From Mycolicibacterium porcinum (GTDB lineage Bacteria > Actinomycetota > Actinomycetes > Mycobacteriales > Mycobacteriaceae): DNA of 64,000 nucleotides. The notes under the pieces are model-generated. The model saw only the letters and a list, made by a program, of their open reading frames with translations. It was not told the DNA's origin and ran no database searches. Position numbers and translations under genes: made by a program. Location: assembly GCA_002086835.1 (NCBI GenBank), contig MVIG01000010.1:186001-250000 (forward strand), read 5' to 3'. Below, piece after piece: positions 1-64,000 of the stretch (within the stretch, counting starts at the first letter, position 1; every line of letters starts with the position of its first letter).

Positions 1-247
1 CGATGTGGAACGAAAAACTCCGGCCGTCGCCAACTTGGCCAAACCCGCTGGCGTGTACACCAGTGGAAATATCCTCCATAGCAAACTCTCGGTTACACAG
101 TTCCCGGTCTGCGGCGAGGGTCATGATCGAACCATACCTCGACTTATGCCGCGGTGGTTGCAGACGCGACCATTTCCGGCCGATGGTCATGCCTAAACTG
201 GATTCCTGCACGTCACCGACCAACCATTTCCGATCGAGAGCGATCCG

Positions 248-1276
248 TTGCGCCCAATCCCCGCAGGTCAGCCAGTTCGCGCCGGCCTCTTCGCGCTGAC
301 CCTGCTGCTCACCGCGGGCTGCACGTCCAATCCCTCCGACGCCCCGCCGCCCACCATCGAGCCCGCTCAAGCCGCAGTTTCACCCCCGGTCGCGGCCGCG
401 CCGGACGGCGAGATCCGGGAATTGCGCGGGCACGCCGCGAGCTCCGTGTTCGATCCAGCAACCAGCACGCTCGCCGTGCTGACCCCTGGGCCGGAAGGGC
501 AGGCAACGCTGAGCCTGCTGGCCGCGGGCAAGGCAGCACGTGACGTCACATTGATGCCCGCGGCCACAGCGCTCAGCATCGACGGGAAGGGCGACATCCT
601 GGCGTCCACCCGGGGCGGATACTTCCGGGTGGACGTGGCGGCAGCCAAGGCCAGCAAAGTCGATGTGGACGGCGCCCAGGGCGTGGATTTCACCGCCATC
701 GCCCTGCGCGCCGACGGCAACCCCGTCCTGGGCACGGCCGACGGAGCCGTCTACACATTGGGCGGCGACCACACCGTGGCCGCCCGGCTCAAGATCTTCG
801 CCCGAGTGGATTCTCTTGTCACACAAGGAAACACCGCGGTGGTGCTGGATCGCGGACAGACCTCGGTGACGGCCGTCAACTCTGACGGGACCAAGTCCGC
901 CCAGGCCTTGCGGGCCGGCGAAGGCGCCACCACCATGGCCGCCGATCCGCGCGGCCGGGTCCTGGTCGCCGACACCCGCGGCGACGAACTGCTGGTGTTC
1001 GGCACCGACCCGCTGATCATGCGGCAGCGCTACCCGGTTCCGGCCGCCCCGTACGGCCTGGCCGGGTCCAGCGAACTGGCCTGGGTGTCGCAGACCGCGG
1101 CAAACACGGTGATTGGTTACGATCTCTCCACCGGCATACCGGTGGAAAAGGTGCGTTATCGAACAGTGCAGCAACCGAACTCCCTGGCCTACGACGAAAA
1201 GACCGACACCCTGTACGTAGTGTCCGGTTCGGGAGCCGGTGTGCAGGTGATCCGCACCGCGTCGGGCCGCCGATGA
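248..1276 (+). CDS. lppL: LppL-like lipoprotein, beta-propeller fold
   Basis: Predicted exported lipoprotein of 342 residues starting at TTG. A short basic N-terminus and hydrophobic stretch end in the lipobox LTAGC, with Cys25 as the lipidated residue, so it should be anchored on the outer face of the membrane. The rest contains repeated strands of the kind seen in YVTN/NHL beta-propellers (for example the segments around VLVADTRGDELLVFG and TLYVVSGSG), suggesting a binding or scaffold role; no catalytic motif is visible. It precedes a DUF5703 gene and pyrD with start/stop overlaps, which is the lppL-pyrD neighbourhood of M. tuberculosis (Rv2138-Rv2139). The start is uncertain because TTG is weak, but it places the signal peptide correctly. 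A small inverted repeat (GATCG-agag-CGATC, 232-245) lies just before the start. Exact function unknown. Confidence 0.85.
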   Translation: MRPIPAGQPVRAGLFALTLLLTAGCTSNPSDAPPPTIEPAQAAVSPPVAAAPDGEIRELRGHAASSVFDPATSTLAVLTPGPEGQATLSLLAAGKAARDVTLMPAATALSIDGKGDILASTRGGYFRVDVAAAKASKVDVDGAQGVDFTAIALRADGNPVLGTADGAVYTLGGDHTVAARLKIFARVDSLVTQGNTAVVLDRGQTSVTAVNSDGTKSAQALRAGEGATTMAADPRGRVLVADTRGDELLVFGTDPLIMRQRYPVPAAPYGLAGSSELAWVSQTAANTVIGYDLSTGIPVEKVRYRTVQQPNSLAYDEKTDTLYVVSGSGAGVQVIRTASGRR

Positions 1277-1542
1277 CCACGATCCAGCAGGGCCGCATGC
1301 CTCCCGGGTGGGACAAGGTCGTCGCCGAGGACCTTTCTGAGGAATACGACTGGATACCGCTGCGGCTTCCGCCGGATGTCACCAGGATCAGCGCCTCAAT
1401 CCGCTTGTCGATCGAGGCCGAGTACCGCGGCTGGGAACTGACCCGGGTGCGGGCCTATACAGATGGGAGCCGACGGGTGCTGTTGCGCCGCAAGAAAACC
1501 GCGTCATCCATGCCGGGCACACCCCAGGCGCCTTCGCTGTGA
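1273..1542 (+). CDS. DUF5703 family small protein
   Basis: Protein of 89 residues with no signal peptide or membrane segment. The N-terminal two thirds ([19 protein letters not shown], then a segment with [23 protein letters not shown]) match what I know of the actinobacterial DUF5703 family, a short conserved protein encoded next to pyrD. The C-terminal tail is basic then Pro/Ser rich. The ATG overlaps the lppL stop by 4 bp, and its own stop overlaps the GTG of pyrD by 4 bp, so the three genes are translationally coupled. Molecular function is not known. Confidence 0.8.
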
Positions 1543-2603
1543 TCTACGCGGCTCTGCGGCGGGCGCTGTTCCTGGTGCCGCCGGAACGAATCCACCTGTG
1601 GGTGTTCGGGCTGCTGCGCACGGTCACCGGCCCCGCATTCCTGCGTCGCGCCCTGGCGCGACGGTTGGCCCCCGCCGATCCGGCCCTGGCCAGCACGGTG
1701 TTCGGGGTGCGCTTCCCGGGCCCGATGGGGCTGGCCGCCGGATTCGACAAGGACGGCCGCGGCCTGCAGACCTGGGGCGCGCTCGGCTTCGGGTACGCCG
1801 AGGTCGGCACGGTGACGGCCCAACCGCAACCGGGCAATCCCGAGCCCCGGCTGTTCCGGCTGCCCGACGATCACGCGCTGCTCAACCGGATGGGGTTCAA
1901 CAACGAGGGGGCCGGCGCGCTTGCGATCCGGTTGGCCCGGCACACTCCCGACGTACCGATCGGGGTGAACATCGGCAAGACCAAGCTGACCCCCGCCGAG
2001 GACGCGGTGGCCGACTACGCCGAGAGCACCCGGTTGGTCAGCGCACTGGCGGCCTACGTCGTCGTCAACGTCAGCTCACCCAACACGCCCGGACTACGGG
2101 ATCTGCAGGCCGTCGAATCGCTGCGGCCGATCCTGGCCGCGGTCAAGGCCGAGACGAACAAGCCGGTGCTGGTCAAGATCGCCCCTGACCTCTCCGATGC
2201 CGACATCGACGACGTCGCAGATCTGGCAGTCGAATTGGGGTTGGCGGGGATCGTCGCCACCAACACCACCATCTCACGGGACGGGCTGGCCACACCCGGT
2301 ATCGCCGACCTCGGCGCCGGCGGGATATCCGGGCGCCCGGTGGCGCACCGGTCGCTGCAGGTGCTGCGCCGGCTGTACCGCCGGGTCGGTGACAAGCTGG
2401 TGCTGATCAGCGTCGGCGGCATCGAAACCGCCGACGACGCCTGGGAACGGATCACCGCCGGGGCCACCCTGCTACAGGGCTATACCGGATTCATCTACGG
2501 CGGCGGACTGTGGGCCAACCAGATTCACGACGGCATCGCCGAGCGGTTGCATGCGGGCGGGTTCGCGTCGCTGAGCGACGCGATCGGCTCTGCCGCCCGC
2601 TGA
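1539..2603 (+). CDS. pyrD: Dihydroorotate dehydrogenase (quinone), class 2
   Basis: Fourth step of de novo pyrimidine synthesis: oxidises dihydroorotate to orotate, passing electrons to the quinone pool at the membrane. The 354-residue length and an N-terminal amphipathic helical extension of about 45 residues before the barrel are typical of class 2 enzymes. Visible motifs are the FMN-site [17 protein letters not shown], the [14 protein letters not shown] loop carrying the catalytic serine of class 2 enzymes, the ATNTT segment and the phosphate-binding glycines (AGGISGRP and SVGGIE). Starts at GTG, overlapping the DUF5703 stop (GTGA). The next gene is convergent only 15 bp away, leaving little space for an intrinsic terminator. 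Confidence 0.95.
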
Positions 2604-2618
2604 GTCCGTCCCCCAGCC

Positions 2619-4091
2619 CTACTCCAGCCCCGCGGTGCCGTCGGGCTTGACGGTGACCTTGGCGCCCGCGATGTCCTCGCGGATGCTGGCCTCGGCCTGG
2701 GACAGGTCGGGGACGACCGCGAGCGCCCGGCTGCCGCTGGGGGTGCGGACGGCGACGAACACCTTTTCGGGCTCGCCGTCCCGGTTGAACGGCGTGGTCC
2801 AGGTCTCCACGGTCCCGGTGCCTGACCACCCGTCCTCGGCCACCACCGTCGGCTCCGCATCGACCTCGGATTGCACATCCTCCCAGCGGAATTGCGTCTG
2901 CGGAGGTTGGGTGCTGTAGACGCCGAAACTGTGCTTGCTCAGGTAGCCGCCGTTGGCGGTGATCAGCCCGATCTGTCCGGGGTGGGCCGTCAGCCGTTCG
3001 GCCATCGTGGCGATGGAGTGCGACACGTAGTTGTTCCAGGGCCCACCGGCGAAGGTCAGACCACCGGTCACGGTCAGCGGGCGCTGCGGATCGTCCAATG
3101 CCAGCCCCAGTTCCCTGGCTGCCACCTGGACCGCCGACGGGAAGCACGAATACACGTCGACCGCCGCCAGATCGTCGACACCCACACCGGCGAGCTCCAG
3201 CACCCGGCGACCGGCGATCCGAATGGCAGGCGACCCGGAGAAACTGGCCCGCTGCCCGATCAGGTAGGTGTCGTGCGCATCGCTGCCGGCGTACGGGAAA
3301 ACCCAACGCTCCCTGGGGATCTGCAGCTGTGTCGCCTTCTGCACCGAGGTCAGGATCAGCACAGCGCCCTGGTCGACCATGTTGTTGGAGTTCATCAGCT
3401 TGGTGTACGGCCAGCTGATCATCCGGTTCGACGGACCCGGCTGCCAGATCTCGTCGGCCGGCACCGGCTCCCGGCTCCAGGCATGCGGATTGTCTTCGGC
3501 GACCTGGCTGAAACGCGACCACAGCGCACCGATCCGGCGGCGGTGGTCATCGGAGGACTCCCCCGCCGCGATTCGCAGGGCCTGCTCGAACATCGGGTAG
3601 ACGTGCGACGGCGCCACCAGGCCGATCCGGATCTCGGCCGGTCCGGCCATCTCGAACTCGGGGTCGCTGGGCGCCTGCGGCACCGAGGCGTCCTGCTCGG
3701 TTCCGGTCAGCCGCTCGCCGCGTGACTTCAACCGGCTTCGGGTACGCCAGGTCTCGCCCCCGGCGATCAGCACCACCTCGTTGCGGCCCCGCTGGATGTC
3801 CAGGCAGGCCTGGTTGACCAGCGACTGCGGCACGTTGCCGCCGACCGGTGTGTACCGGGTCGCGGCATGGGGCGCGCCGATCCGCTGGGCCAGCAACAGG
3901 CCCGGGTCCCGGTAGCGCAGCGACAGCAGATTGACCACCCGGACGGCGTCGACCGCCTCGAGCACCGCGGCGCCGGCGGCAGCCCGGGCGGCGGCCTCCA
4001 TCAGGTCGACCGGCTCGCGGTCGGGGTTCTCGTCATGCTGGTTGACCTGGCCGTAGCCGACCAACACCGGGGTTCTGGGGTCAAGTGCCAC
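2619..4091 (-). CDS. Thiolase-fold acetyl-CoA acetyltransferase (Rv1867 type)
   Basis: Member of the thiolase superfamily, 490 residues, with an N-terminal thiolase-like region (VLVGYGQVNQ, then VNQACLDIQRG where thiolases carry their nucleophilic Cys) and a C-terminal extension after about residue 390 that looks like an OB-type nucleic/acyl-CoA-binding fold. The later glycine-rich motif reads FAGGPWNNYVSH and the terminal motif reads NGGYLSKHSFG. The second catalytic Cys of classical thiolases is therefore absent and a His is present instead. This is typical of the poorly characterised mycobacterial acetyltransferase group resembling Rv1867. It lies 10 bp downstream of an aldehyde dehydrogenase on the same strand, so the two probably form one operon for acyl or aldehyde catabolism. 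Substrate unknown. Confidence 0.8.
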   Translation of the reverse strand: MALDPRTPVLVGYGQVNQHDENPDREPVDLMEAAARAAAGAAVLEAVDAVRVVNLLSLRYRDPGLLLAQRIGAPHAATRYTPVGGNVPQSLVNQACLDIQRGRNEVVLIAGGETWRTRSRLKSRGERLTGTEQDASVPQAPSDPEFEMAGPAEIRIGLVAPSHVYPMFEQALRIAAGESSDDHRRRIGALWSRFSQVAEDNPHAWSREPVPADEIWQPGPSNRMISWPYTKLMNSNNMVDQGAVLILTSVQKATQLQIPRERWVFPYAGSDAHDTYLIGQRASFSGSPAIRIAGRRVLELAGVGVDDLAAVDVYSCFPSAVQVAARELGLALDDPQRPLTVTGGLTFAGGPWNNYVSHSIATMAERLTAHPGQIGLITANGGYLSKHSFGVYSTQPPQTQFRWEDVQSEVDAEPTVVAEDGWSGTGTVETWTTPFNRDGEPEKVFVAVRTPSGSRALAVVPDLSQAEASIREDIAGAKVTVKPDGTAGLE

Positions 4092-4101
4092 TTGTGAATT
4101 C

Positions 4102-5547
4102 CTATTCTGCCGCCGGGCCGATCCGGTAGATCGACTTCAGATTCTGGTAGGCGGCCAGTCCTTCGGGGCCGAGTTCACGGCCCAGCCCGCTGGCCTTGAC
4201 GCCGCCGAACGGCGCCGCGATGTCCAGTTGGTAGTCGTTGACGCCGACCGTGCCGGTGTGGATGGCGCGAGCGACGTCGGTGGCGCGCTCGGCATCGGCG
4301 GACCACACCGTTCCGCCCAACCCGTACTCACTGGCGTTGGCCAGGTCGATGGCCTGCTGCTCGGTCTCGTACGGGATCACCGCGAGCACCGGGCCGAAGA
4401 TCTCCTCCTGGGCGATCCGCGCCGAGTTGTCGACGTCGGCGAACAACGTCGGCGACACGAACCAGCCGTCGGGCTGGTCGGCCGGAATCCCGCCGCCCGC
4501 AACAAGCCTCGCGCCGTCGGCCTTGCCGGCTTCGATATAACCCAGCACGCGGTCCCGCTGGCGGGAGCTGACCAGCGGCCCCACGTCGGTCGACTTGTCC
4601 AGCGGGTCACCCACTTTCAACCCGGCCGTCAGTGCGGCCAGGGCGTCGACCACTTCGCCGTAGCGCGACTTCGGGGCCAGTATCCGCGAATTGAGGTGGC
4701 AGGTCTGCCCGTTGTTGACGAACGACGCGTTCTTCAGACCCTTGACGGTGGTGTCGAGGTCGGCGTCCTCGAGGATGACCGCCGCCGACTTCCCACCCAA
4801 TTCCAGGGTGACCGGCCTCAGCAGCCGGCCGCACTCCTGCGCGATGAGCCGCCCCACAGCGGTCGACCCGGTGAACGACACCTTGTCGACGCCGGGATGC
4901 GACACCAGATGCGCACCGGTGTCGGGCCCACCGGCGAGGACGTTGAGGACACCCGCGGGCAGCCCGGCCGCCAGCGCCGCCTCAGCGAAAATCAATGCGT
5001 CCAAAGCAGTTTCCGGGGAGGCCTTGAGCACCACGGTGCATCCGGCGGCCAGCGCGGGGGCCAGCTTGAACGCGGCCAGGGCCTGCGGGTAGTTCCACGG
5101 CACGATCGCCCCGACCACGCCGACCGGTTCCCGCCGCACGATGGTGTGCCCGATCGCGGCGGGCCGAATCTCCTCGGCGGCGGTCTGGCCGATCAACCCG
5201 GCGTAATACCGCAGAAGTCCGGCGGGAAAGAAACCGTTGGCCCCACGCGACAACCGGATCGGCATGCCGTTCTCCCGCGTGCACAGCTCATCGGTCGACG
5301 ACGCCCGCGCCAGGAGCTCGTCGGCCAACCCGCCCATCACGGCCGCCCGATCGGCGGCCGGCGTCGACGCCCATCCGGGCAGCGCGGCCCGCGCGGCGGC
5401 CACCGCCGCGTCGACCTCTGCCTCACCGGCGGCGGCGCCGTCGCCGAGCCGCGCACCCGTGGCGGCTTCCAGCACCGGCGTGGACGCCTCGGCGGCCCGG
5501 AACCGGCCCCCGATGAAGACCCGTGCCCCATCATCGACAACGGTCAT
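4102..5547 (-). CDS. NAD(P)-dependent aldehyde dehydrogenase
   Basis: Oxidises an aldehyde to the acid. The 481-residue protein has the complete aldehyde dehydrogenase set: VPWNYPQ (about residue 150), KASPETALDALIFAE, the nucleotide-binding FTGSTAVGRLI, the general-base LELGGKS, the nucleophile region FVNNGQTCHLNSR with catalytic Cys, and EEIFGPVLAV. The frame is open further upstream, but I choose the ATG at 5547 because AAGGAG sits 6 nt before it and the product then begins at the usual N-terminus. Operonic with the thiolase-like gene downstream (10-bp gap). Two dyad sequences lie just upstream and may control it. Substrate cannot be told from sequence. Confidence 0.92.
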   Translation of the reverse strand: MTVVDDGARVFIGGRFRAAEASTPVLEAATGARLGDGAAAGEAEVDAAVAAARAALPGWASTPAADRAAVMGGLADELLARASSTDELCTRENGMPIRLSRGANGFFPAGLLRYYAGLIGQTAAEEIRPAAIGHTIVRREPVGVVGAIVPWNYPQALAAFKLAPALAAGCTVVLKASPETALDALIFAEAALAAGLPAGVLNVLAGGPDTGAHLVSHPGVDKVSFTGSTAVGRLIAQECGRLLRPVTLELGGKSAAVILEDADLDTTVKGLKNASFVNNGQTCHLNSRILAPKSRYGEVVDALAALTAGLKVGDPLDKSTDVGPLVSSRQRDRVLGYIEAGKADGARLVAGGGIPADQPDGWFVSPTLFADVDNSARIAQEEIFGPVLAVIPYETEQQAIDLANASEYGLGGTVWSADAERATDVARAIHTGTVGVNDYQLDIAAPFGGVKASGLGRELGPEGLAAYQNLKSIYRIGPAAE

Positions 5548-5576
5548 GCCGGACTCCTTCGACGCTTCGGTAAGGC

Positions 5577-5629
5577 GACCCATCACCACGTCATGGCGAC
5601 GCCGTGATGGGTCCACCTTCGCGCGAAGG
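5577..5629. promoter_or_regulatory. Two adjacent dyads upstream of the aldehyde dehydrogenase
   Basis: A perfect 10-bp inverted repeat (GACCCATCAC, 17 nt, GTGATGGGTC; 5577-5586 and 5604-5613) is followed by a perfect 14-bp palindrome CCTTCGCGCGAAGG (5616-5629). Both lie in the 154-bp gap between the PEBP gene end and the aldehyde dehydrogenase start. They begin about 30 bp upstream of the start codon, which fits repressor or activator operators. One of them could instead be a transcript-end hairpin for the PEBP gene; neither has a T-tract. Confidence 0.4.
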
Positions 5630-5701
5630 AGCCTGCCCTGTAAACGACAGGCCCGGAAACCCCGGCGTGAGCGATCGGGACATCTAGTCGTGCTGCAACG
5701 G

Positions 5702-6226
5702 CTAGTTCTGCTCGTAGGTGCCGTGGATGACGGCGCGGGCGATGGCCTGGCCGAACAGGTTGAAGCCGAGGTAGGCCGGAGTGGCGCCCTCGGGGAGTTC
5801 CAGCGATGCCACCGGCAGCGCGTGCACCGCGATGTAGTACCGGTGCGGGCCGTGGCCGGCGGGCGGGGCCGCTCCGATGTAGCGCTTGAGGCCCGCATCG
5901 TTGGCCAGCGTGACGGCCCCACCGGGCAGCTCGCCGCCGTCACCGGCGCCGGCGGGCAGTTCGGTCACGGTGGCGGGCAGGTCGGCCACCGCCCAGTGCC
6001 AGAAGCCCGAGGCGGTCGGGGCGTCCGGGTCATACACCGTGACGGCGAAACTCTTGGTCTCGGCCGGGAAGCCGGACCAGCTCAGCTGCGGCGAAACATC
6101 CGAACCGCCGGCGCCCATGATCCCGCTGACCTGGTCGTTGGCCAGCGGCTGACCGTCGGTGACCGATTCTGAGGTCAGGGTGAACGTCGGCAGCTTCGGC
6201 AGGTTGTCGTACGGAGATGCGGTCAT
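5702..6226 (-). CDS. YbhB/YbcL family Raf kinase inhibitor-like (PEBP) protein
   Basis: Phosphatidylethanolamine-binding-protein fold of 174 residues, corresponding to Rv2140c of M. tuberculosis. The ligand-pocket signatures are clear: the [13 protein letters not shown] segment in the middle and [12 protein letters not shown] near the C-terminus. No signal peptide, so cytosolic. Bacterial family members bind small anionic or phosphorylated ligands, but their cellular role is poorly understood. It follows the M20 peptidase gene by 35 bp on the same strand, an arrangement kept from the M. tuberculosis chromosome. Confidence 0.92.
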
Positions 6227-6261
6227 GATTCCCTCTCGTCGTAGCTCGTGTCGTCGTGCGG

Positions 6262-7605
6262 TCAGCAGTTCCGCAAAAAGTGTTCCAGAACGCCTGCACC
6301 GAACTGCAGCGCGTCCACCGGCACCCGCTCGTCGACGCCGTGGAACAGCGCCGCGAAGTCCAGCTCCGGCGGCAACCGCAGCGGGGCGAACCCGAAGCAG
6401 CGAATCCCCAACCGCTGGAACGATTTCGCGTCCGTCCCGCCCGACATCATGTAGGGAACGGTGCGGGCCTCGGGATCGAGCGCCAGGATCGCCGCGTTCA
6501 TCGCGTCAACCAGGTCGCCGTCGAACGTCGTCTCGTAGGACGGCAGATCCCGTTCCCAGCTGCGGGTGACATCGGGACCGATCAGCTCGTCGACCTCACG
6601 CTCGAAGGCCTCCTTGCGTCCCGGCAGCACCCGGCAGTCGATCACGGCCTCCGCCGACGCCGGGATGACGTTGGCCTTGTAACCGGCCTTGAGCATGGTC
6701 GGGTTGGCCGTGTCGCGCAGGGTCGCCGACACGATCCGCGCCACCCCACCGAGCTTGGCGATGGTCCCTTCCAGATCCGGCGAGTTCACGTCGAAGGAGT
6801 AACCGGTCTCCTCGGCCACCGCGGTGAGGAACTCCTCCACCGCCGGATTGAGTACCAGCGGGAACTCGTGCCGGCCCAGCCGGTCCACGGCGCCGGCGAT
6901 GGCCGTCACGGCGTTGTCGTCGTGCACCATCGAGCCGTGGCCGGCCCGGCCCCGTGCCGTCAGCCGCATCCAGGACAGGCCCTTCTCGGCGGTCTCGATG
7001 AGATAGAGCCGACGCTCGCCGCCGTCCTTGCGGGGCACGGTCAGCGAGAAGCCGCCGACCTCGCCGATCGCCTCGGTCACGCCGTCGAACAGGTCGGGCC
7101 GGTTGTCCACCAGCCAATTGGCGCCGTAGGTGCCGCCGTGCTCCTCATCGGAGACGAATGCGAAGACCAGGTCGCGGGGCGGGACGATGCCGGACCGCTT
7201 GAAGTGCCGGGCCACCGCGAGGGTCATCCCGACCATGTCCTTCATGTCGACCGCACCCCGGCCCCAGACGTAGCCGTCCTTGATCGCACCGGAGAACGGG
7301 TGCACGCTCCAGTCGGCGGGCTCGGCAGGCACGACGTCGAGGTGCCCGTGGATCATCAATGCGCCGCGGCTGGGGTCGGCGCCGGGCAGCCGGGCGAACA
7401 CATTGCCCCGGCCGGGCGCCCCGGCCTCGACGTATTCGGTGGTGTAGCCGACCTCACGGAGCCGGTCGGCCACCCATTCGGCGCAGTCCGCCTCGGGTTT
7501 GAGCGTCGCCGGGTCACCGGTGTTGGAGGTGTCGAATCGGATGAGCGCACTGACGAGATCGACTACCTCGTCCGCGCTGGAGGCGGGGACCGTCACAGAG
7601 TCCAT
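6262..7605 (-). CDS. M20/M25/M40 family metallopeptidase (DapE/ArgE-like)
   Basis: Zinc-dependent amidohydrolase, 447 residues from the ATG at 7605; corresponds to Rv2141c. The metal-binding series is visible: IHGHLDVVP (His and Asp of the first motif), [11 protein letters not shown] (bridging Asp), SDEEHGG (Glu general base and Glu ligand), a dimerisation domain containing GRAGHGSM, and a C-terminal [12 protein letters not shown] at 7632 would add nine residues. I prefer 7605 because the length then matches the M. tuberculosis homologue, although neither start has a strong ribosome binding site. Although often called DapE-like, the family includes general acylamino-acid and dipeptide hydrolases, so the substrate is open. 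Confidence 0.9.
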
Positions 7606-7693
7606 TGGTACCACCGATTCGCCCCGGGACACCGGTTTGGGTCTTGGGCACCCGATCCGATAACCTTAGGCGCCCAGCCCGCAAGGCTGGCAG

Positions 7694-7779
7694 GTCCGAG
7701 TGGCGGAATGGCAGACGCGCTAGCTTGAGGTGCTAGTGCCCTATTAACGGGCGTGGGGGTTCAAGTCCCCCCTCGGACA
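7694..7779 (+). tRNA. leuU: tRNA-Leu (anticodon GAG)
   Basis: Class II tRNA with a long variable arm. The acceptor stem GTCCGAG (7694-7700) pairs with CTCGGAC (7772-7778), followed by discriminator A; CCA is not encoded. The anticodon stem CTAGC/GCTAG encloses the loop TTGAGGT, giving anticodon GAG. The variable arm GCCC...GGGC forms a stem, and the T loop has GTTCAAGTC. Its place next to the M20 peptidase gene matches leuU in M. tuberculosis. Confidence 0.97.
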
Positions 7780-7784
7780 CAGTG

Positions 7785-7813
7785 TGAGGCGAGCGAGATG
7801 AACGCTCGCCTCA
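7785..7813 (+). terminator. Hairpin terminator after tRNA-Leu
   Basis: A perfect 11-bp stem, TGAGGCGAGCG (7785-7795) pairing with CGCTCGCCTCA (7803-7813) around a 7-nt loop, starts 6 nt after the tRNA. There is no long T-run after it, which is common for mycobacterial terminators. The rest of the gap up to 7950 shows nothing recognisable. Confidence 0.65.
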
Positions 7814-7950
7814 ATTCGTAGCCGATCGAATCTCTGGAGCGGCTCAGCCACGTCACGTGTCAGGCGACACGACTCATGTCAGATAGCCCTGCCACCGTCG
7901 AATCCTGAACAGCCACACCAGATTCCACCGCGACAGAGGCGCGATCGCCG

Positions 7951-8505
7951 TCAGGCCGGGTCCGGCGCGTCCCACGGCACGCTTCCCGACACCCAGTGGG
8001 TTATCTGCGCTTCTTGATCATTACGGTGAAGGTGCCGCGGCGGCTGGCCGAAGGTGGCATATGGCCGACACCGCAAGACCACGCGGTCCTCCTCGTCGGC
8101 CATTGCCTCGACGAACGGGCGGGCTTCCTCGCCTAGCGACTGGCCAGACATTCGGCCCGCGACGGCCATCATGACGTCGACGATGAGGTTGCGATCGGTT
8201 TCCAGGATGGCGTCGGCGTAGACCTGTAGATAGGCGAACGGCCAACGCTCATCGAGTACGCACAGACTCACCTTGCCGTCACGGGCGACGGCTTTCGCCT
8301 TGCCGCGTCTGGCCATCGTGGACACCAGAACCTCGTCGTCATCGGTGGGCACGTAGTACACGATCGACATGGCGGGCCCGTCATGTAAGCGCCGATGGCC
8401 AAAAACGCAGGTGCGGTGCGTGCGCACAAAGATGCGCCGCTCGGAGGGAAGCATGTCTCGGTCGGTCGGAGCCGTGAATGGCTCGGTCGCAATAGGAAGC
8501 AGCAT
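7951..8505 (-). CDS. PPOX-fold (F420/FMN-binding) family protein
   Basis: Protein of 184 residues with the pattern of the pyridoxamine-5'-phosphate oxidase-like split barrel. A short N-terminal helix (LPSERRIFVRTHRTCVFG) is followed by strands containing MSIVYYVPTDDDEVLVSTMARRGKAKAVARDGKVSLCVLDER and then a helical segment. In mycobacteria, members of this family bind F420 or flavin and reduce small substrates, or simply bind cofactor. It is divergent from a TetR regulator 83 bp away with a palindrome between them, so it is the likely target of that regulator. The start is uncertain because no clear ribosome binding site precedes 8505. Confidence 0.75.
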   Translation of the reverse strand: MLLPIATEPFTAPTDRDMLPSERRIFVRTHRTCVFGHRRLHDGPAMSIVYYVPTDDDEVLVSTMARRGKAKAVARDGKVSLCVLDERWPFAYLQVYADAILETDRNLIVDVMMAVAGRMSGQSLGEEARPFVEAMADEEDRVVLRCRPYATFGQPPRHLHRNDQEAQITHWVSGSVPWDAPDPA

Positions 8506-8533
8506 TGTGAACCGTTCTGGTCGGATTAATTAT

Positions 8534-8548
8534 GGATACAGTGTTTCC
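8534..8548. promoter_or_regulatory. Candidate TetR operator between divergent genes
   Basis: GGATACAGTGTTTCC is a 15-bp near-palindrome (mismatches at positions 4/12 only, around a central G) in the AT-richer gap between the PPOX gene (start 8505, - strand) and the TetR gene (start about 8588, + strand). Position and symmetry suit autoregulation by the TetR protein. Confidence 0.4.
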
Positions 8549-8587
8549 GTTATTGTGCTGGATGTCAAGAGTGGCCATACTTGGCCC

Positions 8588-9304
8588 GTGGCCACTACGC
8601 ATCAGGACAATCGGCGCTCCCCGGGCCGCCCGCCTGTACCGATGGATCGGATCGTCAGGACGGCGCTGCAGATCGTCGACGCCGACGGCGCTGATGCACT
8701 GTCGATGCGGACACTCGCCCAGCGTCTGGATTCCGGAACCGCCACTCTGTACCGGCACTTCGCCGGCCGAGGCGAGTTGATCGCTCACGTCGTCGATCAC
8801 GTCTTCGGCACGATCGAGTTAGATATCGCGACGCTCAGCGCCATCCCGTGGCAAGATGCTTGTAAAGTCGCTGGCCACAGTATGTTTCACGCGCTGCGCA
8901 GCCATCCCAACATCGCACCGCTACTAGCGGAAGTAATACCGACCGGGCCGCATGCATTGGCCGTGCGAGAGGTGTTGATTGCGCTTCTGCTCGACAATGG
9001 ATTTCCGCCCCCGCTCGCGGCGCGCACCTACGCGACGTTGGCCCGCTACATCTTGGGTTTCGCGATTCAATTCGCCGGCAAGACCGGCGACGGTGACGAC
9101 GCCAGGACAGCGCGGAGCTTCCACGATCTCGACCCCCGCGCGTTCCCCGCCACGGTCAGTGTCGCAGAGCATCTTCCCGTGCCTCTCGACGACGAATTCG
9201 CATTCGGGCTCCAACTGATCACCGACGGACTGACTCAAGCACTTCACAATCATGGCGAAGGCAATCACCGGCGCCGCAGCGGAGTTGCTGGTTCTACCCG
9301 GTAA
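8588..9304 (+). CDS. TetR/AcrR family transcriptional regulator
   Basis: DNA-binding repressor of about 238 residues. The N-terminal helix-turn-helix is clear: ALQIVDADGADALSMRTLAQRL, then SGTATLYRHFAGRGELIAHVVDHV, about residues 20-70. The C-terminal part is a helical ligand-binding region of the TetR C-terminal domain type. The frame is open upstream to 8369, but that would overlap the divergent PPOX gene. I prefer the GTG at 8588, which gives the standard short N-terminal arm (basic, RRSPGRPP) before the HTH. Probably regulates itself and the PPOX gene. Ligand unknown. Confidence 0.82.
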   Translation: MATTHQDNRRSPGRPPVPMDRIVRTALQIVDADGADALSMRTLAQRLDSGTATLYRHFAGRGELIAHVVDHVFGTIELDIATLSAIPWQDACKVAGHSMFHALRSHPNIAPLLAEVIPTGPHALAVREVLIALLLDNGFPPPLAARTYATLARYILGFAIQFAGKTGDGDDARTARSFHDLDPRAFPATVSVAEHLPVPLDDEFAFGLQLITDGLTQALHNHGEGNHRRRSGVAGSTR

Positions 9305-9419
9305 TTGCGTCGATTCGGCAGCCAACTCGGCCCCTGGCCGACCACTCGATAACCGTCGACCGTGAGACTGTGGAATGCGGTGCAGTACAGCAGCTAGCGG
9401 GAGTGGCCGCGCCAAATCG

Positions 9420-10058
9420 TCAGAAATCAAGGCCGGGAAGCGGCCGCTGACAGATCTGGTGTGCTTCCTCGGCGGGCAGGCCGAACAGTCGTAATACGTC
9501 TTCGGTAACCCGATCTGCCGCCACCGCGTCGTCGCGTTCGGGCTCTAGTTGCAGGAGTTTGCCCAGCCCAAGAAGCGCCCCGGCAGCGACGGCCAGGGCC
9601 AATTTCGGATCGTCAACGGTGAATCGGCCGGCGGCGACGCCGGCCGCGATGTCCCGTAATGCGCGTGGGCCCAGACCGCGGTCTGAACCCAAGAGACTGA
9701 GGCCATTGACCAGCAGGATCTGACTCTCCTGCGGGCGGCGCCGAAACAACCGGCCGGTCATCCGAAAGCTGCAGGCAAATGTTTCGGCCGGGTCGTCGAT
9801 CGACTCGGTGAGTCGATCGAGCAGCGCGCCGTAGTTGTCGAGCACATCGGCCACGGCCGCCTCGAACAGCGCTTCCTTGCTGTCGAAGTGGTTGTAGAAC
9901 GAACCCATTCCGACGTCTGCCGCCTGCGTGATTTCCAGGATCGGCACGTTGAGTCTGCCTTCGGCGATCAGCGCCTGAGCCGCCTGGATGAGCGCCGCGC
10001 GGGTGCGCTGTTTGCGCCGTTCCAGGCGGTTGACCGGCCCATCCTGCAGTGCGCTCAC
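9420..10058 (-). CDS. TetR family regulator of the adjacent degradation operon
   Basis: Regulator of 212 residues starting at GTG. The N-terminal HTH lies at about residues 15-65 (RTRAALIQAAQALIAEG, then ILEITQAADVGMGSFYNHFDSKEALFEAAV); the rest is a helical effector-binding domain. It is divergent from the dioxygenase-hydrolase-monooxygenase operon beginning at 10164. Two copies of a 14-bp dyad lie in the shared gap, one next to this gene and one just before the first catabolic gene. It is therefore very likely the local repressor, relieved by a pathway substrate or intermediate. It converges with the other TetR gene; the 115-bp gap between them (9305-9419) shows no obvious feature. Confidence 0.88.
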   Translation of the reverse strand: MSALQDGPVNRLERRKQRTRAALIQAAQALIAEGRLNVPILEITQAADVGMGSFYNHFDSKEALFEAAVADVLDNYGALLDRLTESIDDPAETFACSFRMTGRLFRRRPQESQILLVNGLSLLGSDRGLGPRALRDIAAGVAAGRFTVDDPKLALAVAAGALLGLGKLLQLEPERDDAVAADRVTEDVLRLFGLPAEEAHQICQRPLPGLDF

Positions 10059-10087
10059 CGGCCCAGAATAGCAGCATCGATCAGTTT

Positions 10088-10145
10088 TGAGGATTTCGTC
10101 AGAACCTATTGACTGAGCATCACGTCGTATGTGACGATTTCGTCA
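10088..10145. promoter_or_regulatory. Tandem TetR operators and promoter of the degradation operon
   Basis: TGACGATTTCGTCA (10132-10145) is a perfect 6+6 bp dyad around TT. TGAGGATTTCGTCA (10088-10101) is the same site with one mismatch, 44 bp away, about four helical turns. A TTGACT that could serve as a -35 box lies between them. The arrangement fits a TetR dimer binding at both divergent start regions. Confidence 0.6.
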
Positions 10146-10163
10146 GACGGAAAGGTGTCAGGT

Positions 10164-11294
10164 ATGAACGACCTGGTCGGCGCGCACAACGGGCTCCACA
10201 GCGAGCAGGGCGCCAGGAAAGGCGACCATTGCGGGCGCTCCCGCAACCCCGTGATCAAGGTGGCCGACATCGCCTGGCTGGAATTCGAGAAACCCGACCT
10301 TCAGCGAGCCGAGGCGTTCGCGGCCGCATTCGGTTTCGCCACGTCGCTACGAACCGACGAGGAACTGCACCTACGCGGCAGCGATGCGACCGCGCCGTGC
10401 GTGATCGTGCGCCGCGGCACCCGGAGCAGGTTCCTCGGAGTCGCGTTCGCCGCTGCCGACGAAGCGGACCTGCTGCGGCTGGCCACCGCGACCGGTGCAC
10501 GGACCAGACCGCTGCCCGCAGCCATCGGCGGCATGGCGGTCGACCTGATGGACCCGAGCGGTGTGCCGGTGCACGTGGTGTCGGGGATGCACTCTCTCGA
10601 CGCGTTGCCGTCGCAGACTCCGCACCGCTACAACATGGGACACGAGATTCACCGCATCAACGTCACCCAACGCCCGCGCCAGGAACCGACCACGGTGCAG
10701 CGGCTCGGTCACCTCGTCATGCAGTCGACGAAATACCTCGAGACATTGAACTGGTATCTCGACACTCTCGGCATGATCGTCAGCGACTTCCTGTACTTCC
10801 CGGGTCAGCGCGACCGTGGGCCCACCATGAGCTTCATCCGCTGCGACCGAGGTGCGACGCCCGCAGACCACCACACGCTGGCGCTGGCCCTCGGACCACA
10901 GAACCGCTATGTGCACTCGGCCTACCAGGTGTGCGATCTGGACGCGCTGGCCGCCGGCGGCGAATACCTCATGGAGCGAGGCTATTTCCGGTCCTGGGGC
11001 ATCGGGCGCCACATCCAGGGCAGTCAGCTCTTCGACTATTGGCGTGATCCTGATGGCTTCATGGTCGAGCACTTCACCGATGGCGACCTGTTCGACTCGA
11101 CCCTTGAACCGGGTTGGGCCCCGTTCACCGCATCGGGCCTGGCCCAATGGGGACCGCCGGCCAGCAAGGACTTCCTCGGCACCAACCCGAAATCCCTACC
11201 GCACGAAGCACAGTCGATCTTCGCAGCCCTGCGAGGCGACAACGAATTCGATATCAACCGCCTCATCGGCCTGCTGAAAGTAGCGAACTCATGA
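10164..11294 (+). CDS. VOC-family extradiol ring-cleavage dioxygenase
   Basis: Two-module vicinal-oxygen-chelate protein of 376 residues, resembling type I extradiol (catechol 2,3-dioxygenase/BphC) enzymes, which open catechol rings next to the hydroxyl pair using Fe(II). The second module keeps a candidate 2-His-1-carboxylate set: His in VQRLGHLVMQ, His in RYVHSAYQVCD and Glu in GFMVEHFTDG. The first module (WLEFEKPDLQRAEAFAAAFGF onward) is the usual degenerate copy. I choose the ATG at 10164, with GGAAAGG about 9 nt upstream; the earlier GTG at 10131 lies inside the operator. First gene of a five-gene operon; its stop overlaps the next start (ATGA). The exact catechol substrate is not predictable. 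Confidence 0.87.
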   Translation: MNDLVGAHNGLHSEQGARKGDHCGRSRNPVIKVADIAWLEFEKPDLQRAEAFAAAFGFATSLRTDEELHLRGSDATAPCVIVRRGTRSRFLGVAFAAADEADLLRLATATGARTRPLPAAIGGMAVDLMDPSGVPVHVVSGMHSLDALPSQTPHRYNMGHEIHRINVTQRPRQEPTTVQRLGHLVMQSTKYLETLNWYLDTLGMIVSDFLYFPGQRDRGPTMSFIRCDRGATPADHHTLALALGPQNRYVHSAYQVCDLDALAAGGEYLMERGYFRSWGIGRHIQGSQLFDYWRDPDGFMVEHFTDGDLFDSTLEPGWAPFTASGLAQWGPPASKDFLGTNPKSLPHEAQSIFAALRGDNEFDINRLIGLLKVANS

Positions 11295-12229
11295 CCATCT
11301 CAATCCTGCGCACCGCCGACGCCTGGTGGGTGCACACCGCCACCGGTGCCGTGCGGATCGACACCTCGGCCACGACCACCGGCGAGCTTCTCGCCGATCG
11401 GGCCGCCATAGACGCCGCGACGCGTGGCGGGGAAGCGGTGCCTGTCGACAGCCTCGATCTGCTCTCCCCCGTGACCGCTCCCTGCCGGGTGGTCGCCCAG
11501 ATGACCAACTTCTCCTCGCACGTCAAAGACGCGGGCATGGACCCAAAGACCATCCCGCTCACCTTTTTTCGCAAGACGTCGGGTTCCATCAGTGGGCCGT
11601 TCGATGACATCGTCAAGCCGCAGCACGTCAAGTTCCTCGACTACGAGGTGGAGATCGGTCTGGTCATCGGACGCGAACTGCCCGTCGGCACCGACGTGAC
11701 AGAGATGAACCTCGCCGACTATGTCGCCGGCCTGGTCGTCACCAACGATGTATCGGCCCGGGATATTCAGCTGCCGCAGACGCAGTTCTATGAAGCCAAG
11801 TCGTACCCGACATTCACGCCGGTCGGCCCGGCGCTGGTCTTGTTGACGGCTGACGAGCTCAAGCGGTTCGGCGATCTGCGCCTGGAACTGCGGGTGAGCG
11901 GCGAGGTTCGCCAGAACATGCTGGTCGACGGCGACATGCTCTACAAACCCCTACAGGCACTGCAGTCTTTGGCCCGGTTCCAACACCTCAGTGCCGGTGA
12001 CCTCGTCCTGACCGGCACGCCTGCGGGTACGGCCTTGAGCGCGCCGCCGAAGCCTGTCGAGATCATCGGATCGCTGCTGCCGCCGGCGATGAAATGGAAG
12101 GCGTTCTTCTCGCGCCAGGCCGGCAATCCCAAGTATCTGCAGCACGGAGACGTCGTCGAACTGTCGGTGGCCACCGACGACGGCGCCATCGACCTCGGCA
12201 CCCAGCGCACCGCAGTGCGGTACGCGTGA
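11291..12229 (+). CDS. Fumarylacetoacetate hydrolase family protein
   Basis: Metal-dependent hydrolase/decarboxylase/hydratase fold of 312 residues. Family signatures are visible: the LDYEVEIGLVIGRELP segment with metal-binding Glu residues, GLVVTNDVSARDIQL, EAKSYPTFTPVGPALV with the conserved Lys, and DLVLTGTPAGTA. Members act on ring-cleavage products such as 2-hydroxymuconate semialdehyde derivatives, so it probably processes the product of the dioxygenase encoded immediately upstream, with which it is translationally coupled (4-bp overlap). Cytosolic. Confidence 0.9.
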   Translation: MTISILRTADAWWVHTATGAVRIDTSATTTGELLADRAAIDAATRGGEAVPVDSLDLLSPVTAPCRVVAQMTNFSSHVKDAGMDPKTIPLTFFRKTSGSISGPFDDIVKPQHVKFLDYEVEIGLVIGRELPVGTDVTEMNLADYVAGLVVTNDVSARDIQLPQTQFYEAKSYPTFTPVGPALVLLTADELKRFGDLRLELRVSGEVRQNMLVDGDMLYKPLQALQSLARFQHLSAGDLVLTGTPAGTALSAPPKPVEIIGSLLPPAMKWKAFFSRQAGNPKYLQHGDVVELSVATDDGAIDLGTQRTAVRYA

Positions 12230-12263
12230 ACGCGGACCTGTTGTGGCCCATCCGAAGGACGAA

Positions 12264-13838
12264 ATGCCGGGCACTGTAACGAAATCCGTGCCCGTTGTCG
12301 TCATCGGAGCGGGGCCGACCGGCATCACCGCGGCGACATTGCTCGCCGACTACGGCGTGCCGACGCTGGTTCTCGACCGCTGGGCATCGGTCTATCCCCA
12401 GCCACGCGCGGTCCACCTCGATGACGAGATTCATCGTATTCTCGCCCGCCTCGGCGTGGCCGAAGAATTCGCCGCGATATCCCGGCCGGCGCTCGGGTTG
12501 CGCCTGCTCGACCAGAACCACCGCACACTGGCACAGTTCGACCGCGACCCCGCCCGCAGCAGGCATGGCTTCCCCCAAGCCAACATGTTCGACCAACCCG
12601 TACTGGAAGAGCTGCTGCGCGCCAACATGGCCAAACGCCCGAATGTGGAGCTGCGCGGCAATTCCGAGGTCACCGGCATCACCCAGAACGAGCCGGACCG
12701 CGTGCGGGTGACCTACACCGACCGTGCCACCGGAACAGAGCACGCCGTCGAAACCTGCTACGTGCTGGGCTGCGACGGCGCCAACAGCATCGTGCGAGCC
12801 GCCATCGGTAGCGCCATGGAAGACCTGCGCTTCGAGCAGCGCTGGCTGGTCGCCGACGTGGTCACCGAGGCCGAGCTCGATCAGTGGGATGGTGTGCATC
12901 AGGTATGCGATCCCGTTCGGGCTGCCACCTACATGCGGATCGGGCCGGACCGCTACCGCTGGGAATTTCGGCTGCTGCCTTCGGAAACTGCGGCCGACTT
13001 CAGCACGATGGCGACTCTGCGGCCCCTGATCGCCCCATGGGTCGGCGATCTCGCCAACGACGAACTCGAGCTCCTACGCGTGACCGAGTACACCTTTCGC
13101 GCACAGATCGCCGACAGCTGGCGGGACCGCAATGTGCTCCTCCTCGGCGACGCCGCCCACCTCACTCCGCCTTTCATCGGACAAGGCATGGGTGCGGGCC
13201 TGCGCGACGCGATGAACGTGGCTTGGAAACTCGCCGGCGTCATCAACGGGAACCTGCCCGCCAGCCTGCTGGACACCTACGAACAAGAGCGGAAACCCCA
13301 CGCGCGCAGCATGATCGGCCTGGCACTGGCCATGGGTTGGGCCATGACAGCCGGTGGGCGTATCGGAAACATGGTGCGGCGCACCGTCGCACCCCGGCTG
13401 CGGTCGATACCCGGTCTGCGCGACAAGCTCACCGACGGCACCACCCCCCGCCTGCACGATTCGGCACTGGTCATCAGAAGCCGCAGACCCCGCCACCTCG
13501 CCGGAGCCCTGTGCCCTAACCCGGTTCTGGCCGATGGACAGCGACTGGACGCGTTGCTGGGCAACGGCTTCGCGCTCGTCACCACGACACGCCCGCTCGC
13601 GTTCCAATGCGCCATGCTCGAAGAACACGACATCGTGGTGCACGTCGCCGAACCTGGGGGCGAATTGGAACACTGGCTACGGCGCGGCCGCGCCACCGCC
13701 GCTGTTATCCGGCCTGACCGCACGGTCATGTGCTCGGGCCGCGACGTGTGGAACCTGTGCGAGGCCATACCGGGGTTCATGCCCTCCGCTCGCAAAGCTC
13801 GGGCACGCAACGCCCAGCCACCCATCCAGACCAGTTAG
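12264..13838 (+). CDS. Class A FAD-dependent aromatic monooxygenase (MhpA-like)
   Basis: Flavoprotein hydroxylase of 524 residues. The N-terminal Rossmann motif VVIGAGPTGITAATLLADYG (residues about 10-29) binds FAD, the GCDGANSIVR motif contacts FAD/NADPH, and LLGDAAHLTPPFIGQGMGAGLRDAMN is the second FAD motif. A C-terminal thioredoxin-like extension is present, as in 3-(3-hydroxyphenyl)propionate and phenol hydroxylases. It would add a hydroxyl to a phenolic ring to make the catechol cleaved by the dioxygenase. The start at ATG 12264 has GAAGGA 4-5 nt upstream; an in-frame GTG at 12243 is less likely. Confidence 0.9.
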   Translation: MPGTVTKSVPVVVIGAGPTGITAATLLADYGVPTLVLDRWASVYPQPRAVHLDDEIHRILARLGVAEEFAAISRPALGLRLLDQNHRTLAQFDRDPARSRHGFPQANMFDQPVLEELLRANMAKRPNVELRGNSEVTGITQNEPDRVRVTYTDRATGTEHAVETCYVLGCDGANSIVRAAIGSAMEDLRFEQRWLVADVVTEAELDQWDGVHQVCDPVRAATYMRIGPDRYRWEFRLLPSETAADFSTMATLRPLIAPWVGDLANDELELLRVTEYTFRAQIADSWRDRNVLLLGDAAHLTPPFIGQGMGAGLRDAMNVAWKLAGVINGNLPASLLDTYEQERKPHARSMIGLALAMGWAMTAGGRIGNMVRRTVAPRLRSIPGLRDKLTDGTTPRLHDSALVIRSRRPRHLAGALCPNPVLADGQRLDALLGNGFALVTTTRPLAFQCAMLEEHDIVVHVAEPGGELEHWLRRGRATAAVIRPDRTVMCSGRDVWNLCEAIPGFMPSARKARARNAQPPIQTS

Positions 13839-13848
13839 GCGATCGCCC

Positions 13849-14802
13849 ATGTCATCCACTCCCCTGGTGGACGTCCACGCGCACTTCCTCTCCGACGACT
13901 ACGTCGACGCCGCGATCGCGGCAGGCATCGAACATCCTGACGGCATGCCTCAGTGGCCCTCCTGGAGCGCCGAACAGCACCTGTCTCTGATGCAGGACAA
14001 CGGGATTCGGCACGCTCTGCTGTCACTCTCCTCTCCCGGCGTGTCGTTCGCCGGCGCAGCCGACGCCCCCGCACTGGCACGGCACGTCAACGACTTCGCA
14101 GCCCGCACGGTCGCCGCGCATCCTGAGCGCTTCTCCTTCTTCGCCTCGCTTCCGCTGCCCGACGTGGATGCCGCCATCGGCGAGGCCATACGCGCAACGG
14201 ATATCCAGGGCGCGGCAGGTGTAGTACTGATGAGCAACAGCGGCGGTCGCTACCTCGGTGACGGATCGCTGGACCCGTTGTGGGAATGCCTCGACAAGCG
14301 CCAATCGATTGCCTTCGTCCATCCCACGTCGCCACCGGACGTACTCGCCACGTCGCTGGGCCGGCCCGCTCCGATGCTCGAGTTCATGTTCGAGACGACG
14401 CGGACCATCACCGACCTGATTTTCGCGAGTGTCATGAGTCGCTATCCGCACATTCGCTTCCTGATACCGCACTGTGGCGCCGCGCTGCCGCTTCTTGCCG
14501 CACGGATCGAGCTGTTCCGCAGCCTGTGGCCGGCACCCAACGGCGATGCGCCGGGGCCTCTGACAACCGCTGTCCAGCTGCAGCGCATGTGGTTCGACAC
14601 GGCCGGGCATCCACTGCCGACGCAGGCCGGAGTGCTTCGGGACGTAGTCGGGTCCAATCGCATTCTTTACGGCAGCGACTACTGCTGGACACCGGCGTTT
14701 GCCGTGGGCCAACAGGTCGCCGCCCTTGACTCCGACCCCGACACCGACTGGCGGGCAGTGACATCCGCGAACACACAAGAGTTCCTTCAGTACCGATCGT
14801 GA
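13849..14802 (+). CDS. Amidohydrolase-2 family metal enzyme (ACMSD/decarboxylase-like)
   Basis: TIM-barrel amidohydrolase of 317 residues. Metal ligands are recognisable: VDVHAHF at the N-terminus (HxH), His in FVHPTSPP, His in FLIPHCGAALP and Asp in GSDYCW near the C-terminus. The family includes aminocarboxymuconate-semialdehyde decarboxylase and gamma-resorcylate or 6-methylsalicylate decarboxylases. In this operon a decarboxylation of an aromatic acid or of a ring-cleavage product is the natural role. Start ATG at 13849, 10 bp after the monooxygenase stop. Substrate unknown. Confidence 0.87.
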   Translation: MSSTPLVDVHAHFLSDDYVDAAIAAGIEHPDGMPQWPSWSAEQHLSLMQDNGIRHALLSLSSPGVSFAGAADAPALARHVNDFAARTVAAHPERFSFFASLPLPDVDAAIGEAIRATDIQGAAGVVLMSNSGGRYLGDGSLDPLWECLDKRQSIAFVHPTSPPDVLATSLGRPAPMLEFMFETTRTITDLIFASVMSRYPHIRFLIPHCGAALPLLAARIELFRSLWPAPNGDAPGPLTTAVQLQRMWFDTAGHPLPTQAGVLRDVVGSNRILYGSDYCWTPAFAVGQQVAALDSDPDTDWRAVTSANTQEFLQYRS

Positions 14803-14839
14803 GCAACCGTCCACCGCCAACGTCATGAGAGGACTCTCA

Positions 14840-16030
14840 ATGCGACGCCCACCCGCCGGTCTCCCCATCTACGAACCCGACATCTACTCGGTCGACGCCA
14901 TCACCGACCCCTACCCCCACTACCAGAGAATGCGTGACCTCGGTCCGGTGGTGTGGCTGGCCAAACAACGGGCATATGCGGTGCCGCGTTACGCCGAGTG
15001 CAAATCGGTGCTACGCGACGACAAGACCTTTCTGTCGGGTCAGGGTGTGGCACTCAATCCGATCACCAACCGAATGTCGTATGGCACCACGCTCAACAGC
15101 GACGGTGTCGAGCACGACCAACGCCGCAAGCGCGTCGCGCACCGCATGCTGCCGCGTGCTCTGCGCGCCATCAGCGACACCGTCGACGACACGGCCCGTA
15201 GCGTCGTCGAAACAGCGCTCGGCAAGCGCGATATCGACGGTGTCGACGACCTCGCGGCCGCGCTGCCGCTGGCCGTCGTGCCCGACCTCATCGGGTGGCC
15301 GCGCGATCAACGCGATCACCTGGTTGCCTGGGCCGGAGCAACATTCGACGTACTCGGTCCGCTCAACTGGCAGGCGATCAAGGCGGTGCCCAAAACTATG
15401 CGCATGCTGCGGTTCGCCCGGCGCGTGGTGCGCGAGCGCAACGTCATCGAGGGCAGCATGGCAGATGAGCTACTCGCCGCCGCGGACGAAGGCAAACTGG
15501 CGCACCACGAGTGCCCGCCGTTGCTCGTCGACTACATCGCCCCGTCGATCGATACCACCATGAGCGCCATCGCCAATGCGCTGAATCTCTTCGCCAACCA
15601 CCCCGACCAGTGGCAACTTCTCAAGGACGAACCCGACCTCTTGCCAAACGCCGTCAATGAGACCGTTCGCTGCGAGCCACCGCTGCGCGCCTTTGCGCGG
15701 TGCACGGCACAGCAGACTGAAATCGCCGGAGTGCAAATCCCCTCGGGCGCGCGAGTCCTGGTGATCTATGCCTCCGCCAACCGCGACGAACGCGAGTGGG
15801 ACAACCCGGCGGCATTCGACATCCGACGTGACGCCGGCCGTCACGTCGGTTTCGGACACGGTGCCCACGCTTGCGCCGGACAGGGCCTGGCGCGCTTGGA
15901 AACGACCGCGATGTTGCGGGCGCTGCTCGAGCGCGTGGACCGGATAGAGCTGACCGGGACGCCGACATGGGCGGTCAACAACATCATCCGTCGCCACGAA
16001 CACTTGCCTCTCACGCTCATTGCCGCATAG
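14840..16030 (+). CDS. Cytochrome P450
   Basis: Soluble bacterial P450 of 396 residues. The I-helix reads YIAPSIDTTMSAIANAL, where the usual Ala/Gly before xDTT is replaced by Pro-Ser-Ile. The ExxR motif is ETVRCEPP and the heme loop is VGFGHGAHACAGQGLAR with the cysteine thiolate ligand. It is the last gene of the operon and needs separate ferredoxin and reductase partners, which are not encoded in this window. It probably makes the first or a preparatory hydroxylation of the substrate degraded by the upstream enzymes. The ATG at 14840 is preferred over 14825 because GAGAGGA lies 5-7 nt before it. It converges with the next gene only 22 bp away. Confidence 0.93.
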   Translation: MRRPPAGLPIYEPDIYSVDAITDPYPHYQRMRDLGPVVWLAKQRAYAVPRYAECKSVLRDDKTFLSGQGVALNPITNRMSYGTTLNSDGVEHDQRRKRVAHRMLPRALRAISDTVDDTARSVVETALGKRDIDGVDDLAAALPLAVVPDLIGWPRDQRDHLVAWAGATFDVLGPLNWQAIKAVPKTMRMLRFARRVVRERNVIEGSMADELLAAADEGKLAHHECPPLLVDYIAPSIDTTMSAIANALNLFANHPDQWQLLKDEPDLLPNAVNETVRCEPPLRAFARCTAQQTEIAGVQIPSGARVLVIYASANRDEREWDNPAAFDIRRDAGRHVGFGHGAHACAGQGLARLETTAMLRALLERVDRIELTGTPTWAVNNIIRRHEHLPLTLIAA

Positions 16031-16052
16031 GCGCAGGTAACCGGGGGTGAGC

Positions 16053-17399
16053 TCAAGCCGCGTTCATCTTCCCGGCGGCCGCGGCAACCCAGCACAGTTC
16101 CTTGTGGAAGATGTCGCTGTGCGCGCCCGACGGGCCGTCGTCCTTGGCCACCACCGCCGACGAATCCAGGTTCAGGATCTGTCCGGGCTGGAACGGGTAC
16201 GGCACCCCCGGATCGTCCAGAACCTGCGTATCGCTGCGGAATGCCCCCATCGCTCCCATCGCCCGCCAGCGGGCCAGCGGATCGTCGATCGCGGCGGCGT
16301 CCTCCCCCGCCGTCAGCGACGCCAAGGGGTAGAACGTCCCCAGTGCCCGGTCGTGGCTGGAGTAGCAGACGGCCATCGGGCCGTCGATTCGGGCCAGCCG
16401 TCCGACCAGAGCACCGTCGCCGTCCCGGAACGGCAGGCCCTTGGTGAAGGTGAACCGCGAGAACGCGCCCTGAAGCAGGGTCACCGATTTCACCGGTGAC
16501 GGGTCGCGGCCGTCGATCCCGTCGAGGGCGAAGGACACCAGCCGGGCGCCGAAGCTGTGCCCGATCAGATGGATCCGCAGATCAGGGTGCGCGTCCGCGA
16601 GGTTGTCGACGGCCGGGCCGAGCCCCTTCTTACCGACCACACCGGCGCGGTTCTTCATCTTCCAGTAGCTGAGCTGCCGCAGGACTTCCTTGGCGCCGTG
16701 CCACAGCTTGCTGCCCAAATCGCCGAGGCCGGCCTCACCGCCTCCGCCGCCGTCGAACTGCACTCCGGCATCGGCTAGTCGGTCGGCGAACCGGTTGAAC
16801 ACATCGACGGGGTTACGCTGATCGTCGAGCATGCCGGGCACCCGCACCGGCTGGTCTTCCTCCCCGTCGTCGAATCCGGTCTTGGTGGCGGCGTTGAACT
16901 TCCGCAACTCGTCGAACAACGAGCCGGCTCGTTCGGCGGTCGGCGGCTTCTCCAACAGTTCGGCGATCGCGTCGAGATGCGCGCTGCCGTCCGGGAACAT
17001 GTCTTTCAGATCCGCGAGTTCGGCGGGGTCGATGGTGGCCGGCCCGGCCTCGGTGCCCGCCCGCTCCTCCAGCGCCGCGCCACCTCCTCCGTCCGCCGCC
17101 TGCGCATCGTCGAAATCCGGGATCGGTTCATCGCGCCACAGTTGCGACGGCCAGCGGATCCCGACGAATCCGACCTTGCGGGCCGGGTCGAGCTGGTCTG
17201 CCAGTAAGTCGAACCACCTGGCGTACAACGACTGCGCCGCGGCCTCGTCGTTGTTCCAGCCGTGCGAGAACAGCACCAGATCGGTGAGGCCCTCAGCGCC
17301 GACCCCGTCCCGCAGTTCGGTCAATGTCGCTTCATCGACGTCGCCGTCGGCGTCGAACACCAGCCGCCACAACGGCCTGCCCTTGATTCTCTCGATCAT
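16053..17399 (-). CDS. Alpha/beta-hydrolase-like serine esterase, unknown substrate
   Basis: Protein of 448 residues, no signal peptide. The N-terminal segment LVLFSHGWNND looks like the oxyanion-hole strand of alpha/beta hydrolases, and HLIGHSFGARLVSFAL is a standard nucleophile elbow with Ser282. Candidate catalytic His residues lie in YSSHDRALG or SGAHSDIFH near the C-terminus. A long insertion between residues about 80 and 260 is acidic and Gly-rich and includes a GGGG stretch. GAGGAGG precedes the start. It lies 31 bp downstream of a subtilase gene on the same strand, so the two are probably co-expressed, suggesting linked proteolysis/esterolysis or a two-part effector. I do not recognise a characterised homologue. 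Confidence 0.65.
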   Translation of the reverse strand: MIERIKGRPLWRLVFDADGDVDEATLTELRDGVGAEGLTDLVLFSHGWNNDEAAAQSLYARWFDLLADQLDPARKVGFVGIRWPSQLWRDEPIPDFDDAQAADGGGGAALEERAGTEAGPATIDPAELADLKDMFPDGSAHLDAIAELLEKPPTAERAGSLFDELRKFNAATKTGFDDGEEDQPVRVPGMLDDQRNPVDVFNRFADRLADAGVQFDGGGGGEAGLGDLGSKLWHGAKEVLRQLSYWKMKNRAGVVGKKGLGPAVDNLADAHPDLRIHLIGHSFGARLVSFALDGIDGRDPSPVKSVTLLQGAFSRFTFTKGLPFRDGDGALVGRLARIDGPMAVCYSSHDRALGTFYPLASLTAGEDAAAIDDPLARWRAMGAMGAFRSDTQVLDDPGVPYPFQPGQILNLDSSAVVAKDDGPSGAHSDIFHKELCWVAAAAGKMNAA

Positions 17400-17430
17400 G
17401 GTTCCTCCTCGACGGTCGTGACTGAACTCA

Positions 17431-19317
17431 TCAGACGGACTGCAGTGCGCGCATCAGGTCCAGCAGGCCACCGCCCTGAAAGGCCGGGTCACGGCCCAGG
17501 GAGGTGGCCGATTCGGTGAAGACCCGCTTGATCTCGTCGGGCTGGCCGATGAGCTCGCGCTGGACGGACAGAAACGCCGCGATCGCGCCGGACACATGCG
17601 GTGCGGCCATGCTCGTCCCGGTGGCCTCGATGTAGATGGCCGCACTCTCCTGCGGGGCATCGGTCTGTCGCAGCACATCGCTGCGGAACTTGCCTGCCGC
17701 AACTGATGTGATGCGCTCACCGGGGGCCAGCAGATCGGGTTTCCGCCTGCCGTCGCCGGTGGGTCCCTTGGACGAGAAATAGGAAACCCCAGAGGTGTGC
17801 GGCGCATCGCGGTGCGTCGACCCCACCGTGATCGCCCGCTCGGCGTTACCGGGATCGTTGATCGTCATGCCGGCGCTGAACTTCGTGACATCGGTGGTGA
17901 ACAGCGGGTTGAGCGAGACGTATCCGCTGTTTCCGGCCGCGGCGACCACGACCACACCCGACCGCACGGTCTTGTCGACCTCGATGCACAACGGGCTCTG
18001 ACCGCAGGCGAACCACTCCGCCGCGAACTCGTATCCCAGGCTGAGGTTCACACCGTGGATGCGGGGCATCCGCTCGCTCGCCGCATTGACCTCGCGGACG
18101 TAGGCCAGGGCCCGCATCACCCGGCTCACCCGGGAAGCCTTCTCTCCGGGCCCGAGCACCTTGAGGCTGACGAGCTTTGCCTCGGGCGCCATTCCCGCCA
18201 GCCGGCCGGGATCGCTGACCACCCGCTTCTGCAGGATGGGGATGTCGCCCTCCGGTGCACCGACGTTGAAGCGCTTCTCGGCCACATACACCTCGTCGGC
18301 GAACCCCTCGGGCAGCCCGCCTGCGATGATCCCCGCCACGTGAGAACCGTGCCCGTCGGCGTCCTGCAGCGCGCTCGGCGCGAACGCCTTGTCACCGCCG
18401 GTGACGGTAAAATCCCGGTGCAGATCGTGCACTGTCGGGTCGTCCACGGTAGCCCGGCTCTTGAAATGCGCGTGGGTCTCGTCGATTCCCGAATCGACGA
18501 CGGCCCAGACGATCCCCGATCCATAGCAGGCGAACGTGCGTTGCGCGGGGAGCACCTTGACGGTGTTCGACGACGCGTCGATCTGCGGGTGCGCATCGAA
18601 GTCGGGCCAGATCCGGTAGACCGCACGCTCAGGCCACTGTTGAGGCACAGAGTCCGCCGAGACGATGCCCTCGATCTGCCTGGTCGTCAACTCACCGGCC
18701 ATGAACTGGTCGGCCACCTCGACCGGTTCCCCGCTTCCCCTCACTAGGCGCCACAGCTCATGCACGCGCTCCACCGCTGCCGCGACACCCGCGGCGAACC
18801 GCAGATTCAGTTCGATCATGATCGGCCACAACGTTTCCCGAACCCGCTCGGGGTCCTCGCCGGGAGCCACCACGAACTTCTCCCGCAGCGGCGGAGTGAT
18901 CACGCCCGCCACCAGCAGGTCGCGATGCGGAGGCTGCTCGGGCGTCGCCGGCGCCACCGTCCTGACCGGCTCGGGAGGCGCCATCGCACGGTCACACGCC
19001 TGCTCGGCGGCAGCCTGACCCGCAGCGGTCAGCCGCACGATCGGCCGCGGTGCAACGGCTCCGGTCTTCTTCGCCGGTCTGCGCCGGGTGGCCTGCTTTC
19101 GGCGCACCAGTTCGCCGACGGCGTCGTCGACACTGCGGTGCCACTTGGGCGTACCGTCCACGCCGAGACGATCGTCGGAGTCGAACCGCGACGCGAAACG
19201 GGCTGCCACCGCCTCCAGAAGCTTCTGCGGACTGGCGTCGATGTGCTCGGCCGCCAAGTCGGCCAGGGCGCACTGCACCCGGTCGGTCCAGATCTCACTG
19301 TCAGAAGAAAGACTCAC
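17431..19317 (-). CDS. S8 family (subtilisin-like) serine peptidase
   Basis: Subtilase of 628 residues starting at GTG with GAGG upstream. The catalytic triad is intact: Asp275 in WAVVDSGIDETHAHF, His323 in DGHGSHVAG and Ser569 in ATGTSMAAPHVSGA. The oxyanion Asn is in VVAAAGNSGY. Residues 1-110 form a separate, mostly helical basic region (ALADLAAEHI, then TRRRPAKKTGA) that could be a DNA- or partner-binding module; there is no signal peptide, so it probably acts in the cytosol. First gene of a two-gene operon with the hydrolase downstream. It is divergent from the LuxR-type regulator and near the PatG-like gene, the second subtilase of this region. Confidence 0.88.
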   Translation of the reverse strand: MSLSSDSEIWTDRVQCALADLAAEHIDASPQKLLEAVAARFASRFDSDDRLGVDGTPKWHRSVDDAVGELVRRKQATRRRPAKKTGAVAPRPIVRLTAAGQAAAEQACDRAMAPPEPVRTVAPATPEQPPHRDLLVAGVITPPLREKFVVAPGEDPERVRETLWPIMIELNLRFAAGVAAAVERVHELWRLVRGSGEPVEVADQFMAGELTTRQIEGIVSADSVPQQWPERAVYRIWPDFDAHPQIDASSNTVKVLPAQRTFACYGSGIVWAVVDSGIDETHAHFKSRATVDDPTVHDLHRDFTVTGGDKAFAPSALQDADGHGSHVAGIIAGGLPEGFADEVYVAEKRFNVGAPEGDIPILQKRVVSDPGRLAGMAPEAKLVSLKVLGPGEKASRVSRVMRALAYVREVNAASERMPRIHGVNLSLGYEFAAEWFACGQSPLCIEVDKTVRSGVVVVAAAGNSGYVSLNPLFTTDVTKFSAGMTINDPGNAERAITVGSTHRDAPHTSGVSYFSSKGPTGDGRRKPDLLAPGERITSVAAGKFRSDVLRQTDAPQESAAIYIEATGTSMAAPHVSGAIAAFLSVQRELIGQPDEIKRVFTESATSLGRDPAFQGGGLLDLMRALQSV

Positions 19318-19642
19318 CGCAACACCTCGGAACCGTGCTCGACCCTATAGATCCCCTGAACACAGGATCGGGCATTGCGGAGGCGATGGTGGGCCGAATC
19401 GGCATGCTCACGATCCTGGCTCGAGCCGCCGCGTGTGGCACGAGTATCCGACTACCCGATTCCGCCATGGCGTCCCGTCCCCCGCCGGTCAGCAGGGACG
19501 GTGCGCACCCACGGCTCACGCGCCTACGCTCCCTCGCGGCCACCCGGGGGAAAACTCGCGTAGTGGATTACTCGATACCGCGGGCCGGCGGCGTCCCTAC
19601 CATCGGTGACACGTTGGTTGCCCGCATCAGTAGGGAAGTGTC
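19318..19642. promoter_or_regulatory. Divergent intergenic region with LuxR-box-like dyad
   Basis: This 325-bp gap separates the subtilase gene (- strand) from the leader peptide and LuxR-type regulator (+ strand). It contains GCGTAG-tgga-TTACTC (19558-19573), a 16-bp imperfect dyad closely matching GAGTAG-cgaa-CTACTC in front of the alpha-dioxygenase gene (30121-30136). TACCAT at about 19596-19601 could be a -10 box for the + strand. No other gene is visible. Confidence 0.45.
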
Positions 19643-19705
19643 ATGAACACGCTTGAGTCGAATTTTCAAGTGGCCCCGATCTTTCTGCTGTACAGGCGAA
19701 CCTGA
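19643..19705 (+). CDS. Possible 20-residue leader peptide before the LuxR regulator
   Basis: An ATG preceded by AGGGAAG (5 nt spacing) opens a 20-codon frame, MNTLESNFQVAPIFLLYRRT, which stops 13 nt before the regulator's ATG. The ribosome binding site is better than that of the regulator itself, so it may couple or attenuate regulator translation. It is too short for composition evidence and could be chance. Confidence 0.35.
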   Translation: MNTLESNFQVAPIFLLYRRT

Positions 19706-19718
19706 CCCGGAACCCGTC

Positions 19719-20474
19719 ATGCGACACCACGTCTTCGCCATCGTCGCGGTCAGGGCCTGGACCGAACTGCTCTCCGAGTGGATTCTCCGCATCCCGGGCT
19801 TCGAACTCGTGGGCACCGCAACCGATGCCACGGCCGCCCTGGGCGACCTGGCCAGGATCGACCTGCCTGTCGACATCGTGGTGATCGAGGTCAGCACCCG
19901 CCTGGCGCTGGAGTCCGCGCCGGCGCTGCGCCGCTCCGATCCACCGCGCAAACTGATCGCGGTCGCACTCGAGGACGATCCCGGTCAGGCGATGGCCTGG
20001 GCCAGCGCCGGCGCGGCGGGGCTGGTGGGACGCAACGCCTCCGTGGACCAGCTCTGCAGTGCACTGATCAACGTGTCCCGAGGCGCGGCGCACTGCTCCG
20101 ATGAGATCTCCGGTGCCCTGCTGCGCGGCATCGAGGCCAACGGCCCCCGGCGCACCGGCGGGCAGGGTCACTGCCTCACCGAGCGGGAACAGGAAGTGGC
20201 CTGGCTGTTGGCCCATGGACTGACCAACAGAGAGATCGCCGACCACCTGCACATCTCCCCCGGCACCGTGAAAAGCCATGTCCACAACGTGATCTGCAAG
20301 CTCGGCGTACGGCGCCGGGCCTATGTGGCCCGCAAGCTCGGCAACGGTGCGGCGGCCGAGCTCAGGATCAGGGAGTCTGCGCCGGCGCGGGCCGGACATA
20401 TGGGCGCAGCGGAGGCGGGCTGGTGTTCCACCGGCGCTGCTCTCGAAGGATGGCCGACTCGCCACCCGAGTTGA
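19719..20474 (+). CDS. NarL/LuxR-type response regulator with degenerate receiver
   Basis: Regulator of 251 residues. The N-terminal 120 residues look like a receiver domain (VFAIVAVRAWTELLSEW, then VVIEVS, then GAAGLVGRNASVDQL), but the phosphoacceptor region lacks the usual acidic DD pair. It may therefore be an atypical, phosphorylation-independent receiver. The C-terminal LuxR HTH is complete: LTEREQEVAWLLAHGLTNREIADHLHISPGTVKSHVHNVICKLGV, about residues 150-195. A poorly conserved tail follows and overlaps the antisense gene at 20368-20592. Its position just upstream of the PatG-like operon makes it a candidate regulator of the 16-36 kb region; the shared dyad supports that weakly. Confidence 0.82.
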   Translation: MRHHVFAIVAVRAWTELLSEWILRIPGFELVGTATDATAALGDLARIDLPVDIVVIEVSTRLALESAPALRRSDPPRKLIAVALEDDPGQAMAWASAGAAGLVGRNASVDQLCSALINVSRGAAHCSDEISGALLRGIEANGPRRTGGQGHCLTEREQEVAWLLAHGLTNREIADHLHISPGTVKSHVHNVICKLGVRRRAYVARKLGNGAAAELRIRESAPARAGHMGAAEAGWCSTGAALEGWPTRHPS

Positions 20475-20592
20475 GGTCGAGCTCGCAGATGAGCCTGCGG
20501 TGTTGGGTTCGCAGCTCGTCCTGACGCTCTTTGACCGCGAACAGATCCTGACGCATCTGCTCGATGCTTCTCTTGCTCCGCTTCGATGCCAT
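20368..20592 (-). CDS. Small basic coiled-coil protein, hypothetical
   Basis: A 74-residue protein rich in Lys, Arg, Gln and Glu in its first 45 residues (SIEQMRQDLFAVKERQDEL, then RRLICELDL), predicted to form a coiled coil, followed by a Pro-rich tail. Third codon positions are mostly G or C, as expected for a real gene. No ribosome binding site precedes the ATG. However, TTGACA (20623-20628, - strand) is followed after 18 nt by TAGCAC, 6 nt from the ATG, which suggests a leaderless transcript. Its 3' end overlaps the LuxR regulator gene antisense by 107 bp. It is divergent from the PatG-like operon. Function unknown. Confidence 0.5.
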   Translation of the reverse strand: MASKRSKRSIEQMRQDLFAVKERQDELRTQHRRLICELDLNSGGESAILREQRRWNTSPPPLRPYVRPAPAQTP

Positions 20593-20766
20593 GCATTCGT
20601 GCTACTGCGGCACCGTCGGAGATGTCAATGCGGGCGACCATAAATCGCCCGAAAGATATAGGCCGCGTTGCCCTGTCGGTGCATTCCCCACCCCCAAAGG
20701 GAGCACGCCTGAAATCCATCCGACGGCCAATTGTGGGACCACCCGCCCGCCGCGCACGATTGCGCC
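20593..20766. promoter_or_regulatory. Promoter region of the PatG-like operon
   Basis: This gap contains a perfect 7-bp inverted repeat CGGGCGA-7 nt-TCGCCCG (20631-20637 and 20645-20651), followed directly by the AT-rich stretch AAAGATATAGG that could include a -10 element for the rightward operon. The leftward TTGACA/TAGCAC promoter of the small coiled-coil gene is also here. The dyad overlaps both promoters and is a candidate operator. Confidence 0.4.
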
Positions 20767-22836
20767 ATGAACCAGGCGCAGGCTACCGAGCCACCGCAGA
20801 CCGTGCGGGCGGCCGACACCGACTTCATCCTCGGTGAGCTGACGGCACTGCGGGACAACGTGATTCCCGACCCCGAGGTATGCGTCGCGATCCTGGACGG
20901 CCCGGTCGACCTGACCCATCCGTGCTTCGCCGACGCCCGGATCACCCGCGCGGACTCGCTGGTTCTCGACGAGGCCGGCACCGGCGCGATGTCCGGCCAC
21001 GGCACGCACGTGGCCAGCATCGTGTTCGGCAAGCCGGGCACCGGAACGCTGGGCCTGGCCGCCGGCTGTCGCGGCGTGGTGGTCCCGATCTTCCAGGACA
21101 GCAGTGGGCACCTCACGCAACTCGACCTGGCCCGGGCAATCGAACGGGCGATGCTGAGCGGCGCGGATGTGATCAACATCAGCGGCGGTGAGCTCGTCGA
21201 GCGTGGCGAGGCAGACCCCTTATTGGCCCGCACCGTCGAGGCATGCGAGCGCAACGGCGTGCTGATCGTCGCCGCGGCGGGCAATGACGGGTGCGACTGC
21301 CTGCATGTGCCTGCGGCACTGCCGACCGTTCTGGCCGTCGGCGCACTCGGCCGCGACGGAACAGCCTTGCCGTCGAGCAACTTCGGTGATCGGTATGCGC
21401 GGAGCGGCGTCCTGGCGCCGGGCGAATCGATTCCCGGAGCCTTCCCCGGCGGCGCGATCGCCGAGCTCACCGGGTCCAGTTTCGCCACCCCCATCGTGAC
21501 CGCACTGGTGGCGCTACTGCTCTCCGCGCAGCGGCGGCGAGGCAGTGACGCCGATGTCGCCGAAGTGCGCCGGGCGGTGATCGCCAGTGCGCTGGCCTGC
21601 GCCCGGGATTCAGACCCCCGCTGCCTGGCGGGAATTCTCAACGTTCGCGGCGCACATGCGCTGATCACACAAGGAGACAAAGTGACCGAGATGGCTGCAA
21701 CACAGATCCCCCACGTCGCGAGTGCAGGAGTCGACGCGACACTACCCGATCCCGGGCTGATGAACCCTGGACCTCCGCCGGCACCGCCCGACATCGTTGC
21801 GGTGCCGACGGGAGTCGCGCCGTCGTGCGGCGGCGCGCCGTGCTCATGCGGCACCACGGCAGCCCAGGAGGCCACGACGGCGTCGGCTGCCCACGAAGCA
21901 CCGACGCCGCCCCAGTCAGCGCATCCGCTGCCGGTGTCGAACGTGTTCGCACTGGGCAATATCGGCTTCGACTTCGGCACCGAGGCCCGCCGCGACGGCT
22001 TCCGACAGCTCATGCCGATGGCCGAGAGCTCCGACGAGACACCGATAGTCACCGAACCGAACCCGTACGACGCGGTCCAGCTCGCCAACTATCTCGACAA
22101 GCACCCGTGGGAATCGACCAAGCTCATCTGGACGATGAACCTGAACCTCACCCCGATCTACGCGATCGAGGCCGAGGTCACCTACCACGAGGCCGTCTAC
22201 GAGATGCTGCGCTATGCGCTGCGCTGTCAGGTGCTTCCGGCCGAGGACGACGACTTCGTCTCACGGGTATCCCTTCCCGGCGTCCTCACCAACCGAACCG
22301 TGACGACGTTTGCCGGACAACGCCTTCCGGTGATCGTGGTGCAGCGCCGAGGGCTGTACACCTGGAACGAGAACAACCTCGTCAAGGCGGTGCTGGGCGC
22401 GATCGACTTCGACAAGCTCACCAATCAACTCGGTATCGACCGGTCCAAGGCCGAATCCCGCACCGAACTCAAGCTGCGGCAGATGCTCGACAAGGTGTAT
22501 TACGAGCTGCGCAATCTCGGCTCGTCGTCGGCGGATCGGGCGATCAATTACACGGCCACCAACGCCTTCATCTTCTCGGACGTGATGGCCAAGGGCCTGC
22601 TGGCCGGCGAGTTGGTGGACGGCGACGTGACCAGCCTGTACTCGCTGGAGAGCATCACCGCGGTCAAGAGCCCGTTCGGCCGGCTCGACTGCGACTGCTG
22701 GGACGTCAAGATCACGTTCTTCTCACCCGAGAACGAGCGGCGGGCCCGAGTGGTCTATCAGGCCACCGTCGATGTCAGCGACCCGTGGCCGGTGCAGCTG
22801 GCGCCCATCCATCAGTACCTGATTTCAGGAGGTTAG
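20767..22836 (+). CDS. PatA/PatG-type (cyanobactin-like) maturation protease
   Basis: Protein of 689 residues with two parts. Residues about 25-290 are a subtilase domain with Asp44 (AILDGPVDLTHP), His78 (GHGTHVAS) and Ser238 (TGSSFATP), as in PatA/PatG. After a Pro-rich, Cys-containing linker (APSCGGAPCSCGTT), residues about 390-689 (VFALGNIGFDFGTEARRD, then NPYDAVQLANYLDKHPWES, LTPIYAIEAE, then KSPFGRLDCDCWDVK and VDVSDPWPVQL) strongly resemble the C-terminal PatG domains of cyanobactin clusters. Those proteases cut leader peptides and, in PatG, macrocyclise cores. Start at ATG 20767; its ribosome binding site is weak. Two small peptide genes follow within 5 and 280 bp. No heterocyclase (PatD) or ThiF-like gene is seen in the window. 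Identification is from remembered motifs. Confidence 0.85.
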   Translation: MNQAQATEPPQTVRAADTDFILGELTALRDNVIPDPEVCVAILDGPVDLTHPCFADARITRADSLVLDEAGTGAMSGHGTHVASIVFGKPGTGTLGLAAGCRGVVVPIFQDSSGHLTQLDLARAIERAMLSGADVINISGGELVERGEADPLLARTVEACERNGVLIVAAAGNDGCDCLHVPAALPTVLAVGALGRDGTALPSSNFGDRYARSGVLAPGESIPGAFPGGAIAELTGSSFATPIVTALVALLLSAQRRRGSDADVAEVRRAVIASALACARDSDPRCLAGILNVRGAHALITQGDKVTEMAATQIPHVASAGVDATLPDPGLMNPGPPPAPPDIVAVPTGVAPSCGGAPCSCGTTAAQEATTASAAHEAPTPPQSAHPLPVSNVFALGNIGFDFGTEARRDGFRQLMPMAESSDETPIVTEPNPYDAVQLANYLDKHPWESTKLIWTMNLNLTPIYAIEAEVTYHEAVYEMLRYALRCQVLPAEDDDFVSRVSLPGVLTNRTVTTFAGQRLPVIVVQRRGLYTWNENNLVKAVLGAIDFDKLTNQLGIDRSKAESRTELKLRQMLDKVYYELRNLGSSSADRAINYTATNAFIFSDVMAKGLLAGELVDGDVTSLYSLESITAVKSPFGRLDCDCWDVKITFFSPENERRARVVYQATVDVSDPWPVQLAPIHQYLISGG

Positions 22837-22841
22837 CAAAT

Positions 22842-23027
22842 ATGAATACGCCTAGTCGTCATACCGCTGCGGGCGCACTGCCCCCGCAGCGACCCGGCAT
22901 CGCACGTCTGGATGACGATGCCCGCGGAGGCTTCGGGACAGGTTCGGTGCAAGCCTCGGTCAGCTGTGGAGACCTTCCCGGACTGGCTCGTTCGATGTGT
23001 TACGCATCGAAAGGGATCAAGTACTGA
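22842..23027 (+). CDS. Candidate RiPP precursor peptide 1 (61 aa)
   Basis: Small gene starting 5 bp after the PatG-like stop, with a perfect AGGAGG 9 nt before the ATG. The peptide has an N-terminal part with GALPPQRPGIARLDDDARGG and a C-terminal part rich in Gly and Ser with two cysteines (SVSCGDLPG and SMCYASKGIKY). LPPQ and the following Ile-x-Arg recur in the next peptide and partly in the third gene. Position beside a maturation protease, size and strong translation signal argue for a precursor with leader and core. There is no classical cyanobactin leader motif, so it would be a new type. Confidence 0.75.
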   Translation: MNTPSRHTAAGALPPQRPGIARLDDDARGGFGTGSVQASVSCGDLPGLARSMCYASKGIKY

Positions 23028-23115
23028 CCGCGTTCACCCCTGAAAGGAGCGAGTCGAGAATCAATCAGCAGATCAGGTTTTCAGTCAGTTCAACACAACA
23101 AACGAGGAGAAATCC

Positions 23116-23280
23116 ATGAGTACAGCAAATGAAATGCTGCCGCCCCAGGCTTCGCCGATCGATCGCACACCGGCGGGGGCCGCGGCATTCACCAACCAAG
23201 CGGGTGTCGGAGCGTCATTCGACTTCCCCTGGGAGCAGGTCGCCACCACCGGAATCGGAATCCTGGGCGGTCTGCTCTGA
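23116..23280 (+). CDS. Candidate RiPP precursor peptide 2 (54 aa)
   Basis: Small gene with GAGGAG 6 nt before the ATG. The peptide begins MSTANEMLPPQASPIDRTPAG, sharing LPPQ-x3-I-x-R with peptide 1, continues with an aromatic patch (ASFDFPWEQV) and ends in a hydrophobic Gly-rich segment TTGIGILGGLL. The hydrophobic C-terminus could be a membrane-active or lipidated core. A strong hairpin directly follows the stop codon. The 88-bp gap before this gene shows no dyad, only a purine-rich stretch. Confidence 0.75.
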   Translation: MSTANEMLPPQASPIDRTPAGAAAFTNQAGVGASFDFPWEQVATTGIGILGGLL

Positions 23281-23287
23281 AACCTGC

Positions 23288-23327
23288 TGCGGCGCATCGG
23301 CTGACATCCCGTCGCCGATGCGCCGCA
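23288..23327 (+). terminator. 14-bp hairpin, likely attenuator between precursor and enzyme genes
   Basis: TGCGGCGCATCGGC (23288-23301) pairs perfectly with GCCGATGCGCCGCA (23314-23327) around a 12-nt loop, starting 8 nt after the stop codon of peptide 2. No T-run follows. Partial terminators or processing hairpins at this place are common in peptide operons, giving more precursor than enzyme mRNA. It could also stabilise the upstream transcript end. Confidence 0.65.
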
Positions 23328-23361
23328 CTCCCATCGACCATCTCTACGGACGGAGTCACCC

Positions 23362-23748
23362 ATGACCGAATCCCCCAGCATCCGGGCGTTCTCGCTGAGC
23401 ATGCAGCAGGCACCGATCGTCCGGGACAGACCCACCGCGTTGATCAGGCCGGCCACCGAACAGCTGCCGCCCCGGGAGATCCGGTACGTCCAGCGCCCGC
23501 CGGATCGGCCTTTCCTGCCGGTGCAGGGCGCGGTTGACCGACGCAGTCTGTACCTGCTGCGGATGACACCGGGCCCGGACCAGAAGTTCGATGACGACGG
23601 TGTCACGAAGATCGCTCGGTTCTCGCGGTTCGGGTTGTTCGGCCCCGATCCGGCCGATCCCGCACCGTTCGTCCTGACGGCACCCTTCGGCGTTGCGATA
23701 TGCCCGACCCTCGCTCCGTATGCGGCCGCGCGCTGCGCCCGGACCTGA
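23362..23748 (+). CDS. Unknown 128-residue protein in the PatG-like operon
   Basis: Hypothetical protein with GGAG 7-8 nt before the ATG. It is Pro- and Arg-rich in the first half (TALIRPATEQLPPREIRYVQRPPDRPF), again carrying an LPP(Q/R) motif like the two upstream peptides. It is more structured in the second half (SLYLLRMTPGPDQKFDDDGVTKIARFSRFG). No signal peptide, membrane segment or known motif. It may be a small accessory or carrier protein of the pathway. Its end overlaps the start region of the reductase gene by up to 49 bp. I do not recognise a family. Confidence 0.6.
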   Translation: MTESPSIRAFSLSMQQAPIVRDRPTALIRPATEQLPPREIRYVQRPPDRPFLPVQGAVDRRSLYLLRMTPGPDQKFDDDGVTKIARFSRFGLFGPDPADPAPFVLTAPFGVAICPTLAPYAAARCART

Positions 23749-26700
23749 CGGCGGAAATGGCCGGGCGCGCGGCGGAGCTGTACGCCGCCGACCGGCAATT
23801 TCGTAGTGCCGTTCCGCTGCCCGAGGTGTCGGCCGCGGTCCGGCAGGACGGTCTCGGACTGGCCGGCATCATCGCCGCGGTCATGGCCGGCTACGCGGAC
23901 CGGCCTGCACTCGGGCGGTGCACCGGATCCGGGCTGCACACGATCAGCTATCGAGATCTCTGGCAACGGATCAACGCGATCGCCGCGGATTGGCGTACCC
24001 ACCCACGCTTCCCGATCTGGCCGGGAGAATTTGTCTGCACGGCTGGGTTCGCCGGCATCGACTACCTGACCGTGGACCTCGCCTGCGCCCTGACCGGTGC
24101 GGTGACAGTCCCGGTTCAGTACGGTGCCCCGCCGGAGCGATTGGCCCAGGTGCTGGCCGAAACCCGCGCATCGGTTCTCGCCGTCAGCTCGGATCAACTG
24201 CCCACCGCGGTGGAGGCCGCCTGCACCGCACCGGAGCTGCGCCGTCTCATCGTCTTCGACCATCAAACCCACATCGACGTGGCACTCGATCCCTCCTGGA
24301 CGGCCTTGCCGGTGCTGGTCGAAAGCCTCGACGACGTCATCGCACGCGGCCTGGAGCTCTCAGACGCTGCGTGGCCGCAACCCGCGTTGCCACCCGCCGA
24401 CCCGGACCGGCTCGTCGGGCTGTCCTACACCTCGGGCAGCACCGGGCAACCCAAGGCAGCGATGTACACCGAACGCATGGTGGCCGGCACCTGGCGCAAT
24501 CCCGTTGCCATACCGGTCATTTCCTACAACTACATGCCGATGAGCCATTACGGCGGGAAGGCGCTGGTCCTCACCACGCTGGCCAGTGGCGGCACGGCGT
24601 ATTTCGCCGCCGCACCGGACATGTCGACCATGTTCGACGACATCGCCCAGGTCCGCCCCACTGTGCTGCCACTCGTCCCCCGCGTGTCCGAGCTGATCTA
24701 CAGCAGGTACCAACGCGACTGCAGCCGGCGCTGCACGCCCGGATCAGATCCGGCCACGGTGCGCGAACAGGTGATGACCGACCTGCGGGACAACGCACTC
24801 GGCGGCCGGCTGCTACTTGCCGCCTCCGGCAGTGCGCCGCTGTCAGCGGAGCTGGCCTCCTTCATCGAATCGTGTCTGCACGTCCACCTCGCGATCGGCT
24901 ACGGCACCACCGAAACCGGGAACGTCCTCAACGACGGCCGGGTGGTTCGACCGCCGGTCATCGACTACAAGCTGATCGACGTGCCCGAACTGGGGTACTT
25001 CAGTACCGACCGGCCACATCCGCGCGGGGAACTCCTTGTGAAATCCGACATTCTCAGCCCCGGGTACTACCACCGCGAGGAGGCCACGGACACCGCCTTC
25101 GACGCCGAGGGCTATTACCGCACCGGCGACATCATGGCCGAGATCGGCCCGGATCACCTGGCCTTCGTGGACCGCCGCAGCAACGTGATCAAGCTGTCCC
25201 AAGGCGAGTTCGTCGCGCTCTCCCAGCTGGAATCGGTGTTCGTCGCCAGTCCGTACGTCCGGCAGATCTTCGTACACGGCAGCAGCCGACATGCGTTCCT
25301 CCTGGCCGTGGTCGTGCCCGAGAGCACTCCCGGACAACCCCCGGCCGGCAAGGCGGCGATCCTCGCATCTATACGGGCCATCGCCCGCGACAACGGATTA
25401 CGCCCGTACGAGGTACCCCGCGACATCCTGATCGAGCCCCGGCCGTTCAGCGTCGACAACGGACTGCTGACCGCTACCGCCAAACCGGCACGGCCGGCGC
25501 TCAACGCCCACTACGGTGATCAACTCGAACAGGTCTATGCCGCCATCGCAGACCGCCAGGCAACGGAACTCGCCGTACTTCGACGAGATGCTGCGAACAG
25601 TCCGGTACTGGACACCGTGCGTCGCGCGGTCACAGCGGCATTGGGCACCGACAGCATCGATGCGGATACCGTCCTGAGTGACGCAGGCGTCGACTCGCTG
25701 GCGGCATTGACGCTGGCGAACTTGCTGTCCGACATCTTCGATGTTCCGGTGCCTACCGCCGCGGTCCTCGATCCCACCCGTAGCCTGACCGGAATCGCCG
25801 CGCTGATCGAGGGAGAGCGCCACGCCGGCCGCCGGCCGGCCTACACAGCCGTGCACGACCCCGGCGCCACAGTGGTACACGCCAACGATCTGACGCTGGA
25901 CCGGCTCATCGGACCGCGCACCGCTGCCCGGGAGCCGAACACAACCCCGGCTGACGGCCCGCCCGGGACCGTCTTACTGACCGGCGCCAACGGCTTTCTC
26001 GGACAACTGCTCTGCGGGCAGTGGTTGCGCCGGCTCGCCCCCACCGGGGGCAGGGTGATCTGCCTGATCCGCGGGGCCGACAACGCCGACGCCCGTCAAC
26101 GCTTGAAGACCGAACTCGGCGAGCCCACGGAATGCCGCCTTGAGGTCCTCGCGGGTGATCTCGCCGGCGTACAACTCGGCCTGGACGCTGCCACCTGGTC
26201 TCGCCTGGCAGCCACAGTCGACCTGATCGTGCACGCCGGCGCCTTGGTCAACCACCTGCTGCCCTATCCGGATCTGTTCGGCCCCAATGTCGTCGGTACC
26301 GCCGGCCTGATCCGGCTGGCGCTCACCGGCAAGTCCAAGCGATTCGCCTTCGTTTCCACCGCGGCCGCCGGCACCACCGACGATGGCCGGGCGCTCCCCG
26401 AGGACGCCGACGTCCGGGTCGGCTGTCCGGCCCGCACCCGCACCGCGGCACCCGCGAACGGCTATGTGATCAGCAAATGGGCCGGGGAGGTACTGCTGCG
26501 CCGGGCGCACGACACCCACGGACTCTCGGTGCAGGTGTTCCGCCCCGGGATGATCCTGGCGCACAGCCGATTCCGTGACCATCTCAACATCGGGGACGTA
26601 TTCACCCGGCTGCTGCTGAGCCTGGCCAGCACCGGGATCGCGCCGCAGTCGTTCTATCGGCAGCCGGCTCACCGCGCCCACTACGACGGCCTGCCCGTCG

Positions 26701-27110
26701 ACTTCGTCGCCGCGGCGATCGTGGGACTGGCCGCAGAGCCCGAACCGGCCGGCGGATTCGCGACCTACAACGTGGTCAACGACCACGATGACGCCATCTC
26801 GCTCGACGTCGTCGTGGACTGGCTGACCGCGGCCGGGCACCCGATCACCCGCATCGAATCGCATCGAGAGTGGGTTGCGCGGTTCGAGACCGCCATGCGC
26901 GCGCTGCCGGCGCGGCAGCGGCGGCACTGTGTGCTCCCGCTCATGGCCGCGTTCGCCGAGCCCGCCGAAGCCGTTGCGGGATCGGCCTTCCCGGCACGGC
27001 GTTTTCGCCACGGCCTCCTGGCCATCGGCGGGTCGCTCGCCATCCCCCATCTGACACCCGATCTCGTTCAGGGCTACCTGCCCGCGCTACGTCGGCGTGG
27101 CCTCCTGTGA
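23700..27110 (+). CDS. Carboxylic acid reductase (adenylation-carrier-reductase), FadD9-like
   Basis: Three-domain enzyme of up to 1136 residues that activates a carboxylic acid with ATP, loads it on a phosphopantetheine arm and reduces it with NADPH to the aldehyde. The adenylation domain spans residues about 30-640 (GLSYTSGSTGQPKAAMYT, GYGTTETGNV, YYRTGD). The carrier domain carries Ser666 in DAGVDSLAAL. The reductase domain runs from about 757 (VLLTGANGFLGQLL) with Tyr and Lys in NGYVISKWAGE. Length and order match mycobacterial CAR/FadD9. The in-frame ATG at 23757 is an equally plausible start, 8 bp after the previous stop. A separate phosphopantetheinyl transferase is needed and is not in the window. 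Substrate unknown; fatty or aromatic acids are usual, and a peptide acid is conceivable here. Confidence 0.9.
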   Translation: MPDPRSVCGRALRPDLTAEMAGRAAELYAADRQFRSAVPLPEVSAAVRQDGLGLAGIIAAVMAGYADRPALGRCTGSGLHTISYRDLWQRINAIAADWRTHPRFPIWPGEFVCTAGFAGIDYLTVDLACALTGAVTVPVQYGAPPERLAQVLAETRASVLAVSSDQLPTAVEAACTAPELRRLIVFDHQTHIDVALDPSWTALPVLVESLDDVIARGLELSDAAWPQPALPPADPDRLVGLSYTSGSTGQPKAAMYTERMVAGTWRNPVAIPVISYNYMPMSHYGGKALVLTTLASGGTAYFAAAPDMSTMFDDIAQVRPTVLPLVPRVSELIYSRYQRDCSRRCTPGSDPATVREQVMTDLRDNALGGRLLLAASGSAPLSAELASFIESCLHVHLAIGYGTTETGNVLNDGRVVRPPVIDYKLIDVPELGYFSTDRPHPRGELLVKSDILSPGYYHREEATDTAFDAEGYYRTGDIMAEIGPDHLAFVDRRSNVIKLSQGEFVALSQLESVFVASPYVRQIFVHGSSRHAFLLAVVVPESTPGQPPAGKAAILASIRAIARDNGLRPYEVPRDILIEPRPFSVDNGLLTATAKPARPALNAHYGDQLEQVYAAIADRQATELAVLRRDAANSPVLDTVRRAVTAALGTDSIDADTVLSDAGVDSLAALTLANLLSDIFDVPVPTAAVLDPTRSLTGIAALIEGERHAGRRPAYTAVHDPGATVVHANDLTLDRLIGPRTAAREPNTTPADGPPGTVLLTGANGFLGQLLCGQWLRRLAPTGGRVICLIRGADNADARQRLKTELGEPTECRLEVLAGDLAGVQLGLDAATWSRLAATVDLIVHAGALVNHLLPYPDLFGPNVVGTAGLIRLALTGKSKRFAFVSTAAAGTTDDGRALPEDADVRVGCPARTRTAAPANGYVISKWAGEVLLRRAHDTHGLSVQVFRPGMILAHSRFRDHLNIGDVFTRLLLSLASTGIAPQSFYRQPAHRAHYDGLPVDFVAAAIVGLAAEPEPAGGFATYNVVNDHDDAISLDVVVDWLTAAGHPITRIESHREWVARFETAMRALPARQRRHCVLPLMAAFAEPAEAVAGSAFPARRFRHGLLAIGGSLAIPHLTPDLVQGYLPALRRRGLL

Positions 27111-27129
27111 GGCAGAGAGTTTCGCCGGT

Positions 27130-28551
27130 TCAGAACAGGCCGTCGCGCCGGAGCCCCTCGACGGACGCGGTGAGCGCTTCACAGACCGCGTCCATCACCT
27201 CGGCGTCATGCGCGGCGGTGAACAACGGGTACAGGAACTCGGGAAGGTGCACCCCGGCGGCGCGAAGGTAATAGGTCCACAGGTATTCGGCCAGTGTGTA
27301 CCGCTGCGGGTGCACCAGGTCGACGAAATCCTCGACACCCATGGTGCCGAACAGCGGCCGGACCAGAGACTCGTACCGCCGCACCGCGATCGGGAAATCC
27401 GCCTCCTCGCGGAGGCGCTGCAGATGCCCGGCGAATCGATCGGCGGCCGCCCCGGTGGTTGCGTACACGGCGTCACCGTGGTCACGCAGGTAGGCGAGCT
27501 GGGCCAGGCCTGCCGTGCAGGACAGGATGTTGCCGCAGAACGTTCCCAGAACCCGGGTGCGGGTCTGCATGTCGCGCAGGTGTTCGCCTGTGGTGACTGC
27601 CATCTCGATGATGTCGGCGCGACCCACGGTGGCTCCGATCGGCATACCGCCGCCGATGATCTTGCCGAAGCTGGCCAGGTCAGGTGTGGGGCCCCGGGCA
27701 TCGAGGGCGCCGCCGAACCGGAACCGGAAACCGGTCAGCACCTCGTCGAACACCAGCAGGACGCCGTGTTGCGATGTCACCTCACGTAGTCCGAGCAGGA
27801 ACTCGCGGTCCACCACCGGCCAGCTCGAGCGGACCGGCTCGACGATGACGCACGCGAGTTCGGCGGCCCGCGCCTCGATCATCTCGAACGCGCTTCGGTC
27901 ATACGGCAGCACGACGGTCGACGACGCCACCGACGACGGGATGCCTGGCATCGACCCCGTTACCGTCCCGTCGGGCAGCCGCGCGGCCAGAACATCGTTG
28001 TGGTGGCCGTGATAGCACTGGTCGAACATCCCTATCAGCGGCCGCCGGGTATGGGCACGGGCCAGCTTGAGCGCGTGCATGGTCGCTTCAGTGCCCGAAC
28101 TGCTGAAGAATCCGCCTTCGGCCCACCCCACGGCGGCCAGCAGCAAGTTCATCAGGGCCGTCTCGGTTTCGTGCCCGGCTGCGAACGACAAACCGTCGTC
28201 GAGGGCGGTTCGCACAGCCTCGGTCACCACCGCGGGTGCGTGGCCGAGGATATTGGCCCCGCGTCCGTTGTCGAGGTCGATGAACTCGTTGCCGTCGAGA
28301 TCGGCCACATGCGCGCCGTGTGCCCGCGCCACCATCATGGGCAGGAGCCGAGGCATACCGTCGACGTAGTGGTTGTGAACCCCGGTCCGAGCCCGATGAG
28401 ACACGGCCGCAATAGTTTTCGGCTGCCGCCGGGTCAGGTCGACGATGCAGTCGAGTTCTCTCAGGCGCCGGTTCAGTCCGTCCGGATCGAGCATGAGCGC
28501 CCGAGTGGTGAAGGGCACCTGCGAATTCACGGTGCCCGTCGTCGTGGTCAT
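27130..28551 (-). CDS. Class III PLP aminotransferase (glutamate-1-semialdehyde aminomutase-like)
   Basis: PLP enzyme of 473 residues. Visible elements are FFSSSGTEATMHALKLAR (phosphate-binding), GMFDQCYHGHHND, LLVFDEVLTGFRF (Asp that contacts the PLP ring nitrogen) and SFGKIIGGGMPIGA with the Schiff-base Lys. The N-terminal 60 residues are an extra segment. Similar enzymes convert aldehydes to amines or shift amino groups. Placed tail-to-tail (19-bp gap) with the carboxylic acid reductase, it is a natural partner to aminate the aldehyde made by that enzyme, or by the alpha-dioxygenase route. It lies 10 bp downstream of the metalloprotease gene on the same strand, so the two share a transcript. 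Confidence 0.87.
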   Translation of the reverse strand: MTTTTGTVNSQVPFTTRALMLDPDGLNRRLRELDCIVDLTRRQPKTIAAVSHRARTGVHNHYVDGMPRLLPMMVARAHGAHVADLDGNEFIDLDNGRGANILGHAPAVVTEAVRTALDDGLSFAAGHETETALMNLLLAAVGWAEGGFFSSSGTEATMHALKLARAHTRRPLIGMFDQCYHGHHNDVLAARLPDGTVTGSMPGIPSSVASSTVVLPYDRSAFEMIEARAAELACVIVEPVRSSWPVVDREFLLGLREVTSQHGVLLVFDEVLTGFRFRFGGALDARGPTPDLASFGKIIGGGMPIGATVGRADIIEMAVTTGEHLRDMQTRTRVLGTFCGNILSCTAGLAQLAYLRDHGDAVYATTGAAADRFAGHLQRLREEADFPIAVRRYESLVRPLFGTMGVEDFVDLVHPQRYTLAEYLWTYYLRAAGVHLPEFLYPLFTAAHDAEVMDAVCEALTASVEGLRRDGLF

Positions 28552-28561
28552 CCGGCGCCCG

Positions 28562-29947
28562 CTAGTCCGGCCGGCCGACCCCGTCGGCCCACAGCCCCGG
28601 CCAGTTACCGGCCACCTGTTTCGGATAGCCGTTGTCCACCCGCGAAGTCGCGATGTCGTACCGGATGTACTGCGACCCCTTGAAGAAGTACGCCTTCTGG
28701 TTGTTCCTGATCACCACGTGATCGATGCCGCTTTCGTATTCGGCGGGCAGGTTGGGCGCCCAGTTGTCCTTGATCGGCTTGGGATAGCCCGCATCGACCT
28801 GGTCGGTGGCGATGTCATAGCGCAGGTACTCCGAACCCTTGAAGAAGTACGCCTTGCTGTTCGGCCACACCACCACCGCGTCGAACCCGTCCGGCCACAC
28901 CCCCGGCCAACTCGCCGAGATGTCCATCGGATAACCGGGATCCACCTTGTCCGTCGGAAGATCGAACCGGAGGTACCTGCTGCCCTTGAAGAAGTACGCC
29001 TTGCCGTTGGTCCACAGCACGTCAGCATCGATGCCATCGGCGAAGTCCGCCGGGAACCCGGTCCAGAATCCAGCGATCGGCAACGGGTATCCGGGGTCGG
29101 TCTTGCCTGCCGCGTCGTCGAACCGCGCGTACTGGGACCCGTTGAAGAAGTACAACTTGCCGTTCGGCCACACCGAACTCGGGGAGACCGGACCCGGGTA
29201 CAGACTGGCCGCGAACTGGGCGTCCAGGTTGTCGATGTCAGTTCCACCCGGCACGGCAATTCCGTCGGTCATGATCGAACCCGGCAAGTCGTAACACATG
29301 ATCGAGTTCTCGTCGGTCTCGTTGGTGGCGGTCAACGCCGAGACGTCGAACGGTGTCAGAACCTGCTCGATCACCTCCTCGCGCGACCACCCCTGGGTCG
29401 CCATGAAGAGGGTGATGGCCTTCTCCCGGTCGATCCGGTCGACGATCGCCTTGCGCCGATGCTCATGCGGGAAGCCCAGGGTGTGGCCCGTTTCGTGCCG
29501 CACCACCCGGTGAAACTCCGACTCGGGCGTGTTCATCGTGAAGCCCTCGAGGTTCATGGTCGGCTCATTCGCCGCGGCGAGCAGGATGTCGGTACCGAGG
29601 TACGACCAGTAGCCGTCGTCGGCAACGCGGGCGATCCGCACCTGGGGATTGACGCTGGAGGCCACGAACCTGACGTTGGCCCAGGCTCCCCAGGCGTTCA
29701 TGTGGGCCAGGATCCGGCTCTGCAGATCCGCCGGCGGAGAGTCGAGGAAGCCGACGGTGAGCCGGACACCGCCAGCATTCCACCGCTTGTTGGTCATGAT
29801 CGCCAGGTGCTCCCGGGACGGCATGTCGTCCGCGGACAGCCCCGTGACGTTGGGCGCATTCGCCGGATTGACCTCGACGGCCGCTTCCGCGGAGGCGACC
29901 ACTTTCTCGGCAGGCAACCCCTTGATCGTGCACGGAATGAATGTCAT
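28562..29947 (-). CDS. Astacin-like zinc metalloprotease with four hemopexin repeats
   Basis: Protein of 461 residues from the ATG at 29947, which has AAGGAGG 8 nt upstream; the frame is open further back but without signal. The catalytic domain has the metzincin signature HETGHTLGFPHEHRR (His151, Glu152, His155, His161) and a Met-turn-like SIMCYD, as in astacins. From about residue 265 come four hemopexin-type repeats, each with a WxNxKAYFFKGSxYLRYD-like core spaced about 50 residues, forming a likely four-bladed propeller for ligand or protein binding. No signal peptide is visible, unusual for this protease type; the first 45 residues may be a propeptide. It may process a peptide or protein of the neighbouring system. 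Confidence 0.85.
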   Translation of the reverse strand: MTFIPCTIKGLPAEKVVASAEAAVEVNPANAPNVTGLSADDMPSREHLAIMTNKRWNAGGVRLTVGFLDSPPADLQSRILAHMNAWGAWANVRFVASSVNPQVRIARVADDGYWSYLGTDILLAAANEPTMNLEGFTMNTPESEFHRVVRHETGHTLGFPHEHRRKAIVDRIDREKAITLFMATQGWSREEVIEQVLTPFDVSALTATNETDENSIMCYDLPGSIMTDGIAVPGGTDIDNLDAQFAASLYPGPVSPSSVWPNGKLYFFNGSQYARFDDAAGKTDPGYPLPIAGFWTGFPADFADGIDADVLWTNGKAYFFKGSRYLRFDLPTDKVDPGYPMDISASWPGVWPDGFDAVVVWPNSKAYFFKGSEYLRYDIATDQVDAGYPKPIKDNWAPNLPAEYESGIDHVVIRNNQKAYFFKGSQYIRYDIATSRVDNGYPKQVAGNWPGLWADGVGRPD

Positions 29948-30120
29948 CGTCGTACCTCCTTCGGTTCCGGACGTGATCGGTGATACCGGCGAACGTAGGA
30001 CGGTGCGGCGCGAGGCCACACGAGTGGAGCGCTACCTGTATTCCAAGGGTCCTGAACCGCGCGGCACCCCGGAACGCGCCGGTGACGAGGCACGGCCGGA
30101 CGAGACCGCCGCACGGGTTC

Positions 30121-30136
30121 GAGTAGCGAACTACTC
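30121..30136. promoter_or_regulatory. Perfect dyad GAGTAG-N4-CTACTC in divergent promoter region
   Basis: The 288-bp gap between the metalloprotease start (- strand) and the dioxygenase start (+ strand) holds this perfect 6+6 bp dyad. An almost identical site is found upstream of the LuxR-type regulator (19558-19573). The GTAG...CTAC core resembles dyads bound by NarL/LuxR-family HTH domains, so it is a candidate operator for the regulator at 19719. Nothing else distinct is seen in the gap. Confidence 0.5.
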
Positions 30137-30235
30137 ATGTCATTTCCGCCGCTGTGCACAACAATCGACGTGTGTGTCAAACGCACACCGCGATCCGGTT
30201 GCGCACGGATCGCTCCACCGGCCACGGAGGACACG

Positions 30236-32098
30236 ATGGTGACGTCGGCGCGGCAGGCCCCGCAGACTCTCGGCACGGTCTGGTCCCGGTCCCGGTCGGT
30301 GACGGTCACCCTCGCGGCCCGGGTGGCCGAGTGCATCGACAGGTCGGTCGGCTGGCCACGGCTGCCCAAGATCATCGGCCTGGCGGTGCTGATCGGACTG
30401 CGCCACCAGCTTCGGACGGCGAATCTGTATGCCGCCGAACCTGCCCCGATCATTCCAGGCGGGCCCGTAGACCCCGGGAACTACCTGACTGCCCGCACCC
30501 GTGACGGGTCCTACAACGACCTCGCCGATCCGAGGATGGGTGCGGTAGGTTGCCGGTTCGGCCGCAACGTCCCCCCTGAACACTGCTATCCGGAATCGGC
30601 CCAGAAACTGCTCGATCCCAACCCCCGGCTGATCAGCCGTACCCTGCTGACCCGCGACACTTTTCAGCCCGCCACCTCGCTCAACCTGCTCGCCGCGGCG
30701 TGGATTCAGTTCGAGGTGCACGACTGGTTCGCCCACGGCTCGGTGCCCACCCAACCCTGGGTGGTGCCGCTGCGCGACGACGACCCGTGGCCCGAGCGGC
30801 CGATGCGGGTCGAGCGCACCCCACCTGATCCGCGCCCCAGTCCCACCGGGCCGCCGACCTTCGTCACCCAGGAGTCGCATTGGTGGGACGCCTCCCAGAT
30901 CTACGGGACCACACCGGCATTCGCGAGTGCGCTACGCGCACCGGAGCACGGCAAGCTGCGCATCGACGACGTCGGCCTGCCGCCTCCCGAGGTCGAGGCG
31001 ACCGCCGACCTGTCTGGCACCGCGGGAAACTTCTGGGTGGGCCTGGCGTTGCTGCACTCGCTGTTCATGCGCGAGCACAACGCCATCTGCGACCGGCTGG
31101 CCGAGGCCTATCCTCATCTGACCGGCCAACAGCTCTACGACAAGGCCCGCCTGGTCAACTCCGCACTGATGGCCAAGATCCACACCGTGGACTGGACACC
31201 GGCCATCATCGCCCACCCGACGACGGTGACCGCCATGCGTGTCAACTGGTTCGGGCTCCTCGGCGAGCGGCTGGGCCCCCGGTTCCGGCAGCGCTTCGGG
31301 CGGATCAGCACCAGCCCACTGCTGCACGGCATCCCCGGCTCACCGACCACCCATCACGGCGTGCCGTATTCCTTGACCGAGGAGTTCGTCGCGGTGTATC
31401 GGATGCACCCGCTGATCCCGGACGAGTTCACGTTCCGCTCGCTGGCCGACGACCACGTCACCGCACACCACGAGCTGCCGGAGTTGTCGGTGCTCAACGT
31501 GCGGGACCGGCTCTCCGAATGCCCGATGACCGACCTGCTCTACTCCTTCGGTCGCGCCCATCCCGGGGCGTTGTCGCTGCACAACTTCCCGCGGCATCTG
31601 CAGCACATGCATCGCGTCGACGGCACCCTGATGGATCTGGCCACGATCGACCTGATCCGATCCCGGGAGCGAGGTGTGCCGCGCTACAACCAGTTCCGCG
31701 AGTTGTTCCGGCTCAAGCCGGTGAGGACGTTCGAGGAACTGACCGGAGAGACGACGCTGGCCGCCGAGCTTCGCGAGGTTTACGACGACGACGTGGACCT
31801 CGTCGACCTGATGATCGGTCTCTACGCCGAGCCCAAGCCGCCCGGATTCGGCTTCAGCGACACCGCATTCCGAGTGTTCATCCTCATGGCGACCCGTCGG
31901 TTGGAGAGCGACCGCTTCTTCACCACCGACTTCCGTGAGGAGACGTACACCGTCGCCGGCATGAACTGGGTGCGCGACAACAACATGCGCTCGGTGTTGT
32001 TGCGCCACTTTCCCGAACTGTCCCCGGCCCTGGCCGGCGTCGCCAACCCGTTCGCTCCATGGACCCCTGTCTCCCCCACCAGAAAGGCATCCGTATGA
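30236..32098 (+). CDS. Fatty-acid alpha-dioxygenase-like heme peroxidase family enzyme
   Basis: Animal-heme-peroxidase/cyclooxygenase superfamily enzyme of 620 residues. EEFVAVYRMHPLIPDEF carries Tyr388 and His391 in the spacing of the catalytic Tyr and proximal heme His of alpha-dioxygenases and prostaglandin synthases. EVHDWFAHG supplies the distal His162. Plant alpha-dioxygenases of this type convert fatty acids to 2-hydroperoxides, which lose CO2 to give aldehydes one carbon shorter. I choose the ATG at 30236 because GGAGG lies 6 nt before it; the frame is open from 30137. A hydrophobic stretch near residues 40-60 may associate with membrane. The stop overlaps the next start (ATGA), so a catalase-related enzyme is made together with it. 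Confidence 0.85.
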   Translation: MVTSARQAPQTLGTVWSRSRSVTVTLAARVAECIDRSVGWPRLPKIIGLAVLIGLRHQLRTANLYAAEPAPIIPGGPVDPGNYLTARTRDGSYNDLADPRMGAVGCRFGRNVPPEHCYPESAQKLLDPNPRLISRTLLTRDTFQPATSLNLLAAAWIQFEVHDWFAHGSVPTQPWVVPLRDDDPWPERPMRVERTPPDPRPSPTGPPTFVTQESHWWDASQIYGTTPAFASALRAPEHGKLRIDDVGLPPPEVEATADLSGTAGNFWVGLALLHSLFMREHNAICDRLAEAYPHLTGQQLYDKARLVNSALMAKIHTVDWTPAIIAHPTTVTAMRVNWFGLLGERLGPRFRQRFGRISTSPLLHGIPGSPTTHHGVPYSLTEEFVAVYRMHPLIPDEFTFRSLADDHVTAHHELPELSVLNVRDRLSECPMTDLLYSFGRAHPGALSLHNFPRHLQHMHRVDGTLMDLATIDLIRSRERGVPRYNQFRELFRLKPVRTFEELTGETTLAAELREVYDDDVDLVDLMIGLYAEPKPPGFGFSDTAFRVFILMATRRLESDRFFTTDFREETYTVAGMNWVRDNNMRSVLLRHFPELSPALAGVANPFAPWTPVSPTRKASV

Positions 32099-33222
32099 CC
32101 GAAGCCATGGCCGCCGCCGACGTACGTCGTATCGCGGAGGGTCTCAACCCGGTTCCCTACAGTCCAGAACTCGAGCAGCCGAGGGCCGACGAGGCCGAGG
32201 ACATCGAGAAGATCGTCGAGGCTCTGCACAAGAACAACGAGCGGGCCTACAAGAAGTTCAAGCACGGGCTGCGTGACGCACACGCCAAGAGCCACGCCAT
32301 TTTGCGCGGTGAGCTCATCGTCAACCCGGATCTGCCGGAGGTGCTCGCCCAGGGGATATTCGCCGCCCAGCGCAGCTACCCGGTGATCGCCCGCATCTCG
32401 ACCACTTCCGGGGTGCTGCGCAGCGACAAGAACCGCGGTGTGCGCGGACTCGGCATCAAAGCCATCGGCGTGCACGGCGAGCGCGCCATGAAAGACCCGC
32501 AGGACCAACAGAATGTCACGCAGGACTTCGTGCTCGTCACCCACGAGGAATTCCTGTTCGCCGATGCCCACGCGTACCGCACGCTGGGGATGCTCAGCGC
32601 GACGTTGCTCGCCCGGCTGTCCGACAACGCGATGTGGGCAGTCAGCGAACTGCTCGGCGCGCTCAAGAAGATCCGGTTGCCGATACCGGAGAATCTGGCG
32701 GTGTTCGCCGCACCCAACCGTCCGATCCTCGGAGAGACCTTTTTCTCCTCCGCCCCGATCCGGTTCGGCGACTACGTGGCGCGGTTCAAATACGAGCCGA
32801 CCTCCCCCGAGGTGAAAGCACTTGCCGATCAGACTCTTCCGCGCAATCCCGGCCAGGATGAACACCGCGACCTGATCATGGCGTTCTTCGAAAAGAACTC
32901 CGCCGAATACACATTCAGCGTGCAACTGTGCCTCGACACGAAAACGATGCCGATCGAGGATGCCACGAAGCGCTGGGAATCCCCCTACCTGCCGGTGGCC
33001 AAAGTTGTGTTCCCTCGACAGAACCCGTACAGCGCCCTGCGCCGCGCCTACGGCGACGATGTGTTGTCGTTCAACTCGTGGCGCGGCCTCGAGGCCCACC
33101 GCCCGCTGGGATCGATCAACCGGCTGAAGCTCAAGGTGTACGAGGCATCGAGCGATTTCCGGCACAAGATGAACCACATCGACCGGCACGAGCCCGCCGA
33201 CATCTCCGAACTTCCGGATTAG
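32095..33222 (+). CDS. Catalase-related heme protein
   Basis: Protein of 375 residues with the pattern of small catalase-like heme proteins (the SrpA/allene-oxide-synthase side of the family): the N-terminal KKFKHGLRDAHAKSHAILRGEL segment with a candidate distal His, RISTTSGVLRSDKNRGVRGLGIKAIG, NVTQDFVLVTHEEFLF, and C-terminal GSINRLKLKVYEASSDFRH. It lacks the C-terminal flavodoxin-like domain of large catalases. Family members include true catalases, peroxidases and enzymes that rearrange fatty-acid hydroperoxides. Coupled by a 4-bp overlap to the alpha-dioxygenase gene, it likely handles the hydroperoxide product or protects against peroxide. AGAAAGG precedes the start. Confidence 0.85.
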   Translation: MTEAMAAADVRRIAEGLNPVPYSPELEQPRADEAEDIEKIVEALHKNNERAYKKFKHGLRDAHAKSHAILRGELIVNPDLPEVLAQGIFAAQRSYPVIARISTTSGVLRSDKNRGVRGLGIKAIGVHGERAMKDPQDQQNVTQDFVLVTHEEFLFADAHAYRTLGMLSATLLARLSDNAMWAVSELLGALKKIRLPIPENLAVFAAPNRPILGETFFSSAPIRFGDYVARFKYEPTSPEVKALADQTLPRNPGQDEHRDLIMAFFEKNSAEYTFSVQLCLDTKTMPIEDATKRWESPYLPVAKVVFPRQNPYSALRRAYGDDVLSFNSWRGLEAHRPLGSINRLKLKVYEASSDFRHKMNHIDRHEPADISELPD

Positions 33223-33329
33223 CGCCAGCGAACAGGAAATACTTGCAATGGGAAGAACATTCGCTGCCACCGCCGATACCCGCCGCCCCGTCGACCCCTT
33301 GTTCGGCAGCGTTCCGGGCCCGCTACCCC

Positions 33330-33335
33330 TAGACT
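33330..33335 (+). promoter_or_regulatory. TANNNT -10 box for a leaderless LAL regulator transcript
   Basis: TAGACT ends 8 nt before the ATG at 33344, the typical distance for a mycobacterial leaderless mRNA that starts at the initiation codon. It supports choosing that start over the ATG at 33248. Confidence 0.4.
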
Positions 33336-33343
33336 CAAGATTC

Positions 33344-35944
33344 ATGCCTGGTCAGTGGCAGCTTTTGGACCGGCCCGCCGAGCACGAGGCCATTCGGGCC
33401 GCTCTCAGCGGGACGGACAGCTGCGGAGTCGTGCTCGTCGGAGCTGCCGGAGTCGGTAAGACCACGTTGGCGCGCACCGTCACCGCATCGTTGAGCCGGA
33501 AGGTGCACTGGACCGCGTGCACCGAATCGTCGCGCAGCATTCCGCTCGGCGCGTTCGCCCACTGGGTGTCGTCGTCGGGCTCACGGGACCCCATCGCCCT
33601 CATCGGATCGGCACGCGAATCCCTTGTGGCCGACGGTGACACCATCGTCGGAATCGACGATGCGCATTTGCTGGACCAGCTCTCAGCGACACTGTTGCAC
33701 CAGATCGCGGTCGAGCGTTCTGGCCATGTGGTCGCCACCGTGCGCAGCGGCGAGCCGGTACCCGACGCCGTCACCTCGCTGTGGAAGGACGGGTATCTAC
33801 AGCGCTTCGAACTCAGCCCGTTCACCAAGCAGCAGAGCATCGCCCTCATCGAGACCGTGCTCGGTGGAACGCTGGAAGGCCTCAGCGCCGACGTGATGTG
33901 GGAAACCTCGGGCGGCAACCCGCTGTTCCTGCGCAACATGGTCGAGGGCGCGGTCGACGCGGGCACGCTGACCAACGTCAACGGCGTGTGGCAGTTCCGC
34001 GGCCCCACGGTCATCCCTTCCGGACTCGTCGAGCTGCTCGACGAGCGCCTGGCGCACGCCGGCGAGGACGTCCTGCACGCGTTGAAGCTGCTGGCGCTGT
34101 GCGAACCGCTCGACATCGACGCACTGGCCGAACTCGCCGGAGAGGAAGCGGTGGACACCGCCGAGATGCGCGGCCTGATCCGGATCGTCGCAGACGACGG
34201 CCAGATCAACGCGCGTTTCAGCCACCCGCTGTTCGGTGAGGTGGTGCGCCGCCGGGTCGGCACCGCATCAGCCCGCAAACTGCGGGGCCGCATCGCCAAG
34301 ATTCTGCACGAGCGCAACCTCGACTCGCCCGCCAGCCGAATCAAGTTGGCCGAGTTGGCCATCGAGAGCGATCAGGGAACCGACATCGAGTTGCTGATCA
34401 CCGCTGCCAAGGATGCGGTGTTCCTGTCCAACCTCCCGCTCGGCGAGAAGCTGGCCCGCGCGGCCTTCGCCCACGGCGGTGGACTCGGCGCGGCCGCCCT
34501 CCTGTCGCGCGCGCTGCTGTGGCAGGGCCACCCGGTGCAGGCCGACGCCATCCTGGAACAGTTCTCCCCCGCCGACCTCAACGAGATGGAACTCGTCCAG
34601 TGGGGTGTCCCGCGGATGTCGATCCTGTTCTGGTCCATGGGTGATGTGGCACGGGCCGAACAGGTGCTCGCCCTTCTTCAAGAGCGGGTCACCCACCCGA
34701 TCCTGAAGCTGATCGTCGATGCGACAGGCGCGGGCATGGCCGTGCACCGGAACAAGATCCCCGAGGGGCTGGAGATCGCCGAACGGGTGCTGGCAAACCC
34801 TGAGGCGCCCCGGCAGGCGGTGGATTTCGCGGCGTTCGCGGCCGGCCTGTCGATGCCGTTGATCGGCCGCGGCAACGACTTCCTGCCCATCGCATCGCGG
34901 TGCCGCGCCGAGCGCAAGACCACCGACGGCATGGTCCGGATCATGGTGTTCTACGGCGAGGTGCTGGCCCTGGCCTACACCGGCCGGCTGGAGCTGGCCC
35001 AGCAGCGCGCCACCGAGTACGCCGAGTTCTCGTCGGCCGGCCAGTTCGCCGGCTGGGCGATCGCCAAGATCATGGACGGCGTGGCCGCCACCCACAGCGG
35101 CCGGTTCCGCGATGCCATCCTGGCGATCGAACAGGCCCTGGCCGCGCTGAACGCCGAAAGCTCCCTGCCCTGGCAGCTGCCGGGGCGGCTGCTGCTGGCT
35201 CGCGCCTACGCCGGGGTGGGCAATCCCGCCGAGGCCGAACGGGTGCTCGAAGACGCCAAGGAGCACTCGGGCGAATTCATGGCGTTGCACGAGCCACTCC
35301 GGATGATCGCCAAGGCCTGGCTGGCCGCCGCGAAGGGCGGACACCGCTCGGCCATCGATCTGGCCCGCGCGGCGGCCGACGCGGCGCATTCCTCCGGCCA
35401 GTTCGCGGTCGAGGCGGAAGCCCTGCATACCGCGGCACGCTTCGGCGACCGGAGCGTGACCAGGCGCCTGCAGGATCTGGTCGAACGCACCGACGGTCCC
35501 CTGCCCGCACTGTTCGCCCGCCACGCGGCGGCGGTGGCGGCCGCCGACCCGGTCGAGCTGGACAAGGTGTCCACCGCGTTCGAGGAAGCCGGTCTGCTGC
35601 TGTCGGCGGCGGACGCTGCCGCCCAAGCCGTACCGCTGCACGACAAAGCCGGACATCGCCGCAACAGCACCGAATCCGCCGCGCACGCACTGCAATTGGC
35701 CTCCAAGTGCGGTGGCGCAGCCACCCCGGCGATCCGGTCGGCGGCCCGCCCGCTGCCGGTCACCGCGCGCGAACGCGAGGTGGCCGGACTGGTGGCCCAG
35801 GGATTGTCCAACCGCGAGATCGCCGAGCGGCTGACCGTCTCGGTCCGCACCGTGGAGGGCCACATCTACCGGGCCGGCATCAAGCTGGGCGTCGCCGAGC
35901 GCGATGAACTCGCCAAGATCGTCTGGAACGACCTGGGTCAGTAG
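33344..35944 (+). CDS. LAL-type LuxR regulator with AAA/STAND ATPase domain
   Basis: Large transcriptional regulator of about 866 residues. The N-terminal ATPase has Walker A GAAGVGKTTLAR (about residue 37) and a Walker B-like TIVGIDDAHLL. A long helical TPR-like middle part (repeated Ala/Leu-rich helices, about 300-780) senses ligand or partner. The C-terminal LuxR HTH is LTAREREVAGLVAQGLSNREIAERLTVSVRTVEGHIYRAGIKLGV, written here with its Val-Thr start. An in-frame ATG at 33248 would add 32 residues. It follows the catalase-related gene by 121 bp and probably controls part of the oxylipin/peptide region. Its last bases overlap the convergent nitrate reductase gene. Confidence 0.87.
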   Translation: MPGQWQLLDRPAEHEAIRAALSGTDSCGVVLVGAAGVGKTTLARTVTASLSRKVHWTACTESSRSIPLGAFAHWVSSSGSRDPIALIGSARESLVADGDTIVGIDDAHLLDQLSATLLHQIAVERSGHVVATVRSGEPVPDAVTSLWKDGYLQRFELSPFTKQQSIALIETVLGGTLEGLSADVMWETSGGNPLFLRNMVEGAVDAGTLTNVNGVWQFRGPTVIPSGLVELLDERLAHAGEDVLHALKLLALCEPLDIDALAELAGEEAVDTAEMRGLIRIVADDGQINARFSHPLFGEVVRRRVGTASARKLRGRIAKILHERNLDSPASRIKLAELAIESDQGTDIELLITAAKDAVFLSNLPLGEKLARAAFAHGGGLGAAALLSRALLWQGHPVQADAILEQFSPADLNEMELVQWGVPRMSILFWSMGDVARAEQVLALLQERVTHPILKLIVDATGAGMAVHRNKIPEGLEIAERVLANPEAPRQAVDFAAFAAGLSMPLIGRGNDFLPIASRCRAERKTTDGMVRIMVFYGEVLALAYTGRLELAQQRATEYAEFSSAGQFAGWAIAKIMDGVAATHSGRFRDAILAIEQALAALNAESSLPWQLPGRLLLARAYAGVGNPAEAERVLEDAKEHSGEFMALHEPLRMIAKAWLAAAKGGHRSAIDLARAAADAAHSSGQFAVEAEALHTAARFGDRSVTRRLQDLVERTDGPLPALFARHAAAVAAADPVELDKVSTAFEEAGLLLSAADAAAQAVPLHDKAGHRRNSTESAAHALQLASKCGGAATPAIRSAARPLPVTAREREVAGLVAQGLSNREIAERLTVSVRTVEGHIYRAGIKLGVAERDELAKIVWNDLGQ

Positions 35945-38900
35945 ACGTCGCGCACGTACCGCTTCTGGGCGACCAGCTCCCGCTTGTAGTCGCGCGCGGC
36001 GTCCTCGGACAATCCGCCGTGGGTACGCAGGATGGCGATGAGCGTGGCATCCACGTCCTTGGCCATCCGGGTGGCGTCGCCGCAGACGTAGAAGTGGGCG
36101 CCGTCGTCCAGCCAGCGCCACAGCTCTGCGCCACGCTCGAGCATCTTGTGCTGTACGTAGACCCGGTCGGCCTGATCGCGGGAGAAGGCCAGGTCCAGCC
36201 GGCTGAGAAAACCGTCGCTGACCATGTCCTCAAGGTCGTCCCGATAGTAGAAGTTCTCGCGGCGATGTTGGTCACCGAAGAACAACCAGTTACGCCCGCC
36301 GTGCCCCAGCGCGCGGCGCTCCTGCAGAAATCCCCGGAAAGGCGCCACGCCGGTGCCCGGGCCCACCATGATCATCGCCGTGCCCGGGTCCTCGGGCGGG
36401 CGGAAATGCGGTGAGCGCTGCAGGAACACCGGCGCGGCCGCAGCCCGGTCGGCCATGAAGGTGGAACACACCCCGCCCCGGGCCGAGCCACCCGCGCCGC
36501 GGTACCGCACCACGGACACCGTCAACTGGACCTCGTGCGGACTGATCAGGGGACTCGACGAGATCGAGTAGTTGCGGGGGGTCAGCCGGACCAGCACCTC
36601 CTGCCACTGCTCGGGTTCGGCGCGCACCGCGAACTCGCTCACGATGTCGAGACCGTTGCGGTTGCGGAGCCAATTGCCTTGCCGCTCACCGGAATTGCGT
36701 AAGATCTTGGCTGCGGACCTGTCGGGGCAGGTGTCGGCGACGAACCGCAACAGGTCCGGCGTCACGCGGCAGATGTCGTAGGACGAGATGAGCGCGTCGC
36801 GCAGCGAGTGCTCGACACCGTCGACCTCGATCACCGAGTCGGGTTCGAGTGCGGTGGCCGCCAGCCACGAATCGACCACTGCCGGGTCGTTGCTGGCGTA
36901 GACACCCAGCGAGTCGCCGACCGAGTACCTCACGTCGTATTCGGAGATATCGAAGCCGAACTGACGTACCTCCTTGGCCGCGCTCGCCGTCGTCAGCAGC
37001 TCGTTGCGTGTCAGGGCGGCGAGAATCGGCTTGGCCCTGGTGAATTCGTCGGGTTCGGTGGGGATGACGGTGCGGATGCCGTCGCCGACGACGACCGGGG
37101 TCGCACCGGTGAGCGCGGCCGTGACCGAATCGGCCCAGCGCCGCAGCGGCTCGTCATCGTAGGCCTCGCAGTCGGCGCGCTCGAGCAGCTTGGTGGCGCC
37201 CAGATCGGCCAGCCGCTGGTCCAGGGATTTGGCATGCCCGCAGAAGTTGTCGTAGGACTTGTCTCCGATACCCAGCACGGCATAGCGAACCCCGTGCAAC
37301 TGCGGGGCGTCGGGCGCCTGTAGCCGGCTCCAGAAGCCTGCGCCGTTGTCCGGGGGCCCACCGTCGCCGAATGTGCTGGTGACCACCAGGATGTCGCGTG
37401 CTGCGGCCAGATCGGGCAGCGCGAGGTCGTCCATGTTGACCAACGCTGCCCCGTCGATGCGCCCCGCGAGCCCGGCCGCGAACTCCTCGGCGGTGCCGGT
37501 TTGGGAGGCCCACAACACCAGCGGTCCAGCTGGCGCCGACCGCTGGACCGGCGCACCGTCGCCGGCCCGCGAATAGCGACCGGCCAGCACCCCGTCGACC
37601 CACAGCCGCACCTTGTCACTGATCGGCGCCGCGTCCGGTAGCACCGGAACTCCCCCGGGATCTTCCGGAAGACCGGTGAAAAACCCGGCCAGGTAGATCT
37701 TTTCGTCCAGGCTGAGGGTTGGCTTGTGCTGGGTACTCACCCCCATTTCCGCGGCGAGCGGATGCACCGCCGGAGCGCCGTCGACCGATCGGACCGGACG
37801 AAGGCTGACCGCGGCCACCTTGAACTCCGGCTGCAACGAATCCGGATCCACGGCATCGTTGGTCACGGCGTTGACGGTGAGGTACTCGCCGTGTTCGTCG
37901 TTCCAGTGGAACGGCGCGAAGCAGTTCCCGGGCCGCACCCGGTCCGACAGCACGGCGGGGAGCACCGCGCGGCCGCGCCGGGACGTCACCTCGACCTGCT
38001 GGCCCTCGACGATGTCGAGTTCCACCGCGTCCAGCGGGTGGATTTCGACGAACGGCGCGGGGTTGAGCCTGTTGAGCTTGTCCACCTTGCCCGTCTTGGT
38101 CATCGTGTGCCATTGATGTTGCAGCCGACCGGTGTTGAGCACCATCGGATAGTCGTCATCGGGTAGCTCGGCGGGATCCATGTGCGGCCGAGCGTGAAAC
38201 ACGGCCCGCCGTGACGGCGTCGCGAAGGCCAGCCGGGGCCGGCGACCGTCAGGGCCGACGAACAGGTCTTGGCTCACACCGTCGTTGAGGTAGCGGATGG
38301 GGTGCCGGTCGTCCTCGCCGCCGGGGCCATCCACGGGCGGGACCGGCCACTGCAGCGGAGTCCGGCGGAGCCTCTCGTAGTCGGCGCCGCGGAGGTCATA
38401 CCCGGTCTTCGGATTGGCGAACCCGCGGATCTCGGCGAAGACCTCTTCCGCGGACCGGTAGTCGAAGTGCTCGGCGAAGCCCAGTTGCGCGGCCACCTGG
38501 CAGATCAGCTGCCAATCCGGCCGGGCCTGACCGAGCGGGGCGACCGACGGGGACAGCAGGGTCAGATTGCGCTCCGAATTGACCATGACGCCTTCGGACT
38601 CCGCCCACAACGCAGCGGGCAGCACGATGTCGGCGTAGTGGTTGGTGGCCGTGGAACCGTAGGCATCCTGGGCGACAACCAGCTCAGCGGCCTCCAAGCC
38701 GTTGATGACGGTCTTCCGGTTGGCCACGCTGGCAACCGGATTGGTGCAGATGATCCAGCACGCTTTGATGTGCCCCTGCGCCATCTGCTCGAACATGCCG
38801 ACGGTGCCCGGACCCACGTCGGATCGGATGGTGCCGGGTTCGAGACCCCACTGCGTCTCGACGAATGCCCGGTCAGCTGGTGCGAGCACGGACCGCTGGC

Positions 38901-39993
38901 CGGGCAGACCCGGCCCCATGTAACCCATTTCCCGGCCGCCCATGGCGTTGGGCTGACCGGTCAACGACATCGGGCCGCTGCCCGGACGGCAGATGGCCCC
39001 GGTGGCCAGGTGCAGGTTGCAGATCGCGTTGGTGTTCCAGGTTCCGTGCGTGCTCTGGTTGAGACCCATCGTCCAGCAGCTCATCCACTCCCCGGCCTCG
39101 GCGATCATCGCTGCGGCGGTGCGGATGTCGGCTTCGGCGAGTCCGGTGATCTCGGCTACCCGGTCCGGTGGATAGTCCGCCAGGAACTCCGGCATCGCCT
39201 CCCACCCCGCCGTGTGCTCGGAGATGAATTGCTCGTCGATGTCGCCGTTGACGACAAGCAGGTGCAGCAGGCCGTTGAGCAGGGCCAGATCGGTTCCCGG
39301 CTTGATCTGCAGGAACAGGTCCGCGCGTTCGGCGGTCGCGGTCCGGCGCGGGTCCACCACGATGAGTTTGGCGCCGGCTTTGAGACGATCGGCCATGCGC
39401 AGGAACAGGATCGGATGGCAGTCGGCCATGTTCGCGCCGGCGACGAAGAAAAGGTCGGCCCGGTCGAAGTCGGCGTAAGAACCCGGCGGCCCGTCGGCAC
39501 CGAGCGACTGCTTGAACCCCGTGCCCGCACTCGCCATGCACAGCCGTGAATTCGATTCGATGTGCACCGTGCGCAGGAAGCCCTTGGCCAGCTTGGTGGC
39601 CAGATACTGCGCCTCCAGTGTCATCTGGCCGGACACGTAGAGTGCGACCGCGTCCGGCCCGTGCTCGTCGATGACGGCGCGCAGCCGGCGACCCGCCTCG
39701 GCCACCGCGTCGTCCACCGGGGTCGGCACCAACTCATCGGCGCGGGTCGGCCGCAGCAAAGCGGACGTGAGCCGATCGTCATCGGCGGCCATCATCTCGG
39801 CGTGCATCGCCCCCTTGGTGCACAGCCTGCCGAAATTCGTGGGGTGCAGCCTGTCGCCGCTGACCCGGGCGATCACGGTACGACCGTCATCGACCCTGGT
39901 GGTGACCTCGATACCGCAGCCGACGCCACAGTACGAACACGCCGTCCGCTGAGTCGTGTCCGGGACCGAACCCGGGGCCGCGCCGTCCGCCAT
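35938..39993 (-). CDS. Assimilatory nitrate reductase fused to a sulfite-reductase-type flavoprotein
   Basis: Single chain of 1351 residues. Residues about 12-760 are a molybdopterin oxidoreductase with an N-terminal [4Fe-4S] site (CSYCGVGCGIEV and LCTKG) and a C-terminal dinucleotide-binding domain (VLNTGRLQHQWHTMT). About 795-940 is a flavodoxin domain (LVLWASQTGTAEEFAAGLA). About 975-1351 is the FAD/NADPH reductase (RNYSISSSP, GVCSTFMADR, GPGTGVAPFRGFLQERR, ending YVRDVY). It can thus pass electrons from NADPH through FAD, FMN and the cluster to the Mo cofactor and reduce nitrate to nitrite for nitrogen assimilation. I recall this architecture as the mycobacterial enzyme named NasN in M. 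smegmatis. GlnR-like boxes lie upstream. No nitrite reductase gene is in the window. Confidence 0.93.
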   Translation of the reverse strand: MADGAAPGSVPDTTQRTACSYCGVGCGIEVTTRVDDGRTVIARVSGDRLHPTNFGRLCTKGAMHAEMMAADDDRLTSALLRPTRADELVPTPVDDAVAEAGRRLRAVIDEHGPDAVALYVSGQMTLEAQYLATKLAKGFLRTVHIESNSRLCMASAGTGFKQSLGADGPPGSYADFDRADLFFVAGANMADCHPILFLRMADRLKAGAKLIVVDPRRTATAERADLFLQIKPGTDLALLNGLLHLLVVNGDIDEQFISEHTAGWEAMPEFLADYPPDRVAEITGLAEADIRTAAAMIAEAGEWMSCWTMGLNQSTHGTWNTNAICNLHLATGAICRPGSGPMSLTGQPNAMGGREMGYMGPGLPGQRSVLAPADRAFVETQWGLEPGTIRSDVGPGTVGMFEQMAQGHIKACWIICTNPVASVANRKTVINGLEAAELVVAQDAYGSTATNHYADIVLPAALWAESEGVMVNSERNLTLLSPSVAPLGQARPDWQLICQVAAQLGFAEHFDYRSAEEVFAEIRGFANPKTGYDLRGADYERLRRTPLQWPVPPVDGPGGEDDRHPIRYLNDGVSQDLFVGPDGRRPRLAFATPSRRAVFHARPHMDPAELPDDDYPMVLNTGRLQHQWHTMTKTGKVDKLNRLNPAPFVEIHPLDAVELDIVEGQQVEVTSRRGRAVLPAVLSDRVRPGNCFAPFHWNDEHGEYLTVNAVTNDAVDPDSLQPEFKVAAVSLRPVRSVDGAPAVHPLAAEMGVSTQHKPTLSLDEKIYLAGFFTGLPEDPGGVPVLPDAAPISDKVRLWVDGVLAGRYSRAGDGAPVQRSAPAGPLVLWASQTGTAEEFAAGLAGRIDGAALVNMDDLALPDLAAARDILVVTSTFGDGGPPDNGAGFWSRLQAPDAPQLHGVRYAVLGIGDKSYDNFCGHAKSLDQRLADLGATKLLERADCEAYDDEPLRRWADSVTAALTGATPVVVGDGIRTVIPTEPDEFTRAKPILAALTRNELLTTASAAKEVRQFGFDISEYDVRYSVGDSLGVYASNDPAVVDSWLAATALEPDSVIEVDGVEHSLRDALISSYDICRVTPDLLRFVADTCPDRSAAKILRNSGERQGNWLRNRNGLDIVSEFAVRAEPEQWQEVLVRLTPRNYSISSSPLISPHEVQLTVSVVRYRGAGGSARGGVCSTFMADRAAAAPVFLQRSPHFRPPEDPGTAMIMVGPGTGVAPFRGFLQERRALGHGGRNWLFFGDQHRRENFYYRDDLEDMVSDGFLSRLDLAFSRDQADRVYVQHKMLERGAELWRWLDDGAHFYVCGDATRMAKDVDATLIAILRTHGGLSEDAARDYKRELVAQKRYVRDVY

Positions 39994-40037
39994 GCCCCCA
40001 TCGTGTGGTGAGGGTGTTGTCGGATCTTTCCGGCGAC

Positions 40038-40075
40038 GTTATCGCCACGAAAACTGATGCTCACCTCCCCGAGAC
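40038..40075 (-). promoter_or_regulatory. Candidate GlnR binding boxes upstream of the nitrate reductase
   Basis: Read on the + strand: GTTAT-n6-GAAAA-n6-CTCAC-n6-GAGAC. This keeps the exact 5-6-5-6-5-6-5 spacing of the actinobacterial GlnR site (gTnAC-n6-GAAAC repeated), with 4 of 5 matches in each box. It lies 45-82 bp upstream of the nitrate reductase start, where an activator could act, and fits control by nitrogen limitation. Confidence 0.5.
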
Positions 40076-40112
40076 ACCCCCTGTGAGGGACAACATCCCA
40101 GGTCAGAGCGCA

Positions 40113-40505
40113 TCAGTGATGGCTGGGCTTGACCGCAAGCACCGGTTTCGGGCATTCCAGCAGCAATTGTTGCGACACGCTGCCCAGCAACAGCTTGCCC
40201 ACCGGGCTGCGGTGCCGGATACCGATCACCAGCAACTCCGCGTCGGCGGCGTCCATCGCATCGAGCAGCTCGGTGGCCGCGTCGACCCCTACGGGCTGGC
40301 GCAACTCGAACGGCACGCCGCTCTCCCGTAACCTCTCCTCGACATCGTGGACCTGGCCGGAGCGGGCGAACCGGGAATCCACATAGGCCTCGCCGGCGGT
40401 CGCGTTGATCACCAGCAGGCCGGTGCCCCGCAGGGTCGCCTCGGCGATCCCGTGTTCGATGGCCGCGATTCCGAAAGCGTCTGCGGTGTAGCCGATGACA
40501 ATCAC
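40113..40505 (-). CDS. Universal stress protein (UspA family)
   Basis: Cytosolic 130-residue protein with the UspA fold: [19 protein letters not shown] at the N-terminus and the ATP-binding-type C-terminal motif ([25 protein letters not shown]). Starts at GTG, overlapping the tctA stop by 4 bp. It is thus the last gene of the tctCBA operon, perhaps modulating transporter activity or responding to energy state. No catalytic role can be assigned. Confidence 0.87.
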
Positions 40506-42043
40506 AGCTGGCCCGCCTTCTCCTGCTGATCCACATCATCCTCGACGATCAACAGCGTCTCCTCACTGCGGTGCATCAGCTTGAGTACCAACGGCATCAG
40601 CAGCAAGATCGCCATCAGGACGTAGGTGACGATCGCGACGGGTTCGGTGAACAGGCTCGTCCAGTCACCGCCGCCAAGTTGCAGGCTCTGGCGCAGTTGC
40701 CTTTCGATGCGCGGGCCCAGGATCACCCCGATGATCAACGGCAGCACCGGCAACCCGAACCGGCGCATCATCAGACCCAGCAGTCCGAACACCAGCAGCA
40801 GGGCCAGATCCAGCGGTTGCACGTTGACCGCGAGTGCCCCCAACGTGGCGAAGAACAGGATGCCCGCGTACAGGTACGGCCGCGGGGTGCGCAGCAGCTT
40901 GGCCCACAGCGGCGCGAGCGGCAGGTTGAGCACCAGCAGCAGGAAGTTGCCGATGAACAGGCTCGCGATCAGGGTCCAGATCAGCAGCGGTTCCTTTTCG
41001 AAAAGCGTTGGTCCGGGCTGGATTCCGTAGGATACGAACGCGGTCAGCATCACCGCCGCGGTGGCATTGGTTGGCAGTCCCAGCGAAAGCATCGGCACCA
41101 GGGTGCCCGCGGCCGAGGCGTTGTTCGCGGCCTCCGGGCCGGCAACACCCTCGATCGCCCCCTTGCCGAACTCCTCGGGATGCTTCGAGAGCCGCTTTTC
41201 GGTGATGTAGGACAGGAAGGTCGGCAGCTCGGCGCCACCGGCCGGCAGCGCACCGAACGGGAACCCGTAGGCGGTGCCACGCAGCCACGGCTTCCACGAC
41301 CGGGAGAAATCCTTGCGGCTCATCCACGGCCGCCCCACCGGGATCACGTCGGCCGGCCGCCGGCGCAGGTGCGCCGCCACCCACAGCGCCTCGCCGAGCG
41401 CGAAGATCGCCACCGCGATCACGACGATGTCGATACCGTCGGACAGCTGAGGCAGGCCGAAGGTGGCGCGTGGCTGACCGGTGAGGAAGTCGATGCCGAC
41501 AACCCCGATCGCCAGTCCGAGGAACAGCGAGATCGCGCCCCGCAGCTTGGACGAGCCGAGCACCGCGGTGACCGCGACCAGGGCGAACAGCATGATCGCC
41601 AGATAGGAGGGCGCGCCGAGGGTCACCGCGAAGCGCGATATCGGTGGCGCGAACGCGGCCAGCAGCGCGGTGCCGATCGCGCCTGCGACGAAGGAGCCGA
41701 TCGCGGCGGTGGCCAGGGCCTGGGCGGCCCGACCGGCCTTGGCCATCTTGTTGCCCTCGATCGCGGTAATGACCGACGAGGATTCACCCGGGGTGTTCAG
41801 CAGGATCGAGGTGGTCGACCCGCCGTACATCCCGCCGTAGAAGATCCCGGCGAACATGATGAACGCGGCACTCGGGCTCACGTTGTAGGTCACCGGTAGC
41901 AGCAGTGCCACCGTCATGGCCGGGCCGATGCCCGGCAGCACGCCGACCGCGGTGCCCAGCAGCACCCCGATCACCGCATACAGCAGGTTCATCGGAGTCG
42001 CGGCCTCGGCGAACCCCTGAAGCAACCATTCGAAGTTGTTCAT
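40502..42043 (-). CDS. tctA: Tripartite tricarboxylate transporter, large membrane subunit TctA
   Basis: Integral membrane protein of 513 residues with about twelve hydrophobic segments. It carries the TctA signatures near the N-terminus ([44 protein letters not shown]) and the second similar motif in the middle ([44 protein letters not shown]). It forms the ion-coupled channel for tricarboxylates or related acids delivered by the binding protein TctC. Starts immediately after tctB with no gap and overlaps the stress-protein gene downstream. The divergent CitA/CitB-type system probably controls it. Substrate may be citrate, tartrate, or an aromatic dicarboxylate; sequence alone does not decide. 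Confidence 0.92.
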
Positions 42044-42529
42044 CTACAGAATCCCGTCCAGAATGCCTGCGGGCAGCGGGATTCCGAGCCCGGAGTAGAA
42101 CGCGTAGAAGCTCGCCACCGACAGCACCGCGCCGATCGCGAGGTTCCGGATGTAGTGGCGATTGCCGAGAATCGTTGCCGCCCCGCCGAACAGCAGGGCG
42201 CCGGTGATGGCCCACCCCAACGGTTTGACCAGGACGATCACCAGTACGAACAGGCCGACCAGCAGTCCCACCGTGCGCCAGTCCCCCGGCATGTTCGGGT
42301 CGACGTCCTCGCCCGCGTCGGCCTCACCGACCGAACCACGCGGGATCGCGAACGCCAGGACCAGTGCGAGCAGGACGAGGACGATCCCGATCCCCAGTGG
42401 AAACGCCCGCGGCCCGACGGGGTCGACCTTGGCGAATCCGCTGGTCAATGTGAGCGCGTCATAGATCAGGAATCCGCCGACGGCCACCAGGACCGCGCAC
42501 ACCAGATATTGGGCCTTGTCGACCTTCAC
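42044..42529 (-). CDS. tctB: Tripartite tricarboxylate transporter, small membrane subunit TctB
   Basis: Poorly conserved small subunit of 161 residues with four hydrophobic helices: about residues 8-28, 44-63, 88-107 and 130-150. Typical TctB features are the LGIGIVLVLLALVLAF helix and the central charged loop (GEADAGEDVDPNMPG). Starts at GTG overlapping the tctC stop by 4 bp, and ends directly against the tctA ATG. Partner of TctA in the membrane. Confidence 0.88.
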   Translation of the reverse strand: MKVDKAQYLVCAVLVAVGGFLIYDALTLTSGFAKVDPVGPRAFPLGIGIVLVLLALVLAFAIPRGSVGEADAGEDVDPNMPGDWRTVGLLVGLFVLVIVLVKPLGWAITGALLFGGAATILGNRHYIRNLAIGAVLSVASFYAFYSGLGIPLPAGILDGIL

Positions 42530-43509
42530 AACAACCCCAATTCGCTCAGCGTCGTCGAGACGCGTTGGTCCTGGTCCCGCAGGAACTGTTCGAAGTCCGC
42601 ACCGGTGCTGAACGCGTCACTCCAGCCGTTCTTGACCAGCGCGTCGCGCCACTGCTGGGTGCCGTGCAGGTCCGTGAGAGCCCGCACCATCGCGTCCTTG
42701 GCCTCACCGGAAATGCCTGGCGGCGCAAGTATTCCGCGCCAGTTGGTGAACGTGAGATCGATGCCCGCCTCGGTCAGCGTGGGCGCATCGATCCCCTCGA
42801 CCCGTTTGGCACCCGACACCGCCAGCACCCGGACCTGCCCGGCCTCGATCTGGTCGACGAACTCACCGAGGCCGGTGGTACCCGCCGCGATCTTCTTGCC
42901 CAGCAGGGCCGTCAGCAGGTCGCCGCCGCCGTCGTAGGTGATGTAGTTGACCTTGCGCGGGTCCAATCCGACCGCACGTGCGGTTTCCATCGGGAACAGG
43001 TGATCGGGGCCGCCCGGTGAGGATCCGCCGCCGATCGTGACCTTGGCCGGATCGGCCTTCCACGCCGCGACCAGATCGCCGATGGTGCGGAACGGCGAAT
43101 CGCCCGGCACCAGAATGCCTTCCTGCTCCTCGACCATCTTGGCCAGTGCCGTGGCGTCCGAGGCGCGCGCCGAGGAGCCGTTGGTGTACACCGCCCCCAC
43201 CACTCCGAGCCCCATCATCATCATGAGGTCGTCGTTGCCCTTCTCGTTCATCAGGCGCGCCATCGCCACGGTGCCGCCGGCCCCGATGACGTTGAAGACC
43301 TCGATGCGCCCGGTGATATCGGTGTCCTCCATGATCTTCACCGCGGTGCGCGCCGTCAGGTCGTAACCGCCGCCGGGACTGTTGGGCACCATCATGCGCA
43401 GGCGGTGCAGGCCGCGGGATTGGTCACCACGGGTGACACCGCATGCCGTCACCAGCATCAGTGCGACCACGGCCACCATCAGCGCGGCACCTAGACGTCG
43501 AAACCTCAT
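42526..43509 (-). CDS. tctC: Tricarboxylate-binding lipoprotein TctC
   Basis: Extracytoplasmic substrate-binding protein of 327 residues. The signal peptide MRFRRLGAALMVAVVALMLVTACG ends in a lipobox with Cys23, so it is anchored to the outer membrane face of the cytoplasmic membrane. The Bug/TctC fold is shown by LRMMVPNSPGGGYDLTAR (ligand-binding loop), NVIGAGGTVAMARL, GGGSSPGGPDHLF and GTTGLGEFVDQ. The frame extends further upstream, but the ATG at 43509 gives the correct signal peptide. First gene of the tctCBA-stress protein operon; divergent by 67 bp from the sensor kinase. Confidence 0.92.
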   Translation of the reverse strand: MRFRRLGAALMVAVVALMLVTACGVTRGDQSRGLHRLRMMVPNSPGGGYDLTARTAVKIMEDTDITGRIEVFNVIGAGGTVAMARLMNEKGNDDLMMMMGLGVVGAVYTNGSSARASDATALAKMVEEQEGILVPGDSPFRTIGDLVAAWKADPAKVTIGGGSSPGGPDHLFPMETARAVGLDPRKVNYITYDGGGDLLTALLGKKIAAGTTGLGEFVDQIEAGQVRVLAVSGAKRVEGIDAPTLTEAGIDLTFTNWRGILAPPGISGEAKDAMVRALTDLHGTQQWRDALVKNGWSDAFSTGADFEQFLRDQDQRVSTTLSELGLL

Positions 43510-43576
43510 GTTCAGCAATACTGGACCCCTGACGTGACGCAGGTCACCCATTCGGACGCAAAGGAAGTTTTGGTCG

Positions 43577-45202
43577 TTGAGTTCATCGGTCGGGCGGTCG
43601 GCACCGTCGGCGCGGACACGATGGTGGCCGGGCGGCAGCCTGGCCGGGCGCTTCCTGGTATTCCAGCTGCTGGTGGTCGCGGTGGTGCTGATCGCGGTGG
43701 CCGCGGTATCGGTGACCCAGTCCACCCGGGAGTTCCGGGATGTGCGGGGGCAGCGGATGATCGCGGTCGCCGAGAACATGGCGTCCACACCGATCGTGCG
43801 GGACCGGTACGGCGACCCGTTCGCCGCCCAGGTCCTCGCGCCCGAGGTCGATCGCGCGGTGGCCCTGTCAGGTGCCGAGCTGGCCGAGATCGCCGATCCG
43901 GCCGGAGAAGTGCGCGTGTCGTCGGATCCCGCACGGGTGGGACAAGAACTCGACCTGAGCATCACCCGGGCCGACGAGGGCCGCGCGTGGTCCGGCGACA
44001 CCGACGTCGACGGCACCCATCGGCTGGTGGGCCAGGTCCCCATCCTGGCCGCCGACGGCGCGGTGCTGGCGATCGTCTCGGTCAGCGAGCCGTACCCGTC
44101 GACGTGGGAGTTGTTGGGCGGCGCCGGTGAACGGCTGCTGATCTACCTCGGAATGGGTGCGGCGCTCGGCATGCTCGCGTCATGGCTGTTGTCGCGCCGG
44201 ATCAACCGCCACACCCGCGGTCTGGGCATCGCCGAGCTCGCCAGCCTCGCAGATCACCGGGAAGCCCTGCTGCACAGCATCCGGGAAGGCGTGGTGGCGG
44301 TGAACAACGAGGGCATCATCACGGTGATCAATGACAGTGCGTCCGACCTGCTCGGCATCGGCGCGGACGCCGTCGGCCACCGCGCCGACGAAGTCGGCCT
44401 GGAGGCCGCGGTGGTCACATTCCTGTTGTCCGGCGGGGGAACTCGCGCCGACGAATCCGACGTGGTGATCACCACCCGCACCCGGGTGCTGGCACTCAAT
44501 CGGCGTGCGGCCCGCAGCCAGGGCCAGCGAATCGGTACGGTGACCACCATGCGCGACAGTACCGAGCTGGCCGCACTCCAGGCACAACTGTCCTCACACC
44601 GCAGCGTGACCGATACCCTGCGGGCCCAGACCCACGAGTTCTCGAACCAGCTGCACACCATCTCGGGGCTGGTACAGCTGAGTGAGTTCGATGCCGTGCG
44701 AAACTTGGTGGGCACCTTGACCCGACGCCGCGCCGAGATCAACGAGGCTGTCACCCAGCATGTTTCCGATCCCGCAGTGGCGGCGCTGTTGATCGCCAAG
44801 ACCTCGTTGGCCGCCGAGAGCGGGGTCACCCTCGCCCTGACCGACGACAGCCATCTCAGCGCACTCGACCCGGCCCTGGCAACCGATGTGATCACGTTGC
44901 TGGGCAACCTGATCGACAACGCCGTCGACGTGTCGGTCGGCTCGGCGAACGCCCGTGTCAGCGTTCGCATCGATGGTTCGTCGGGGCTACTGCTGGCCGT
45001 GTCCGATTCGGGACCCGGTGTCCCCGAACACCTTCGGGAATCCATCTTCTCCCGTGGCGTCACGTCCAAAGCCCAGGTGCCTGGCGGCAGGGGCATCGGG
45101 CTGGCCCTGGTGCGCCTGGTGACCGCCCAGCACGGCGGCGAAGTCGAAGTCACCGACGCGCCCGATGGCGGCGCCCTGTTCGTGGTGCGACTCCATGCGT
45201 GA
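43577..45202 (+). CDS. CitA/DcuS-type sensor histidine kinase
   Basis: Membrane sensor of 541 residues starting at TTG (AAGGAAG 9 nt upstream). Two membrane segments (about 24-44 and 183-203) flank an extracytoplasmic PAS/sCACHE domain that would bind a carboxylate ligand (motifs VTQSTREFRDVRGQRMIAVAENM and GQVPILAADGAVLAIVSVSEPY). A cytoplasmic PAS domain follows (HSIREGVVAVNNEGIITVINDSASDLLG). The phosphoacceptor His is in AQTHEFSNQLHTISGL, and the ATPase has LIDNAVDVSV and SGPGVP and GRGIGLALV. Divergent from tctCBA and overlapping its response regulator gene, so it most likely induces the transporter when substrate is present. Confidence 0.92.
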   Translation: MSSSVGRSAPSARTRWWPGGSLAGRFLVFQLLVVAVVLIAVAAVSVTQSTREFRDVRGQRMIAVAENMASTPIVRDRYGDPFAAQVLAPEVDRAVALSGAELAEIADPAGEVRVSSDPARVGQELDLSITRADEGRAWSGDTDVDGTHRLVGQVPILAADGAVLAIVSVSEPYPSTWELLGGAGERLLIYLGMGAALGMLASWLLSRRINRHTRGLGIAELASLADHREALLHSIREGVVAVNNEGIITVINDSASDLLGIGADAVGHRADEVGLEAAVVTFLLSGGGTRADESDVVITTRTRVLALNRRAARSQGQRIGTVTTMRDSTELAALQAQLSSHRSVTDTLRAQTHEFSNQLHTISGLVQLSEFDAVRNLVGTLTRRRAEINEAVTQHVSDPAVAALLIAKTSLAAESGVTLALTDDSHLSALDPALATDVITLLGNLIDNAVDVSVGSANARVSVRIDGSSGLLLAVSDSGPGVPEHLRESIFSRGVTSKAQVPGGRGIGLALVRLVTAQHGGEVEVTDAPDGGALFVVRLHA

Positions 45203-45845
45203 CGTACTGGTGGTCGACGACGACTTCATGGTGGCCGAGATACATCGCCGTTTCGTCGACCGCGTCGACGGCTACCGCACGGTGTCGGTGGCGCGCAACG
45301 GAACCGAGGCGCTCGCGGCAGCTGCCGAACTTCGCCCGGACCTGATCCTGCTCGACGTCTACCTGCCGGACATGACCGGCTTGGAGGTGCTCCGACGACT
45401 GCGGGCCGAGGGCAATCGCGTCGGCGTCATCATGGTCACCGCCGCGCGCGAACTCGACACGGTACGCGGCGCGTTGGACGGCGGAGCCGCCGACTACCTG
45501 ATCAAACCGTTCGAGTTCGACCAACTGCAGGCAAAACTGGCGTCCTTCTCCGCGCGTGCCGAGGCGCTGGCGGCCGAAGGCGGCGTCGATCAATCGACCA
45601 TCGACGCCCTGTTCGGCGGTCCGGTCGCTGCCCTGCCGAAGGGACTGGGGGCCGAAACCGGCCGCCTGGTCATGGACGCGGTCCGCGGCGCGGGTGAGGT
45701 GTCTGCCGCCGAATGCGCTGAACTGGTGGGTATTTCACGTGTCAGCGCGCGCCGCTACCTGGAGTACTACCTGAGCACAGGCGCCCTCGAGCTGCGGTTG
45801 CAGTACGGCGCCGGCCGCCCCGCGCGGCGCTACCGGGCCAAGTAG
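45195..45845 (+). CDS. CitB/DcuR-type response regulator
   Basis: Response regulator of 216 residues. The receiver domain has the acidic pair VVDDD, phosphoacceptor Asp in LILLDVYLPDM, Thr in MVTAARE and Lys in YLIKPFEF. A linker leads to a C-terminal HTH (GEVSAAECAELVGISRVSARRYLEYYL), the form of the CitB/DcuR group. The ATG lies inside the last codons of the kinase gene (8-bp overlap), giving translational coupling. Target: probably the divergent tctCBA operon. Confidence 0.93.
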   Translation: MRDVLVVDDDFMVAEIHRRFVDRVDGYRTVSVARNGTEALAAAAELRPDLILLDVYLPDMTGLEVLRRLRAEGNRVGVIMVTAARELDTVRGALDGGAADYLIKPFEFDQLQAKLASFSARAEALAAEGGVDQSTIDALFGGPVAALPKGLGAETGRLVMDAVRGAGEVSAAECAELVGISRVSARRYLEYYLSTGALELRLQYGAGRPARRYRAK

Positions 45846-45962
45846 TCGCACCTGGAGAATGAACTGAGGTGGCGGGCTACTCACGCCCCGCGGCGACATC
45901 GCGACCAGCATCGAGATCAACGGGTGCCGGCCCGAACACGCGGAGGCTGTCATGCAGCCTGA

Positions 45963-45981
45963 AGGTCCAAAAAGTGGACCT
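45963..45981. terminator. Small inverted repeat between regulator and amidotransferase genes
   Basis: AGGTCCA (45963-45969) and TGGACCT (45975-45981) form a perfect 7-bp stem with loop AAAAG in the 174-bp gap after the response regulator. It may be a weak terminator of that operon or an operator of the next gene, which starts 39 bp later. The rest of the gap is featureless to me. Confidence 0.35.
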
Positions 45982-46019
45982 GAAGTGCGAACGCCGGCGG
46001 GTATCGAAATAATGGCGGT

Positions 46020-46742
46020 GTGACACCCAAGGTTCTGTTCCTGCGCAACGACTGCACGGCCACCGAGGCCATGCTCGCCGACGTCTTCACCGAGTGCGGA
46101 TTCGAGATCGACACCTTCGACGTCGTCCCGCCCGAGCGCGACGACCACCCCGCCGGTGACGTCACCTTCCCCGACCCGACCCACTACGACGTGATCGTTC
46201 CGCTGGGCGCGCGCTGGGAGGCCTACGACGAAGCCCTGGTCAACAGCTGGGTTGGAGCCGAGATGGCCATGGTGCGCCGCGCGGTCGAATCCGGGGTCGG
46301 CGTGCTCGGTGTGTGCTTCGGCGGGCAACTCATCGCCCAGGCCCTTGGTGGATCCGTCAGCAGGTCACCCGAGCCCGAGATCGGCTGGTACGACGTGGCC
46401 ACCGATGATGAGCGGCTGGTTCCCGGTGGCCGGTGGTTCCAGTGGCACTTCGACCGCTGGACCCTTCCGCCCGGGGCCACCGAGATCGCCCGCACGCCCG
46501 ACGCCTCACAGGCGTTCGTCCTCGGTACCGCCCTGGCGCTACAGTTTCACCCCGAGCTCGATTCGGAGCTGTTGGAAGTCTGGTTGACCCACGACCGCGA
46601 CGACTCAGTAGCCGGAATCGGCCGTAGCCACGACGAATTACGCTTGCAAACAAAGGAATTCACCGACGACGCGGCCGCCCGGCTGCGCACGCTGGTCCGC
46701 GGCTTCCTGAACCGGGTGGTCCGGGCACAGCCGTCGACGTAG
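46020..46742 (+). CDS. Type 1 glutamine amidotransferase family protein
   Basis: Class I glutamine amidotransferase fold of 240 residues starting at GTG. The catalytic triad is visible: Cys in GVLGVCFGGQLIAQALGG (nucleophile elbow) and the His-x-Glu pair in LQFHPELDSE. Members act alone as gamma-glutamyl hydrolases or supply ammonia to a partner; no synthetase partner is next to it. It resembles the GuaA-domain-like proteins of mycobacteria with unknown substrates. Single gene between the two-component system and the phosphoribosyltransferase. The start has no strong ribosome binding site. Confidence 0.87.
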   Translation: MTPKVLFLRNDCTATEAMLADVFTECGFEIDTFDVVPPERDDHPAGDVTFPDPTHYDVIVPLGARWEAYDEALVNSWVGAEMAMVRRAVESGVGVLGVCFGGQLIAQALGGSVSRSPEPEIGWYDVATDDERLVPGGRWFQWHFDRWTLPPGATEIARTPDASQAFVLGTALALQFHPELDSELLEVWLTHDRDDSVAGIGRSHDELRLQTKEFTDDAAARLRTLVRGFLNRVVRAQPST

Positions 46743-46787
46743 GCTGGCATCAGCCGGCGGATTCTCCGAGCGCCGGCGCCAACTCTG

Positions 46788-47456
46788 ATGAACGCGTGGA
46801 GTCTGCGAACCGGCAGAGATCGCATCTACCAGGACCGCCACGAAGCGGGCCGGGTCCTGGCCGACCAACTGATGCCCTATCGGGACCGGCCCGACACGCT
46901 CGTCCTGGGCCTGGCCCGGGGCGGGGTCCCGATCGCCGCCGTAGTCGCCTCCCGCCTCCACGCGCCGCTCGATGTCTTCGTGGTCCGCAAGCTGGGTGTG
47001 CCCCAGTGGCCGGAACTAGCCATGGGCGCGGTGGCCTCCGGCGGCGGTCTGGTGCTCAACGACGGCCTGGTGGATCGCCTCGGTATCAACGACGACACGA
47101 TCGTCGAGACCATCCATCATGAGACCGCCGAAATCGAGCGCCGGGAGCAGGCCTACCGCGGAGGGCGTCCGGCTCCGGAGCTCTCCGGCAGGACGGTGAT
47201 CCTGGTCGACGACGGTATCGCCACCGGCGCCACGATGCTGGCCGCGGTTCGCGCTGTCCGGGCCGCCGCGCGGGTCGTGGTGGCGGTACCCGTGGGTCCG
47301 CCCACCCTGAGCAGCCAGCTGCGGGATGAGGCTGACGAAGTGGTGTGCGCGAGCACCCCGGCGATGTTCGAAGCCGTGGGTCAAGCGTTCGTGGATTTTC
47401 ACCAGGTCAGCGACGACGAGGTGCGCCGCCTGCTGGCCGGACCCAGCGCGGGTTAG
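46788..47456 (+). CDS. Phosphoribosyltransferase family protein (Rv2143-like)
   Basis: Protein of 222 residues with the type I phosphoribosyltransferase signature VILVDDGIATGATMLAAV that binds PRPP, plus the N-terminal LARGGVPIAAVVASRL and the segment VVRKLGVPQWPELAMGAVASGG. The homologue next to the wag31 region in M. tuberculosis is Rv2143. Substrate unknown; the family often turns out to be regulatory or to act on unusual bases. Its stop overlaps the convergent membrane protein gene by 4 bp. The gene marks the right edge of the accessory region. Confidence 0.87.
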   Translation: MNAWSLRTGRDRIYQDRHEAGRVLADQLMPYRDRPDTLVLGLARGGVPIAAVVASRLHAPLDVFVVRKLGVPQWPELAMGAVASGGGLVLNDGLVDRLGINDDTIVETIHHETAEIERREQAYRGGRPAPELSGRTVILVDDGIATGATMLAAVRAVRAAARVVVAVPVGPPTLSSQLRDEADEVVCASTPAMFEAVGQAFVDFHQVSDDEVRRLLAGPSAG

Positions 47457-47824
47457 TTCTTGTGCTGCTCGGTGGAATCGTCGGCCTCGACGTCCACATC
47501 TGCGGCGTCGGACTCCACGGCGACATCTGATTCCGGCTCGGCGACCAACTCTTCCGGGTAGTCCACCGGAGCGTCCACCGCGTCGAAGGTATCCGTCGTC
47601 TCGGTCGCGCCGGCGTCATCCGTGTCCGAGACCGCGGCGGCCTCTTCGTCGTCACCGGACTTCGCGCCGCGTGAGCGTTCCCGCAGGGCGTCGACGATCA
47701 GCAGCAGCACACCGATCACGCTGGCACCGATACAGACCCAGGCGATCAGCTCATTGCTGGTGACCACCGCGGTCACCAGCGCAGCCAGGCCGATGACGGC
47801 AAGCACGAGCGCAATGATCAACAT
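47453..47824 (-). CDS. Small membrane protein with acidic tail (Rv2144c-like)
   Basis: Protein of 123 residues. Two hydrophobic helices at the N-terminus (LIIALVLAVIGLAALVTAVV and WVCIGASVIGVLLLIVDAL) place it in the cytoplasmic membrane; a basic patch (RERSRGAK) is followed by about 75 very acidic residues rich in Asp, Glu, Ala and Val. It matches the position and kind of Rv2144c beside wag31. Role unknown, but its place at the end of the division cluster suggests an envelope function. Confidence 0.82.
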   Translation of the reverse strand: MLIIALVLAVIGLAALVTAVVTSNELIAWVCIGASVIGVLLLIVDALRERSRGAKSGDDEEAAAVSDTDDAGATETTDTFDAVDAPVDYPEELVAEPESDVAVESDAADVDVEADDSTEQHKN

Positions 47825-47895
47825 CGTTCAACCCTAAGTGTGGTGGCCCGGGATCGGGCCGATTCACGACAGTGCGCGGACGTCAGTCGTGCCGG

Positions 47896-48717
47896 TTAGT
47901 TGTTACCGCGGTTGAACTGGCTGAAACCGCCCGCCGAGTCGTTGTTGGCGCTGGAGTCCACGGGCGCGGCCGAACCGCGCTGGCCCAGCTCTTCCAGCTG
48001 AGACTCGAGATAGGTCTTCAGACGCGTCCGGTACTCACGCTCGAACGTGCGCAGCTGCTCCAGACGGCCCTCGAGGACCGTGCGCTGCTGGTTGATCGTG
48101 CCCATGATCTCCGAGTGCTTGCGCTCGGCGTCGGCCTGCAGGGCATCCGCCTTCTCCTGCGCCTGCCGCAACTGGGTCTCCGAACGGGTCTGCGCGTCCG
48201 CCAGCATGGCGTCGGCACGGGTCCGGGCCTCCGAGACGGTGGTCTCGGCGGTCTTGCGGGCATCGCTGACCATGGCATCAGCCTGGGCCCGGGCATCCGA
48301 GAGCAGCTTCTCCGACTCGGCCTTGGCCGTGGAGGTCAGCCGGTCGGCGGTGTCCTGCGCCAGGCTGAGCACCCGGGCGGCACGCACTGCGGTGTCCTCG
48401 CTGGGCGGCGCGGCAGGGGCGACCGGCGCCGCCGGGGCCTCGTACACCGGCTGGGGCGCCGGGGTCGGCTCGGGCTCCGGCTCGTAGAGCGGGATCGACT
48501 TGGCGGCCGAAGCGCCACCGCCGGCCTGTGCCGATGCCAGCTCCTGATCGAGCTCGGACACCCGCTGCCGGAGATCGGCGTTTTCCTCGATGAGCCGAGT
48601 CAGCTCGTTCTCAACCAGATCGAGAAAGGCATCGACCTCGTCCTCGTTGTAGCCACGTTTGCCGATGGGCGGCTTGCTGAACGCGACGTTATGGACGTCC
48701 GCTGGTGTGAGCGGCAT
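47896..48717 (-). CDS. wag31: DivIVA-like polar growth protein Wag31
   Basis: Essential tropomyosin-like scaffold that gathers at the cell pole and directs polar cell-wall synthesis. The 273-residue protein begins with the conserved DivIVA lipid-binding domain ([37 protein letters not shown]). A Pro/Glu-rich linker ([19 protein letters not shown], about residues 80-110) follows, then a long coiled coil to residue about 245 with repeated heptads, and a Ser/Asn tail. In M. tuberculosis the linker side is phosphorylated by Ser/Thr kinases. The gene has its own upstream gap of 205 bp with a possible promoter. Confidence 0.96.
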
Positions 48718-48922
48718 TGTCTGCCCCCTTGAAGTCTTGGACCGTCAACCGATCTCAAAGTGTAAAGCCTCGCTTGATCGCAACTGGAGTCCATCCTGTC
48801 ACACCAGACCCGGCGGTTGCAGTGGAGGCCTATTTTTAAGAACGAATTTCAATCTTCTTACGCAATTGTGGACCATTCGGCAAACGGCGAGACCGCCTCG
48901 GACCACGGCTCGCGTCGAGCGT
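48718..48922 (-). promoter_or_regulatory. wag31 upstream region with possible promoter
   Basis: TACACT (48759-48764, read on the - strand) lies about 42 nt upstream of the wag31 start within GGCTTTACACTTTGAG and suits a mycobacterial -10 element. No good -35 box is visible. The upstream half is AT-richer than its surroundings, with a TTTTTAAG/CTTAAAAATAG stretch. It separates wag31 from yggT, so wag31 is probably transcribed on its own as well. Confidence 0.35.
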
Positions 48923-49228
48923 CTACATCGCCGCGTTGAACGCCAACTGCATCCCGATGAACGCCGCGAGCAGCAGGACCATGATCGACAGATCGAACCG
49001 CACGGCGCCTATCGTGAGCTGGGGAATGAGCCGCCGCAGAAGTTTCACGGGCGGGTCGGTCACGGTCATGATGAGCTCCAGCACGACGACGGTCAGACCC
49101 TTGGGGTGCCAGTCGCGGCTGAAGGACCGGATGAACTCGACGACGACGCGCGCGATGAGCAGCAGCCAGAAGATGAACAGCGCGAAACCGAGAATTTCGA
49201 AGAACAGCGACAACTGAGCCGACCTCAC
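48923..49228 (-). CDS. YggT family membrane protein (Rv2146c-like)
   Basis: Membrane protein of 101 residues with two hydrophobic segments: LFFEILGFALFIFWLLLIARVVVEF at the N-terminus and LSIMVLLLAAFIGMQLAF at the C-terminus, joined by the conserved loop SRDWHPKGL with TDPPVKLLRRLIP. Close to Rv2146c. I place the start at the GTG at 49228, which gives the usual family length; the frame stays open to 49276. YggT proteins are linked to division and envelope stress, and the gene lies between sepF and wag31. Confidence 0.88.
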   Translation of the reverse strand: MRSAQLSLFFEILGFALFIFWLLLIARVVVEFIRSFSRDWHPKGLTVVVLELIMTVTDPPVKLLRRLIPQLTIGAVRFDLSIMVLLLAAFIGMQLAFNAAM

Positions 49229-49370
49229 TACAGCAGGATGTGTGACATTGGATACAGGTCGCCGTAGGCCGGACACATCTCACACAGAAGACGTGGTCAA
49301 CCGATAGTGCGACGCCGCCAGCCTACCGGGCCCGCACCGGGCGCCCGGTGCGTGCGGCGGCGTCACGACA

Positions 49371-50012
49371 TCACTGATACGCGTAGAAGCCGGCCTCGGC
49401 GATCCGGCGTCGCTGCTCGGCGCTGACGTCGACGTCAGCCGGCGACAGCAGGAACACCTTGGTGGCCACCTTGTCGAAGGAGCCGCGCAGTGCGAATGCC
49501 AGACCGGCCGCGAAGTCGACCAGACGCTTGGCATCGGCGTTGTCCATCGACACCAGGTCCATGATCACCGGGGTGCCGTCACGGAACCGTTCGCCGATGG
49601 TGCGAGCCTCGCTGTAGTCCTTGGGCCGCAGCGTGGTGATCTTCGCCAGCGGGCTGCCCGCCTCGAACAGCTCTGCCATCCGGCGCGGGTCCATTGCCAG
49701 GGAACCGCGGGTGGAACCGGCGAGCGAGCCGAGACGCGGTGCGGGCCGGTCGAATTCGCGGGGGGTGCGCATCCGGGTATCGAACCGCTGTTCGTCGGCG
49801 AAGCCGCCGCCCGGGTAGCCGCCCCGATAGGCCGGGCCCTCGTCGTACTCGGGGCCCTCGTAGCCGTAGCCGTCTTCCTCGAAGCGCTCGTCACGGGGCC
49901 GGCGAGCGTAGCTGCGGGCAGCTCCGCGGTCGTCGTCTTCGTAGTACTCGTCGTCGTAGTCCTCCATCGGCGCCATGCCGAAGTAGGCCTTGACCTTGTG
50001 CAGTGTGCTCAT
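49371..50012 (-). CDS. sepF: Cell division protein SepF
   Basis: FtsZ-binding membrane anchor of the division ring, 213 residues. It starts with an amphipathic membrane-targeting helix ([13 protein letters not shown]). A long acidic, Tyr/Asp/Gly-rich disordered segment ([11 protein letters not shown], about residues 15-115) and then the conserved SepF core follow ([58 protein letters not shown]). The ATG at 50012 overlaps the yggS stop by 4 bp. Corresponds to Rv2147c. The disordered part is longer than in many firmicute SepFs, as usual for mycobacteria. Confidence 0.95.
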
Positions 50013-50839
50013 CTCGGCGACCCTTCTGCGGACGGTGGTGGTGGTGTCTGTGATGAAGATGTGACTGGAGTGACTACTGCGGGTGACGTTAGCGGGCGTT
50101 GCCCCATGAGCGCGGTACCGACACGCACACACGTCGATCCGTGTTTGACCGCGCTTTCGAGATCACCGGACATCCCGGCGGACAGTTCGAGCCGGTGCTG
50201 GTAGTCGCGCTGCACGCGCTCCCGCTCGGCGGCGAGGCGCGCGAATGCGTCATCGGGATCCCATTCCAGCGGTGGGATTCCCATCAGTCCGACGAACTCC
50301 AACCCCTCGGCGGCGTTCGCTGACCCACAGATTTCGTCGACGAGAGCAGGCGCATTCACGTCGACACCGCCCCGCTCGGTATCTCCGTCGAGGCTGATCT
50401 GGATGTAGACCCGCAGCGGCCGGGGCCGCGCTCCGGCGGCCAGCGCCTCACCGGCGGCCCGGTCCAGCGCGGTCAGCAGGCGCACGCTGTCGACCGAGTG
50501 CGCGGTGTGCGCCCAGCCCGCGACGGCCCGCGCCTTCTTCCGCTGGATGCGCCCCACCATGTGCCAGCGAATCGGCACATCCGGTAATTCCGCGCGCACA
50601 TTCGCGACTTTCTCGGCGGCCTCTTGTTCGCGGGATTCACCGAATGCCAGGCACCCTAATTGGTTGAGAATAATGACATCGGTAGCCGGAAAGTATTTCG
50701 TAATCGGAAGCAATTCGATTTCATTTACATTTCGCCCGACCGATTCTGCGGCACGTGCCAGGCGCGCCCGCGCCGCACCGAGCGCGGCGGTCAACTCGGC
50801 CGTCCGATCGGCATCACGCCCGCGCTGCACGGTGCTCAT
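50009..50839 (-). CDS. YggS family PLP-binding protein
   Basis: Pyridoxal-phosphate homeostasis protein of 276 residues. The PLP lysine is in [13 protein letters not shown], and the family segments [53 protein letters not shown] and the phosphate-binding end [12 protein letters not shown] are visible. It forms a single PLP barrel without a known enzymatic activity and buffers PLP. The ATG at 50839 is chosen over the longer open frame. Corresponds to Rv2148c. The Pro/Ser-rich C-terminal extension ([13 protein letters not shown]) is additional. Confidence 0.93.
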
Positions 50840-50873
50840 CTCACACTCACTCCAGGCTCGTTCTCCGGTTCGT

Positions 50874-51584
50874 TCACCGGGGCTGCTCCATCCACACCAC
50901 ACTCGCCAGTCGTCCGGTCGGAGCGTCGCGCCGATGGCTGAACAGCGCGCGATCGGCCACCGTGCACCTCGGGTCCACGTCGATCGCCGTGACACCCAAA
51001 TCCGTTAATTGCCGGGCAATTCCGGCCCGCAGATCCAGGCCGGGCGTGCCCCGAGAGGTGGTGGTCCGCGAGCCGGGCAGGGCCGCCTCCACCTCGGCCG
51101 CCATCTGTTCGGGCACCTCGTAGTTGGCCCCGCTCACCGCGGGTCCGAGCAGTACCGAGATGTCCCCCACATGCGCGCCTGCGGCCTGCATCGCCTCCAC
51201 TGTGCGGGGCACGATGCCCTTCTCGGCGCCGACCCGCCCGGCATGAACTGCCGCGATGACCCCGGCCCGGGCATCGCCCATTAATACCGGGACACAATCG
51301 GCGGTCACCACGACCAAAGCCAAACCCGGGGTCGACGTCACCAATGCGTCGGCATTATCGACCGCGGAGTCCCGCGGCCCGTCCACGGTGACGACATGAT
51401 CGCTGTGTACCTGATTCATCCAGACCAGCGCATCGGCCCCGACGGCGGCGGCCAGCCGCCGCCGGTTCTGGGCCACCGCTCGCGGGTCGTCGCCGACATG
51501 GTCGCCGAGGTTGAACGAATCGAAGGGCGGGGCCGAGACGCCGCCGGCGCGGGTTGTCGTCACCCGCCGAATACGCACACTCAC
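50874..51584 (-). CDS. pgeF: Peptidoglycan editing factor PgeF (YfiH family)
   Basis: Zinc-dependent hydrolase of 236 residues that in E. coli removes wrongly incorporated L-Ser from peptidoglycan precursors; formerly called laccase or DUF152. Metal/catalytic residues are His in MNQVHSDHV, Cys in VVTADCVPVL and His in AAVHAGRVGAEKG. The GTG at 51584 is chosen; it has GGGAA just upstream and starts the usual VSVRIRRVTTTRAGG. It lies 34 bp after ftsZ and 34 bp before yggS, inside the division operon as in M. tuberculosis (Rv2149c). Confidence 0.92.
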   Translation of the reverse strand: MSVRIRRVTTTRAGGVSAPPFDSFNLGDHVGDDPRAVAQNRRRLAAAVGADALVWMNQVHSDHVVTVDGPRDSAVDNADALVTSTPGLALVVVTADCVPVLMGDARAGVIAAVHAGRVGAEKGIVPRTVEAMQAAGAHVGDISVLLGPAVSGANYEVPEQMAAEVEAALPGSRTTTSRGTPGLDLRAGIARQLTDLGVTAIDVDPRCTVADRALFSHRRDAPTGRLASVVWMEQPR

Positions 51585-51618
51585 GTTCCCAGTATCCGGA
51601 CCCGCCGTGGGGCCCGGC

Positions 51619-52779
51619 TCAGTGCCGCATGAACGGCGGGACGTCGACATCGTCGTCGGAGATGCCGCCGTCTCCGTCGCCACCGACACTCACGGTGGCT
51701 CCGTTCGTGTGTGCCGGGACGCTCGCCGCGTCGTTAGGTTCGAACAGCGAGGTGGTCACCTTGCCGGACCGGGCCGAGGCGATCGGCTGGGTCGGTGCCG
51801 CACTGGGGCTGACCACCGGCTTGCGGCTGGGGCCTGCCATGTCGAAGCCGGCCGCGATGACCGTGACCCGGACCTCGTCGCCCAGCGAGTCGTCGATGAC
51901 GGTGCCGAAGATGATGTTGGCCTCGGGATGCGCCGCATCCTGGACCAGCGAGGCGGCCTCGTTGATCTCGAACAGGCCCAGGTCACTGCCGCCGGCCACC
52001 GACAACAGCACGCCCTGCGCGCCCTCCATCGAGGCCTCCAGCAGCGGGGAGTTGATCGCGATCTCGGCCGCCTTGAGCGCGCGACCGTCTCCGCGTGCCG
52101 AGCCGATGCCCATCAGCGCCGTACCCGCCCCGCTCATCACGCCCTTGACGTCGGCGAAGTCGACGTTGATCAGGCCAGGGGTGGTGATCAGGTCGGTGAT
52201 GCCCTGGACACCGTTGAGCAGCACCTCGTCGGCGCTGCGGAAGGCGTCCATCAACGACACCGCGGCGTCGCCCATCTGGAGCAGCCGGTCGTTGGGGATG
52301 ACGATCAGGGTGTCGCAGCTTTCGCGCAGCGTCTGGATGCCGTTCTCGGCCTGGTTGCTTCGCCGCTTGCCCTCGAACGAGAACGGCCGCGTCACCACGC
52401 CGACGGTCAACGCGCCGAGCTTGCGTGCGATCGATGCGACGACGGGTGCGCCACCGGTTCCGGTGCCGCCGCCCTCGCCCGCGGTGACGAACACCATGTC
52501 GGCGCCGCGCAGCAGCTCCTCGATGTCGTCCTTGGCGTCCTCGGCAGCCTTGCGGCCCACTTCGGGATCCGCGCCGGCGCCGAGTCCGCGGGTGGAATCG
52601 CGGCCCACGTCGAGTTTGACGTCCGCGTCGCTCATCAGCAGTGCCTGTGCGTCGGTGTTGATCGCGATGAACTCGACGCCCTTGAGGCCCTGTTCGATCA
52701 TCCGGTTGACGGCGTTGACACCGCCGCCGCCGATACCAACCACCTTGATTACCGCGAGGTAGTTATGCGGGGGGGTCAT
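51619..52779 (-). CDS. ftsZ: Cell division GTPase FtsZ
   Basis: Tubulin-like GTPase that builds the division ring, 386 residues. The G-box [14 protein letters not shown] (about residue 105), the N-terminal [15 protein letters not shown], the T7 loop region ([17 protein letters not shown]) and the C-terminal peptide [12 protein letters not shown], which binds SepF/FtsW-type partners, are all present. ATG at 52779 has GGGAGGAAG 8-9 nt upstream. The C-terminal linker (about 315-370) is disordered. Preceded by a 188-bp regulatory gap after ftsQ. Confidence 0.98.
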
Positions 52780-52967
52780 GGATCGTCTTCCTCCCAAGTC
52801 GGGTGTTAACAGTGCTTCTGTCGCCGAATCCTGCTGGGCAAACCCTCAACCTCAACCATAGGCTTAGAGTTATGTCAAGTAGTTCCGCGCAAACAGAACG
52901 GTAGGGGGCCGACGCCGGTGATCGCGTCAGGCGCGCCGACGCGCCGCGCGGCAATTTTTCGTCGGAT
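52780..52967 (-). promoter_or_regulatory. ftsZ promoter region
   Basis: The gap between ftsQ and ftsZ carries TTGACA (52873-52878, - strand) and TATGGT (52855-52860, - strand) only 12 nt apart, followed by the TTGAGG-TTGAGG direct repeat. This element should hold one or more ftsZ promoters, although the spacing is short for a standard SigA site. A GC-rich hairpin GGCGCG-4 nt-CGCGCC (52930-52945) near the ftsQ end may weaken read-through from upstream. Confidence 0.45.
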
Positions 52968-53945
52968 CTACTTGACAGTGGGCAGATCCGGGCTGGACAC
53001 GTCGTAGGTACGGCCCGGCTGGGTCAGCAGGGCGGCCAGCTTCAGCGCCTTCTCGTCGGTCCGGTCGTTGGTCCCCCACACCACGACCCGACCATCGGTG
53101 AGCGTCAACGCGATCGAGGCCACCGACGGCGCGGCGATCCGGCCCACCTGTGCCACCACATCGGGCGGCAGCGCCAGCATCACCTCGAGCGCGGCCTTGG
53201 TGGCCGGGTCCGTCGGGCCCGGATGGTCGGCGTCCAGGTACGGCAGGGTCGGCGGTGGCGGCTCGGTGGCGAAATCCACGCCGTCGCGGTCGAACAGATG
53301 GGGGCCGTCGGGATAGTCCTTGACCACCACCGGGACCCGCTCGACGACCGTGATCCTCAGCGTCGAGGGGTACTCGCGCTGGACCCGGGCGGTGGCGATC
53401 CGCCGGATGGTGGCCACCCGCTCGGCGACCGCGTCGGTGTTGATCTGCAGCAGCGGTGTGCCCGGAGCCACCGCGGCAGCGGCCAGCACCTGCTCCTGCG
53501 GCACCGCGGTCGCACCGCTGATCGCGACATTGCGGGCCGACATCACCGGCGTGAAGTACAGCACCAGACCCAACGCCACCGCGACCACACTCGCCAGCGC
53601 GGACCACAGCAAGACCTTCAGACCACGAATTGTGCTGCGGGCCACAGTGTTCGGGGCATCAGCCGACTGGCCGACCACCCTGCGCTTGGCCTCCCGGCGG
53701 GCATTCTCGATCGCCACTGCCCGGTCCCGCGCGGCGCGCCGCTCGGCGCGTTCGCGGCGGGCGCGGCGGCGTGGGCCCTCGTAGTCGGCTTCTGCCGCGG
53801 GCGGCACCTCAGACGCTGCCGCGGGCGGCACATCGGCACCTGCCGCGGGCGGCACATCTGCCGAAGGTGACTCGGCCGCTGCGGAACCGGTCTCGCCGGG
53901 AACTTCGGCCCCGTTCTCGGGGCCCTCAGCACCCGTCTCGGTCAC
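52968..53945 (-). CDS. ftsQ: Cell division protein FtsQ (DivIB)
   Basis: Bitopic division protein of 325 residues linking FtsK-side and FtsL/FtsB partners to septal synthesis. A long cytoplasmic head (about 1-108) contains three tandem 8-residue VPPAAxxx repeats and a basic stretch ([18 protein letters not shown]). One membrane segment follows ([21 protein letters not shown]), then the POTRA domain ([20 protein letters not shown]) and the FtsQ domain. Starts at GTG overlapping the murC stop by 4 bp. Confidence 0.95.
53793..53858 (-). repeat. Three 24-bp tandem repeats in the ftsQ head
   Basis: TGCCGCGGGCGGCACCTC, then twice the same unit ending CACATC, start at 53793, 53817 and 53841: exact 24-bp spacing. 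They encode the 8-residue VPPAA repeat in the cytoplasmic head of FtsQ. Length variation between strains is likely. Confidence 0.75.
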
Positions 53946-55402
53946 GGCGCACCCGTCGAGGGACGGCCCGGGGTCGTGCGGTTCTCCTTGATACCGAGCT
54001 CGGTGATGATCTCCTTGCCCAGCATGGTGACGTCACCGGCGCCCATGGTGACGACGACATCACCCGGCCGTGCGTCAGCCGCCACCAGCGCCGCCACGGC
54101 GGAGAAATCGGGCACGTACGTCACCGGAACCGTCACCGCGTCCGCGACCGTCGCACCGCTGATCCCAGGTAGCGGCTGTTCTCGCGCGGCGTACACGTCA
54201 AGCACGAAGACTTGGTCGGCGATGCTGAGCGCCTTGCCGAACTCGTTCGCGAAATCTGCTGTGCGGGAATATAAATGGGGCTGGAACACCACGATGGACC
54301 GGCCACCGGACTCCTTGGCCAATGCGCGTACAGCGGTCAGCGCGGCGGTGACCTTCGTGGGGTGATGGGCATAGTCGTCGAATACCCGGACACCGGCTGC
54401 GGTGCCCACCAACTCGAACCGGCGCCGTACGCCCTCGAATCCCGCCAACGCGTCGAGCACGTCGTCTGGATCCGCACCGGCCTGGACCGCCGCGAGCAGT
54501 GCCGCCACTGCGTTGAGTGCCATGTGACGGCCCGGCACCGAAAGCCGCATCGTCCGTGGCTGACTCTCCGCCGCCAACTGCACCGTCGCGACCGCGGTGG
54601 TACCTCGCTGCTGCCAGTCCAGCAGTGCGGCCGCCAGATCCGGGCGATCACCACTGCCGTAAAGAAGTACCCGGATGCCCCGTGCGGCAGTCCGTTCGGC
54701 GAATGCCGCTGCGCCCGGATCGTCGACGCACACCACCACCACACCACCTGGACGCAGACGCTCCATGAACGCGTCGAACACATCGACATACGCCTGCTCG
54801 GTCCCGAAGAAATCGAGGTGGTCGGCTTCGATATTGGTGACGACCGCGATATCGGGCCGGTACTCCACCAGTGACCCATCACTCTCGTCGGCCTCGGCGA
54901 CGAAGTAGGCGCCGCTGCCGTGATGCGCGTTGGTACCGGGCTCGCCGAGGTCACCACCAACAGCGAACGACGGGTCGAAACCGCTGTGCTGCAAGGCCAC
55001 GATGAGCATCGATGTCGTCGTCGTCTTACCGGCAGTCCCAGTCACCATCAACGTGGTGTCGCCGACCATCAGCTTGGCGAGCACCGCGGGGCGCAGGATC
55101 ACCGGGATTCCGCGACGGTGGGCCTCGACCAGTTCCGGGTTGGTCTTCGGGATCGCGGCGTGGGTGGTGACCACCGCGGTCGGCCCGCCCGGCAGCAGGT
55201 CCAGAGACGACGCGTCGTGACCGATCCTGATCTCGGCACCGCGGGCGCGCAGCGCCACCACGCCGCGAGACTCCTTGGCGTCCGACCCGGACACCAGGCC
55301 GCCACGGTCCAGCAGGATGCGGGCCACGCCCGACATCCCGGCGCCCCCGATCCCGACCATGTGCACCCGCTGCAGCTCGGCCGGAAGTGAATTACCGTTC
55401 AC
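53942..55402 (-). CDS. murC: UDP-N-acetylmuramate-L-alanine ligase MurC
   Basis: Adds L-Ala to UDP-MurNAc, first amino-acid step of peptidoglycan precursor synthesis in the cytosol. The 486-residue protein has the N-terminal substrate domain ([24 protein letters not shown]), the ATP-binding P-loop [14 protein letters not shown], central EADESDGS and [11 protein letters not shown] motifs, and the C-terminal [12 protein letters not shown]. Starts at GTG overlapping the murG stop (GTGA). Confidence 0.97.
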
Positions 55403-56589
55403 TGCAGCCTCTTTCGTTGAGCATGGGCAACGTCGAGGGCGACCTGCGCCACCCGTCTCGCGGCATCGGGATGACCCGAAAGGGACGCAGCGGCCGTCAT
55501 CGCCGCCAGCCGGGCGTCGTCGGTCATCAGGCTCGCCACCGTGTCGGCCACGAAGCCGCCGGTGAGCTCGGCATCGTCGACGACGATGCCACCGCCGGCC
55601 GACACCACCGGGAGCGCGTTGAGCCGCTGCTCACCGTTGCCGATCGGCAGCGGGACGTACACCGCGGGCAGCCCCACAGCGGTCACCTCGGCCACCGTCA
55701 TCGCACCGGAGCGGCAGATCGCGAGATCCGCTGCGGCATAGGCCAGGTCCATCCGGTCCAGGTACGGCACCGCGACATATGGCGGTGCGCCCGGCACGGC
55801 CGGGGGTAAGTCGAGGGTGTTCTTCGGACCGTGCGCGTGTAGCACCGAAACACCCGCAGCGCCAAGGGCTTCGGCAGCCGACGAGACGGCACGGTTGATC
55901 GACTGCGCGCCCTGCGAACCGCCGAACACCAACAACACCTTGGCGTCGGGGGCGAATCCGAAGAATGCCCGCGCCTCGGCTCGCAACGCGGCCCGGTCCA
56001 GCGAGGTGATGGCCGCCCGCACGGGCACCCCGACCACCTCGACCTTGCGCAGGCCCGGCTCGGGGACCGCCGAGAGCACACGGCGCGCCGACACCGCGCC
56101 GACCCGGTTGGCCAGGCCCGCGCTGGCGTTGGCCTCGTGCACCACCACCGGAACGGCGCGACGACGACCGTGCAGGCCGAAGCCGCCGCGGGCGGCAAGG
56201 TAGGCGGGTAGCGCGACGTAGCCGCCGAACCCGATCACCACGTCGGCCTCGACGCCGGCCAGCACCGAGCGGGTCTGCCGGATCGCGGTGCGTACGCGCA
56301 GCGGCAACCGCACCAGGTCTCCCGACGGCTTGCGTGGCAGCGGTACCGGGGTGATCAGCTCGAGGTCGTATCCGCGCTGCGGCACCAACCGGGTTTCCAG
56401 CCCCCGGGCGGTCCCGAGGGCGGTGATGCGCACCTGCGGGTCGAGTTCGCGGAGTGCGTCTGCCACCGCCATCGCCGGTTCGACGTGGCCCGCCGTGCCG
56501 CCACCGGCCAGAACGATGGATATCCCCCGGTCACCGGGTTCCTGCCCCCGAGGACCAGATGTCGCCCGGCCCGTCTTACCCTCGCTCAC
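55399..56589 (-). CDS. murG: UDP-GlcNAc transferase MurG
   Basis: Converts lipid I to lipid II by adding GlcNAc at the inner membrane face. The 396-residue protein has the N-terminal glycine loop [51 protein letters not shown], and in the C-terminal domain [14 protein letters not shown] and [24 protein letters not shown]. Starts at GTG overlapping the ftsW stop. A 20-residue N-terminal extension precedes the fold. Confidence 0.97.
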
Positions 56590-58208
56590 CCGTAACGCTG
56601 ACCTTCCAAAGTCCGGGCTCGTTGCCCCTGTTTCCGCTGGCCTGCAGGATATCGGACCGAGGACCTGCGGCCCCCGGCCGGCTGTTGGCCGCTGGCGCGA
56701 CCCGACCGGCGGACCGGACGGTCACCGCTGTGCGGCGAGCGGCGTGCTGCTGGTTGCCTGGCCCCTGTCTGTTTGGCCCTGGCCTGCTTGCCCGCCTGTT
56801 TACCGGCGGGCTTCGCACCGGGCTTGCCGTTGGGCTTGCCCGCGCTGCGCGATGGCGTCTTCCGGCGGTCGTGCAGCCGGTTGCGGGCTACCTCCAACCG
56901 GGTCGGGACGTACGGTTCGGGCAGGGGCAGCCGCAGCAACCGGTTCATCCGGTCGTCGCGCCCGGCCCGCAGCGCCGCGACGGCCTCGGGTTCGTGCCGG
57001 GCCGCGTTGGTGATCAACCCCATCATCAGAAGCGTTGTGGCTTGCGAAGATCCACCGGCCGAGATCAGCGGCAACTGCAGCCCGGTGACCGGCAGCAGAC
57101 CCACCACGTAGCCGACATTGATGAACATCTGGCCGACGATCCACAGCGTGGTGGTCGCGGTGAGCAGGCGCAGGAACGGATCTGCCGAACGCCGGGCGAT
57201 CCGCATGCCCGTGTAGGCGAACAGCCCGAACAGCGCGAGCAGGCCCAGCGCACCGACAAAGCCCAGCTCCTCGCCGATGATGGCGAAGATGAAGTCGTTG
57301 TGCGCGTTGGGCAGATAGTTCCACTTGGCGGTGCCCTGGCCCAGCCCGTCGCCGAAGATTCCGCCGTTGGCCAGCGCGAACCGGGCCTGCCTGGACTGAT
57401 ACCCGATGCCCTGCCCGTCGGCCGTCGGATCCAGCCAGGACTGCACGCGGTCGGACCGGTAGCCCGCGGAGACGGCCAGCACCGCGGCCGCCAGCACGGC
57501 AGCCAGCAGGGAGGACAGGAACACCCGGAGCGGCAGGCCCGCGTACCAGAGCAGGCCGAGCAGGATGATGCTCAGCGAGACGGTCTGCCCGAGGTCGGGC
57601 TGGGCGACGATCAGCGCCAGCGCGATCACCGCGGCGGGCACCAGCGGGATCAGCATCTCGCGCAGCGAGGCGCGCTCCATGCGGCGGGCCGCCAGCAGGT
57701 GCGCGCCCCAGATGGCGAAGGCGATCTTGGCCAGCTCCGAGGGCTGCATGGAGAATCCGGCGACGACGAACCAGCCACGGGAACCGTTGGCCACCTTGCC
57801 GATTCCCGGGATGAGCACCAGGACCAGCAGCACGATCGTGAACGCGAACCCGGGGAACGCCATCCGGCGCAGGGTCCGCACCGAGATTCGCAGCGCCAGG
57901 TAGAACGCGATCAGACCGACGACAGTCCACATCACCTGGCGTCCGAACACCGCCCATGGCGACCCGTCGAAGTCGTAGGAGTACACCCCCGACGCCGAGA
58001 GGACCATGATCAGCCCCAGCGTGGTGAGCAACGCGGTGACCGCGATGATGAGGTGGAACGACGTCATCGGCCGGCCCAGCCAGACGCCGAACCGGGTGCG
58101 TGGCGCCGCGGCCGTCGGGCTCGCCTCGGCCGTGCCGCCCTCAGCAGCGGCGGTATCGCCGGTTGCCTCGCCGCCACGGCTGCGCAACCGGGCCAGGATG
58201 CTGGCCAT
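56586..58208 (-). CDS. ftsW: Septal peptidoglycan polymerase FtsW (SEDS family)
   Basis: SEDS glycosyltransferase that polymerises lipid II at the septum with PbpB. The 540-residue protein has about ten membrane segments with the conserved catalytic-loop motifs [55 protein letters not shown] and [11 protein letters not shown]. The cytoplasmic C-terminal tail after residue about 440 is long, basic and Gly/Pro/Lys rich ([15 protein letters not shown]), as in mycobacteria where it contacts FtsZ. The stop overlaps the murG start. Confidence 0.96.
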
Positions 58209-58213
58209 CTCGC

Positions 58214-59707
58214 CTACCCGATCGCGGCGCGGACGGCGCCGGCGAACGCATCGCCACGCTGGCCGTAGCCGCTGAACTGATCGAAGGACGCGCCTGCCGG
58301 GGCCAGCAACACTGTGTCACCCGAGGTGGCCAGGCCGCGGGCGACATCCACGACCGCCGTCATGACCGCGTCGGAGACCGGCCGGTCCCCGACTTCGATC
58401 ACACGAGTCACATGGTCACCAATAGACTCATTTGTCTCAAGCACCCCAGAATCCTCCCCCGTCACAACCTCGACGACGGGGACATCCGGGGCGTGTCGCG
58501 ATAACGCATCGGCAACCATCTGCCGATCCCGGCCGATCAGCACGACCGCGACCAGCCGATTCGCCACCTGACGCACCAACTCGTCGACCGAAGCGCCTTT
58601 CAGCAATCCCCCGGCGATCCAGATCACCCGGTCGAACGCGGTGATCGAGGCCTGCGCGGCATGCGGATTGGTGGCCTTGGAATCGTCGACATAACGCACC
58701 CCGTCGGCCTCCCCGACCAGCTCGGCCCGGTGCCTGCCGACCTGGAACGACGCCAGCGCGGCGGCAATCGACTGCGATGCCACCCCGACAGCCCGGGCCA
58801 GCGCCGCAGCCGCCAGCGCGTCGAGCACGCCGACCGGCCCGGCCACGCTGATCGTCGCGGCATCAGCCAACTCGACGTCGACACCGAAAGCACGGTCGAC
58901 GAGCTTGCCGGCGCGCACACCGAGCTCCCCGACAGCCGGCTCGCCCAGCCGGAAACCCACCCGGACCGACGCGCCAGCAGTCGCCAGCAGACCCGCGGCG
59001 ACCGGATCGTCGAGGCCCGCCACGGCAACCCGGCCGGCCAGCGCTCGGCCCTTGTCGGCGGCGTAGGCAGCCATCGAACCGTGCCAGTCCAGATGGTCTT
59101 CGGCCACGTTCAGCACCACACCGGCATCCGGGCGCAGCGAGGGCGCCCAGTGCAACTGGAAGCTCGACAACTCGACTGCCAGCAACTCCGCGGGCTGGTC
59201 GAGCACCGCCAGCACCGGATCACCGATGTTGCCGCACAACAGGCTTCGCCGGCCGTCGGCCAACAGCATCTCGTGCAGCATCGAGGTGGTGGTGGTCTTG
59301 CCGTTGGTGCCGGTGACCACCAGCCAGCGCCGGGGCGGACCATAGCGGCCCGCCGCGTCCAGCCGCCAGGCCAGCTCGACATCGCCCCAGATCGGCACAC
59401 CCGCCGCGGCCGCGGCGGCCAGAACGGGGGCGGTGGGAGGGAATCCGGGGCTGGTCACCACCAGGGCGTAGTCGGCGATACCGGCGATCGCGCCTGCGGG
59501 ATCGATGACCGCGGTGCCCTGCTCGGCGTACGCCCGCAAGGCCTCGGCGTTGTCGTCACAGAGCGTCGCGGTGACACCGAGCGGTGCCAGTGCCGCCAAG
59601 ATGGCACGTCCGGTCACCCCCGCCCCGGTGACCAGCACCGGAGCCCCGGGGGTCAGCAGCGCGAGCTCGTCGTCACCGCCGCGCCCGCCGGTTGGGCCCG
59701 CCACCAT
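58214..59707 (-). CDS. murD: UDP-MurNAc-L-Ala-D-Glu ligase MurD
   Basis: Adds D-Glu to UDP-MurNAc-L-Ala. The 497-residue protein shows the N-terminal Rossmann-like [18 protein letters not shown], the P-loop [27 protein letters not shown] and [15 protein letters not shown] with the family Lys and Asn, and the C-terminal [22 protein letters not shown]. The frame is open upstream into mraY; the ATG at 59707 overlaps the mraY stop by one base (TGATG) and gives the usual length. It is 5 bp upstream of ftsW. Confidence 0.97.
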
Positions 59708-60786
59708 CAGGCCCCGACTGCGGTGAGCCACTCGCTGTAGAACAGGGCCACGCCCAGACCGCAGGCGATCGCCGTCAGCAGCCAGAACCGGATGATCACC
59801 GTGGTCTCGGCCCACCCCACCAATTCGAAATGGTGATGGAACGGCGCCATCCGGAACACCCGGCGGCCCGTCGTGCGGAAGGTCAGGATCTGCACGACCA
59901 CCGAGGTCACCTCGGCGACGAACAGGGCACCCAGGACCACCGCGAGGATCTCGGTGCGGCTCGTCACCGACAGCCCGGCGATGATGCCACCGAGAGCCAG
60001 CGAGCCGGTATCGCCCATGAAGATCTTGGCCGGGGCGGCGTTCCACCACAGGAAGCCGATACAGGCGCCCGCCGTGGCGGCCGCGATGATCGCGAGGTCC
60101 AGCGGATCACGCACGTTGTAGCAGCCCAGACCCGGCGCCGTCGCGCAGGCGTTGCGGTACTGCCAGAACGTGATCAACACGTAGGCCGCGCTCACCATCG
60201 CCATCGCGCCTGCGGCCAGCCCGTCCAGGCCGTCGGTGAAGTTCACCGCGTTCGACCAGGCGCTGACGATCACGACGCAGAACAGCACGAACACCCACGA
60301 GGCCAGCGTCACCGTGGCGATCTCGCGGACATAGGACAGCTCGGGGCTGCCCGGGGTGAGCCCATCCCCGTTGCGGAACTGCAGGGCCAGCACACCGAAC
60401 AACACCGCGGCGGCCAGCTGCCCGACGGTCTTGGCCGTCTTGTTCAGCCCGAGATTGCGGGAGCGCCGGAGCTTGATCAGGTCGTCGACGAAGCCGACCA
60501 GGCCGAGCATCGTGGCCAGCCCCAGCACCAGCAGACCCGATGCCGACGGACCGTTGCCGCCCAGCGCCAAGCCGACCAGATGCGTGCCCAGGTAGCCCGC
60601 CCAGATACCGGCCACGATGGCCACGCCACCCATCGACGGCGTACCGCGCTTCTTGGCGTGGCTGGCGGGGCCGTCCTCGCGGATCTCATGGCCGAGCCCA
60701 CGCTTGGTGAACAGCCGGATCAACGCGGGTGTCAGCAGAATCGAGACCGTCAGGGCGATACCGACGGCGATCAGGATGAGTTTCAT
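59707..60786 (-). CDS. mraY: Phospho-MurNAc-pentapeptide translocase MraY (MurX)
   Basis: Integral membrane enzyme that transfers phospho-MurNAc-pentapeptide to decaprenyl phosphate, making lipid I. The 359-residue protein has about ten helices with the signature loops [28 protein letters not shown] (catalytic Asp), [12 protein letters not shown] and APFHHHFEL. It is the target of mureidomycin-type antibiotics in mycobacteria, where it is called MurX. The ATG overlaps the murF stop (ATGA). Confidence 0.97.
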
Positions 60787-62324
60787 CGGGCGGCATCCCC
60801 GTCTGCGGCCGGGCCGGCCGCGGCAACCAGCGCATCGGCGAGCGCACCCAATCCCACCGAATTGGATGCCTTCACCAGCACCACGTCTCCCGGCTGCAGT
60901 TCTGCCTGCAAGAGGGCCAGCGCGGCATCGGCGTCGTCGACCATCGTGGACTCAGATCCCCACGAACCCTCCATCACCGCGCCGTGGTGCATGGCGTTCA
61001 TAGTCCTCCCGGTTCCGACGACGATTAACCGAGACACATCTAAGCGCACCGCGAACCGTCCGATGGCGTCGTGCTCGGTTATCGCGTCGTCACCGAGCTC
61101 GGCCATCTCCCCCAACACCGCCCAGCTGCGGCGCTTTCCACCCGCCTCACCGGCGGATTCACCGCTGCCCTGGCGGGCCATCCAGGCAAGTGCCTTGAGT
61201 CCGGCCCGCATCGAATCCGGGTTGGCGTTGTAGGCATCATTGATCACCGTCACACCGTCGGTGCGCGTAGCGACCTGCATGCGGTGCCGCGAGACCGGGC
61301 CCGCGCCCGCCAGTGCCGCGGCCACCTGATCCAGCCGGGCGCCGCACTGCAACGCGACCGCCGCCGCACACAACGCGTTGCCGACCTGGTGGTCGCCGTG
61401 CACCGCCAGTGCCACCTCGATCTGGTCGTCGCCCGCGTGCAGGGTGAACCGCGGACGCGCCAGACCATCGAGGGTGACCGGACCGGCCCACACGTCGACC
61501 TCGGAGCCGGGCTCGCGCGATACCCGCACCACCCTGGCCTCGGTCTTGCCTGCCATGGCCGCGACGGCGGTGTCGTCGACGTTGAGGATCACCACGCCCG
61601 AGGCCGGAACAGCCTGCGGCAACTCGGCTTTGGTGTTCGCGATGGCCTCGCGCGAGCCGAACTCACCCAGGTGGGCGGTGCCCACGTTGAGCACCACCGC
61701 GATCTGGGGCGGGGCGATCGCGGCCAGGGCGGCGATATTGCCCGGATGCCGGGCCGACATCTCCAGGATCAGGTAATCGGTCTCGGGCGTGGCGCGCAGC
61801 ACCGTCCAGGGATGCCCCAGCTCGTTGTTGAACGAGCCCGGCGGCGCGATCACCTGCCCGAGCGGGTCCAGTACCGCGGCCAGCAGATCCTTGGTCGAGG
61901 TCTTCCCGGACGAACCGGTCACCCCGATGATCGTCAACCCGCCCGCGACGAGTTCGGCGGCCACCGCCGCAGCGAGTTTGGCCAGCGCGGCCAGCACCGC
62001 GGCACCCGAGCCGTCGGTGTCGAATTCCAAAGCGCCTGAAGTGGAGTCACCCCCGCCCGGCTCGGGAGCAACCACGATCGCGGGCACCCCGACCGGGCGC
62101 GCGGCCAGCACGACGGCGGCCCCCGACGCCACCGCCGCGGCGGCGAAGTCATGCCCATCGGAACGGGCACCGGGCAGAGCCAGGAACAGGCCACCGGGGC
62201 CGACGGCGCGGGAGTCGAATTCGACGGTGCCGGTGACGCGGGTCGTGGCGGCCGCTTCGGCAGTGATGTCGGCCAACTCGCCGCCGACGATCTCGGCGAT
62301 CCTGGCGATGGTCATCTCGATCAC
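60783..62324 (-). CDS. murF: UDP-MurNAc-tripeptide D-Ala-D-Ala ligase MurF
   Basis: Final cytosolic step: joins D-Ala-D-Ala to the tripeptide precursor. The 513-residue protein begins [13 protein letters not shown] after a short GTG-initiated extension. It has the P-loop [19 protein letters not shown], the [10 protein letters not shown] segment, [23 protein letters not shown] and [17 protein letters not shown]. The GTG start overlaps the murE stop by 4 bp; an ATG at 62315 is the alternative. Confidence 0.96.
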
Positions 62325-63862
62325 GTGCCCGACTCCCCTGACTTGTGTGCCTCCAACGCCGCCGCCAACTCGTCACGGTCATCGAACGGCCGGGTGTGCC
62401 CGCCTGCGGTCTGCCCGCTCTCGTGGCCCTTGCCTGCGATCAGCACGATGTCGCCGGGCCCGGCCCAGGCCACCGCATGGTCGATCGCCGCGCGCCGGTC
62501 ACCGATCTCCACCACCTCGGCACCTGCGGTCGCGTCGGCCGCTCCGGCCACGATCGCCGCCCGGATCAGGGCGGGGTCCTCATCCCGGGGATTGTCGTCG
62601 GTGACGACGACGAGATCCGCCAGCTCGGCCGCGACCCGCCCCATCGGCGCGCGCTTGCCCGTATCCCGGTTGCCCCCCGCCCCGAAAACCACCGCGACGC
62701 GCCGCGGGCCCGACCCCCGGAGGGTCTCCAGCACCGCCTGCAGTGCGCCGGGTTTGTGCGCGTAGTCGACCAGGGCCAGGAACGGCTGCCCGCGGTCGAT
62801 CGGCTGCAGCCGGCCCGGCACGGTCGCCGTACGCAGGCCCGGGGCGGCCTGCTCCGGCGTCACCCCGGCCCCGTCGAGCAGTGCGATCGCCAAGGCGGCG
62901 TTGGCGATGTTGTATCCGCCGGTCAGACCGATCCTCAGCTCGTGCGCCGCCCCGGCGGGATCGACGAGGGTGAACTCCTGGGATCCGACGCCCACCGCCT
63001 GGGCGTCCCGCGCCTGCCAGTCGGCCGCCGCACCCGTGGCGCTGACGGTTGTCGCCTTCGCGGCCCGGCGGGCCATCGCCGCGCCCGCCTCGTCGTCGAC
63101 ACAGACCACCGCCGCGGCGGCATGGTTGGGTGACCCGGCGTCGAACAGCCGGGCCTTGGCCTCGAAGTAGTCCTCCATCGTCGGATGGAAATCCAGGTGG
63201 TCGCGCGACAGGTTGGTGAAGCCGCCGAGGGCGAACCCGATGCCGTCGACGCGGCCCAGCGACAGCGCATGGCTCGACACCTCCATCACCACGGTGTCGA
63301 CGCCGCTCTCGACCATCGCGGCCAGCAGCGCCTGCAGATCCGGCGCCTCCGGGGTGGTCAGCGCGCTCGGCAGATCGCGGCCCGCGATGCGCACCCCTAC
63401 CGTGCCGATCAGTCCGGCCACCCGCCCGGCGGCCCGCAGTCCGGCCTCGACCAGATACGTCGTGGTGGTCTTACCCGAGGTCCCGGTCACCCCGATGACC
63501 GTCAGCCGCTCCGACGGACGCCCGTACACCTCGGCCGCCACTTCACCGAGCACCGAACGAGGGTCGGGGTGAACCAGGATCGGAACATCGAGCCCGTCCA
63601 GTTCAGCGGCGCCTGCCGGGTCGGTGAGTACCGCCACGGCCCCGGCGGCGAGCGCGTCGGACGCATAGCGGGCACCGTGCACCGTCGAACCCGGCAGCGC
63701 GGCGAACAGGTCCCCCGGCTGGGCGTCCTGACCGCGCAGGGTCACTCCCGTAACCCGAAGTTCCGGCAGGGGATTTCCGGTGGCGGCTACCGCTTGGACC
63801 TGTTCGGCGAGCGGCACGAGGTATTGGCCGGCGGGACGGCTGGGACGCAGCTTCATGGCCAT
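62321..63862 (-). CDS. murE: UDP-MurNAc-tripeptide synthetase MurE (meso-DAP type)
   Basis: Adds meso-diaminopimelate to UDP-MurNAc-L-Ala-D-Glu. The 513-residue protein has the P-loop [65 protein letters not shown] and [21 protein letters not shown] carries the DNPR motif that marks recognition of meso-DAP rather than Lys. Starts at ATG 63862, 52 bp after the pbpB stop. Last Mur ligase of the operon in this window. Confidence 0.97.
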
Positions 63863-63914
63863 GCCACAGTACCCATCTGCGGTACGCCGACCGCATCACC
63901 CACGACTATCGCGG

Positions 63915-64000
63915 TCAGGTCGACTGCAGGGTCAGCCGCGCCCCTGGATCGGCCGACAACGGCACATTGTGCCGCTGCAGCAGCCACGATGCGATGTTGT
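63915..64000 (-). CDS. pbpB: Penicillin-binding protein PbpB (FtsI), C-terminal end only
   Basis: Only the last 28 codons lie in the window; the gene continues beyond its right edge. The frame reads NIASWLLQRHNVPLSADPGA, then RLTLQST and stop, which fits the C-terminus of the mycobacterial septal transpeptidase PbpB and its expected position directly before murE. The catalytic domain is not visible here, so the call rests on position and this tail. Confidence 0.8.
   Translation of the reverse strand, partial: NIASWLLQRHNVPLSADPGARLTLQST

Follow-up and report, generated by a model that had tools for sequence, protein, structure and literature searches.

A PatA-type subtilisin gene in a 64,000-nucleotide stretch of Mycolicibacterium porcinum DNA (the window) is followed by genes for small tagged peptides, and the locus probably represents a branch of the cyanobactin system that has neither a heterocyclase nor a macrocyclase and whose predicted products are short linear peptides. 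The case is built on sequence: on the protease type, the precursor families with their tag and cut sites, synteny, selection, and the absence of YcaO and of a macrocyclase. In the proposed mechanism, the PatA-type subtilisin with its C-terminal DUF would use the N-terminal tag LPxQxxP[VI]xR to pick out small precursors, and would cut them after a site of the G[VI]x[AP]S type. Cutting would yield a 20-residue hydrophobic linear peptide from pep2 and, from pep1, a 22-residue peptide whose Cys-x10-Cys pair could form one disulfide; a third cargo probably resides in pep3. The calculated [M+H]+ values are 2134.12 for the pep2 core and, for the pep1 core, 2317.11 when oxidised and 2319.13 when reduced. 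A LuxR-type protein encoded upstream probably switches the locus on, and a carboxylic acid reductase (CAR) and an aminotransferase, as a clade-specific addition, may alter an acid in the pathway. The five open reading frames that an earlier note on this DNA had read as an operon (protease, pep1, pep2, a 128-aa protein and the CAR) are real and lie at the coordinates in Table 1.

Table 1. Features of the protease locus; positions are those of the window.
Feature	Position	Strand	Basis or remark
LuxR-type (GerE) regulator	19719..20474	+	PF00196 2.1e-16; upstream of protease, same strand
Protease gene, 689 aa	20767..22836	+	S8 domain ~35-300, DUF (PatG_D/PatG_C) ~391-686
pep1, 61 aa, candidate precursor of Cys-x10-Cys class	22842..23027	+	HMM, Cys-x10-Cys survey
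pep1 leader LPPQRPGIAR	22878-22907	+	degenerate form of leader motif
pep1 SVQAS site	22944-22958	+	looser than G(L/V)E(A/P)S
pep1 core VSCGDLPGLARSMCYASKGIKY, 22 residues	22959-23024	+	Cys-x10-Cys
pep2, 54 aa, PatE-like candidate precursor	23116..23280	+	leader, HMM, near-invariant protein
pep2 leader motif LPPQASPIDR	23137-23166	+	cyanobactin leader motif, Ile for Val
pep2 GVGAS	23203-23217	+	PatA-type site
pep2 core FDFPWEQVATTGIGILGGLL, 20 residues	23218-23277	+	
pep3, 128-aa protein, probable third precursor	23362..23748	+	synteny, motifs
pep3 LPVQGAVDRR	23515-23544	+	looser tag form
pep3 Cys-x10-Cys CPTLAPYAAARC	23701-23736	+	
CAR (A-T-R)	23757..27110	+	NF041592; frame open from 23700
Class-III aminotransferase	27130..28551	-	PF00202 2.5e-46; convergent with CAR

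By profile and alignment, the protease half is PatA-like (a leader cutter) rather than PatG-like, because the macrocyclase insert is missing; behind it lies the DUF common to PatA and PatG. The curated model for the PatA/PatG family, TIGR03895, matches the protein with 601 bits against a cut-off of 421 (E 2.1e-180), PDB 4h6v matches as well (6.8e-90), and the protease domain scores 305 bits to PatA versus 144 bits to the PatG macrocyclase. The C-terminal resemblance to PatG proposed in the earlier note was borne out by HMM search: PF18065 exceeded its cut-off (1.7e-30) and PDB 4uvq matched across residues 391-686 (9.1e-52), with PF18047 falling slightly below its cut-off (2.4e-5; 25.2 bits against 27). 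The triad named there, Asp44, His78 and Ser238, is conserved, as is Asn173, wherever the column is present in an alignment of 44 rows that includes the window protein and draws on 41 of 50 loci, 9 being omitted. The Asp-His spacing is 35, versus 168 in a Tolypothrix PatG-type protein, and between these residues the protease has 5 residues where 4aks has 41; the alignment thus places no macrocyclase insert between the triad Asp and His. Spacing is an imperfect mark of type, the second protease of locus L050 having 36. In a tree for which two further fragments (L073, L078) were dropped from the alignment and eight rows added, the actinobacterial PatA-only rows, 12 in number, group together in a single clade with support 100. 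Genome-wide, the protease gene is the single PatG_C gene, with no second PatG_C protein, and YcaO was not detected in a whole-genome search, as expected from the earlier remark that the heterocyclase is missing. Another S8 protease of the window (17431-19317), which has a relative close to PatA in the diverged mycobacterium G231 as well, was rejected as a partner for want of specificity, since 23 of 148 genomes have matches to it.

The products of pep1 and pep2 are likely precursor peptides and likely substrates of the protease, the role the earlier note had given to its two tiny genes, and the 128-aa protein is probably the third member of the set, mainly on synteny and motifs. The tag fits the PxxxxPVxR part of KKNxxPxxxxPVxR, the leader motif published for cyanobactin precursors (PMC3428304); it is present in pep2, degenerate in pep1 and looser in pep3. 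Published work gives G(L/V)E(A/P)S as the sequence behind which PatA cleaves (PMC10885120), with which GVGAS of pep2 agrees (it reads GVEAS in one M. peregrinum strain, L034), the SVQAS of pep1 being looser. In a PSSM scan the pep2 leader scored 21.1 bits, the best of 109,743 positions, and the best of 20 shuffles reached 16.8; by PSSM alone the pep1 leader was not significant (5.1 bits). An HMM of non-mycobacterial actinobacterial pep1 peptides put the pep1 segment first of 1152 window segments (E 8e-10), as did one from Streptomyces and other Mycobacteriales loci for pep2 (1.9e-9) and, weakly, one from Streptomyces and G437 for pep3 (E 0.058), while an all-phyla pep1 HMM placed the pep1 segment only third; the training peptides of the independent and all-phyla HMMs were chosen by hand. 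The pep3 homologue in G231 (43%) carries LPVQAPPVDR, and its Streptomyces counterparts carry tags such as LPVQGAVERR. That pep3 is a PatB homologue (TIGR04220) was not supported, there being no HMM match and a profile comparison that aligns the tag and a DP motif at a probability of 6%. The earlier note did not see that the peptides carry a leader motif and cut sites, nor that its 128-aa ‘unknown’ probably belongs with the precursors.

By eye, Shine-Dalgarno-like sequences precede all three genes and none of the three peptides has a LAELSEE heterocyclase element. Against four relatives pep2 shows 6-9 synonymous versus 0-1 non-synonymous changes, and 17 versus 3 against a fifth. Its core hardly varies in the fortuitum clade. 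Over the 27 C-terminal residues of pep1 that begin with SVQAS, five of the six sequences of that clade are identical and the sixth differs by one A-for-S change. The pep2 core of the window is hydrophobic (99th percentile), but its amphipathicity is not significant, a fraction of 0.137 of the shuffles scoring as high; among 20 hand-picked pep2-type cores, 11 surpass 97% or more of their shuffles in helical moment. Such short hydrophobic cores might act on membranes. As for modification beyond cleavage, no conserved modifying enzyme was found, the CAR belonging to one clade only; a disulfide is possible.

To judge from the loci compared, similar kits without the usual ring-forming enzymes occur in distant bacteria, on Streptomyces plasmids and in several other phyla. 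Protease, pep1, pep2 and the 128-aa gene (shortened in M. houstonense) keep the same order in the mycobacterial loci that reach that far, and since the order recurs the operon arrangement is not chance. The earlier expectation that protease, peptides and reductase would stay together holds in most loci for the peptides and fails for the CAR, by the refuting condition that the earlier note itself had set. Of 53 loci, 38 have strict-tag peptides behind the protease, on its strand and within 2.5 kb, whereas the opposite-strand control finds them in 1; the 15 loci that lack them include some with looser tags, and there are up to five tag peptides per locus. This count includes near-copies (for example four Janthinobacterium), leaves out L118-L122, which partly duplicate L034-L037 (L120=L035, L121=L037, L122=L036), and sets aside four loci with <900 nt downstream; L128 duplicates G782 (L125). 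The genomes were drawn samples, 148 for the genus and others of 396, 298, 396 and 200. Four tandem genes in Streptomyces NBC_00299 have a near-identical leader through GVEAN and encode three different cores, the constant leader and variable core of an encoded RiPP precursor, and Streptomyces pep2 cores are hypervariable. Four Streptomyces plasmids were examined; the fifth record (H3) comes again from S. xanthophaeus and is equal in length. The Cys-x10-Cys core turns up in different phyla, with 28 same-strand downstream ORFs from 21 of 57 loci and 19 others, repeats included, five of the 19 being genuine peptides misplaced by the start rule. The gene next behind the protease is pep1 throughout the actinobacterial loci examined. 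In the relatives, YcaO and the CAR were sought in the locus stretches examined, which include loci with neither a heterocyclase nor a macrocyclase. The products would presumably be exported; no peptide exporter was recognised among the gene tables of the four Streptomyces plasmids and seven window genes. A gene of the bile acid:sodium symporter family lies near the PatA locus on a Gloeocapsa plasmid.

Could this single protease still make macrocyclic peptides, as in a true cyanobactin system? Membership of TIGR03895 and the leader motif would fit, but the insert, a second PatG_C protease and YcaO are all missing, and pep1 and pep2 lack a C-terminal follower or recognition sequence, their cores extending to the stop codon; macrocyclisation is thus extremely improbable and was rejected, and with a PatA-type domain the earlier description of a protease that cuts and cyclises is not upheld. 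The peptides might instead be cofactors or inhibitors of the protease, such as chaperones or propeptide-like regulators, an idea that gains something from the LPxxSxPVxR-type N-terminus of PatB and the position of pep1 directly behind the protease. It is very doubtful, however, since a leader that stays constant before a hypervariable core marks a peptide as a substrate, and one locus may hold up to five tag peptides. Rather unlikely, too, is a signalling role, in which the freed peptides would serve not as antimicrobials but as pheromones or regulators, sensed by the LuxR protein or by some other receptor. The LuxR-type gene, whose start was picked by comparison with relatives, probably controls the operon; G231 has a homologue, likewise upstream of PatA (L115:3516-4232), relatives occur in L034, L035 and L037, and a BTAD regulator adjoins the protease gene on the four Streptomyces plasmids. 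Signalling would also suit the near-invariance of pep1 from SVQAS onwards and the recurrence of the Cys-x10-Cys core. The hypervariable Streptomyces pep2 cores are unlike one pheromone with one receptor, and a dedicated receptor gene was not recognised among the few neighbours scanned.

The CAR raises the remaining alternative, that it is a core tailoring enzyme which reduces the C-terminal acid of the freed peptide, or a fatty acid for attachment, to give a peptide aldehyde or lipopeptide. Its gene, for which ATG 23757 is favoured as start because the alignment with most other CARs begins only near residue 15-23, stands directly behind pep3. Among the matches listed, close orthologues (100, 78 and 69%) occur only in three PatA carriers of the 148 genus genomes, all of the fortuitum-peregrinum clade, and every other mycobacterial CAR is <=53% identical. 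The convergent aminotransferase, for which an accessory role is only possible, has the same pattern in three of the four genomes (of 148) that hold it. Yet this co-occurrence is confined to one clade and therefore possibly reflects one event, and the locus of G231, the next relative of that clade, has the protease and all three peptide classes without a CAR in the stretch examined. The CAR is also absent from the locus stretches of two other Mycobacteriales genera and the four Streptomyces plasmids, and from every non-mycobacterial PatA locus stretch examined. Its dN/dS is 0.24-0.33 versus 0.09-0.14 for the protease, and in M. houstonense it lacks the first 208 residues. A core role, rejected as a general feature, is thus quite unlikely; by distribution and rate of change, the CAR evolves fast and was added in a single mycobacterial clade, and the reductase that the earlier note took as a defining part is dedicated to the locus in that clade only.

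The reading as a heterocyclase-free and macrocyclase-free branch extends a supposedly cyanobacterial peptide-maturation system to mycobacteria, to plasmids of Streptomyces and to several other phyla, where it appears pared down to protease and substrates. The tag is kept in loci that lack heterocyclase and macrocyclase in the stretches examined, and therefore most likely serves the protease protein itself. The function of the PatA/PatG DUF, a question taken from PMC4259220, therefore becomes testable in a two-component assay. The NMR work reported there saw no PatE binding by the isolated PatG-DUF, a result that, for PatG at any rate, argues against recognition of the tag by the DUF. A wider proposal can be advanced tentatively, at a little short of even confidence: a multi-phylum branch beyond the cyanobacterial cyanobactins that does without ring-forming enzymes and relies on the PatA protease alone to free short linear peptides from a set of small tagged ones, the DUF being the reader of the LPxQxxP[VI]xR tag, and to which one mycobacterial clade recruited a CAR, perhaps the first stand-alone CAR to produce a peptide aldehyde of ribosomal origin. 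The locus also points to short peptides labelled merely ‘hypothetical proteins’ in plasmid records.

Among known systems, stand-alone CARs (NF041592) are A-T-R enzymes like that of the window, which scores 1367 bits against the family cut-off of 1300; the window CAR differs in lying behind precursor genes and in its distance from the other mycobacterial CARs among the matches listed. A linear product is expected both here and for the linear cyanobactins aeruginosamide and viridisamide (PMC4663559), although those are called ‘highly modified’ in a paper title and no conserved modifying enzyme was found here. Cyanobactins without a heterocyclase are known (PMC4603692), and its absence is shared with the anacyclamide/piricyclamide type. 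A pep2-type peptide from Spirulina gives a weak match to the PirE-type model TIGR04446 (16.4 bits against a cut-off of 35). The anacyclamide/piricyclamide-type cyanobactins retain the G macrocyclase and a prenyltransferase, whereas neither is present here. Compared with patellamide-type biosynthesis (PatA, PatE, PatB), the present locus lacks PatD/YcaO, the PatG macrocyclase or oxidase, LAELSEE and the C-terminal recognition sequence, and has two further peptide classes and an actinobacterial host. What it shares with that type is a PatA-type protease with the DUF, the PxxxxP[VI]xR leader, a PatA-type cut site, several precursor genes per locus and hypervariable cores.

All five ORFs claimed in the earlier note are real on our ORF reading of the window. 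A gene for a LuxR-type regulator lies upstream of the protease gene on the same strand, and the Shine-Dalgarno-like GGAGGT of pep1 sits within the last protease codons. pep1 is followed by pep2, a 128-aa gene (pep3, a probable third precursor gene) and the carboxylic acid reductase (CAR) gene.

Features of the window and of related protease loci (L numbers; L115 is the locus of G231, a diverged mycobacterium)
Feature	Position	Strand	Remark
Hydrolase-like/S8 pair	16053-19317	-	alpha/beta-hydrolase-like plus S8 protease, near PatA
Small ORF	20368-20592	-	74 aa, opposite 3' end of LuxR gene; relatives in L034-L037
PatA-type protease gene	20767-22836	+	pep1 follows after 5 nt
pep1	22842-23027
pep2	23116-23280
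pep3	23362-23748
CAR gene	23757 or 23700 to 27110	+
Aminotransferase	27130-28551	-
Zinc metalloprotease	28562-30019	-	four hemopexin repeats; just past aminotransferase
Haem peroxidase	30137-32098	+	animal-type, in a mycobacterium (PF03098, 6e-108)
Hydrolase-like/S8 pair	L115:12013-14820		counterpart by sequence likeness, near PatA
Stand-alone PatG_D/PatG_C protein	L115:10309-11280	-	no protease domain; few genes from PatA
Metallopeptidase of a different type (M35)	L127:3319-4968		hemopexin repeats; adjoins PatA on Streptomyces plasmid
Near-complete cyanobactin cluster	L050:4314-15699		Actinomycetales MAG contig: YcaO, PatA, PatB-like peptide (just below its model's cut-off), second PatA/PatG-type protease, ThcOx-type oxidase; actinobacterial label, mis-binning possible
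pep3-CAR fusion	L035:12572-15652		M. houstonense; deletion fuses pep3 start in frame to CAR residue 209; one genome, assembly fault possible

Judged by its sequence, the protease is an A-type, leader-cutting enzyme and not a cyclase, because its S8 half and Asp-His spacing are PatA-like and a scan of the whole genome detects no YcaO and no other PatG_C protein. It scores 601 bits against TIGR03895 (cut-off 421), and its S8 half scores 305 bits against the PatA crystal structure and 144 bits against that of the PatG macrocyclase. The alignment with PatA is uninterrupted; in that with the macrocyclase (4aks), 41 residues of the structure stand against 5 of the query between the catalytic Asp and His. 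In an alignment of 44 rows (the window and 41 of the 50 loci from a contig search among them), Asp44, His78 and Ser238, the triad claimed previously, are conserved together with Asn173 in all rows covering those columns. Between Asp and His the spacing is 34-38 in PatA-type rows holding both residues, 168 in a PatG-type Tolypothrix row and 36 in the second protease of the Actinomycetales MAG, which was taken for PatG-type; two rows are fragments. The PatG-like C-terminal region also stands, residues 391-686 matching the PatG DUF (4uvq, 9e-52), a domain common to PatA and PatG, as does the missing heterocyclase; the implied peptide cyclisation by a PatG-type protease is not supported.

The peptides encoded beside the protease are predicted to be its precursors. 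One cyanobactin study gives KKNxxPxxxxPVxR as the precursor leader motif (PMC3428304), and PatA cleavage reportedly follows G(L/V)E(A/P)S (PMC10885120). pep2 has slightly relaxed versions of the two (PIxR; GVGAS); its leader, at 21.1 bits, tops 109,743 window positions (best of 20 shuffles 16.8), and that of pep1 reaches only 5.1 bits in the same scan. In relatives, small ORFs adjoining the protease share a leader motif, followed by a tail that varies and is often rich in Cys. A loose leader expression finds 64 ORFs within 3.5 kb of the protease (304 kb searched; 3 on the minus strand, 6 PatB-like, 4 mycobacterial pep2) versus 4 farther off (438 kb). The strict PxQxxP[VI]xR occurs on the same strand within 2.5 kb at 38 of 53 loci, with at least two such peptides at 15, against 1 of 53 in the opposite-strand control. 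Of the 57 training peptides, 17 have a G[VIL]x[PA]S site after the leader (shuffles: mean 0.9, maximum 4).

Three peptide classes emerge from G231 (protease identity 58-64%), from members of other genera of the order (G437, G646) and from four Streptomyces plasmids. Class 1, the first peptide after the protease at all of these loci though not always in other phyla, has two core Cys exactly ten residues apart (CxxLxGxAxxxC, with variation). Class-2 cores are short and mostly hydrophobic; Streptomyces NBC_00299 has four tandem class-2 genes with leaders nearly identical through GVEAN and three different cores. Class 3 is marked by an LPVQ-type tag plus a DP motif and, in mycobacteria, by a terminal C-x10-C; in the G646 candidate the DP motif and C-x10-C are present without the tag. 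Class HMMs trained on non-mycobacterial actinobacteria alone ranked pep1 (8e-10), pep2 (1.9e-9) and, weakly, the 128-aa gene (E 0.058) first among 1152 window segments; in G231 the equivalent of the 128-aa protein (43% identity, 4e-22) has LPVQAPPVDR. With an HMM of class-1 peptides from other phyla, pep1 alone gave E 0.006 and its segment came only third in the window. Cys-x10-Cys was found in 28 same-strand downstream ORFs, repeats included, at 21 of 57 loci (180 kb of strand), versus 19 elsewhere (1.7 Mb), 5 of them genuine peptides displaced by the start rule.

Comparison of pep2 with five clade members gives 6-17 synonymous against 0-3 non-synonymous changes. In pep1, the last 27 residues, which begin with SVQAS, do not vary among five of six sequences; the sixth has one A-for-S change. 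Within the clade dN/dS is 0.09-0.14 for the protease and 0.24-0.33 for CAR.

The tag, an LPxQxxP[VI]xR-type leader motif, would dock the precursor on the protease, perhaps on its DUF, since it persists at loci without a heterocyclase and also occurs on PatB; an NMR account of isolated PatG-DUF without PatE binding (PMC4259220) counts against DUF-tag binding. Cleavage after the GVxAS-like site would then free the core. A membrane role for the family is a guess from the mostly hydrophobic class-2 cores. In 11 of the 20 examined, the helical moment exceeds that of at least 97% of shuffles, which does not hold for the window core (a fraction of 0.137 of its shuffles reach its value). The peptides may alternatively serve in signalling.

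CAR (1367 bits against its family model; cut-off 1300) is dedicated but clade-bound, because among the matches listed its close orthologues are confined to PatA carriers and it is absent from the other 56 of the 65 loci searched. These orthologues come from just three of 148 genomes, all with PatA, and all other CARs among the matches listed, likewise across 200 genomes of the order, have at most 53% identity. The nine loci with CAR all belong to the fortuitum-peregrinum clade, three being repeats of the same contigs; the 16-kb G231 locus sequence has none. The reductase follows the peptides as the earlier note described, as a part of the operon in this clade and at none of the other loci searched. 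Its co-occurrence with PatA may reflect a single event. Of 148 genomes, 4 have the convergent aminotransferase, and three of these carry PatA. The S8 partner of the hydrolase-like pair has matches in 23 of 148 genus genomes, despite its nearness to PatA in the window and G231.

PatA-type matches occur in 9 of 396 genus genomes; 298 genomes of the order add two more genera and 396 of the phylum one new case, and 10 of 72,556 plasmid records have a match. The 50 contig-search loci span mycobacteria, cyanobacteria, Proteobacteria, Acidobacteriota and others. In a quick 50-row tree (SH-aLRT support only), the 12 actinobacterial PatA-only rows group together as a single clade (support 100) nested in a 43-row clade (support 94). 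Outside the latter lie L056, L040 and L050, with PatD or PatB, and also L038 and L039, which are truncated downstream. Within the 43-row clade, L046 has a PatG-type protease and a short YcaO-like match nearby; at L065 the nearby match to PatD is partial and falls in its non-YcaO part. Full-length PatD is present at 3 of 65 loci (L050, L056, L073).

We found no account of this kit outside cyanobacteria in the literature covered, which mostly excludes subscription journals and preprints and so gives no proof. Linear cyanobactins have been described (PMC4663559), as have heterocycle-free ones (PMC4603692), which the present kit, likewise without YcaO, resembles.
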